Under the pieces are notes generated by a model that worked only from the letters and a program-made list of their open reading frames with translations, made no database searches and was not told the DNA's origin. Both the position numbers and the translations under genes were made by a program. Source: Nautiliaceae bacterium (GTDB taxonomy: Bacteria > Campylobacterota > Campylobacteria > Campylobacterales > Nautiliaceae). From it: a stretch of 40,404 nt of DNA. The stretch covers positions 1-40,404 of the forward strand of contig JAMORJ010000041.1 in the NCBI GenBank assembly GCA_027063595.1. Reading direction: 5' to 3'. The first letter of the stretch is position 1. Each line of letters opens with the position of its first letter. Below are positions 1 to 40,404 of this stretch, piece by piece.

Positions 1-3
1 GGA

Positions 4-58
4 ATGCCCGAGAAGGCTGTCACGGCTTTCAAAAAAGCCGATGGCAGTAAAAGGGTGT
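4..58 (+). other. Candidate structured RNA/ssDNA element: 13-bp hairpin enclosed by an outer helix
   Basis: CTGTCA-CGGC-TTT (17-29) pairs with AAA-GCCG-(A bulge)-TGGCAG (34-47); ATGCCC (4-9) can pair with GGGTGT (53-58). Locally GC-rich. The same bases can also be read as a truncated ORF tail (GMPEKAVTAFKKADGSKRV*). Confidence 0.3.
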
Positions 59-188
59 AGTATGTCCTCTTCCCCGAGGCTTTGGTATGGAGTTAGTCTT
101 CTATTTTGTCTTCAAAAGCATTTGCAAATGTTTTTTAAGAAAATATTTCCGATGTTACAAAAAGAATTTATTTAGAAAGGAGTTAGAA

Positions 189-563
189 ATGGCACACAGG
201 GGTGCTTTTATTTTAATTGATGGAAAAAAAGAGAAAAGAATATATGGAAGAAATTTAACAAGTCTTCATGCGATTTTATTACTAGACTATGCTTTAGATA
301 CAAAAATCAATAAATTAAAAAGAGCGAAAGAATTGTTTTCTATCATTTCTTCTATTGATAAAAGAGAAAAAATCGACGAAGAGGATTTGGAAAGCAAAAT
401 AATTGTGGATAAAAACGAAAATAAAATAGAATTCTACCTTTCTAATAAAAGGGTAGAATTTAAAAGATTCGTGCAACACGCAAAAGCTTTTTTAGAAGAA
501 GAAGATTATGAAGAATTTGAAAAATTCGTAGAAAAATTAAGAAAAAAAGTGCAAAAAATATAA
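189..563 (+). CDS. Hypothetical protein (MAHRGAFILIDGKK...)
   Basis: ATG at 189 directly follows the leader TTAGAAAGGAGTTAGAA; the longer 87 start is less likely. Confidence 0.7.
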   Translation: MAHRGAFILIDGKKEKRIYGRNLTSLHAILLLDYALDTKINKLKRAKELFSIISSIDKREKIDEEDLESKIIVDKNENKIEFYLSNKRVEFKRFVQHAKAFLEEEDYEEFEKFVEKLRKKVQKI

Positions 564-586
564 ATCAAATTAGAAAGGAGTTAGAA

Positions 587-670
587 ATGGAATTAGTTTT
601 AGTAGGAACATTTATGATTATCTACGGCATTTTTAAATTTAAACAAGCTCAAGAACGCTTTGCGTTCTAA
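587..670 (+). CDS. 27-aa micro-ORF, hydrophobic N-terminus (MELVLVGTFMIIYGIFKFKQAQERFAF)
   Basis: Preceded by the same leader TTAGAAAGGAGTTAGAAATG; stop lies inside a strong hairpin. Confidence 0.55.
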   Translation: MELVLVGTFMIIYGIFKFKQAQERFAF

Positions 671-678
671 GGAGCTTG
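644..678 (+). promoter_or_regulatory. Hairpin sequestering the SD of the second micro-ORF
   Basis: CAAGCTC-A-AGAACGC-TTT-GCGTTCT-AAG-GAGCTTG; the SD AAGGAG (669-674) overlaps the 3' arm; next ATG at 681. Confidence 0.6.
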
Positions 679-680
679 TT

Positions 681-767
681 ATGACTGAGATAATCGTTTT
701 TGCAAATTTAGTATTTTTATTTTTTAGTGTAGTTTTAGTTAGATTAGCACATGCTGGAAAAATTTAA
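681..767 (+). CDS. 28-aa single-TM micro-ORF (MTEIIVFANLVFLFFSVVLVRLAHAGKI)
   Basis: ATG 7 nt after AAGGAG; hydrophobic; downstream of the coupling hairpin. Confidence 0.5.
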   Translation: MTEIIVFANLVFLFFSVVLVRLAHAGKI

Positions 768-787
768 AAAATTAGAAAGGAGTTAGA

Positions 788-1387
788 ATGAGATTTAGTG
801 AAAGTATTAAAAACATTAGTATAGCACTTAATAAAGTAATAGCTGAAGTTAAAGATGTATCAAAAACAGAAGAGGGTTTTGGATATAAATACGCAAGTTT
901 AGACAATATTTTAAAAATGTTAAGACCTTTGCTTGCAAAAAATGGACTTGCAATGCTTCAAAGTCAAGAAGTTAAAGATGAAGAAATTATAGTAAAAACC
1001 TTACTCACTCATACAAGTGGGGAATGGATAGAAGTAACGGCAGCAGCTCCATTTGAAAACTTAAAAGGAATGAATAGTTTTCAGGTTATAGGAGCTGGAA
1101 CTACATATCTACGCCGCTATTCAATAGCAAATCTATTTGCAATAGCAAGTGAAGAAGACACAGACGCAAGTCCAAAAGCAAATCAAGATGTAAAAAATAC
1201 AGCAAAAAAAACTCAGCAAACACAAGAACAAAATTGGGAACAATTAGGAATTAGTTTTGAAAAGACAAAAAACGGGTTAGTCGCAATTGAGACAATTAAA
1301 GGTGCAATCTTTAAAAATAAAGAGTTATTAAAAAAAGCAGGGTTTAAATGGAATAACGAACTTAAATCTTGGGTTAAGCCTGCTTAA
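788..1387 (+). CDS. ERF-family single-strand annealing recombinase
   Basis: GFGYKYASLDNILKMLRPLLAKNGLAMLQ...GAGTTYLRRYSIANLFAIASEEDTDA is the typical ERF core; shared leader upstream. Confidence 0.9.
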   Translation: MRFSESIKNISIALNKVIAEVKDVSKTEEGFGYKYASLDNILKMLRPLLAKNGLAMLQSQEVKDEEIIVKTLLTHTSGEWIEVTAAAPFENLKGMNSFQVIGAGTTYLRRYSIANLFAIASEEDTDASPKANQDVKNTAKKTQQTQEQNWEQLGISFEKTKNGLVAIETIKGAIFKNKELLKKAGFKWNNELKSWVKPA

Positions 1388-1388
1388 T

Positions 1389-1415
1389 AAGCCAAAGCCT
1401 TGGGCTTGGCTTTTC
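1389..1415 (+). terminator. Rho-independent terminator
   Basis: AAGCCAA-A-GCC-TTG-GGC-TTGGCTT followed by a T-rich tract. Confidence 0.55.
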
Positions 1416-1489
1416 TTCAAAACATTCAAAAATCACTGACACAAATCTAAAACAAGATAAATTAAAAGATTGTTAGAAAGGAGTTAGAA

Positions 1490-2419
1490 ATGGCATTAGT
1501 AGAATTCATTGAAAAAGGTTTAATTAAAAATAATGAATTAGATAATACATTGGGAGATAGAAAAACTTATATTGGCGCAAGCGATATTGGAGGATGTTTA
1601 AGAAAAGCGTATCTTGATAAAGTTTCTCCAAAAGAAAAAGAAGCTCAAGAACTTACAATTTTATTAAGAGGACATTTAGCGGAAGATTTGGTTGCAAAAG
1701 CTCTTGATGCACAAGGGGTTAAATATCAAACTCAATTAGAACTTCAAGAAGACTTTATTAGGGCTCATTTAGATTTTGTATTTTGTTCCTCAAAAGAATG
1801 TGTGGTTGTTGAGGTTAAAAGCACAAACAATATCCCTGATACTCCATATAGTAGCTGGGTTTTACAAATTCAGCTTCAGATGTATTTGGCTCAAAAACAT
1901 TTTGGACTTAAAACAAGGGGATATATTTTAGTTCTTAATCTCAACACAGGAGAGATGAAAGAATTTTCTATTGAGCCTGATGAAACATTACAAGATATAG
2001 CACTTAATAGGGCAAAAGCTTTATGGGACGCTTTACAAAATAGCACTGAACCTGAAGCAGAAGAGCAATTATATTGCTCTAAATGCCCTTATAAGGACAC
2101 TTGTCCTCTATTTCAAGCAGAAGAGATACATTGTGAGGAGTTAGAAAATTTAGTTAATGATGTAGCTTTTTTAGAAAGCCAGAAAAAAGAAATTGACAAA
2201 GAGCTTAAAATAAAAAAAGAAAAGCTATTAGAGTATCTTGAAGCAAAAGGTATTAAAAAAGCGAAAATCGCAGATTATTTAGTATCAGTTACTGCTTCAA
2301 GTAGTTTTGTTTCTCTTGATACTACAAAACTTAAAAAAGAAGCTCCTGAACTTTATGAGGAATTAATTGCTAAATTTGGGAAACAAATTGTTAGAAAAGG
2401 GAGCTTAAAAATTAAATAG
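1490..2419 (+). CDS. PD-(D/E)XK exonuclease, Cas4/RecB-like with Cys cluster
   Basis: GASDIGGCLRKAYL, RGHLAEDLV, HLDFVF..VVVEVKS, QIQLQMYL, and C-terminal CSKCPYKDTCP. Confidence 0.85.
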   Translation: MALVEFIEKGLIKNNELDNTLGDRKTYIGASDIGGCLRKAYLDKVSPKEKEAQELTILLRGHLAEDLVAKALDAQGVKYQTQLELQEDFIRAHLDFVFCSSKECVVVEVKSTNNIPDTPYSSWVLQIQLQMYLAQKHFGLKTRGYILVLNLNTGEMKEFSIEPDETLQDIALNRAKALWDALQNSTEPEAEEQLYCSKCPYKDTCPLFQAEEIHCEELENLVNDVAFLESQKKEIDKELKIKKEKLLEYLEAKGIKKAKIADYLVSVTASSSFVSLDTTKLKKEAPELYEELIAKFGKQIVRKGSLKIK

Positions 2420-2472
2420 TTTCTTCTTTTTCCCTTTTCCCTTTAAAAAATAAAAATTAGAAAGGAGTTAGT

Positions 2473-3330
2473 ATGAGCAAATTGAAAGAAATTAGAAAAG
2501 AATTTGAAAACATTTTAAAAGACCTAAAAGAAGAGATGTTAAACAACCCTCAATGGATTAAAGATTGGTCTATTAATTTAAGAAACTTCATTACAAAACG
2601 TTCTTACAGCGGAATAAATATTTTAATCTTGTCAAAAACTATGACTATTAAAGAACATAAAATTCCTTTCTTCATCACATTCAAACAGGTTCAAAAAAAG
2701 GGTTGGAAAGTTAGAAAAGGAGCTAAAAGCTATCCTATATTTTTTTATAAATCTATTGAAAAAGCAATTGAGAAAAAATACCTTGATGTTGATGAAGAGG
2801 GCAATGAAGTTGAAAAAATTGAAATAAAAAAAATAACAATCCCTATTTTAAAAAAATATCATGTCTTTAATATGGAAGACATTGAGGGAGATTTTGAAAT
2901 TGAAAGTGATGAGGTAAAAGAGCCAGAATGGAGTAAATTGCTAAATAACGCAAAAACATACATAAACATTGTTTATGGAAACCCAGCTTACTATCCGGCT
3001 AAACATATCGTAACAATGCCGCATATTAAAGATTTCGAGAGTATTGACGCATATTTTGCAGCATTGTTTCACGAATTAACACACAGCACTAAAAAATATC
3101 TTCCAAGAGATTTAAGCTACGCAGAAGAGGAACTTGTCGCAGAACTTGGAAGCGTTTTTTTGTGTAAACACTTTAATATTGAATATCCTTTAAGTAGACA
3201 CGCTGGATACTTGAAAAGCTGGGGAGAAAAAGTTGAGGACAAAAAATTTTACACAATCCTCAAACACGCTTTTAAATCAATGGAATTTTTACTTGAAAAA
3301 TTAGAAACCCAAGCGGCTTTAACCGTTTGA
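2473..3330 (+). CDS. ArdC-like antirestriction protein (ssDNA-binding N-domain plus zincin metallopeptidase)
   Basis: N-terminal RSYSGINILILS...TFKQVQKKGWKVRKGAKSYPIFFYK; C-terminal FHELTHSTKKYLPRD..YAEEELVAELGSVFL (HExxH). Confidence 0.87.
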   Translation: MSKLKEIRKEFENILKDLKEEMLNNPQWIKDWSINLRNFITKRSYSGINILILSKTMTIKEHKIPFFITFKQVQKKGWKVRKGAKSYPIFFYKSIEKAIEKKYLDVDEEGNEVEKIEIKKITIPILKKYHVFNMEDIEGDFEIESDEVKEPEWSKLLNNAKTYINIVYGNPAYYPAKHIVTMPHIKDFESIDAYFAALFHELTHSTKKYLPRDLSYAEEELVAELGSVFLCKHFNIEYPLSRHAGYLKSWGEKVEDKKFYTILKHAFKSMEFLLEKLETQAALTV

Positions 3331-3390
3331 GGTTTTTTAGAAAGAAGTTAGTAATAGATTATAAAACATTTAAGCGTCTTTATTTATTTA

Positions 3391-3416
3391 ACCCCAAGCC
3401 TTGGGCTGGGTTTTTT
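3391..3416 (+). terminator. Rho-independent terminator after the ArdC-like gene
   Basis: CCCAAGCCTTGGGCTGGG then TTTTTT. Confidence 0.65.
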
Positions 3417-3467
3417 ATTTATACTTATTTCATACTAATATCGGTGTGTAATAAGTATAAATAAAAA
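3412..3467. repeat. 18-bp perfect inverted repeat, 20-nt spacer, between convergent genes
   Basis: TTTTTATTTATACTTATT (3412-3429) vs AATAAGTATAAATAAAAA (3450-3467). Confidence 0.75.
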
Positions 3468-3497
3468 GGAAGAAAAAAAGAAGAGAATTTCTAAAAA

Positions 3498-4127
3498 CTA
3501 CTGTTTTGCAGCGTTCTCTTTTAAAAATCTTCTAAATTCGTTTCTAAGCGAAGTCCACTTTATGAGGTATTTAGCTCTTACTTTATCTTTAAATATGTTA
3601 AATGTAAAGTCTTTTAATTCTTTTAATGCTTTTTCAAATTCATTTAAAAGCTCAATCCATTCTTTCGCTTTATTACTTCTTTTAATTTTATCGTTAAATG
3701 TGTCAATTCTTATAAGGGCTTCAAATAATACATCCTCATCCTCATCGTTGCTTACAAACACCTCAACCATAGGAGAATTTACCCTGTTTATAAGTCTTAT
3801 TTTTGTATTTACTGCAGTTGCAAGAAGCCTTGAGTAATCAACATCCCCAAATTCTTTTGTAAATTCAATAATTTTTTTTGCAGTTTCTAAAACTTTGTTA
3901 AATTTTTCTTCAATCGCTTTTTTATCTTCATCTCCTATTTGAAATCCCCAGAGTTCCATCACGGCTTCTTTAATATATGCCGCCTCTCTCGTAATTTTTG
4001 CAAATCTATCCCTTATAATCGGAGAATTAAAAACATATACCACGCTATTGCTAGGATTTTCTCTTATAACTTGAATTTTTTTAGCTTTGTAAGCGCTTGG
4101 ATTAATGTTTAGTTTTTTTTGTGCCAT
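3498..4127 (-). CDS. Hypothetical protein (209 aa)
   Basis: Intact ORF; two tandem CTAACTCCTTTT leader motifs upstream on the coding strand. Confidence 0.75.
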   Translation of the reverse strand: MAQKKLNINPSAYKAKKIQVIRENPSNSVVYVFNSPIIRDRFAKITREAAYIKEAVMELWGFQIGDEDKKAIEEKFNKVLETAKKIIEFTKEFGDVDYSRLLATAVNTKIRLINRVNSPMVEVFVSNDEDEDVLFEALIRIDTFNDKIKRSNKAKEWIELLNEFEKALKELKDFTFNIFKDKVRAKYLIKWTSLRNEFRRFLKENAAKQ

Positions 4128-4175
4128 TCTAACTCCTTTTTCTAAAAATTTTCTAACTCCTTTTGAAGTATTTTA

Positions 4176-4430
4176 TTATATAGTTTCTTTAACCATTTTC
4201 TCAATTACTTTTAGTAATTTTTGGGCAATTTTTTCAAAATTCTCCTCATACAACTTCGGTTCTATTAAAACTACCTCATTTCTGTCAAAACCGCACATAG
4301 CATATACTTTTTGTGTTTTAAGCTCAAGAAAATAGTTATCCCTTAACGGGATAAAAGTGTTTTTAAATTCTTTAACCAAGACTCTCATATTTGAAATACC
4401 ATTTCTCATATCAATTCTTTTTTTTACCAT
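4176..4430 (-). CDS. Hypothetical protein (84 aa)
   Basis: Operon context with abutting ORFs. Confidence 0.6.
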   Translation of the reverse strand: MVKKRIDMRNGISNMRVLVKEFKNTFIPLRDNYFLELKTQKVYAMCGFDRNEVVLIEPKLYEENFEKIAQKLLKVIEKMVKETI

Positions 4431-4624
4431 TACATTTCCTCTAATTTAAGCTTATATACATTGCCAATAATTAAATACTCAATTTTTTTGTTTCTTCTTC
4501 TCTTTTTTTTTGCTTTTTGTGCTTTTTTAATAATTGGTATGGGAACTTTTGAAGTTTTATCAAATTTATATCCTTGGATTGAAAATCCAAGTTTTTTGGC
4601 TTGGGAAATTGGTATTTTAATCAT
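4430..4624 (-). CDS. Hypothetical basic protein (64 aa)
   Basis: Overlaps the upstream ORF's stop by 4 nt; Lys/Arg-rich. Confidence 0.6.
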   Translation of the reverse strand: MIKIPISQAKKLGFSIQGYKFDKTSKVPIPIIKKAQKAKKKRRRNKKIEYLIIGNVYKLKLEEM

Positions 4625-4821
4625 TCTTCAAATCCAAATTTTCTTTTAAATTCTCTTACCTTTTCGATATCATAAGCTCCCCGTTTTATAATATGACCGC
4701 TTTTTAGATAAATTACTATCTCATATTTGTTAGCTGCTTGAACATTGATTTCAAATGAAACCACTTCGTTTTTTTGAAGATAGAAATTTGGTTCTATCTG
4801 TATTAAATTAATATAACTCAT
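4621..4821 (-). CDS. Hypothetical protein (66 aa)
   Basis: 4-nt overlap with the 4430 ORF; abuts the 4822 ORF. Confidence 0.6.
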   Translation of the reverse strand: MSYINLIQIEPNFYLQKNEVVSFEINVQAANKYEIVIYLKSGHIIKRGAYDIEKVREFKRKFGFEE

Positions 4822-5076
4822 TTATTCTTCCTTAAAGAATTTTTCTTTCATTTCTTTTAAAATTTCTTCAACTTCGCTCATTATTCTATCATGTAAAATT
4901 TCAGCTATTTTTGATTTTTTATTTGCATCATATTTATAATTATAAGCAATTTCGAATTTTTTCATTTCTTCTTTTGTAAATGGTATACATAATCTGGTTT
5001 TTATTATTTTTTCAGCAATTTCTTTTAGTTCTTTTTCTTCTATCTTTTTATTTTGAAAATTTGTTTGGTTTTCCAT
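4822..5076 (-). CDS. Small protein, possible ribbon-helix-helix regulator
   Basis: MENQTN...TRLCIPFTKEEMKKFEIAYNYKYDANKKSKIAEILHDRI has an RHH-like strand-helix-helix pattern; start at internal ATG 5076. Confidence 0.5.
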   Translation of the reverse strand: MENQTNFQNKKIEEKELKEIAEKIIKTRLCIPFTKEEMKKFEIAYNYKYDANKKSKIAEILHDRIMSEVEEILKEMKEKFFKEE

Positions 5077-5213
5077 TAAATTCCTTTTTGTTAAAAGGTT
5101 AACTATGAAAATTTTAACAAAAAGTAAATTATATTTCAATATGTATAAGTTACATAAAAACAAAATAAAGAGAATTTTCAAGAAAAATAAGGAAAAATAG
5201 GGAATAAAAAGTA

Positions 5214-5234
5214 TAGATTATGTAATATAATCTA
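5214..5234. promoter_or_regulatory. Perfect inverted repeat in a divergent intergenic region (candidate operator)
   Basis: TAGATTAT-GTAAT-ATAATCTA between the 5076 (-) gene and the integrase at 5362 (+). Confidence 0.5.
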
Positions 5235-5361
5235 AATTTTTTTGATACAATTCAATTATTAATTACAAAAATTTAGCAAGAAACAACAAAAATTAGGTTT
5301 AAAATAAAAAAAACTAATTTAATGAAATTTTTTTGATTTAAAAAAACAGGAGTTTTAAGAA

Positions 5362-6321
5362 ATGTGTAAAAATAATACTTTGCAAGAATTGCAAAAATGG
5401 AGAGATAGATATTTTCAATATTTAGAGATAAAAGGTGTTTCTAAAAATACTATAAAATCGTATCAAAGAGCCATTAGTTGTTTTTTTGATTTTTTAAGGG
5501 AAGAGTTTTTGGGTAAAAATAGCTTAAATTACTTAAAGTGGGAAGATTTTAATAAATTTATGTTTTTAGCTTTTTTACAAAAATTAAAAAGTAAACTAAA
5601 CGAAAAAAGTCAGAATTTATACTTACGCATAATTAAAAATTTTCTAAAATTTATCGCTGAAAACAACGAAGAGGGTATAGATCCTTACTATAAGATAGAA
5701 AACTTAACCATTAAAGAACCTCAAAACGAAATAATAACCTTTGAAGAAAATGAAATAGATAGGATTGATTACTATCTTTTTAAAAAACTTGAAAGCACTA
5801 AAGAATATTCTAAATACAAAAACCTTTTATGTATTTTATTTATTCGATTTACTGGCATGAGAGCCGAAGAGTGTTTAGGGTTAAAAATAGAAAATATATC
5901 AATTCAAGAAGATGGAATAAAACTCATGGTAAGGGGAAAGGGCAATAAAGAAAGAATTTTATATCTTGATGTATCATTTCTGCCTTATCTAAAAAGAATG
6001 CTTAACTTAAGAGAAGAAAACAAAATAACAAGTGATTATTTATTTGCTACCAAAAAAAATAAAAAATTAACTTTTCAAGGACTTTATAGAGCAAATAAAA
6101 AGTTTTTGCAAAAAATTGGAATTAAAAATCCAAAAAAATATGGACTTCATACGTATCGTCATACGTTTGCGTCGCTTTTGGTAAACGAAGACGTAAACCT
6201 TGAAACGATCAAAGAAATATTAGGTCATTCGAATATTGTGACAACAAGTAAATATTATGCCAAAACTAACGAAAAAGCAAAGAAAAGAAGCATGTTAAAC
6301 ATTCAAAGAAAAAAAATGTAA
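5362..6321 (+). CDS. Tyrosine recombinase/integrase (XerC/D-like)
   Basis: N-terminal SAM-like core-binding region (YLEIKGVSKNTIKSYQRAI); catalytic GMRAEE, HTYRHTFAS, LGHSNIVTTSKYY. Confidence 0.95.
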   Translation: MCKNNTLQELQKWRDRYFQYLEIKGVSKNTIKSYQRAISCFFDFLREEFLGKNSLNYLKWEDFNKFMFLAFLQKLKSKLNEKSQNLYLRIIKNFLKFIAENNEEGIDPYYKIENLTIKEPQNEIITFEENEIDRIDYYLFKKLESTKEYSKYKNLLCILFIRFTGMRAEECLGLKIENISIQEDGIKLMVRGKGNKERILYLDVSFLPYLKRMLNLREENKITSDYLFATKKNKKLTFQGLYRANKKFLQKIGIKNPKKYGLHTYRHTFASLLVNEDVNLETIKEILGHSNIVTTSKYYAKTNEKAKKRSMLNIQRKKM

Positions 6322-6343
6322 TTTTTTATTTAGGAGAAATAAA

Positions 6344-6631
6344 ATGAGAATAACATACGTTAAATTTTCAAATGATATAGAACCAGTGGTAGAATTAGAT
6401 GAATATGATAAATTCTGGCTTAAACAAATGTTTAAAAATTTAAAAAAATTACCAGAGGAAATAGAAATAAATTTTTACAAAGAAAAGGATTATTATATTC
6501 CGATTTTTCCAAATGAAAATAAAAATCCCGACTACATCGGTATTTTTTCGAGAGAAGAAATTATAGATATAATAAAAAATTCAAAAAAAAGAAATAAAAA
6601 ATTTTATTTCGAGATTTTGGTGGAACGATGA
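6344..6631 (+). CDS. Hypothetical protein (95 aa)
   Basis: ORF with SD (AGGAGAAATAAAATG) downstream of the integrase. Confidence 0.6.
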   Translation: MRITYVKFSNDIEPVVELDEYDKFWLKQMFKNLKKLPEEIEINFYKEKDYYIPIFPNENKNPDYIGIFSREEIIDIIKNSKKRNKKFYFEILVER

Positions 6632-6697
6632 AATGAAACTAAACTTATTCTTTTACTTAACATAAGATATATTCTCTTTAATTGGTTTGTTCTTCTC

Positions 6698-8893
6698 TTA
6701 TTTCATATCGTTAAGATAATTAGTTACTTTATCTTTTATATAATTGCTAATTCCTTGTTGAACCTGAGCTGATATGTTTTGAGATATATCATTGTAAAAT
6801 TCGCTTAAATCTATTCTTGAAAAATCAATCTTTTGGAATTCTTCTGGTGTAAAACCTCTGCAATCTGGGCTTTTAGGACTTCCCCAACCCATTTTTAATT
6901 GTTTTCTTCCTTGTTCTTGAATAATTCTTGCAAGTTTTGAATTAAAACAACAATAAGTTTGTTTATGCTGAATACAAATTTTTGCTACTAATAAATCCAA
7001 TTTTTTAGAACAATACTCTCCTATATAATGGCATTCTTTTTTTTCGTTTTTTTTAGCTAAAAATCGTTCATCCTCTTTACATTTTATAAGCCCGAAGAAT
7101 ACTTTATCTTTATCGCAACAACCTCCTCCCGTAAGTCCGAAAAATATATCATCGCTTCTACATCTCATATCGCGTCCATTGAAAATATAAATCTTTCCAT
7201 CACATTGTCCATTACTATCCCATCCATTATTTTTTTTATCGTTAATTCCAACCGGAGTATCAATATTTTCAACATTATAATCTCCAACTCCCTCTCCTAC
7301 ACAAGGATAAGGACTACATTGCCATTTATTATTTACATAAACGCATTTTCTATCAGGCGCTGGGACGCATTGATAAGTTTTAGCGCGACAGTTGTTAGGC
7401 GGAGGAGTTGGAGAATTACAAGTATTCGCTAATTCAGGGTTTTCTTTGTTAGGATTAGGATCTGTTTTATAGCAACCTCCTTTATCAATCGGTTCATAAG
7501 GGTTTCCATATTTATTTGCACCACTACACAAATATTCATAATAAGTATAATTTATTGTTTTAACGCATTTATTACCTTCTTTTGAGTAATTATTAGGACA
7601 CGTTGGATTAGTGTAACAATAAACTCCATCATAACTCGAATAACCTTTCGGACAAGTTACTCTATAACAATCCCAACTTGTATAATAATCAACCGAATAT
7701 CCATCGGGACATTGCATTACTTCTTTTGCTCCATCAACCGTTATTACATAATAATTAATTCGATTATGTCCCGTATGGTCATTTCTTGTATTGTAATAAA
7801 TTGTATTGTTAATACACTTTAATTTTACCCAGTTATGATGCCTCGTTTTATGGGAGAAGTATGTTTTATAATATGGAGGGATATATTCGTTTCCCGTCCA
7901 TAAAGTAGTATTATAGTTATTCCAAGATTTTGGAGCACTTGCTTCTATCTTATATATTTTACAATCTGCTACTTTTACATGCCCTATCCCATCCCTGCTT
8001 ATCTGAATTCTTGCCTGATACGTTGTTATAGTTTTAACATAATTTGCATGAGATACTATTGCTTTTTTTCTACACTTACCATTAACGAGTTCTCCTCCAT
8101 CAGGGCATATTAAATCCGTATAATCCCTGACAACTCCAGTATGCTCTACCACATAACTATCCGTATAATCCCATTCTTCGCTGCAAGGTGCTAAATCGGC
8201 AGGGCAATAATATTCCCCGTTAGGGTCTTGCAGACAGTCGAACGTCTGTCCGGGTGTAACCGCCCCCGTTGTATCATCATATATTTGTGTGTTACACTTT
8301 GGAGTTTTTCCCCAACTATCGTCTACGTTGCTTGGAGGTATATAACAATCTGGCATTTTATCGCATTCAATAAGCGCATAAAATTTAACGGGATTATTGT
8401 ATTCGTCATAATGGTTTCCAAAATCCGCCCATTTTCCATCAATGCTACTCATAGCAACCCAATGTTCCCCAAGAGCTACCATAGCTTTTCCGTTTTGAAT
8501 ATCATAAGGTTTTACTAAATTATCTGGCTGTTGCTTAGCCCAATTCGTATAAGTTAGGGGTTGGTTTTTAATTGTCATAAACCTGCTATCGTCAAATGCA
8601 CAATTTTCGTTGTCATAACAATAATTGCTTGTATTATTTGGATCATATATCCCTATCCAAGCGTATTTCGGAGTAGGAATAAGTAATTTTAGAAAATCGT
8701 TTTCCGCTTGATCGTTTGGAATTGCAAGATAACATCCGTTATTTTTGGCAAACGTTTTTGCTTCAAGAAAAGTAAGTTTATCTTTCGTAACGGTATAATA
8801 ATGCCCGTTATGTTCTTTAAAATCCGCAACGGAAGAGCAATTAAATGCAAATACGCTTACAATACTTAAAGGTAAAAATTTCAATAACCTCAT
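6698..8893 (-). CDS. traN: TraN-like mating-pair protein with N-terminal C-type-lectin domain
   Basis: C-terminus CCFNSKLARIIQEQGRKQLKMGWGSPKSPDCRGFTPEEFQKIDFSRIDLSEFY is the TraN signature; N-terminus HNGHYYTVTKDKLTFLEAKTFAKNNGCYLAIP..WIGIYDP..TYTNWAKQQPDN..GKWADF..ALIEC is a C-type-lectin fold pattern. Start at ATG 8893. Confidence 0.9.
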   Translation of the reverse strand: MRLLKFLPLSIVSVFAFNCSSVADFKEHNGHYYTVTKDKLTFLEAKTFAKNNGCYLAIPNDQAENDFLKLLIPTPKYAWIGIYDPNNTSNYCYDNENCAFDDSRFMTIKNQPLTYTNWAKQQPDNLVKPYDIQNGKAMVALGEHWVAMSSIDGKWADFGNHYDEYNNPVKFYALIECDKMPDCYIPPSNVDDSWGKTPKCNTQIYDDTTGAVTPGQTFDCLQDPNGEYYCPADLAPCSEEWDYTDSYVVEHTGVVRDYTDLICPDGGELVNGKCRKKAIVSHANYVKTITTYQARIQISRDGIGHVKVADCKIYKIEASAPKSWNNYNTTLWTGNEYIPPYYKTYFSHKTRHHNWVKLKCINNTIYYNTRNDHTGHNRINYYVITVDGAKEVMQCPDGYSVDYYTSWDCYRVTCPKGYSSYDGVYCYTNPTCPNNYSKEGNKCVKTINYTYYEYLCSGANKYGNPYEPIDKGGCYKTDPNPNKENPELANTCNSPTPPPNNCRAKTYQCVPAPDRKCVYVNNKWQCSPYPCVGEGVGDYNVENIDTPVGINDKKNNGWDSNGQCDGKIYIFNGRDMRCRSDDIFFGLTGGGCCDKDKVFFGLIKCKEDERFLAKKNEKKECHYIGEYCSKKLDLLVAKICIQHKQTYCCFNSKLARIIQEQGRKQLKMGWGSPKSPDCRGFTPEEFQKIDFSRIDLSEFYNDISQNISAQVQQGISNYIKDKVTNYLNDMK

Positions 8894-8894
8894 C

Positions 8895-10058
8895 TTATTC
8901 CTTAGAACAAGTAAAATCTTTAACCGCTTCCGTAATACCACTCAAAGCTCCTACTACCTCTTTAAAGTCGTCTATTTTTCCACAATCGTGTTTTATCGTC
9001 TGTCCCGGCTTTATTGGACAATACCAATTTCCGTTACCGTCTTTTTTACACTCTATTATCTCACTTTTTTTAGTAGTAGCCGATGAGGTAGACATAGCTT
9101 TATTCGTATAATCTTGATAAGCCTGAGTATCTACATCCGTCCATTCCACTTCGCAAAACCTACTTTGATTAATATCACCTACGAAAATCGTTCCACTCAC
9201 GTTCTTATTTTCGTCTTTGTAAGAATACGTTCCCGAAGAATACTGAGATGAAGTTGCAATGTTGTTATATTTTGTAGTTAAACCGTTTTTAAATGTTTCA
9301 TCAATCGAATTATTTGCTTCTTCGTTTTGGGTCGTTTCATACAAAAGAGTATATGTTGGATTATCTAATTTAGCCTCGTCGGTTTTTTCGGTTAAAGTAA
9401 CTTCGTCCATTCCCATTGGCACGCTCTCTCCCCCGCAATTTACGCTTTTTCCTTGAACATAAGCATAGTTTTCACTTAAATTAATCCCCGACACTATAAA
9501 ATACCCTTTATTTAAAAGGGAAGAAAAAATTCCACTTATGGTAGATAAAATTTTTGCGTAATCGTTCGAAATTCCTCCACAAGAATTATTTACGCAATAG
9601 CATCCAGCTAAATCGGACGAGTTGGCTTTATCTAAAGAAAAAGAAGTTCCGTTAAACTTTAATAAAAAATATTTACAATTATTCCAAGTTCCACTATTAC
9701 ATTTAATAAATCCATTGGAACAAACTCCGCTAATATTACTAAAATATTGAACGTTTTCAAATTTTCCGTCTAAATTAAAATCTTCATCAACCTCTATCGT
9801 AATATCTCCACCGCTATTTATCACATAGGTAATTTTTAATATATTATATTCTTTTCCGCAGTCAATAGAAACAACTGCTTTTTTTGAATTATCAAGGGTA
9901 GCTAATTCTTGAGATTTAGTAATGGGATTGTTTATTCTTATATCGAGATTGTTCTTATAAGCTCCCAAAATTTGATTTGCTTGATTTGTTCCTTCATCCC
10001 AATATTGAGCCTGTTTTGCAAACAACAAAAAAGGAAGTAAAAATAAACTATAACGCAT
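8895..10058 (-). CDS. Secreted Cys-containing conjugation protein, possibly the N-terminal half of a split TraN
   Basis: Signal peptide; CSNGFIKCNSGTWNNCKYF and GCYCVNNSCGG motifs; sits between traH and traN. Confidence 0.65.
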   Translation of the reverse strand: MRYSLFLLPFLLFAKQAQYWDEGTNQANQILGAYKNNLDIRINNPITKSQELATLDNSKKAVVSIDCGKEYNILKITYVINSGGDITIEVDEDFNLDGKFENVQYFSNISGVCSNGFIKCNSGTWNNCKYFLLKFNGTSFSLDKANSSDLAGCYCVNNSCGGISNDYAKILSTISGIFSSLLNKGYFIVSGINLSENYAYVQGKSVNCGGESVPMGMDEVTLTEKTDEAKLDNPTYTLLYETTQNEEANNSIDETFKNGLTTKYNNIATSSQYSSGTYSYKDENKNVSGTIFVGDINQSRFCEVEWTDVDTQAYQDYTNKAMSTSSATTKKSEIIECKKDGNGNWYCPIKPGQTIKHDCGKIDDFKEVVGALSGITEAVKDFTCSKE

Positions 10059-11565
10059 TTGCGCTCCATATAGGAGAATTTTTATACATTTCTTTTTCCA
10101 AATCCGCGAATTTATTAATTAAATTTCTTTGAACGTTAACTTTTTGCTCGGCTTCATAGATTCTTTTATCTATCACTTTTTTAATTTCTCTTATATTATG
10201 ATAAGCCATCTTCTTCCATCTATTTAGATTTTCTCTAGAATAAGTCGTCGATAAATCTTTATCTGCTGAAAGATAATTAATTGTTTTATTTATTTGTCTA
10301 AAGTATTCGTCTATAAAACTTTCTAAAATTCTATAAGAGAGATATCTCCTAACTTCTTCTAAAGAATTGCTATCAAGTCCTAAAGTGGCAACCAAGTTAA
10401 GCATTTTATACACTGGAAGAGGCATAGCGTTTATAAAATCTATCTCACTATTTGTAAAGCTCTGTTTCGTTTTAAGTTTATTTAAAATATTATCTATATT
10501 CGTTTTTACAAAATTATAAATACTGTCCTCTTTTGATACTTTCAAATTTGCAACGGCATAAAGATTTGGTTCCGTGCTTACAGTTAAAAAATCAACGTTT
10601 TGTTTGTAATTTGAAATAGGCTTATATATATCCCCATCTACGTTAGGATTTAATACCAAAACTTTCAAATCTCCTCCGTAAACTAAAACTTTTATAAAAT
10701 TAGAACCATCAACTTCGAGAGGAGTTATAATGTCAACCTTAGACGGATTCTCATGAACAACTCCAGAAGAATCGGAATTGCTAACGTCATATCCGTAAAT
10801 GTCTCCTGTTATTGCTCTCATTATTGCTTTGAACTCTGCAACGTTCATTACAGCCGGAGTAAAACGCTCCGTTAGTTTATCTACTAAAGAACCGTATCCA
10901 AGTTTGTTTTTCATTCCCTCTGCCCCAGCAATCCCTCCAAACATATTCGCCGCTTGTTGAATTGCCGTCGTTATAGCCCAAGTAGTATCCGTTTTCACTT
11001 TAACTCGGGTTGAAGAAGCGTCTTCAGTTGCTCCAGAAGACGATAAAAAATTAGCAATTATACTCGCTCCTTTACCAGCAAGAGCTTTTGTGGCTTGACA
11101 AGCGTTTAAATTAAAATTATTTAAAGCATCGGCTATTTTTTCTAAATTAGTCATGATAGTATTACATTGTTCGCATAAAGTCATAATCGCCATTTGAAAC
11201 GCCATGGCTGGAGCGGCGGCAGCAATCTTTTTAAGTTTTTCTACAAGCTGATCAAAACCCAAATAGCTAAAAGAACCAAAAGTCATATCTACCCCATTAC
11301 ACCCAACCGCAAAGTGTGGAGCTTCAGCATGAAAAAGATTGATATTAGCTCCACTCATATCCCACCTAAGTCTTAACCCTCCTCCATACCAAAATCCTCC
11401 CGCTTGAGTTTTATAATAGCCGGGACTAGTAATTTCTAAAGAGCCGTTAAGCTGATTTCTAATAAAATCGCCCATCGAAGCGTTTGCAAAAGTAAATAAA
11501 ATTCCTAACAAAGCACTCAAAACGACAAATGAACGTGTTTCTTTTACCATTCTACTAAAGACCAT
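10048..11565 (-). CDS. traH: TraH, F-type conjugative pilus assembly protein
   Basis: GGFWYGGGLRLRW..INLFHAEAPHFAVGCNGVDMTFGSFSYLGFDQLVEKLKKI; CEQCNTIMTNLEKIADALNN. Confidence 0.95.
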   Translation of the reverse strand: MVFSRMVKETRSFVVLSALLGILFTFANASMGDFIRNQLNGSLEITSPGYYKTQAGGFWYGGGLRLRWDMSGANINLFHAEAPHFAVGCNGVDMTFGSFSYLGFDQLVEKLKKIAAAAPAMAFQMAIMTLCEQCNTIMTNLEKIADALNNFNLNACQATKALAGKGASIIANFLSSSGATEDASSTRVKVKTDTTWAITTAIQQAANMFGGIAGAEGMKNKLGYGSLVDKLTERFTPAVMNVAEFKAIMRAITGDIYGYDVSNSDSSGVVHENPSKVDIITPLEVDGSNFIKVLVYGGDLKVLVLNPNVDGDIYKPISNYKQNVDFLTVSTEPNLYAVANLKVSKEDSIYNFVKTNIDNILNKLKTKQSFTNSEIDFINAMPLPVYKMLNLVATLGLDSNSLEEVRRYLSYRILESFIDEYFRQINKTINYLSADKDLSTTYSRENLNRWKKMAYHNIREIKKVIDKRIYEAEQKVNVQRNLINKFADLEKEMYKNSPIWSANAL

Positions 11566-12101
11566 TTTACTTCCCCTACAAAATCTTTTTTATCCACAAA
11601 TCCCCAGTATCTGCTATCAAAACTTCTTGGATGAGGCGCATACATAAAATATTTACCTTTATGGATTGTTCCGTTATATTCAAAATGTTTAACTGGAACT
11701 CCTTTGCTATCCGTTTTTCTTGCAATAGCTATTAATTTCCCATTACAATAATATTTAAACCCTTTAACTTCTAAAATGTCTCCCGGTAAGCATTTTGCAT
11801 ATTTTACAAAAAGAGTTCCTTTAGAATAATATCTAGTCTGAATCGGCAAGCGAAATACATATAACTTATCCCTTTTTATCTGCAAGTTATTGGGACTTTT
11901 AAGCTCGTAAACGACTATTTTTTTATAGACGCTTGGCGTATCAATCAGTCCTATTCTATAGGGAATTTTAGGGTAGTATATATATGTTAATATTATACCA
12001 AAAATAGCTCCCGTTAATCCAAGAAGAAATTTTCTCGCAAAGTCTTTATCTTCTCTTAAAGCTTTAATTAAATTTTTAATTGCTTTCATTTGCCAATCCA
12101 A
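11544..12101 (-). CDS. S26-family signal peptidase, conjugative TraF(RP4)/TrhF-like
   Basis: One N-terminal TM; DTPSVYKK (Ser region), KCLPGD (Lys region), YFMYAPHPRSFDSRYWGFV. Confidence 0.85.
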   Translation of the reverse strand: MDWQMKAIKNLIKALREDKDFARKFLLGLTGAIFGIILTYIYYPKIPYRIGLIDTPSVYKKIVVYELKSPNNLQIKRDKLYVFRLPIQTRYYSKGTLFVKYAKCLPGDILEVKGFKYYCNGKLIAIARKTDSKGVPVKHFEYNGTIHKGKYFMYAPHPRSFDSRYWGFVDKKDFVGEVKWSLVEW

Positions 12102-12420
12102 ACCTCAAAACTTCATTTGTAACGTCTTTATCGTAATTGTCGCTAAGAATGGCTCTTTTTACTAAGATTACCGCATTATCTCTTTTTGCGATGTATGAAA
12201 TTATTTTCTTAAACTTTTTATCAAGCGCTTTTACTTTGTCAGCGTTTATTTTACCCTCTTTTAATCCAAGACTTAATAATCTTTTTTCTGCGTTTATTAA
12301 TTTTGAAGTATCGACTACGTAAATTTTCTCTTTCTTTTTTGGTAAAATGAATTTTTGATAAGCCGCAATAACCCCAAGAGATATTGCAAGAGAAATTAGA
12401 ATCATTTCTATATATTTCAT
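12076..12420 (-). CDS. trbI: TrbI-like F-type conjugation protein
   Basis: Single N-terminal TM, VVDTSKLINAE...NAVILVKRAILSDNYDKDVTNEVL; syntenic position. Confidence 0.75.
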   Translation of the reverse strand: MKYIEMILISLAISLGVIAAYQKFILPKKKEKIYVVDTSKLINAEKRLLSLGLKEGKINADKVKALDKKFKKIISYIAKRDNAVILVKRAILSDNYDKDVTNEVLRFGLANESN

Positions 12421-14732
12421 TTCCTGCTCCTTACAAATTCTCCGTCAATTTTCCCGTTTTCCACAAACCATACTTTCATCTTGTAAGGTTTGCCTTCTTT
12501 GCTTTTTAAAGACAAAACGACTTTTTCTCCCTTTAATAACTTTTCTGCTTGTTTAAGAGTAATTTTTTTATTTCTAAACATCTTAAATATAAATTTATCT
12601 TTAAATCTGTAAGTTTTTGGGGTTTCTATTACCTCAGCTTTCTTTTTAAACTCAATCTTTACAAAATACGGATTATCTAAATCAAGTTTTATTTTCACTT
12701 CCTCATTTTCTATTTCTTTTTCTTCCAAAAGTCTTTTTACTCGTTCTTCATCCAAGCTAATAAACTTTCCTTGCTTAATAAGCATAAATCTACATCCCTC
12801 AAGTTTTTTGCTTTTAGGATCGTATTTTGCGTTTTCACACATAAAAACTTTAGGTTTTTCAATAATGTTTCCACCACATAAAGGACATTTTAAATAAGTT
12901 TTTTTCTTTAGCTCCCTAAGTTTTCCTCTTTTTTTTATTTCTTCACACGCTTTTATAATATATTCCTTTGCCTCTTCGTAAAATTCTTCTTTTGTTTTTT
13001 TACCCTCAACGATTTCATTAAGTTTTTCTTCAAAAGTGGCTCTAATAATAGGAGACGTTAAATCTTCGGGTAAAGAAGTTATTAAATCTCTTGCCTTTTG
13101 CGTAGAAATTATTTTCCCTTTTTCTACCTTAAAATAAGCTTCCCCTGCACTATCTTTCTTTTTCAGGTCTTCTATAATTTGGGCTCTCGTAGCTGGAGTG
13201 CCTATTCCGCTATCTTTTAACACCTCTTTTATCTTTTCGTCATTAAAAAAGTTATGCACTTTTTCCATCGCTTTAAGCAGCGTAGCTTCTGTAAAACGAG
13301 GTTTCGGTTTAGTGAATTCTTTTTTAATTGTAATGGTATCAATAAGTATTTCTATTTCATCTCCTATTTTAAGATGAGGTATCAAACGCTCTTTTTTTTC
13401 ATATTCTCCCGTAACTTCCTTAAACCCGGCTTTTAAAGGAACGTTTTCTGTAAATTCGGCTATTACGTCTTTATAATTTGCTTTACCCTTAATGGATAAA
13501 TATTCATAATCGGGATAAAACTGAATAATATATCTTATAGCTACGAGATGAAATACTTTTTTTTCAAATTCGTTTAGGTTTTTAAGCCTTTCAATCTTTG
13601 CTTCCGTAGTTGGAGCAAGAGCTGTATGAGCTGTAACTTTACTATCATTAAATATTTTTCTTTTTAATAAATTATTCAGGTCAAGCTTTGAAATAAATTT
13701 ATTGTATCTTTCTACACTGCTTAACGCTTCTAAAACTTTTGGAGCTTGTAAATATTCTCCTTCCGAATAGTAATTATTATCGGTTCTCGGATAGCTCTGA
13801 ACCTTATGCGTTTCATAAAGACTTTGAGCTAAATCTAAAACCTTCTTGACGGTTAATTTAAACTTCTTACTCGCTTCGTTTTGTAAATCGGTTAAACTAT
13901 AAGGCTTTGGAGGCGCTTCTTTTTTGTTTTCTTCTTTAAAATCGGATACTTTCAATATATTATTTTGCTTAATTGTATCAACTAATTTTTTTGCAGTTTC
14001 CATTGTTTCAATTTTTTCTTTCTCTTTTAATTTAAAAATAATTTCAAACTCTTGTCCTTTCGCTCTTGCCCTTGCTTTTACTATGTAATAGGGAATTTTT
14101 TTATGCTTTTCAAATTCAAAGTCTCTATTAACGACCATTGCTATCGTAGGAAGCTTTACAGCCCCTATATTTAATAAATTATTTCCCTTATTTAAATACT
14201 CGGTTGCTATAATTGTAGCGTTAAAACCAAAAAGCATATCAAACACTGCTCTACTTCTTCCAGCGTCATACATACGTTTATAAGGAATTTTATTTATCGT
14301 TTTAATTTCTTTTGTAAGGGAATAAATATCAAGCTTAGACATATTAACCATTCCAATAACTTTATTCAAGGCACCACATTTTTCTACAACTTCGAGCCCA
14401 AGCGTTACGCCCTCGTTATCGGGGTCGGTTGCAAGAACTATCCTATTTGCATTTTCTATTGCTTTTCTTACTTCTTCGAAGATTTTTCTATTCTTAATTT
14501 TTTTCATTGAGATTGAATAAGGGTTTGGAGGAAAAAAGGGAATTTTTCCTTCTCTTACCAAAGAATTCCAACTTTTTTTTCTAAAATCCTCATCTATGTC
14601 TCTAAATTCTTTTAAAGCTAAAATATGTCCTAAAAGAAGAGACTTTATTTCAAAGTCTTTTATTCCAACTTTCGTTAAAGCCTTTTTTAGAACTTCTATC
14701 TGAGAAGGTTTTTCTACTAAATAAAGCGTCAT
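12417..14732 (-). CDS. Type IA DNA topoisomerase (TopB/TraE-like)
   Basis: MTLYLVEKPSQ (TOPRIM), ATDPDNEG, MYDAGRSRAVFDMLFGFN, SYPRTDNNYYSEGE, C-terminal Cys zinc region CPLCGG. Confidence 0.95.
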   Translation of the reverse strand: MTLYLVEKPSQIEVLKKALTKVGIKDFEIKSLLLGHILALKEFRDIDEDFRKKSWNSLVREGKIPFFPPNPYSISMKKIKNRKIFEEVRKAIENANRIVLATDPDNEGVTLGLEVVEKCGALNKVIGMVNMSKLDIYSLTKEIKTINKIPYKRMYDAGRSRAVFDMLFGFNATIIATEYLNKGNNLLNIGAVKLPTIAMVVNRDFEFEKHKKIPYYIVKARARAKGQEFEIIFKLKEKEKIETMETAKKLVDTIKQNNILKVSDFKEENKKEAPPKPYSLTDLQNEASKKFKLTVKKVLDLAQSLYETHKVQSYPRTDNNYYSEGEYLQAPKVLEALSSVERYNKFISKLDLNNLLKRKIFNDSKVTAHTALAPTTEAKIERLKNLNEFEKKVFHLVAIRYIIQFYPDYEYLSIKGKANYKDVIAEFTENVPLKAGFKEVTGEYEKKERLIPHLKIGDEIEILIDTITIKKEFTKPKPRFTEATLLKAMEKVHNFFNDEKIKEVLKDSGIGTPATRAQIIEDLKKKDSAGEAYFKVEKGKIISTQKARDLITSLPEDLTSPIIRATFEEKLNEIVEGKKTKEEFYEEAKEYIIKACEEIKKRGKLRELKKKTYLKCPLCGGNIIEKPKVFMCENAKYDPKSKKLEGCRFMLIKQGKFISLDEERVKRLLEEKEIENEEVKIKLDLDNPYFVKIEFKKKAEVIETPKTYRFKDKFIFKMFRNKKITLKQAEKLLKGEKVVLSLKSKEGKPYKMKVWFVENGKIDGEFVRSRK

Positions 14733-14807
14733 ATCGAACCTTTCTTTTGTTTTATTTTATCAAAAAAAACTCCCACTTTGGGATATAATCTTCAATTAAA
14801 AAATCTC

Positions 14808-15653
14808 TTAATTAAAAAAACCTCCTCTCATCTTCTTAATAAGTTTTTCAAGGGTTTTTGATTTGGCTTTTTGATTTATTTTCTCAAACACGTAGACGAG
14901 ATTTGCGTCTCCATAGGCAATGTAAGCTTTTTCTCCCATATCTCTTTTGGGCAAAGGTTTATACATATCTAAAAACCCGTTATAATTTTTTACATAAATT
15001 ACAGCCGGAACTTCTTTAATATTAAAATGTTCCGTAACTTTAGGATTTATTTCCACGTTTACCCAATATCTATTCTTTTTACTTGGTTTTTTGTTCGGAT
15101 CTTTTGTTAAAATTCTATTTAGCCACTTAAGAGTAGGTTTTATACGTTTTGGATTGTTTCCTACAAACCCCCTTAAAACAAATATTATATCGGTCCTAAC
15201 GGGCTGAACCTCTTGAAAATAATTTTGAATGGTAGAAATAGGTATTGAAGAGCTTATAACTACGTATATGGTTTCATCGTTTGCAAGAAAATTATGTTTT
15301 TTTAGCTTAAAAAAGTAATTCTTAGGAAGGTATTTTGAAAAACCTATTTTTTTATCGTAAAGAATGTATTTTTTCATATTTACCACGTTTTCTTGGAACT
15401 TGGAACTTTTAAGATAATTGCTTATTTCTTCGGCTTGAATTTTTGCTTCTTTATTAGAAGGTTTCTTAAAGTTGATTTTTTTAAGAGTTTTATTAATGTC
15501 AAATTGAATTTTGTCTATATTTACGTTTTGTTGTAAAAGTTTTGATTGGTTTATTTCATTCTTATACGTTTTTACACTTAAAAGATATTTTTTTTCAAAC
15601 TCTTTATTTACTGCAAAAAGCACTACTGGAATTAAAAAAAAAGCTTTTTTCAT
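14808..15653 (-). CDS. trbC: TrbC, F-type conjugation periplasmic protein
   Basis: Signal peptide; YVVISSSIPISTIQNYFQEV...FVLRGFVG...VNVEINPKVTEHFNIKEVPAVIYV. Confidence 0.9.
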   Translation of the reverse strand: MKKAFFLIPVVLFAVNKEFEKKYLLSVKTYKNEINQSKLLQQNVNIDKIQFDINKTLKKINFKKPSNKEAKIQAEEISNYLKSSKFQENVVNMKKYILYDKKIGFSKYLPKNYFFKLKKHNFLANDETIYVVISSSIPISTIQNYFQEVQPVRTDIIFVLRGFVGNNPKRIKPTLKWLNRILTKDPNKKPSKKNRYWVNVEINPKVTEHFNIKEVPAVIYVKNYNGFLDMYKPLPKRDMGEKAYIAYGDANLVYVFEKINQKAKSKTLEKLIKKMRGGFFN

Positions 15654-16453
15654 TGCTTATCCTTAGGAACTATTATATTATCATAAACGAATATAGTATT
15701 ATTTACAATTTCGTTGAGTGTAGCAAGTCCCGTCTTAACCCTCGCCCAAATACCTTCTCCTTTTGAATTTTTGTAAACAAAAAACATATCTGGTAAAGTT
15801 TTAATGTTAAACTTCTTAACTAGATCGGGTCTCTTAGTTATATCAATCCATACAAAATCGTAGTCTCCGTAATTTTTCTTAAACAAATTTATTATCCATT
15901 TTTGCCTTACATTAGTCATTTTATCGGAAGGATTGTAAAAAATCACGAAACCTAAATCCTTTATATGCTTTTTGAAAAATTCTCTAATTTTTCTACTCTT
16001 TTGTATTTGTTTAGTAGTTCTTGCAAATGTGCTGGCTTTAATTTCGGGATATCCAAGTTCATTTGGATTTTGAAGAGTCTCTACATACCAGACTTTTGCA
16101 AATTTAGTAGCTTGATCGGTCATAAATTTTTGCATTTTTTTTACCACATACACGTTGTATCTAGTTGGTTTCATTACCGCTATGCCTTTTGCTCTTTTAA
16201 AAACCTTGTTAAAATCCTCAGCCGAATACAAATCAAGATTATCTAAAGGAATTGAATTCATAAATCTATCATCTGAAAGTTTCATAAGCTCTTTTAAATC
16301 ATAAGGATTTATTTTCACGACTTTAGTTTGATTAGTTTCATTAGTTTCGTTATTATCATCAAAAAACCAACCAGTATTACCCGTATTATAAAAATCATTA
16401 TTTATTCTCGCAAAAAGCAAAAGAGGCAGGAGAAAAAAAATAAACTTCATCAA
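15650..16453 (-). CDS. traF: TraF, F-type conjugation thioredoxin-like protein
   Basis: Signal peptide; GLVIFYNPSD-like GFVIFYNPSDKMTNVRQKWIINLFKKNYGDYDFVWIDITKRPDLVKKFNIKTLPDMFFV. Confidence 0.88.
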   Translation of the reverse strand: MMKFIFFLLPLLLFARINNDFYNTGNTGWFFDDNNETNETNQTKVVKINPYDLKELMKLSDDRFMNSIPLDNLDLYSAEDFNKVFKRAKGIAVMKPTRYNVYVVKKMQKFMTDQATKFAKVWYVETLQNPNELGYPEIKASTFARTTKQIQKSRKIREFFKKHIKDLGFVIFYNPSDKMTNVRQKWIINLFKKNYGDYDFVWIDITKRPDLVKKFNIKTLPDMFFVYKNSKGEGIWARVKTGLATLNEIVNNTIFVYDNIIVPKDKQ

Positions 16454-16459
16454 TGCTCC

Positions 16460-19400
16460 TTAAGGCATTAAATCACTAGGCTTAGTAGGCTTTGAAAAGT
16501 TTGTCTCTTTTTTTTCAATTTTCACGTCGTCGTAATTATTATTTCTCACGGAAGTTTTATTTTCACTCGTTACAGGAAAACCAGTTAGAGGATTAGTAAA
16601 GTTTCCAATTATAGAATTCGAGGATATAGTGTTAAATTTCATAGTCGTTATTAATTCCTGAGGAGTTTTGATGTCTTGAAAATTCACAGGAGAACCCATT
16701 ATTCCATTTTTTAAAGCGTTTTCCAAAATAGTCTTTGCCTCAGGATGTGTCTCTACATATTCCTTCATTTCACTATAAGGAACTTGAGTATTCAAAACAT
16801 ATACCTTTCCACCTGACTTAACTAACACTCCAACCGTATCATTTCCAAATATGTGCTCTTGCGGGATAAAGCCTCCAAATTTTCCAGAGAAAAGACTGTC
16901 GTCGGCTATAGGAGTAGGATTTAAAGGAACTCCTTCTATTAAACCAACTGCCATTGCACCCACTCCCGCTTTTATTGCTTTTATTGAGTTTGAAGAGAAA
17001 GACGTTCTTACCGTATTCGCGGTTTCTACCGCAGTTAAAGCTTCCTTGGCATTTTCCACGATTTTGTCTCCTTCTATTATAGAAGTAGGTTTAACGTTTT
17101 TAACTTTTTTCCACCAATCGTATATCCCTTTTCCACCAGCATATAAATAAGGAGCGGTTATAAATAATCCAGCCGTTACTATTTCTGTGCTATTATCTTC
17201 CCAAAAATTCGATTCTAAAGATTGATTTAGTTTTCTATTTATTTCTTGTTCAGCTTTTTTTACTTCTTTTTCTAATGAACTATTATGTTTAGGTTTTGAA
17301 ATATCTAAATGAGATTTTTCTTTTAGTTTATTAAAAGAGACGTTATTAAGATCTACGGCTTTATCTATATAATCGCCTCTTGCCTTTACGTCGTCTTTCA
17401 CATTAGAAATCGTGCTATTTGTAAAATAAGCCACCGACTTGTCGACGTTTCCTATATTAGCATCTGTTTCCTCAAGTTTATTTTTAAAACTTTCTTCATT
17501 AACAATTCTATCTATCAATCCTCTCTTTTCCAGTTCTTGTCCTAACGTTCCATTTCTTATCATAGTCGAAATGTCAGCTATTGCATACGTAAATGCTTCT
17601 TTATCGCTTATGCGAGGATTTTTATTTTTAAATTCTTCTATTAAATCTATCGCTAACTCATTAAGTAAATTTTGGGAAATAGAAATGCCTTTGCTTTTAA
17701 TCAATGATTGAACTTTCTCAAGGGATTCTAAATCGCTTTTAGATTTAGAATATTGTTTGCTTACTGAACTAATATCATTATACATTTCTTGATTTGTATG
17801 CGAAGTTTCTTTTAAAAAAGCTTCTCTTGCGCTTTGATTTTCCATAAGCTCTTTTGCAAAAACTTTTCCAAATTGTTCTCTAAACGCTTCGGCATCTTTT
17901 CCAGTTAAAGTTAAAGAATATTTATTACTCTTTTGATCTATACCTTCTATTCGAATTCCTCCATTTGCTAACCCTTTAACGTTAAAAGCAAGTCCCTCTT
18001 TCGCAGAAGCCTGTTTCATTGCGTTAAGAACTTTTGAATAATTAGTGTCTTTACCTATAATTTTTTCAATAGAATTTAAAACAGCGTAAGTCTCACTTTG
18101 TCTATCGCTTAAACTTAAGCTTTTATCACTACCAATACTAAATCCGCCTTTACTATTTATTGATTGAGAAATGTTTGAACTTATTGTATCTACAAAATTT
18201 TCAGCCGATTGTTCTAAATGCTGTTTTGCAGCTTTAATTTGCTGCTGCAAATTTTCCTTAATGGAATTTTGCGCTAAAGCGCTTGCCGCCGTAGAAGTTA
18301 CATTTATACCTACAATTCCAGAAGGAGCAATGCTTGCAACAGCATTCAATACTCCATTATCGGAGGTTAGTCCCACTTGTTCCATATTACCCATTTTAAC
18401 TACTTTTTCATCCATAGAATGTCCGCCATAGCTAAATAAATGTTCTTTTTGGATACCACCGGGCTTATCCGTATATATAACATCTCCCACTCTTGTTCTT
18501 GGTATAGGATTTTGAGCATTACTAACATCGGCGCTTGCACCAACACCTGCACCTGAAGTCGCCATACCAGATAATGAAGAAGCAATAGATACAAATCCGT
18601 ATTCGCTCCCCTTTGCTATTGCATAGGCAAGAGGAGGAGTTACCCAAGCAAGATATCCCAGCCAAGCAAGAGTAGAAGAAATTTTATTGTTTATAAAGGC
18701 TGAGGTAAATAAAGTAATAGTCTGTCCCGTATCGTTTACAACCTGATTAAACACTTTAGCGGCATAAATATCTCCTATGTAATTTATTATTACCAAGATT
18801 GGAGTCCAAAGCACAAGCCATAAAAGCAGAAAGAAATATTTAGTAAGATATCTAAAATCTATAAATATTATTGCAACTAATGCAATAATCCAACTAAGCC
18901 CTACTATTAATGCCGTTAAAATCCCTTTTGCTATAGGCAAGTATTCTTTTGCAAGAAATCCCATTGTAATAAATTTATCTTTTGTGCTTTGCTGAGCTAC
19001 CGCCGCCGCATATGCCAATTGACTCTCGCTAAGTCCAGTGGTCGCTGCAATAGATTTAAAAGAACCTTTAACCATATTGATTATAAAATTTTGCTGTAAG
19101 TAATCTCTTGCGCTTTTGCTTGCGTTAAAAAACAATTGAACCACATCCGGAATTTTATTTTCCAATAAAGTCGTAGAAGTTCTTAAAAGAGCAGCTGCCA
19201 ATCGCTCTATATAAGGTAATTGCGTATTTTGAACATTGTCTACTATATCTTGATAAGCGTCTTTGCATTCAACAACCTTTCCATCTGGATTTGAAGCCGA
19301 ATAAACTTTAGTCAACCTATTATCATCTCCCGGATCCAAAGCGGCTAATAAATCATCAGAGGTCAGTAAATCGTTTACATTTTTAGTGCCATCTTGTATC

Positions 19401-19981
19401 TCGTAGAGAGTGCAATTCTCAAGAAAATCCTTAAGAGTTAAGGTAAAATATATATCCGAAGTTTTTAATTCGGGCATCGTGCTTTGAAGTTGCAACGGAA
19501 ATCCTAATCCGCTATTTCTATAAGTAATAGAGTTTGGTAAAGAAAATTCTTTTTCCATTGCACCAGCAATTCTATCTTCCAATAAAGACATAATTTGCAA
19601 TGGCTCTCCTATCCCTGTTGGAATTTGCTCTACTACATATTGAGCACCGGTAACTTTATCCGTAATAACATATCTATGTTTCGCATCGTTAGGAGCGTTT
19701 AAAAACAAATACCACACAGCTGTTGCAAGAGTCATCATCTTACCAAATTCCCAAACAATATTCACTCTTCCATCGGTTGCTTTTTTAAAAGCAAAAACCA
19801 AGAACGCAATTCCTACAGTTGTTTTGAATATAATAGACAAACCATTTCCATCTACAAGCGCTCTTATGGCATCCAATATATTCTTTAAAAGTTCTCCGTA
19901 TCCCCAAGTATATATTTCTCCATTATAATCAGCTCCAAGAAGAAATTGCAAGAAGAAAAAAAGAAGAAAAACTATTCGCAT
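16460..19981 (-). CDS. traG: TraG, F-type mating-pair stabilisation protein
   Basis: N-terminal TM region with TraG_N pattern (NILDAIRALVDGNGL..IVGLSWIIALVAIIFIDFRYLTKYFFLLLWLVLWTPILVIINYIGDIYA); long periplasmic C-terminus. Confidence 0.92.
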   Translation of the reverse strand: MRIVFLLFFFLQFLLGADYNGEIYTWGYGELLKNILDAIRALVDGNGLSIIFKTTVGIAFLVFAFKKATDGRVNIVWEFGKMMTLATAVWYLFLNAPNDAKHRYVITDKVTGAQYVVEQIPTGIGEPLQIMSLLEDRIAGAMEKEFSLPNSITYRNSGLGFPLQLQSTMPELKTSDIYFTLTLKDFLENCTLYEIQDGTKNVNDLLTSDDLLAALDPGDDNRLTKVYSASNPDGKVVECKDAYQDIVDNVQNTQLPYIERLAAALLRTSTTLLENKIPDVVQLFFNASKSARDYLQQNFIINMVKGSFKSIAATTGLSESQLAYAAAVAQQSTKDKFITMGFLAKEYLPIAKGILTALIVGLSWIIALVAIIFIDFRYLTKYFFLLLWLVLWTPILVIINYIGDIYAAKVFNQVVNDTGQTITLFTSAFINNKISSTLAWLGYLAWVTPPLAYAIAKGSEYGFVSIASSLSGMATSGAGVGASADVSNAQNPIPRTRVGDVIYTDKPGGIQKEHLFSYGGHSMDEKVVKMGNMEQVGLTSDNGVLNAVASIAPSGIVGINVTSTAASALAQNSIKENLQQQIKAAKQHLEQSAENFVDTISSNISQSINSKGGFSIGSDKSLSLSDRQSETYAVLNSIEKIIGKDTNYSKVLNAMKQASAKEGLAFNVKGLANGGIRIEGIDQKSNKYSLTLTGKDAEAFREQFGKVFAKELMENQSAREAFLKETSHTNQEMYNDISSVSKQYSKSKSDLESLEKVQSLIKSKGISISQNLLNELAIDLIEEFKNKNPRISDKEAFTYAIADISTMIRNGTLGQELEKRGLIDRIVNEESFKNKLEETDANIGNVDKSVAYFTNSTISNVKDDVKARGDYIDKAVDLNNVSFNKLKEKSHLDISKPKHNSSLEKEVKKAEQEINRKLNQSLESNFWEDNSTEIVTAGLFITAPYLYAGGKGIYDWWKKVKNVKPTSIIEGDKIVENAKEALTAVETANTVRTSFSSNSIKAIKAGVGAMAVGLIEGVPLNPTPIADDSLFSGKFGGFIPQEHIFGNDTVGVLVKSGGKVYVLNTQVPYSEMKEYVETHPEAKTILENALKNGIMGSPVNFQDIKTPQELITTMKFNTISSNSIIGNFTNPLTGFPVTSENKTSVRNNNYDDVKIEKKETNFSKPTKPSDLMP

Positions 19982-19999
19982 AAAAGACGTCCTTTTAGA

Positions 20000-20317
20000 T
20001 TAATCTTCAGAACTAATATTTCCCGACAAAATAGAATATTTAGGATCAGTTGTTAGCTCAGACCATTCCATATTCGCAGGTTCCAATCCTGACAATTCCG
20101 CAAAAAATACGGGAATGCTCATTATAAATGCTATTCCTTCTTGTTTAAGAATATCAATAAAAGGTTTGCTAAAATCAGCGTCCACTAAGCTAAACGCTAC
20201 AAAAACTATAGCAAACAAACTTAATGCACTAATTATTTTTCTTTTTCTAAAATCTCTCTTCAAATCTTGAGCCGTTTTCTTCTGATGAACTCTCCCTACC
20301 ACTTTCATCTCTTTCAT
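20000..20317 (-). CDS. Single-TM hypothetical protein (105 aa)
   Basis: Good SD (AAGGAGCTAACGATG); 71-nt out-of-frame overlap with the upstream RHH gene. Confidence 0.6.
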   Translation of the reverse strand: MKEMKVVGRVHQKKTAQDLKRDFRKRKIISALSLFAIVFVAFSLVDADFSKPFIDILKQEGIAFIMSIPVFFAELSGLEPANMEWSELTTDPKYSILSGNISSED

Positions 20318-20558
20318 CGTTAGCTCCTTGAATAAGTGATTTGAAAAATTCTATCGCTTCTTCGTCAAATAACCCTTCTTTCTCTAAAGCTTCTATTATT
20401 ATATCAGATTTAGGTTTATTAGTAGCCCTACCTATTATCTCAAGCGCTTCATATTGCTCTTCAGTCATTCTAACCGACAAAGACTTAATTTTTTGATTTT
20501 GTTTATTTTGTTTTACAAGTTTCTTTAGCTCTTCTATTAGTTTTTTTTGCTTAGCCAT
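20247..20558 (-). CDS. Ribbon-helix-helix DNA-binding protein, candidate tra-operon regulator or relaxosome accessory
   Basis: MAKQKKLIEE..KSLSVRMTEEQYEALEIIGRATNKPKSDIIIEALEKEGLF; ATG at 20558 with AAGGAGAAC upstream. Confidence 0.75.
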   Translation of the reverse strand: MAKQKKLIEELKKLVKQNKQNQKIKSLSVRMTEEQYEALEIIGRATNKPKSDIIIEALEKEGLFDEEAIEFFKSLIQGANDERDESGRESSSEENGSRFEERF

Positions 20559-20607
20559 ATGTTCTCCTTTTTTGTCATAATTATAAACTATTAACAATTC
20601 TTATTCA

Positions 20608-20625
20608 AGTCTATACTTATAGACT
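20608..20625. promoter_or_regulatory. Perfect palindrome upstream of the RHH gene (candidate operator)
   Basis: AGTCTATA-CT-TATAGACT, 50 bp upstream of the RHH start in the divergent intergenic region. Confidence 0.6.
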
Positions 20626-20824
20626 ACAAAAATGCTTTTAGACAACAACAAAATACAATTTTCAACAAAATATATATATTATTTTATAAGTAAAAATTAC
20701 AAACTACAAAGTTACAACAATATTTATACCGCAAATTAGCAAACAATTTTATTAAAATCTAAAAATACATAATATTTATATATAATTTCAAACAAACTTT
20801 TCTTACAACTAAAAAGGATAAAAA

Positions 20825-21256
20825 ATGAACAAAACTCAAAACATAGAAAAAATAAATAAAGCAATAGAAGACAAGCTATCAATTTTGATTAAAAGTCTGA
20901 TGAAAAAAGCCTTTTTTAGAAAATTTGCAGACGAAAAAAAAATATATATTCCGGGAATGTATGAATATTTAAAAAAACAATTAGGGTTTACTTGGTTAAA
21001 AAAAAAATCGTTCTACTCAAAAGCAAGAAAAATTTACGAACGTTTATATCAAAGATACAGAAATGCAAAAAAACAAAAAAAATTACAAAAACTACAAGAC
21101 AAATACAAAGGGCTAAAAATAATAGAAGCATACGCCTATCTAAATATGCAAGACAAATTTAAATACATTAACGATGATTTTGAAACATTTGAGGAATTTT
21201 TAGAAATACTCTTTGCAAAAATAAAAAAGAAAAAAGAACGAGAAAGGGTGGATTAA
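20825..21256 (+). CDS. Hypothetical Lys-rich protein (143 aa)
   Basis: SD AAAAAGGATAAAAAATG; first gene of the rightward tra operon. Confidence 0.7.
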   Translation: MNKTQNIEKINKAIEDKLSILIKSLMKKAFFRKFADEKKIYIPGMYEYLKKQLGFTWLKKKSFYSKARKIYERLYQRYRNAKKQKKLQKLQDKYKGLKIIEAYAYLNMQDKFKYINDDFETFEEFLEILFAKIKKKKERERVD

Positions 21257-21313
21257 ATAACTTAACTTGATATAATTATTTTGTTTTAAAAAACTCTAAA
21301 GAAGGAAGAAAAG

Positions 21314-21592
21314 ATGAAAAAAATTAAATGGATTTTTTGGTTTATTGTATTATATCCTGCGTTAGTTTTTGCGGGAACTCAAGACAATCTTGGAGTTCAA
21401 GGTGTTTGGGATAAGATTCAAAGCTGGTTAACAGACGATTACGTTCGAAGAATAGTCGCGGCTATATTTTTTGTTATCGGAATAATGAGAGCAACCGCTT
21501 CAATTTTGCAATTTTTTATTATGCTTGGATTTTCAGTTTTATTTCTTAATGCAAACACAATTATCGAAAAACTTACGGGAGCTACGTTCTAA
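21314..21592 (+). CDS. Candidate major pilin (TraA/VirB2-type)
   Basis: Signal peptide ending ALVFA|G, two hydrophobic helices, 92 aa, immediately upstream of traL. Confidence 0.72.
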   Translation: MKKIKWIFWFIVLYPALVFAGTQDNLGVQGVWDKIQSWLTDDYVRRIVAAIFFVIGIMRATASILQFFIMLGFSVLFLNANTIIEKLTGATF

Positions 21593-21628
21593 TCTCTCCC
21601 CATTCTTTTTAGATACAGGAGTAAAAAA

Positions 21629-21925
21629 ATGGAAGAATATGGAGTAAGAAATTACAATTATTTAGATAGTAAACCTTATTTTGCATCTTGGGAAATAGAC
21701 ATTTTTATGGTTTTTGCTACATTTTTTGGACTCGCTCTAATGATTACTAATTCTTTTTTATCTTTTTCCGTTATAACTGGAACGGGAATTTTATCAGCTT
21801 ATATCTACGCAAAAATAAAAAAATCTAAAATAAAAGGTTTTTTTTGGCATTTGCTTTACGCTTTTGGAATTAAACAACCAATTACACTCCCTCCAAGTTA
21901 TATGAGGATATTTGTCGGAGCTTAA
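21629..21925 (+). CDS. traL: TraL
   Basis: Two TM segments and C-terminal LPPSYMRIFVGA. Confidence 0.88.
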   Translation: MEEYGVRNYNYLDSKPYFASWEIDIFMVFATFFGLALMITNSFLSFSVITGTGILSAYIYAKIKKSKIKGFFWHLLYAFGIKQPITLPPSYMRIFVGA

Positions 21926-22036
21926 TTAGCCCATTATTATCCCATTTTTTACTTTCTTTCCTTTTATTTTTTTTTCGACATTTAGTATAATTTAGCGAAC
22001 TTACCTAATTATTTTTTTGTAAAAAAAAGGAGAAAA

Positions 22037-22597
22037 ATGCTATGGAATAAATATAAATTCAAGCTCGATAAATATATCTATGAAAATTGGACTTTCAGGA
22101 TTACTACCACAATTTTAGTGGGAATTATTGCTTATCAAACTTGGCTTATAGGAGAAAAAGCTAACAATCAAAAAGTCGTTGTTTTACCTCCAAAAGTAAC
22201 AAAATCTTTTTGGGTATCTGGTAATCAAGTCTCAAAATCTTATTTAGAACAGATGGCACAAATGATAGCCTTTTACCTTTTTAATATTTCTCCAAATACT
22301 GCAAAACTTTCAGTAGATAACATTTTGCTTTACGTAGAACCTCAATTTTATTCAAAAGTAAAAACATTACTTTATAAACAAGTAAAATACATTCAAGAAA
22401 ACGACATATCAAGAGTGTTCTATCCCTCAATTATTAAAGTAGATAAACCGGGACTAATCCAAGTAATTGGTGTCAAAAGAGACATTATAGGCAACAAAAT
22501 AGTATCTCAAGACCAAATAGAACTTGATATTGGATATAGAATAAAGCAAGGAAGATTTTGGATAAATTCAATCATAGTAAAAAAATACAAAGGGTAA
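22037..22597 (+). CDS. traE: TraE
   Basis: N-terminal TM; VSGNQVSKSYLEQMAQMIAFYLFNISP; traL-E-K-B synteny. Confidence 0.9.
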   Translation: MLWNKYKFKLDKYIYENWTFRITTTILVGIIAYQTWLIGEKANNQKVVVLPPKVTKSFWVSGNQVSKSYLEQMAQMIAFYLFNISPNTAKLSVDNILLYVEPQFYSKVKTLLYKQVKYIQENDISRVFYPSIIKVDKPGLIQVIGVKRDIIGNKIVSQDQIELDIGYRIKQGRFWINSIIVKKYKG

Positions 22598-22601
22598 AAA
22601 A

Positions 22602-23375
22602 ATGAAAAAAATTTTAGCATTTTTAGTAAGTTTTTTAACACTTAATGCAACCGTAATTATTAATAATCCTAACGGATTAATTAAAGTATATCTTTCAAAA
22701 AGCTCCGTTAATAGAATTGTATTACCGGAAAAAATTCTAGACCTTGCCTATTCAAAAGAAAAAGGTTTAATTGTAAAAGTAGTAGGAAATCAAGCATTTT
22801 TAAAATATAAAGTAATTAAAGAACAAAAATTCGAACAAGTAGGTGGCAAAGTAAACCCAAACTCTTTAAAACCAATAGGAAATCCGCAAATAAAATATTT
22901 AGCAAAACCAAGCGAAGTATATTTTATAACTAAAAATAAAACATACTCATTTCTTTTTATTCCAAAAAATATAAAACCTCAAACTATTATAATTAATGAT
23001 TTTGGAGCAAAAGTAAAAGAAATAATCAAATACGAAACAGAAGATAGTTATATTAAAACTCTTGCAAAAATTACAAAAACGATATTAAATAACCAAGTTC
23101 CATTTGGATATAAAATTAAAACCTACAATAAAATTGTTTATAAAGATAAAATCTTTACTACTGTCTTAAAAAACGAATATGATGGAGTAATTTATAAAGC
23201 CTATTTATTTGAAATCCACAATAAAAGCGCAAAACCTTACAAATTAAACCCAAGAATACTTTACAATCTTGCCGACAAACCCCCAGTTTCCTTAACTATT
23301 TTTTACGATAATCAAGTAAATTACCTCTTACCATTTTCAAAAGCATACATAGTAATAATTGAAAAAAGGAATTAG
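22602..23375 (+). CDS. traK: TraK, secretin-like
   Basis: Signal peptide; KSSVNRIVLPEKI; FIPKNIKPQTI; synteny. Confidence 0.87.
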   Translation: MKKILAFLVSFLTLNATVIINNPNGLIKVYLSKSSVNRIVLPEKILDLAYSKEKGLIVKVVGNQAFLKYKVIKEQKFEQVGGKVNPNSLKPIGNPQIKYLAKPSEVYFITKNKTYSFLFIPKNIKPQTIIINDFGAKVKEIIKYETEDSYIKTLAKITKTILNNQVPFGYKIKTYNKIVYKDKIFTTVLKNEYDGVIYKAYLFEIHNKSAKPYKLNPRILYNLADKPPVSLTIFYDNQVNYLLPFSKAYIVIIEKRN

Positions 23376-23377
23376 TA

Positions 23378-24622
23378 ATGCTTGAGAAAATTCTAAACTT
23401 CTTTTCTACCGATAAAAATCCAGACGATGCCGAAAAGTTACAAAAAAAGAACGTAATAGTAATTGGAGTTTCTCTTTTTGCAATAATTCTTTTTTTGATG
23501 TTCGTAATAGGAGGAGATGAAAATACAAACAAAAAAAATAAAATAGGAGAATTTAAAATTGTAACAGATAACGAAGCAGCAAAAACAGCTTGGATTGGTA
23601 AAGTAGCTCCTGAAGTTGAGGTTACTAATAAACAAGTTAGAGAAGTTTTAGAACAAAACAAACAATTAAAAAAAGAAATCAATATGTTAAAAAAAATGAT
23701 TATTCAAATGAAGAAAAATAAACCTCAACAACCTGTGCAAAACGAGAAAAAAATAAATCTCAATTTGACGCCAAACAACGCTAATCAAAACCTCTATACT
23801 AAATTCCCGCTTCCCCCAAAACCAAAATCCCCTAAAGAAGTAGGATTAAACGAACTAGGCAGAGTTCCTATTCTAAAAAAAAGAATAATCGTTAAAAAAG
23901 AAGAACTAAAAGATCCCCTTGCCTATGCCCAAATTTCTCAACCAGAAAAACCAAAACCACAACCAGAGAAACCAAAACCTGAGAATATAATTTTAACTGG
24001 GACCATTACAAAAGTAATCTTACTTGGAGGAATGGATGCTCCAACTATGGCAAGAGCAAAAAATAATCCTCTTCCGGTTTTAATGAAAGTTATGGATCTT
24101 TCATTTTTGCCAAACGATTGGAGGGAGGATATAAAGGGATGTTTCATCTTAGGAGAAGGTTATGGAGACCTAAGTAGCGAAAGAGCCTACATAAAAACGA
24201 CTACTCTTTCGTGCGTAACTAAAGACGGATATCATATTGATACTCCCTTTAGAGGAGCAGTATATGGAGAAGATGGAAAAGTGGGACTTAGAGGAAGAGT
24301 TGTAACCAAACAAGGCGCATTAATAGCGAGAACCCTGCTTGCTGGTTTTTTACAGGGAGTAAGCGAAGCCTTTAAACAAAATACTACAATAGTAAGCGTC
24401 TCTCCTCAAGGTTCAACTCAAACTATAAACCCAAATAAAGCCCTACAAGCTGGCACTTTTAACGGATTTGCATCCGCTACGCAAAAATTAGCTGATTTTT
24501 ATTTAAAAATGGCGGACCAAATTGCACCAGTAATTGAAATAAGTGCCGGAAGAAGAGTTGATGTAATTTCACTTGAGCCTGTAAAACTTAAACCTATAGA
24601 ATTTTTAAAGAAAAAAAAATAA
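23378..24622 (+). CDS. traB: TraB, VirB10-like
   Basis: Single TM, Pro-rich linker, VLMKVMDLSFLPNDWREDIKGCFILGEGYGDLSSERAYIKTTTLSCV..RGRVVTKQGALIARTLLAGFLQGVSEAF. Confidence 0.93.
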   Translation: MLEKILNFFSTDKNPDDAEKLQKKNVIVIGVSLFAIILFLMFVIGGDENTNKKNKIGEFKIVTDNEAAKTAWIGKVAPEVEVTNKQVREVLEQNKQLKKEINMLKKMIIQMKKNKPQQPVQNEKKINLNLTPNNANQNLYTKFPLPPKPKSPKEVGLNELGRVPILKKRIIVKKEELKDPLAYAQISQPEKPKPQPEKPKPENIILTGTITKVILLGGMDAPTMARAKNNPLPVLMKVMDLSFLPNDWREDIKGCFILGEGYGDLSSERAYIKTTTLSCVTKDGYHIDTPFRGAVYGEDGKVGLRGRVVTKQGALIARTLLAGFLQGVSEAFKQNTTIVSVSPQGSTQTINPNKALQAGTFNGFASATQKLADFYLKMADQIAPVIEISAGRRVDVISLEPVKLKPIEFLKKKK

Positions 24623-24632
24623 AGGAGAATTA

Positions 24633-25391
24633 ATGAGAAAATTAATTCTTAGCATAAGTATAGCGGCAAGTTTATTTGGAGCTTCGTTAATATCACAAAA
24701 AGAATTTGGTTTGGTTCAATCGGTCTTACCCAATACAAAAATATCAAAAGTAGAACACACTCTTATTGACGGACTATATGCCGCATTTTTGCCAAACGGA
24801 AATGTAATATACGTTTATCCCTATAAAAGATTAATTTTTTTTGGAGAAATTTATACAAACACGGGAATTAACCTAACAAATAAAATAAAGACCGCTTGGA
24901 AAAACAAAATACAAAAAGAACGGCTAAAAAAAATTAATGCAGAAGAACTTTTAAAAAATAGTTTTGAAATTAAATTCGGTAAAGGAAGCAACAAATACGA
25001 AATTGTAGTATTTACCGACCCAGAATGTCCATTTTGCAGGAGAGTGGATAAATTTGTAAAAGATAAAAACATTACATTTCACATAAACTACATGCCTTTA
25101 TATTTTCATCCACACGCTAAAAAATGGGCTTTAGAAATACTTTCAAGCAAAAACAAAAAAAAAGCAATTGAAACAATCGAAAAAACAAATAAAGATCTAA
25201 ATATAACAATTACAAAAGAAGCAAAAAAAACTCTAAAAGCTACACAAGCCCTTGCAAGAAAACTTGGAATAAGAGGAACTCCGACAATGTTCGTAATAGA
25301 TACAAAAACGAATAAAGTAATTGACGTTATAAACGGAGCAAATATTCCAAAACTTCAAAAATGGATTGAAAAAGACAAGGAGCAAAAATGA
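24633..25391 (+). CDS. DsbC-like thiol-disulfide isomerase
   Basis: VFTDPECPFCRRVDKF (CxxC), GIRGTPTMFV, signal peptide. Confidence 0.9.
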   Translation: MRKLILSISIAASLFGASLISQKEFGLVQSVLPNTKISKVEHTLIDGLYAAFLPNGNVIYVYPYKRLIFFGEIYTNTGINLTNKIKTAWKNKIQKERLKKINAEELLKNSFEIKFGKGSNKYEIVVFTDPECPFCRRVDKFVKDKNITFHINYMPLYFHPHAKKWALEILSSKNKKKAIETIEKTNKDLNITITKEAKKTLKATQALARKLGIRGTPTMFVIDTKTNKVIDVINGANIPKLQKWIEKDKEQK

Positions 25392-25900
25392 AAAAGCTAA
25401 TTATTTCTATTGGAACCACATTTTTTCTAATCGGATGCTCGATGATGCCATATCACGATAAATTTATGTGTGAAGGAGGTAGTAATGTCAAAATTTGTAA
25501 AAGAGTAAGCGAGGTTTTAAAAGAAAGCGATGAAATAAACAAACCAAAACTTCATTCGACAACCATATACTACTATAACAGAAATTACTATTACGACAAA
25601 AAACTTAAAGACATGATTGAAGCAATATCTCTTGAAGAGTTGCAAAAACCCGTTAAAGTTAAAATAGTATGCAACAAATCTCCTGTCAAAAATAAAAAAT
25701 CCAACGTTATTTTTAAAAGAAAAGTAAAAGTATGCGTATACAAAGCAAATATAAGAAAAAAGCCTTCTTGCAAAGCCGACGTTGTAAAAGTAGTAAAGAA
25801 AGGTAGCATTTTATACGCAAATGCTCTCGTTAACGATGCTTGGATCAAGGTAAAAGACGGATACATTCATAAATCTTTAGTCTGTAAAGAATGCAAATGA
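25388..25900 (+). CDS. Lipoprotein with TraV-like N-terminal Cys motif fused to an SH3b domain
   Basis: Lipobox LIGC; FMCEGGSNVKICKRVSEVLKES resembles the TraV N-region; C-terminal VCVYKANIRKKPSCKADVVKVVKKGSILYANALVNDAWIKVKDGYIHKSLV is SH3b-like. Confidence 0.68.
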   Translation: MKKLIISIGTTFFLIGCSMMPYHDKFMCEGGSNVKICKRVSEVLKESDEINKPKLHSTTIYYYNRNYYYDKKLKDMIEAISLEELQKPVKVKIVCNKSPVKNKKSNVIFKRKVKVCVYKANIRKKPSCKADVVKVVKKGSILYANALVNDAWIKVKDGYIHKSLVCKECK

Positions 25901-26322
25901 AGAAACTAATTGCACTGACAATCATTAACATAGCTTTTGCGTATAACGTTAGTTTAAATAGAAAAGTAGATTTATTAACTCAAGCTGTAGCAAAACTTAT
26001 AAACGAAAATCAAAAATTACAAAATCAAATAAACGAATTAAAGCAAACAATGAAAATCAACACTCAAATGATAACCTCAAATAGACATTTAATAGAAAAA
26101 CTAAAAAAAAACAATTTAAGCGCTTTTGCTATAGTTAAGGCTTATAGATTAAACGTAAGAGAAAAACCATCTTTGAAATCAAAAATATTAAAACAACTAA
26201 AAAGAAACGAAATCGTAAAAATACACGACACAATCATTAAAAACGGCAAAGTGTGGTATAAAGTCGATAACGGATACATCTCGGCATTTTATACGAATCT
26301 TGCAATAAGGAGAAAAAAATGA
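25897..26322 (+). CDS. Secreted coiled-coil protein with SH3b domain
   Basis: AYRLNVREKPSLKSKILKQLKRNEIVKIHDTIIKNGKVWYKVDNGYISAFY; ATGA overlap with the preceding gene. Confidence 0.75.
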   Translation: MKKLIALTIINIAFAYNVSLNRKVDLLTQAVAKLINENQKLQNQINELKQTMKINTQMITSNRHLIEKLKKNNLSAFAIVKAYRLNVREKPSLKSKILKQLKRNEIVKIHDTIIKNGKVWYKVDNGYISAFYTNLAIRRKK

Positions 26323-26795
26323 AAAATTTTAAATTAATTACAATAGGATTAATTGGGCTTACTCTAATAGGTTGTGCCTCCAGCCAACCTCAGCCTCAAC
26401 TAAAACCGTCAAAACAAGCAAAAGAGTTAAAAACCATAGAAGCGTTTGTAAAAAACAAAAAAACCGCTCCACTTAGAAAAGTTAGCAAATTCGTTAACAA
26501 ACCCTTAAACATTACGGAGGTAAATAAAATTTTATTAAAGACCAATTCTTTATATGCAAAAAAATATAAAAAAGAAGCTCTAAAAGAAAAAATAAATCTT
26601 ACTCCAAACACTCCGTTATATCGCCCCCCTTTATTTGCGGAAATGATAGTATTTCCATACGTTAGCGATGGAATTTATCACGATACGCAAAAAATATGGA
26701 TAAAAATTAAAAACGGGGAATTCGTATTAAATCAAAACAAAAAAGATAAAAAATTAATTTTTGGGATAAATTATGGAGGAAAATATAATGAATAA
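26319..26795 (+). CDS. Lipoprotein resembling the C-terminal part of TraV
   Basis: Lipobox LIGCAS; PLYRPPLFAEMIVFPYVSDGIYHDTQKIWIKIKNGEFVL resembles the TraV C-region (RxP..W..PY.D.dG..H......v..G.W). Confidence 0.65.
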   Translation: MKNFKLITIGLIGLTLIGCASSQPQPQLKPSKQAKELKTIEAFVKNKKTAPLRKVSKFVNKPLNITEVNKILLKTNSLYAKKYKKEALKEKINLTPNTPLYRPPLFAEMIVFPYVSDGIYHDTQKIWIKIKNGEFVLNQNKKDKKLIFGINYGGKYNE

Positions 26796-29256
26796 ACTAA
26801 AAGAGCCTTTAAACGAAATAGTATCTTTACCGGTTAAAATATGGAATAGCGTTTTTAAAAGATATAGATTTAGCGACTTTCTTCCATGGGTTTTTTGGGA
26901 TAAAGACGAAGCTTTATATATTAACAACGATAATACCTACGGATTTGTATTTGAAATAACTCCAAGAATAAAAATGGGAATTAAAACCGCAGATGCTGTT
27001 GAAGAAATGTTAAATAAACTTCCTCAAGATACTTTTTTACAAATTATGCTCTACGGCTCTCCAAATATAGTTCCAATCGTAGAACAATGGAAATTGGGAC
27101 ATATGGCAAGAGATGAAGAGGTTCTAAAAGCCATCCTTGAAGAAACGGCTCAAATGTATTACAAAAAGACTAAAGAGCCTATTACCTCAACTTTTAACGT
27201 AAAATTGAGAAATCATAGAACTATTATTTCGGTAAAGGGAAGAGATAAAAGAAAAATCCTTGATTACAAAGTTTCCTTAGAAGGAATACTCCAAGCTAAC
27301 AAATTCTTTCCAAGAGAACTCTCGCCAAGAGATTTAAAACCTCTATTATGGGAAATATTTAATATAAATCACGATTTAAAAGAAATACCGGGATATGACG
27401 AAAATATACCTATTAACAGACAAGTAATAGCTCCTAATACAAAAATTATCGTAAAAGATACTCACTTAGAAATAGACGGGAAAACTTGGATTACGCTTGC
27501 TCCTCAAAAGCTTTCCACATACGCCTTTATTGCGGATTTTGGAGAAAAAATGGGAGATTTTACTACAAGAAACCCAGAAATGAGTATTTTTCCAGATAAT
27601 TTTATAGTTACCTTATCAACTTGTCGTCTTCCAGCTAAAAAATTAGCACAAGTCGAAAATTATCATAAGATAATTGCAACGCAAAAGTGGGATAGAAGAA
27701 TTTTTAGAGCCTTCGCAAAAGCTCAAGACGAAAGCACAGAAATTCTTGATAGAATAGATAGCAAAGAGCCTTTATTTGCGATGGATTTAAATATTTTGGT
27801 AGCAGGTAATTCTTACGAAGAAGCAAAAAGAAACGTAGAGGTAGTCAAAAACTTTTATAAAAATGGAGGAAACACAAGAGGAATAGTTTTAGAAGAAACT
27901 TACGGCATCCATCAATTAAATTTTCTTGCTTCTCTCCCTATGGGTATTAACGAAGAATACGTGTTTGACACAACGAGAAAATATAGAACGATGTTCATGA
28001 AAAACGTAGCTCAATACGCTCCGCTTGAAGCGGATTTTAAAGGACAAGGGGATAACTTTTTATTAATCACAAGAAGAGCACAACTTGCGGGATACGATTT
28101 ATTTAATTCGGACAAATCTTTTAACGCTTACGTAGTCGCAACTTCTGGTGCAGGTAAATCAGTATTTTTACAAACAATAGCACTTAACTCTTACGCAAGG
28201 GGCGATAGAGTATTCGTATTGGATTACGACAACTCTTTTTATGGATTATGCCAAGCGCTAGATGCTCAATATATCGCTCTTAATCCTCATAAACCTATTA
28301 GCTTTAACCCTTTTAGTGAACTTAAAACAATAGAACAATTAAAAGAGGATTTGGCATATTTATCAGATTTTGTATATATGCTTGGAGCAAACAAAAGCGA
28401 AATTAAATCTCTTGAAGAAGAAAAACTTATAAAAACTCGAATTCAAGAAGTTTTAATAGAACTTTTCCAAGAGTATGGAAACAAACTTGAAATTACACAC
28501 ATTAGAAACAAGTTAAGAAAAGAAAAAGATAGAAGATTTATAGATTTTGCAATACAATTATCGGCATTTTGCCGTGATGGAATTTACGGAAAATTTTTCG
28601 AAGGACCAAACCAATTTAACATTGAAAAAGAGTTTATCGCTGTAGAATTTAGAGAAATGAGCGAACACCCAGATATTAGAGATCCTATTATTATGATGTT
28701 GATTTATCATCTAAACCAAATGATGTATTTAGGGAAAAACAGACAAGGAAGAATTCAAATTATTCTTGACGAAGGACACAGATTTCTAGGTAAAAACCCA
28801 AGAATGGACGATTTTATAGAACAAGCTTATAGACGTGCAAGAAAATACAATGGAAGTATAATCCTCGCGACTCAGGGATTTGATGATATATATGATCCTA
28901 AAAGCGGAGGTTTAAGCGCGGCTGGTAAAGTAATAATTGCAAACTCCCCTTGGAAGTTCTTTTTAACACAAACCGAAACGAGTATTAATATGCTTTTTCA
29001 GTCAGGAGTATTTAATTTTGACGAGATGGATAAAAAAGTTTTAAGAAGCATTCATACAAATAAAGGAGAATATTCTGAAATTTTTGTGATTACTCCCAAC
29101 GAACTCAAGCTTCCAAACAGGCTCATTATGAATAAATTCTTCTACTATATAACTACTACCGATCCTAAAGATAAAGAAAAAATTAAAAAATATACGGATA
29201 TGGGACTTGATTATATAAGCGCTATCAAGAAAATTTTGGAAGAAGAAGGATATTAA
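26788..29256 (+). CDS. traC: TraC, VirB4-type T4SS ATPase
   Basis: ATSGAGKSVFLQT (Walker A), IQIILDEGHRFLG (Walker B), RRARKYNGSIILATQGFDD. Confidence 0.95.
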   Translation: MNKLKEPLNEIVSLPVKIWNSVFKRYRFSDFLPWVFWDKDEALYINNDNTYGFVFEITPRIKMGIKTADAVEEMLNKLPQDTFLQIMLYGSPNIVPIVEQWKLGHMARDEEVLKAILEETAQMYYKKTKEPITSTFNVKLRNHRTIISVKGRDKRKILDYKVSLEGILQANKFFPRELSPRDLKPLLWEIFNINHDLKEIPGYDENIPINRQVIAPNTKIIVKDTHLEIDGKTWITLAPQKLSTYAFIADFGEKMGDFTTRNPEMSIFPDNFIVTLSTCRLPAKKLAQVENYHKIIATQKWDRRIFRAFAKAQDESTEILDRIDSKEPLFAMDLNILVAGNSYEEAKRNVEVVKNFYKNGGNTRGIVLEETYGIHQLNFLASLPMGINEEYVFDTTRKYRTMFMKNVAQYAPLEADFKGQGDNFLLITRRAQLAGYDLFNSDKSFNAYVVATSGAGKSVFLQTIALNSYARGDRVFVLDYDNSFYGLCQALDAQYIALNPHKPISFNPFSELKTIEQLKEDLAYLSDFVYMLGANKSEIKSLEEEKLIKTRIQEVLIELFQEYGNKLEITHIRNKLRKEKDRRFIDFAIQLSAFCRDGIYGKFFEGPNQFNIEKEFIAVEFREMSEHPDIRDPIIMMLIYHLNQMMYLGKNRQGRIQIILDEGHRFLGKNPRMDDFIEQAYRRARKYNGSIILATQGFDDIYDPKSGGLSAAGKVIIANSPWKFFLTQTETSINMLFQSGVFNFDEMDKKVLRSIHTNKGEYSEIFVITPNELKLPNRLIMNKFFYYITTTDPKDKEKIKKYTDMGLDYISAIKKILEEEGY

Positions 29257-29266
29257 GGAGGGGGAA

Positions 29267-30244
29267 ATGAAAAAAAAACTATTAACTTTATTATTTAGTC
29301 TCAATCTTTTGTTTGGGGTTTGCAAACCAAATCCCACCCAGCTTTTAACCGACATTTTTTCTCTTGATTATTCGGCAATGCTTCCTTTAAAAATAGCTGG
29401 AGCAACTATTCTTCCCGGACCTATACCAGATAGCATAGATACTCCTCATACGCCAATTTGCATATGTCCCGCTCCACCTCCAATTATGCTTAGAATAGGA
29501 ATTCCTGTAGGCTTTTACAATCCAGACAGAATGGTAGATAGTGTAAAAGACCCTTATTGTTTCGAAGGACTTGGAATAAGTATAACTCCCATCAATATCA
29601 AAGGAGCCGGAGTTCAAGCCGATGATCCTCAAAGCGGAGTGCATTCGTTTTTTCAAACTCACTTAGTATCTTTTCCGGTATTTCAGGTGTTAGATTTAAT
29701 GATAGATTTTATATGTCTTCAATCACCAACAGGAGTAGACATTTTATACTTAACCGAAATAGACCCTATGTGGAACAGCGATAGTTTATCGGCTTTAATC
29801 CAACCAGAGGCACTTTTGTTTGGAAACCCTATTACAAACCTTGCATGTATGGCTGATAGTATCGCCTCTCAAATTTATATGCCAATAGATGCTCTTTTTT
29901 GGTGCAAAGGAAGTTGGGGAAACGCTTATCCAATGACGGGTAGCGTAACAAGCGGAGATTTAATCCAATCAAGTGCATCGGCGGCGGCAAGTTTACTTTA
30001 TAAACTTCACAGACAATTAATTCTCTGGGGACAATGGGGTTATGAAGGATTATGTTTTAGATATCCTCTTCCTATTTGGCAAAAATCAGCTTACAGATTA
30101 CAACTTATAGCACCTATACCTTTTATAAAAGCTATAACGATAGGACAAACGGGTATGCTTTGGGATAGCGCAAAAAATCCTCCATTTGCTGGAGATAATT
30201 TCAGTTATATTATATTTAGAAAAAGGGATTGCTGTGCGTTTTAG
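29267..30244 (+). CDS. traU: TraU
   Basis: FPI-type N-terminus; TPICICPAPPPIMLRIGIPVGFYNPDRMVDSVKDPYCFEGLG..CLQSPTGVDILYLTEIDPMWNSD..GNPITNLACMADSIAS. Confidence 0.95.
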   Translation: MKKKLLTLLFSLNLLFGVCKPNPTQLLTDIFSLDYSAMLPLKIAGATILPGPIPDSIDTPHTPICICPAPPPIMLRIGIPVGFYNPDRMVDSVKDPYCFEGLGISITPINIKGAGVQADDPQSGVHSFFQTHLVSFPVFQVLDLMIDFICLQSPTGVDILYLTEIDPMWNSDSLSALIQPEALLFGNPITNLACMADSIASQIYMPIDALFWCKGSWGNAYPMTGSVTSGDLIQSSASAAASLLYKLHRQLILWGQWGYEGLCFRYPLPIWQKSAYRLQLIAPIPFIKAITIGQTGMLWDSAKNPPFAGDNFSYIIFRKRDCCAF

Positions 30245-30872
30245 AATTTTTCTTTTAATCCCAACCGTGATTTTAAATGCAAAAGTAATTGAAATTCTAC
30301 ACGTAGGAAAAACGTATCCCTTCGCCGAAAAAGATCTTTTAGTTTTATTGCATAAATATATTAAATCTCATAAAAAAGAAATTGCTAAAAAACTTCAAAA
30401 GATAAAAAAAGAAGCAAAAAAAAAGATAATAAATTTTAAACCTCAAGGAATTAACCCCCTAACTCCCGCTCCCAAAAATAGAGTTTTTTATCCAGATTTA
30501 ACCTATACATTGCCTTACGACATTAAAGACACTCAAGGACGCGTTATCTATCCAAAAGGTTTTAAATTTAATCCTGCAAATTATGTAAGATTACCTTATA
30601 CAATAGTCGTAATAAATGGAAATAGAAAAGAAGAACTTAAGTGGGCTGAGAAAAACGGATATTTCAATAATATACATTACAGGATTTTTTTAACTGATGG
30701 AAATTGGTATGAAATTATGAAAAAATACAAAACCCAAGTTTATTATTGTATGCCCCAAATCGAAAAAAGATTTAAGTTAAAACATACTCCAAGCATTATT
30801 ACTCAGATTGGAAATAAAATAGAAGTGAGAGAAATTTGTTTAAAATGTAAAAACACAAGAAAAGAGAAATAA
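30234..30872 (+). CDS. traW: TraW
   Basis: Signal peptide; YPFAEKDLLVLL; VYYCMPQIEKRFKLKHTPSIITQ; GTG start at 30234 preferred over TTG 30186. Confidence 0.88.
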   Translation: MRFRIFLLIPTVILNAKVIEILHVGKTYPFAEKDLLVLLHKYIKSHKKEIAKKLQKIKKEAKKKIINFKPQGINPLTPAPKNRVFYPDLTYTLPYDIKDTQGRVIYPKGFKFNPANYVRLPYTIVVINGNRKEELKWAEKNGYFNNIHYRIFLTDGNWYEIMKKYKTQVYYCMPQIEKRFKLKHTPSIITQIGNKIEVREICLKCKNTRKEK

Positions 30873-30877
30873 AAAAA

Positions 30878-31519
30878 TCATCTTTTATTGGTTGAAATTT
30901 TTAGTAAATCAATAAAATTTTTTCCCACCAACCTCAACTGTCCCTCTTTAACTACATATACAAAATTTCTATCTGTTGCTATAATTTTTCCTCTTATTTT
31001 TTTCTTACCAACGATAATTTCGCTTTCTACCCTATTCTTAATAAAATATTTTTTAACAGTAAGAGAATACAAAATTCCAATAAGAAAAAAGCTAAAAAAG
31101 ATAAAAAAAATATCTATAAATTTTTTTGCTTGTAAATAGGGATAAGAAAAAAGCAAAACAATAAAAAAACTCAAAATAGTATAACTCATAAAAATCAACC
31201 AAAACTTCATATCACCTAATGGATTTTTAGCGATATATACATTTACTTCATTCAAAAGAACGTAAATTAAACAAAAAAACAGATAGACAAAAAAAGACTT
31301 AATGAAAACCATCTTATTTAAAATTTTACTGCCCAAAAAAATTATAAAAATCATCATTACAGGAAGAACAAAAAACAACCCCTTAACTAAATATACTCCA
31401 AACGAATAATTAGGAACTATGTTTTCAAGAAAACTATTTCCATAAAATACTACACTTATAAGCACCCCTACAAAATATAAAATCAACAACAAAAAATAAC
31501 TAATTATTAGCGTTTTCAT
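30878..31519 (-). CDS. Polytopic membrane protein of unknown function (paralog of 38124-38471)
   Basis: Four to five TM segments plus a C-terminal cytosolic tail; convergent with traW. Confidence 0.75.
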   Translation of the reverse strand: MKTLIISYFLLLILYFVGVLISVVFYGNSFLENIVPNYSFGVYLVKGLFFVLPVMMIFIIFLGSKILNKMVFIKSFFVYLFFCLIYVLLNEVNVYIAKNPLGDMKFWLIFMSYTILSFFIVLLFSYPYLQAKKFIDIFFIFFSFFLIGILYSLTVKKYFIKNRVESEIIVGKKKIRGKIIATDRNFVYVVKEGQLRLVGKNFIDLLKISTNKR

Positions 31520-31538
31520 TTTTTACCCTTTTATTTTT

Positions 31539-32045
31539 TTACGATTTTTTACAATATAAATATTTCTCTCGGTAAATTTCTACATTATTTAAAATATTAT
31601 AAAACAAATTATCCATACATACTTTCATTGTAGTAATAATTCTATTTACATCTTCCAAATATTCTCTTAAAGCGTAATAAGTTATTGTTTTTGTTTCATC
31701 TATTAAAATAATTTTTCTTTTTTTAATTTCCTCTATTGTCGGTTTTTCTTTTTGTTTTAAAAGTTTCATATTATATTTTTTCATATATGGAAGAATAATT
31801 TTATATACCTCTTCTTTTACTTCTAAAATCAGAAAATCTCTTAATGTATATTCTACATCAAATGACTCATCGTATCGTTTTCGATTTATTTCCTTTATTG
31901 CTTTTGCTATTATTTTTTTAGATTCATTATCTTTTTCATCTTTAAGTTTTTGATACATTAATGCTATTGCCAAATCCTCTAAATTTATCATACCTTTTAT
32001 TATGTTATTTTTTCCTAGTTCTCTTAAATACTCAAGTTCTTTCAT
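31539..32045 (-). CDS. Hypothetical protein, third gene of the par operon
   Basis: 4-nt overlap with the parB-like stop. Confidence 0.7.
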   Translation of the reverse strand: MKELEYLRELGKNNIIKGMINLEDLAIALMYQKLKDEKDNESKKIIAKAIKEINRKRYDESFDVEYTLRDFLILEVKEEVYKIILPYMKKYNMKLLKQKEKPTIEEIKKRKIILIDETKTITYYALREYLEDVNRIITTMKVCMDNLFYNILNNVEIYREKYLYCKKS

Positions 32046-32962
32046 TTTTCCTCCTTTTTATACTTTTCAATCAATTGTTGTAATTCATATTCAAACTCTT
32101 CTTTCCTTTTATCATCTAAGCTAAGATTTTCCCTTATCTTAATTGTAATTCCGTTCTTTTTTGTTATTTTCAATTCTACTTTAGGCTTTGCTTTCTCTTC
32201 TCGTTTCAGTCTGTTCTCAATCTCTTTTTTTAACCATTCACGCCCGTTTTTTAAAAAGCCCTGATAAAGTTCAAAAACCTCATTTTCCCATTTTTGGGAA
32301 ATCACACTTTCCAAACTACCCGATTTTTCAGGGTTTTGTGATTTGTTTAGCGTGCTAAACTTTTTTTTAGCGTATGAATTCAACCAATTTAGAGCTGTTA
32401 CATCTTTTGTGCTTTTATTCTCTTTTATATCTTGAATTATCTTTTCTGGCAGTTTCAATACATTTAAAACTTGAGATACCCAGCCTTTTGTTTTTCCTAT
32501 TTCTTTTGCTATTTCTTCAAGAGTTTTTTCAAAATCTTCTTTGTATCTTTTTATAGCCATTGCAGTTTCTATAAGGTCTAAATCTTCCCTTTGTAAATTT
32601 TCTACAATGGACATACTTGCAAGTTTTTTAGGGTCAGCTTCTACCACATACGCTTTTATTTTATCTTTTCCTAAAAATCTGTGAGCTTCTACTCTTCTAT
32701 GACCTCCTACTATGTAATAATTACTATTATCGGCTTTTGTTACTACAATCGGCTGAATAAGCCCCTGTTCTTTTATGCTATTGGCAAGTTCCCTTACCTC
32801 ATCAAGCTTTATTTCGATACGAGGCTGATAAGGGTTTTCAAGAAGTCTCTCAAGTGGAATTTCCTGAATTTCTTTAAAATCTCCTCTTAGCTGTTTTTGC
32901 ATAATAGTGTTAACAGTTCCCTCTTTTTTTCTTTTTTCGAGAATTTTTTTTAATTCATTCAT
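32042..32962 (-). CDS. parB: ParB-family partition protein
   Basis: IPLERLLENPYQPRIEI..LANSIKEQGLIQPIVV..YIVGGHRRVEAHR..ENLQREDLDLIETAMAIKRY..EIAKEIGKTKGWVSQVLNVLKLP. Confidence 0.95.
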   Translation of the reverse strand: MNELKKILEKRKKEGTVNTIMQKQLRGDFKEIQEIPLERLLENPYQPRIEIKLDEVRELANSIKEQGLIQPIVVTKADNSNYYIVGGHRRVEAHRFLGKDKIKAYVVEADPKKLASMSIVENLQREDLDLIETAMAIKRYKEDFEKTLEEIAKEIGKTKGWVSQVLNVLKLPEKIIQDIKENKSTKDVTALNWLNSYAKKKFSTLNKSQNPEKSGSLESVISQKWENEVFELYQGFLKNGREWLKKEIENRLKREEKAKPKVELKITKKNGITIKIRENLSLDDKRKEEFEYELQQLIEKYKKEEK

Positions 32963-33200
32963 TTATATCTCCTATATTTGCTTCTTCTATATATTTAAAA
33001 GCCGTTTGGATTTTTTGAAGCTTTGTTTCACACTCTTTCTTTTTTAAAAGACAATTCATAAATTTAATTGCCCATTCTGGAACATTACCCTTACTGCTCC
33101 AAGTTCTTACAGTTACATCATTAACGCCCATTTTTTTCGCCAATTCTTTCTGCGTTATCCCAAGCTTTTTACATACATTTTTTACAAAATTCTCATTCAT
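32955..33200 (-). CDS. XRE-like helix-turn-helix protein
   Basis: KKLGITQKELAKKMGVNDVTVRTWSSKGNVPEWAIKFM; overlaps the parB start by 8 nt. Confidence 0.82.
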   Translation of the reverse strand: MNENFVKNVCKKLGITQKELAKKMGVNDVTVRTWSSKGNVPEWAIKFMNCLLKKKECETKLQKIQTAFKYIEEANIGDINE

Positions 33201-33201
33201 T

Positions 33202-34224
33202 TTAATCCTTAAAGGCCGGTTCTAGATCTTTGTTTAATCTTTTTATTTCATTTTTTATTACCAAATATGCTCCAAAATTTTCTTTTAGCAGCTCTTCAAT
33301 ATCTTTTTTCTTCATTTCTCTTGTGGCTATTGCTTCGCTTCTTTTAAAATATGTTACCGCTTTTAATCTTTTCCCCAATACTTCTTTTTTTAAGAGTTTT
33401 GCGTTTTCTTTTAAATCATCTATAAGCTCAAATTTCCCTATTCCGCTTTTTTGTAAAAATTTAGGCGATATTTCATTATATACAATTGCCCAGTTTACTT
33501 TTTTCTTATTTAATTCATCTATATACGTTTTAAGTTCCATTATAAATTCATATGAAGGTTTTTCACTTGTAGTTCCTACCTTAATAGGAATTATAACTGT
33601 ATCAATATAAGGTAATACTTTTAATAAATCCTCTGTAATACCGCCTTTTGTATCAATTATAATGTTTTTAAACTCTTTGCTTTGGGATAGGAGTTCCAAA
33701 AAGTCTTCAAGCTCGATATTTTCTTCCTCTTTAACTTTCCCAAAATCTACTATTTTCTTATAAGGATAAATATCGGCGATTTCTCTTGATAAGTCTAAAT
33801 TTAAAATTAAACTTTTAGGCAAGTCAATTAACGTGGCAAGTGTGGTTTTACCAACTCCGCCTTTATCATTGGCCAGTAAAATAAATCTCTTTTTCATATT
33901 ATCTTCCTTATCGTTTTGTGTAATTTTATCTATTTCCTCCATATCGTAAATGTTTTCCATTTTTTCTCCTTTTTCCTTTATATTCAAATTTTCTTTATTA
34001 CTTTTTTCAATATTTTTAACGGCGTTCATAAAAGAGGGCAGGGCATAACTTATATTAAAATCATTTTTGATTTTTTCCAAAATTGTCTTATAAGATGCAC
34101 CTTCCTTTTTTGCCTTTTTGATATACGGATATATTATTTTAAGTAGTCTGCTTTTTTCTTTTGGCGCTTTGGTTCCGTATAAACCGAGTTCTTTTGATTT
34201 TTGTATAATTTCCTTTGGAAACAT
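33202..34224 (-). CDS. parA: ParA-family ATPase with N-terminal extension
   Basis: LLANDKGGVGKTTLATLIDLP (Walker A), IIIDTKGG, TVIIPIKVG. Confidence 0.93.
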   Translation of the reverse strand: MFPKEIIQKSKELGLYGTKAPKEKSRLLKIIYPYIKKAKKEGASYKTILEKIKNDFNISYALPSFMNAVKNIEKSNKENLNIKEKGEKMENIYDMEEIDKITQNDKEDNMKKRFILLANDKGGVGKTTLATLIDLPKSLILNLDLSREIADIYPYKKIVDFGKVKEEENIELEDFLELLSQSKEFKNIIIDTKGGITEDLLKVLPYIDTVIIPIKVGTTSEKPSYEFIMELKTYIDELNKKKVNWAIVYNEISPKFLQKSGIGKFELIDDLKENAKLLKKEVLGKRLKAVTYFKRSEAIATREMKKKDIEELLKENFGAYLVIKNEIKRLNKDLEPAFKD

Positions 34225-34259
34225 ACTTATCCTTTAAATAAATTGTAAAACAAAGGGAA

Positions 34260-34505
34260 TTAAATTCCTTCTATATATCCCGTAAGCAAGAGAAGCACTA
34301 CAATAATGCCTATGACTGCTGTTACGGGGATTTCTTCCTTTTTCAAAAAGGTATAAACATATACCATTATGGACGTATATACAAATGATACAATAACGGT
34401 AATCCAGCTGTGAGGTAGTATAAACATTAATAAAATGATATTTAAAGAATGAATTGCAGGTTTTAACTCATTTAGACATGATTTTGTTATAATTTTCATG
34501 AGCAC
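34260..34505 (-). CDS. Small two-TM protein (81 aa)
   Basis: Two hydrophobic segments; divergent from 34581. Confidence 0.55.
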   Translation of the reverse strand: MLMKIITKSCLNELKPAIHSLNIILLMFILPHSWITVIVSFVYTSIMVYVYTFLKKEEIPVTAVIGIIVVLLLLTGYIEGI

Positions 34506-34524
34506 TCCTTTTTTAAGTTAAAAG

Positions 34525-34547
34525 ATTTGTATTATTATAATACAAAT
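34525..34547. promoter_or_regulatory. Perfect 23-bp palindrome in a divergent intergenic region
   Basis: ATTTGTATTAT-T-ATAATACAAAT. Confidence 0.6.
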
Positions 34548-34580
34548 ATAATAGTAAAGCAATAGTAAAGGGAGAAATTT

Positions 34581-34733
34581 ATGAAAAATATTTTTCTAAT
34601 TGTGTTTTTTGTAGTTCCGGCTGTAGTAAGTTTTTATAAAAGTAGGATAGATATAGGTATGATATTTATAGTAGGTTTGGCAATTGTTTTTATATTAGAA
34701 AAGAGGAGAGATTTGGTAAATAAATTTTTCTAA
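34581..34733 (+). CDS. 50-aa small membrane protein
   Basis: MKNIFLIVFFVVPAVVSFYKSRIDIGMIFIVGLAIVFILEKRRDLVNKFF; SD AAAGGGAG. Confidence 0.5.
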   Translation: MKNIFLIVFFVVPAVVSFYKSRIDIGMIFIVGLAIVFILEKRRDLVNKFF

Positions 34734-35127
34734 TATCTATTTTATCATCAAAAATTTTACTGTCTTTTATACCGAGCTTTTTCCTTACAAAATGCAAATC
34801 ATTGTTTCTTTGTTTGGAAGGATTCGGAGAAATTTATAAATTGAATATGTTTTTTGTAAAAAAAACTGTCTTAAAAATGTTTTTGAAGATAAAAAAAACA
34901 TTGAGTTAATAATGGATTTTTTTGAAAAAAATAGTAAAAGTTTTATTAAAAAAAAGCTTGACTATACAGTTGCAAAAGAGCTTTTCATCGTAGAGAAAAA
35001 TATTGAATAACAATAAATTTTTTCTTTGCTTTTGTGAGTGAACTCTTTATATTTATATTAAAATTATATTATAATTTAATGAGAAGCAAAAAAGATTTTA
35101 AGCAAAAAAGATTTTAAAGATTCAAAT

Positions 35128-35353
35128 AAAATTCTTGAAATTTTTGATTAGAAAAGAAGGAATTAAAAAAGAAGAAAAAGGTTAAAAAATGAATGAAGAA
35201 CTTTTGGAATATCTTGTAACTACTTTGCGTCTGATTGCTTTATTTGGAGGAATATTTTTGGTTTTACTTTTTTTTAAAATTCTTGAAATTTTTGATTAGA
35301 AAAGAAGGAATTAAAAAAGAAGAAAAAGGTTAAAAAATGAATGAAGAACTTTT
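35128..35353 (+). repeat. 78-bp perfect direct repeat, two copies offset by 148 bp
   Basis: AAAATTCTTGAAATTTTTGATTAG...GGTTAAAAAATGAATGAAGAACTTTT at 35128-35205 and 35276-35353. Confidence 0.9.
35189..35299 (+). CDS. 36-aa single-TM micro-ORF
   Basis: MNEELLEYLVTTLRLIALFGGIFLVLLFFKILEIFD; flanked by truncated copies of its own ends. Confidence 0.5.
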   Translation: MNEELLEYLVTTLRLIALFGGIFLVLLFFKILEIFD

Positions 35354-35372
35354 TAGTTAAAAAAGGCATTTA

Positions 35373-35543
35373 ATGAAGCTAATCAAAACCGCCTACCTCA
35401 TCGCATTTTTTATAATACCGGCATATTTTTTGACAACAAACGGACATCCGATTTTAAGCGGAATGTATCTTGGAGCTTTCAGTATCTTATTACTACTCGA
35501 AAAAAGTAAAAAGGTAAGGAAGTTTATTGAAAAGGTATTCTAA
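35373..35543 (+). CDS. 56-aa small membrane protein
   Basis: MKLIKTAYLIAFFIIPAYFLTTNGHPILSGMYLGAFSILLLLEKSKKVRKFIEKVF; layout like the 34581 ORF. Confidence 0.5.
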   Translation: MKLIKTAYLIAFFIIPAYFLTTNGHPILSGMYLGAFSILLLLEKSKKVRKFIEKVF

Positions 35544-36757
35544 CTTCTGCTTTTTATATGATTTACTAAATAAGTAAAACTCACCTTAAACGTTTTATCT
35601 GACCCGTTTTCATCCACAACTATTAATTTAACTTCTTTGATTTCACCCTCCTGTTCCGTATAATCTAGTATTTCCCAAATTTCAGCCTCTTTCTCAACTT
35701 CTTCTTTTCTATCATAGTAACTTAATATCTTTCCTAAGAACGCTTCTTTTAACTTCGAGATTAAAAGATTTTTATTTTCTTTTGATTTCATTTCTTCAAA
35801 CTCATCTTTATTCATCTTTTTAACCTCATCAAATCTTTTAAAAAGTTCTCTCCAACTATTAAGAGCTTCTTCTTTATTTAAAAGCTCCCCGTTTTTATAT
35901 AAATATCCATTTTTTATTTCATAAACATCATTGTCGAGTAAATAAACTTTTTCCTCACCTTCTTTTAATATGTTATGTCTAAAGTCCGTAAAAGTTTTAA
36001 AAAAATGGGTATATTTTTGTTTTTTGTCCGGTTTTGAATTTTCGTAAATATAGAATTTTAACCTTGTAACTTTCCTACCTTCTTTTTTCTCTTCATAATT
36101 AAATAAAAGATCAGTATTTTCATTTATCTGTTTTTTTGCAAGTTCAATTACTCTTCTTTTAAAATCAGCATACTTGTAATTTTCTGGAACTAATAAAACC
36201 TCTCTAAGGTAAGACACTTCAAGTTCGACTTCAACTCGATCCAAATTTTTATTGTATGTTTCCTTATTGTAAATATCCTTTAAAATTTCATAAAGCCTTA
36301 TCGCATATTTACTACTAAGTGGCAAAATGTTTTTTATTTCATACTGCAAATACCTCTTTTTGGTTTCTTTAAGTAAAGGAAAAATATCTTCGTCAAATTT
36401 TAATTTTATAACTCCACTATTTTTCTCAATCACCGGCTTTTTTAAAATATGAAAACCAGTCCATCTGTTCTCATCTTCTATTTGTATAACCTTTTCCATT
36501 ATTTCAATTAAAGCACTTTTTATTTCCTTATACATTCTTTTATCTTTCGTATTTGATAAATCCATAAACTGTTTAATTCTAAACTGATAAATAGTATCAG
36601 GTCCATCATCTTCTTTTATTGCTGTAATAAGGGCAGCAAGTATTTTAAGAGCAAGTGGGGAGAAATCAAATTTTGCAGTTACCAGCTTTTCGTTCTTTTT
36701 AACTTTAGAAGTGTCGTAAAGTATCACACTTTTTCCTTTTTGGTCTGATTTTAACAT
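35540..36757 (-). CDS. Rep_3-family (RepB/RepE-type) replication initiator
   Basis: KLVTAKFDFSPLALKILAALITAIK...LPLSSKYAIRLYEILKDIYNK winged-helix Rep_3 pattern; iterons immediately upstream. Confidence 0.87.
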   Translation of the reverse strand: MLKSDQKGKSVILYDTSKVKKNEKLVTAKFDFSPLALKILAALITAIKEDDGPDTIYQFRIKQFMDLSNTKDKRMYKEIKSALIEIMEKVIQIEDENRWTGFHILKKPVIEKNSGVIKLKFDEDIFPLLKETKKRYLQYEIKNILPLSSKYAIRLYEILKDIYNKETYNKNLDRVEVELEVSYLREVLLVPENYKYADFKRRVIELAKKQINENTDLLFNYEEKKEGRKVTRLKFYIYENSKPDKKQKYTHFFKTFTDFRHNILKEGEEKVYLLDNDVYEIKNGYLYKNGELLNKEEALNSWRELFKRFDEVKKMNKDEFEEMKSKENKNLLISKLKEAFLGKILSYYDRKEEVEKEAEIWEILDYTEQEGEIKEVKLIVVDENGSDKTFKVSFTYLVNHIKSRS

Positions 36758-36811
36758 TTTAAAACCTTTTTTTGAAGTATTGTATCAAATACATGACATA
36801 CCATCAAGTAT

Positions 36812-36947
36812 GTCATATTTAGTATGAAAAAAGTCATATTTAGTATGAAAAAAGTCATATTTAGTATGAAAAAAGTCATATTTAGTATGAAAAAAGTCAT
36901 ATTTAGTATGAAAAAAGTCATATTTAGTATGAAAAAAGTCATATTTT
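36812..36947. repeat. Iteron array: six perfect 21-bp direct repeats plus a partial seventh
   Basis: GTCATATTTAGTATGAAAAAA starting at 36812, 36833, 36854, 36875, 36896, 36917; partial at 36938. Confidence 0.95.
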
Positions 36948-37024
36948 AGGCTTTGAAATGCCTTATTTTCCGCTACTTTAAAGTTTCTACATTATACAAG
37001 ATACATTATATATAACAATATACA

Positions 37025-37046
37025 CTCTCTATAAGAGAGGTTTTTT
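37025..37046 (+). terminator. Rightward terminator-like hairpin
   Basis: CTCTCT-ATA-AGAGAG-G followed by TTTTTT. Confidence 0.45.
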
Positions 37047-37057
37047 AGAAAAATAAT

Positions 37058-37083
37058 AAAAGTATGAAAATTGTCATACTTTT
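37058..37083. promoter_or_regulatory. Inverted repeat sharing the iteron core (candidate Rep operator)
   Basis: AAAAGTATGA-AAATTG-TCATACTTTT; core TATGA-N6-TCATA also occurs across each iteron junction. Confidence 0.6.
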
Positions 37084-37148
37084 GTATGATTTTAGAGACA
37101 CTAAATTTTCAAATATCGTTTTACACTGCTTGATAAAATACTTCGAAT

Positions 37149-37251
37149 TTACTCTTTAAAAGCCAACAGGTAATTATAAAGAGCTGGTTTACTTTCTTTT
37201 ACATAAACCTCAGCCTCTTTATCTTTTATGATTATTTTTTAATACTCCCAT
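37149..37251 (-). pseudogene. 33-aa ORF disrupted by one base at an A6 run
   Basis: Removing one A gives MGVLKIIIKDKEAEVYVKESKPALYNYLLAFKE*; 103 nt is one more than 34 codons; SD GGGGAG present. Confidence 0.5.
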
Positions 37252-37260
37252 CTTCTCCCC

Positions 37261-37674
37261 TTAAAAAGGAATTTTCTCATCTTCTATATTTGGAGGAGTA
37301 GAATTTTCTGGCTGAGATTGAGGCTGGGAAACTTGATTAGGATTTGCCGATCTTGGAAGAAGCTGTATTTTCTCCACAATTACTTCGTGCTTCTGCCTTT
37401 TATTTCCGTCACTACCAACCCACTGATTAAGAATAAGCCTTCCAACTAAAAATACCAAATCTCCTTTTTTTAAATATTGATTTGCAATCTCTGCGCTTCT
37501 ACCAAATATAGTAATGTCTATAAACATATTTTCTTCTTTTTGTTCCCCAGTTATTTTATCCTTAAACTTATAAGATGTAACAACATTTGACTTTGCAACA
37601 GCTAGACCATTTTGTGTGTATTTAAGTTCTATATTTTTTGTAAGTCTTCCTAAGATAGTAATTTCGTTAAACAT
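37261..37674 (-). CDS. ssb: Single-stranded DNA-binding protein
   Basis: MFNEITILGRLTKNIELKYTQNGLAVAKSNVVTS..MFIDITIFGRSAEIANQYLKKGDLVFLVGRLILNQWVGSDGNKRQKHEVIVEKIQLL and acidic EDEKIPF tail. Confidence 0.95.
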   Translation of the reverse strand: MFNEITILGRLTKNIELKYTQNGLAVAKSNVVTSYKFKDKITGEQKEENMFIDITIFGRSAEIANQYLKKGDLVFLVGRLILNQWVGSDGNKRQKHEVIVEKIQLLPRSANPNQVSQPQSQPENSTPPNIEDEKIPF

Positions 37675-37687
37675 TTTTAACTCCTTT

Positions 37688-37927
37688 TTAAAAACATTTA
37701 CTGCAATATACCTTACCGTAATCTTTTCCTTCAAAGAACCAATCAGCAAGGCGTTTATTAAAATGGGTTTCATCAACCCACAGTTGTTTTCCTACTTTAA
37801 CCCCCTGAGTTTTACTTTTAAAATCTGAAAGAGTAAGCCCTTGGCGTTTTAAAAATAAATCAACTTCTCGGCAGTTTTCCTTGTGGTGAGAAATTGTTTT
37901 TGAGACTTTATTAAGTGAAAAAATCAC
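37688..37927 (-). CDS. Hypothetical protein (79 aa)
   Basis: GTG-start ORF upstream of ssb, C-terminal YCSKCF. Confidence 0.5.
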   Translation of the reverse strand: MIFSLNKVSKTISHHKENCREVDLFLKRQGLTLSDFKSKTQGVKVGKQLWVDETHFNKRLADWFFEGKDYGKVYCSKCF

Positions 37928-38011
37928 TTCCTCTCCTTATCAAGTTTATTAATTTTTTCTTGAGATTTTTTCATCTCTTCTTTTTTTCTTGTTTAATTTA
38001 ATTTTTAGCAT
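37924..38011 (-). pseudogene. 28-aa ORF disrupted at an A7 run
   Basis: Removing one A gives MLKIKLNKKKEEMKKSQEKINKLDKERK*; stop overlaps the GTG start of the next ORF. Confidence 0.4.
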
Positions 38012-38123
38012 TCTGAATTCCTTTATAAAAGGTTTTATTAATACCATTATAAATGAAATTGTAAAAATGTCAAGTTTTTTGAAAAAAATTTAATGTTAAT
38101 AGAGAATTTAGGAATTAAAAACC

Positions 38124-38471
38124 CTAAAATTGCAACGGAGGTTTTGGACGGAGTAAAGGGTTTTTTGCCGTATAAACATTTATTTCGTTAAAAAAAGAAT
38201 ATGCAAATACCGCTATTCCGTAAGCCATAAAGGATTTTAAAAACTTCATTTTAAAATCTTTCTTTTCAGGTTTCAGTTCGGGAAGTAGCATTGCAAGTAT
38301 TATTGCAGGAAGTAAAAAGAAAATTCCTTTCATAAAAAAATCCCCAAGTGAATAATTAGGAAGTATCCATTCTGGCAGTATCAAGCTTTTTCCGTATAAA
38401 ACAACGTTGCTTAAAATCCCTGCCAAATAAGCTATTATAATTAAAAAGTAACTGACAAACAATGAAGCCAT
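38124..38471 (-). pseudogene. C-terminally truncated paralog of the 30878-31519 membrane protein
   Basis: SYFLIIIAYLAGILSNVVLYGKS..LPNYSLGDFFMKGIFFLLPA...FFNEINVYTAKNPL aligns with SYFLLLILYFVGVLISVVFYGNS..VPNYSFGVYLVKGLFFVLPV...LLNEVNVYIAKNPL, then diverges and stops. Confidence 0.7.
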
Positions 38472-38519
38472 TTTTAATCCTTTTATATTTTTAAATTACC
38501 AAAACCATATTTTCAAATT

Positions 38520-38775
38520 TTAAGTAGTTTCTAAAATAGCCTTTGCTTCTTTTGTCTTTCTAAATTCAAATACTACCTCATCAGGGTCAATTATTTCTAA
38601 TGCGTGGTATTTTCCTGTTTAACCACTTCGCAGTTTTTAAGAAACTCTAGCCTCCTGCTCCGCTTTCTCGCTTCTCTAAAGCCTGATTGTGATATGTAGC
38701 CTCTTCAAGTTCTCTTCGTTCCCTTATAATTGCTTTTTCTTCTTTTAATATCTCATTATTCATATTAACTGCCAT
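38520..38775 (-). pseudogene. ~85-aa gene with two single-base frame breaks
   Basis: MAVNMNNEILKEEKAIIRERRELEEATYHNQALEKRESGAGG / LEFLKNCEVVK / TGKYHALEIIDPDEVVFEFRKTKEAKAILETT* in successive frames; 256 nt plus 2 = 86 codons. Confidence 0.55.
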
Positions 38776-38793
38776 TCTTACCTCTTTTGTGCT

Positions 38794-39108
38794 TTATATT
38801 TTTAAGTATTTTTTAATCTCATTAAACCATTCTTGTTTAAAGTTTTTATATTCGTCGTTGTTTTTTATTATCTCAACTATTCGTAGAGCTTCTTCTTTAT
38901 CACCTTTTGGGTTACTTAATAAAAGATATAAATCAAGGAATAACCTTTCTTCTTTTGACAATCTATATTTACTATAAACTTCTTTTATATTTAAAATTTT
39001 AATTGGAATGTTTTTTATTTTTTCAAGTGCTAATTTAGTTTTATTGTTAAAATTGAAGATTAAATGTTGTTTGTTTTCATCGAAAATGATTGATAACAGA
39101 TTGTTCAT
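38794..39108 (-). CDS. Hypothetical protein (104 aa)
   Basis: Intact ORF overlapping the upstream ORF by 32 nt. Confidence 0.6.
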   Translation of the reverse strand: MNNLLSIIFDENKQHLIFNFNNKTKLALEKIKNIPIKILNIKEVYSKYRLSKEERLFLDLYLLLSNPKGDKEEALRIVEIIKNNDEYKNFKQEWFNEIKKYLKI

Positions 39109-39571
39109 TCTCCCTTCCTTTGATTAACTTTTTTTCATCTATAATAACAGGTATTCTTTCTACATCATGAGCCACAACCCTAAACGAATATCCGTCCGGA
39201 AAATATCTTCTTAAATCTTCCAATAGTTCAAAACCACCCTGATTTAACTCTATTTTATGAATGCTGCAATCTTTAACTTTTCTACAAACAATAGATTTAT
39301 AATAATTTTCATTATCTATAATAATATATTCATTATGATAATTTTTATTATCTATAATATAATGATAATTTTTATTATCTATAATATATTCATTGTTTTT
39401 TGTAATTATTTTTAATGCTAAAGGGTTAGTCTGCAATATTACTTTTTCTACTCCGTTTGCTTCTTTTTCCGCTTCTTCTTTGCTTTTGAAAGTTCCAAAA
39501 GATATATTCATTTGTAATTTAATATTTGTTTTTGGAATAGGGTTGTAAGTAAAAATTATAGCTCTATACAT
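39077..39571 (-). CDS. Hypothetical protein with internal YIIDNKNYH repeats
   Basis: MYRAIIFTYNPIPKTN...; ATG at 39571 preceded by AAAGGGGGAAATA. Confidence 0.65.
   Translation of the reverse strand: MYRAIIFTYNPIPKTNIKLQMNISFGTFKSKEEAEKEANGVEKVILQTNPLALKIITKNNEYIIDNKNYHYIIDNKNYHNEYIIIDNENYYKSIVCRKVKDCSIHKIELNQGGFELLEDLRRYFPDGYSFRVVAHDVERIPVIIDEKKLIKGRENEQSVINHFR
39335..39388. repeat. 27-bp in-frame tandem repeat (two perfect units plus degenerate flank)
   Basis: ATGATAATTTTTATTATCTATAATATA at 39335-39361 and 39362-39388. Confidence 0.85.
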
Positions 39572-39942
39572 TATTTCCCCCTTTAAAAATATTTGACGGA
39601 TACTCAAATTTATTATCACTCCAGTTGTTTTTCTTTTTATTTGCAATAATTTCCAACCATTCCGCTAATATACCTCCTAATAATCCATAAAAACTTGCTT
39701 TAAGCGGGTTTAATATTTCCGGAATATGAAGATTTAACGGAAATCATAGATAAAAATAATAAAGAATCCCAATAATTCCAAATAGAGATTATTTTATTAT
39801 TAAGTTTTATTCTTTTGCTCTTAACAAAAAATACAGAAAAAAACATATAAAAAGACAATCCGATATATAATGGAAAGTCCTTAACCAAAAACGGAATTAA
39901 AACATTATATGTTTGTAATAATGCTTCGTTAAAGCTATTCAT
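39564..39942 (-). pseudogene. ~125-aa membrane protein gene with one single-base frame break
   Basis: Frame 1 MNSFNEALLQ...WNYWDSLLFLSMI, then a second frame PLNLHIPEILNPLKASFYGLLGGILAEWLEIIANKKKNNWSDNKFEYPSNIFKGGNNV*; the stop overlaps the next gene's ATG; 379 nt is one more than 126 codons. Confidence 0.6.
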
Positions 39943-40127
39943 TCTTTCTCCTTATTTTCTTTTCCCTCAATTTTTAATTTCTCATATCCTAACCATATCC
40001 AAAACAGGGCAAAAGGTATTCCGATTATTCTGCTTAACAAAGGATGCGTAGCTGGGGTTATGAAAATAATAGACAGTAAACATACTATACCGACTAACAG
40101 GTAATCTATTGATTTTATTTTTTCCAT
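39939..40127 (-). CDS. Small two-TM protein (62 aa)
   Basis: MEKIKSIDYLLVGIVCLLSIIFITPATHPLLSRIIGIPFALFWIWLGYEKLKIEGKENKEKE; 4-nt overlap with the next ORF. Confidence 0.6.
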   Translation of the reverse strand: MEKIKSIDYLLVGIVCLLSIIFITPATHPLLSRIIGIPFALFWIWLGYEKLKIEGKENKEKE

Positions 40128-40130
40128 TGT

Positions 40131-40255
40131 TTAATCCTTTCTTCCGCCAAAAAATATACTGCCGATAAAAAATCCGCCTAAAAAACTTCCCGTGCAGTCT
40201 TTTTCATCCCCTAATTCTATTGAAGATTTTAAAAATAAAAACAACTTGGATGCAT
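40131..40255 (-). pseudogene. 41-aa glycine-zipper-like ORF disrupted at a T5 run
   Basis: Adding one T gives MHPSCFYFLKSSIELGDEKDCTGSFLGGFFIGSIFFGGRKD*. Confidence 0.4.
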
Positions 40256-40258
40256 TTT

Positions 40259-40402
40259 TTATAGATTTTTAATCCGTTTTGGAAGCCATCTTTGCTTCCA
40301 ATAGATAAAATGTTCTTCTAAAGGTTTAGAATTTAAATTAGGAATATCTGTTTTTAACAATAAAAAGTCTTTCCAGTTTTTCGCTAAAGGGGCAAAATAA
40401 TA
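40259..40402 (-). CDS. C-terminal fragment of a protein running off the right edge
   Basis: ...YYFAPLAKNWKDFLLLKTDIPNLNSKPLEEHFIYWKQRWLPKRIKNL*; open to the window edge. Confidence 0.6.
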   Translation of the reverse strand, partial: YYFAPLAKNWKDFLLLKTDIPNLNSKPLEEHFIYWKQRWLPKRIKNL

Positions 40403-40404
40403 TC

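What the first reader, a model, noticed from the sequence alone, without database searches (positions are those of the whole stretch)
6698..8893. TraN adhesin with an N-terminal C-type-lectin domain carrying a QPD motif
The C-terminus is unmistakably TraN, but residues after the signal peptide read as a C-type-lectin fold: HNGHYYTVTKDKLTFLEAKTFAKNNGCYLA, WIGIYDP, NWAKQQPDN, GKWADF, ALIEC. In animal C-type lectins QPD goes with galactose-type and EPN with mannose-type Ca2+-dependent binding. TraN in F-like plasmids selects recipients through outer-membrane contacts, so a lectin head suggests glycan- or surface-ligand-directed mating. Sugar specificity is inference only.
Basis: partly seen in the sequence, partly recalled or inferred. 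Interest (0 to 1): 0.85.

Follow-up and report, generated by a model that had tools for sequence, protein, structure and literature searches.

The report
Conjugation adhesin with C-type lectin head
A plasmid protein that helps two bacteria lock together for DNA transfer carries, at one end, a domain of the animal-lectin type, and the same fusion recurs across plasmids of the Campylobacter phylum, hinting that these plasmids may read the partner's surface with a lectin-like head as well as an ordinary swappable tip.

Summary
Confirmed: window 6698-8893, MINUS strand, encodes a 731-aa TraN with a true C-type lectin-like domain (CTLD) at the mature N-terminus (residues ~19-183). Evidence: Pfam Lectin_C above cut-off, nine of nine relatives tested also match, profile match to animal lectins, and an AlphaFold model (pLDDT 81) whose best PDB neighbours are C-type lectins including GalNAc-bound MGL. 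The same fusion is in about 16 further Campylobacterota genomes or plasmids and one Geobacterales plasmid, as one CTLD clade; I found no paper on it. The CTLD co-varies with the base, not the cassette, and two TraNs keep the CTLD but lack the cassette. So the lectin is a constant extra head, not the variable species sensor. The galactose claim is not supported: QPD, E143 and D157 sit at the Ca2+ site, but the Asn of WND is replaced in 18/18 members (present in 52/53 phage CTLDs) and the Trp after QPD is absent. Most likely a second recognition head for recipient surface glycan; ligand and Ca2+ use unproven.

The parts
6698..8893 (-). traN, 731 aa, whole CDS (alternative GTG start at 8941 overlaps the upstream gene)
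8846..8893 (-). signal peptide, about residues 1-16 (FA|FNC; relatives show A-x-A-like sites just before an invariant Cys)
   Evidence: sequence; inference for the cleavage site
8345..8839 (-). C-type lectin-like domain, residues 19-183
   Evidence: Lectin_C, hhalign to animal CTLDs prob 99%, AlphaFold pLDDT 80.7, Foldseek PDB
8522..8530 (-). Q122-P123-D124, long-loop motif aligned with QPD of MGL/ASGPR1; kept in 17 of 18 members
8465..8467 (-). E143 (GEHW), aligned with the Ca2+-binding Glu of GEDC in MGL; 18 of 18
8423..8431 (-). W155-A156-D157, aligned with WND; the Asn is replaced (A/S/W/R/Y) in all 18 members, W and D invariant
8345..8347 (-). C183, invariant; probable disulfide with invariant C19 (8837-8839) stapling the domain ends
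   Evidence: 18/18 conservation; pairing is inference
8114..8344 (-). moderately conserved scaffold, residues 184-260
7574..8113 (-). hypervariable exchangeable cassette, residues 261-440, equivalent in position to the TraN 'tip'; no homologue of this allele in 72,556 plasmids
   Evidence: N. labii allele maps on the IncC TraN tip
6701..7573 (-). conserved Cys-rich TraN base, residues 441-731 (Pfam F_T4SS_TraN at 6848-7195)
8895..10058 (-). 387-aa conserved partner gene directly upstream; relatives annotated TraN in Yersinia and Vibrio
10048..11565 (-). traH
14808..19981 (-). trbC, traF, traG of the same F-type T4SS
21314..30244 (+). second tra block: pilin-like TrbC/VirB2, traL, traE, traK, traB, dsbC, SH3 gene, traC, traU

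Best explanation
This is the mating-pair-stabilisation protein TraN of an F-type plasmid T4SS, with a CTLD as a constant N-terminal head. Shown: domain fold, motif positions, three-layer architecture, wide conservation, exchange of the cassette but not of the CTLD. Inferred: the base anchors TraN in the donor outer membrane as in IncF; the swappable cassette docks to a recipient outer-membrane protein (species specificity); and the CTLD is a second head that binds a more widely shared feature of the recipient surface, most likely a glycan (LOS, capsule or PglB-type N-glycan), through a modified long-loop site. It would give first or reinforcing contact, with Ca2+ at a QPD/E/D site that lacks the usual Asn ligand.
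For: CTLD. Q, P, D, E143, W155 and D157 conserved in 17-18 of 18 members across two phyla, so the site is under constraint. Conservation: CTLD 0.45-0.65, cassette 0.00-0.19, base 0.4-0.74. CTLD identity tracks base identity (Mantel rho 0.78, p 0.0005); the cassette does not (0.18, p 0.07). G373 v A. cibarius: CTLD 44, middle 66, C-term 54%; same-genus G373 v G027: 81/58/82. The N. labii cassette matches IncC TraN residues 257-378, overlapping the published tip (205-354 or 230-360; PMC13104618). G344 and G362 have a 395-aa TraN of CTLD plus base only, inside a complete-looking tra operon. Precedents: MGL, a QPD CTLD, binds C. jejuni N-glycan and LOS (PMC7358460); LPS-core mutants are poor F recipients and PilV of R64 binds LPS (PMC10516633).
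Against: No binding or mating data. The WND Asn is absent in 18/18 and the galactose-packing Trp is absent, so the canonical sugar site is altered. A constant head that tracks the base could equally be structural. PglB is missing in 3 of 14 CTLD-TraN genomes that keep QPD, so the N-glycan cannot be the universal ligand.
Confidence: 0.5

Rival explanations
1. The CTLD is an external recognition head but binds a protein (outer-membrane protein, flagellin, S-layer) without Ca2+, as many CTLDs without a canonical site do.
For: WND Asn lost in all members; known TraN receptors are proteins (PMC9246713); many CTLDs use Ca2+-independent protein contacts (PMC7618208).
Against: Q, P, D, E and D of the long-loop site are kept in 17-18 of 18 members, which is unexpected if the site were idle; W-S-D and other WxD lectins are reported as Ca2+-dependent in bivalves (PMC12842671).
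Confidence: 0.22
2. The CTLD is a structural or docking domain of the donor machine (for example contacts to the TraN base or to the 387-aa partner), not a recognition head.
For: Co-varies with the base; the partner gene accompanies CTLD-TraN in almost all loci; the CTLD survives when the cassette is lost.
Against: The partner also occurs in Yersinia, Vibrio and Enterobacter plasmids, and the plasmid search for the CTLD returned none of them, so the partner does not need the CTLD; most TraNs work without a CTLD.
Confidence: 0.2
3. The CTLD serves adhesion to abiotic or host surfaces or biofilm, with mating efficiency only a side effect.
For: Other CTLDs in this phylum sit in giant adhesin-like proteins (2,500-3,000 aa).
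Against: Those have EPN/WND and fall outside the TraN clade; the TraN CTLD is found in tra operons of organisms from very different habitats (reptile, dog, poultry, and free-living relatives).
Confidence: 0.06
4. A diversity-generating retroelement target (CTLD folds are classic targets).
For: Fold class only.
Against: No reverse transcriptase in the whole genome; the CTLD is the conserved, not the variable, part.
Confidence: 0.01

Closest known systems
TraN of F-type plasmids (TraN_S alpha-delta of IncF, TraN_M of IncA/C, TraN_L of IncH)
   Same: C-terminal F_T4SS_TraN domain, Cys-rich conserved base, variable tip (N. labii cassette homologous to the IncC tip), tra operon context
   Different: Has an extra N-terminal CTLD; no CTLD or lectin is mentioned in the TraN papers read (PMC9246713, PMC10516633, PMC13104618)
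TraN_V of Acinetobacter baumannii pABAY10001 (base with two tips)
   Same: More than one distal recognition element on one base
   Different: TraN_V's extra element is a second tip, described without a lectin domain (PMC13104618); here it is a CTLD that does not vary with the tip
Human MGL/CLEC10A and ASGPR1 (QPD C-type lectins)
   Same: Fold (Foldseek rank 2, TM 0.81 on target), QPD, Glu and Asp of Ca2+ site 2 aligned
   Different: No WND Asn, no Trp after QPD, no canonical Cys pairs in most members, longer long loop
Phage-encoded CTLDs (IMG/VR) and CTLDs of giant Campylobacterota adhesins
   Same: CTLD fold, N-terminal lobe motifs such as NGHxYY, ENxF, WIG
   Different: Mostly EPN/WND site; different clade
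PilV (IncI R64) and PrgB (pCF10), glycan-binding conjugation adhesins
   Same: Donor adhesins that read recipient LPS or teichoic acid
   Different: Unrelated systems; analogy of function only

Membership tests
F-type T4SS TraN | C-terminal F_T4SS_TraN domain above Pfam cut-off | tested here: met
   110.6 bits against 23, residues 567-682
F-type T4SS TraN | Lies in an F-type tra operon (TraH, TraF, TraG, TrbC, TraC, TraU) | tested here: met
F-type T4SS TraN | Conserved base plus variable tip | tested here: met
   conservation profile; N. labii cassette maps on the IncC tip; the window's own cassette has no homologue to compare
F-type T4SS TraN | Full-length equivalog score of a named TraN subtype | tested here: not met
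   NCBIfam matches are C-terminal only and below cut-offs: a TraN, but none of the modelled subtypes
F-type T4SS TraN | Needed for mating-pair stabilisation | not testable with these tools
   no experiment
C-type lectin-like domain superfamily | Lectin_C profile above cut-off | tested here: met
   29 bits against 22.6; 9/9 relatives
C-type lectin-like domain superfamily | CTLD fold | tested here: met
   model pLDDT 80.7, pTM 0.81; best PDB neighbours are CTLDs, E to 2e-8
C-type lectin-like domain superfamily | WIGL core motif | tested here: met
   W79-I-G-I; W 16, I 17, G 18 of 18
C-type lectin-like domain superfamily | Canonical two disulfides | tested here: not met
   Canonical Cys mostly absent; C19 and C183 invariant, C54/C177 only in the two Nautiliaceae members
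Galactose-type (QPD) Ca2+-dependent lectin | QPD in the long loop at the Ca2+ site | tested here: met
   hhalign and alignment to MGL
Galactose-type (QPD) Ca2+-dependent lectin | WND (Asn and Asp ligands) on strand 4 | tested here: not met
   WAD; Asn absent in 18/18, present in 52/53 phage CTLDs
Galactose-type (QPD) Ca2+-dependent lectin | Aromatic residue after QPD that packs on galactose (QPDDW in MGL) | tested here: not met
   QPDNL in the window; role of the Trp from prior knowledge
Galactose-type (QPD) Ca2+-dependent lectin | Ca2+-dependent sugar binding | not testable with these tools
   needs ITC or glycan array
Diversity-generating retroelement target | Reverse transcriptase in the genome | tested here: not met
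   no RVT_1 match

The most novel reading that the evidence does not exclude
Conjugative plasmids of the Campylobacterota use a two-key mate check on one protein: a constant lectin head reading a phylum-level surface glycan and an exchangeable tip reading the species' outer-membrane protein, with a modified Asn-less QPD site as a new kind of bacterial C-type lectin.
Probability: 0.3. Interest if true: 0.85.

Novelty: new variant of a known kind. Interest (0 to 1): 0.62.

Why it matters
TraN is the part of F-like plasmids shown to choose recipients, and the receptors known for it are outer-membrane proteins. A C-type lectin head fused to TraN throughout the Campylobacterota would add a sugar-reading layer to conjugation host range and make the old observation that LPS core mutants are poor F recipients newly testable in another phylum. 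It also defines a bacterial CTLD lineage with a constrained but altered Ca2+ site.

Tried and rejected
AlphaFold with only the window and one relative failed (pLDDT 32); repeated with phage CTLDs fetched for the purpose. Searches for relatives of this CTLD in viral contigs found none. DGR hypothesis rejected. PglB N-glycan as universal ligand weakened: 11 of 14 genomes have STT3; G358, G027 and G373 do not. Phase variation as cause of the split C. coli gene rejected: it is a single-base frameshift, not a long homopolymer tract. Window cassette: no Pfam and no plasmid homologue. Alignment A1 contained a mistaken fragment and was not used. One Pfam call had wrong frames and was dropped.

Full report
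What is there. The ORF is on the minus strand, ATG at 8893 to stop at 6698, 731 aa. Pfam finds F_T4SS_TraN at 567-682 (1.2e-31) and Lectin_C at 39-121 (1.9e-6, above the curated cut-off). The contig looks like a plasmid: Rep3 initiator, ParB, a ParA/MipZ-like ATPase, SSB, ArdC, and two divergent blocks of an F-type T4SS.

Is the lectin domain real? Nine divergent members each match Lectin_C on their own. A profile of the family finds 151 PDB sequences at E <= 0.01, and those listed are overwhelmingly C-type lectins. hhalign of 18 TraN CTLDs against five animal CTLDs gives 99% probability, E about 1e-18, with Q122-P-D124 on the QPD of MGL, E143 on its GEDC Glu, and W155/D157 on W and D of WND. 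The AlphaFold model of residues 18-188 with a 23-sequence alignment has pLDDT 80.7 and pTM 0.81; Foldseek against the PDB gives 450 hits at E <= 0.001, the best being mouse SRCL and GalNAc-bound MGL. Caveat: the alignment contained phage CTLDs, and a first run with two sequences failed; the sequence evidence is independent of the model.

How widespread? tblastn over 72,556 plasmids finds the CTLD on TraN in Nitrosophilus labii pHRV44, Campylobacter iguaniorum pCIG1485E, C. upsaliensis, Aliarcobacter cibarius, C. coli, and a 1,632-aa TraN of Trichlorobacter lovleyi. In genomes, 16 of 398 in the phylum match, two of them only weakly and not on an evident TraN. Within the order, Lectin_C occurs in 14 of 400 genomes, 7 of them on TraN. 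Near-complete TraNs close to this one all have the CTLD; three more distant TraNs (G076, G172, G043) gave no CTLD match, and three genomes hold only C-terminal TraN fragments. The TraN CTLDs form one group in a tree (81/78 with T. lovleyi, which is a long branch; 96/97 for the Campylobacterota), apart from phage and other Campylobacterota CTLDs. So the fusion looks single in origin and old.

Architecture. Conservation along the protein is high in the CTLD (0.45-0.65), moderate at 184-260, almost nil at 261-440, and high again in 441-700. Pairwise identity of CTLD and C-terminal base agree (rho 0.78, p 0.0005); the middle agrees with neither (rho 0.18 and 0.08). Examples of swapping: G373 and A. 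cibarius share 66% in the middle but 44% in the CTLD, while G373 and its congener G027 share 81% in the CTLD and 58% in the middle. The N. labii middle matches over 1,000 plasmid records, most of them proteobacterial and many annotated TraN; in the IncC plasmid pR148 it maps to TraN residues 257-378, where published work puts the recipient-sensing tip (205-354 or 230-360 in two IncA/C TraNs; PMC13104618). So the middle is the ordinary TraN tip and the CTLD is something extra. G344 and G362 carry a 395-aa TraN in which the CTLD is joined to the base by about 26 residues with no tip, in an operon with TraH-like, partner, TraC-like and TraG-like genes: nature has dropped the tip and kept the CTLD.

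The binding site. Q122, P123, D124 and N125 are kept in 17 of 18, E143, W155 and D157 in 18 of 18, D131 in 17, so the long-loop site is constrained. But position 156, the Asn of WND, is A, S, W, R or Y in all 18, whereas 52 of 53 phage CTLDs with the motif have WND. The Trp that follows QPD in galactose binders is absent. Between QPD and E143 the family has extra residues relative to animal lectins, low in model confidence. Variant WxD lectins are listed as Ca2+-dependent in bivalves, e.g. EPD/WSD AiCTL-7 inhibited by mannose and galactose (PMC12842671), so Ca2+ binding is not excluded; the galactose label is unsupported.

How it probably works. Established for IncF-like plasmids: TraN sits in the donor outer membrane, its tip contacts a recipient outer-membrane protein, and this stabilises mating (PMC9246713, PMC10516633). 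Here I infer that the tip keeps that role, and that the CTLD adds a second, slower-evolving contact. A glycan is favoured because the site residues are conserved, because MGL with the same fold and QPD binds C. jejuni N-glycosylated proteins and LOS (PMC7358460), and because LPS matters for F uptake and is read by PilV in another system (PMC10516633). The PglB N-glycan alone cannot be the universal ligand since three CTLD-TraN genomes lack STT3. Rivals: a protein-binding CTLD, or a structural donor-side domain.

What is known. No paper found in the library joins TraN with a lectin domain; the TraN papers read do not mention lectins. RefSeq's pipeline does call the split C. [quoted passage not shown] I class it as a new variant of a known kind.

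Noticed in passing
window 8895-10058 (-): 387-aa gene without Pfam/NCBIfam match, directly upstream of traN in most CTLD-TraN loci; its N-half matches proteins annotated TraN in Yersinia and Vibrio, and Enterobacter pEh6_1 has two tandem TraN CDS. It looks like an undescribed TraN partner of this T4SS branch.
   Followed up: partly
L051:7513-8697 and L052:7765-8949: Minimal 395-aa TraN: CTLD joined straight to the TraN base, tip cassette missing, inside a complete-looking tra operon.
   Followed up: yes
L018:5932-8096 (C. coli plasmid): CTLD-TraN split in two CDS by a single-base frameshift; near-identical intact copies exist in other genomes. [quoted passage not shown]
   Followed up: yes
L022, L024, L026: C-terminal TraN fragments (103-202 aa open frames) in genomes of one genus, without a CTLD; look like decayed remnants of transfer regions.
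   Followed up: no
window 12417-14732 (-): A topoisomerase (Topoisom_bac/Toprim, 771 aa) lies between trbI-like and trbC genes in the tra operon.
   Followed up: no
whole window: No relaxase seen among the window ORFs scanned with Pfam, no PF03432 match in the genome, and related plasmids are typed mostly non-mobilizable: the relaxase of this plasmid family may be of an unrecognised type.
   Followed up: partly
window 8732-8734 and 8363-8365 (-): Cys54 and Cys177 occur together only in the two Nautiliaceae members; the other relatives have neither (mostly Gly and Phe), suggesting a lineage-specific disulfide.
   Followed up: partly
L116, L123, L124, L125: CTLDs with intact EPN/WND in 2,500-3,000-aa adhesin-like proteins of other Campylobacterota; a separate clade from the TraN CTLDs.
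   Followed up: partly
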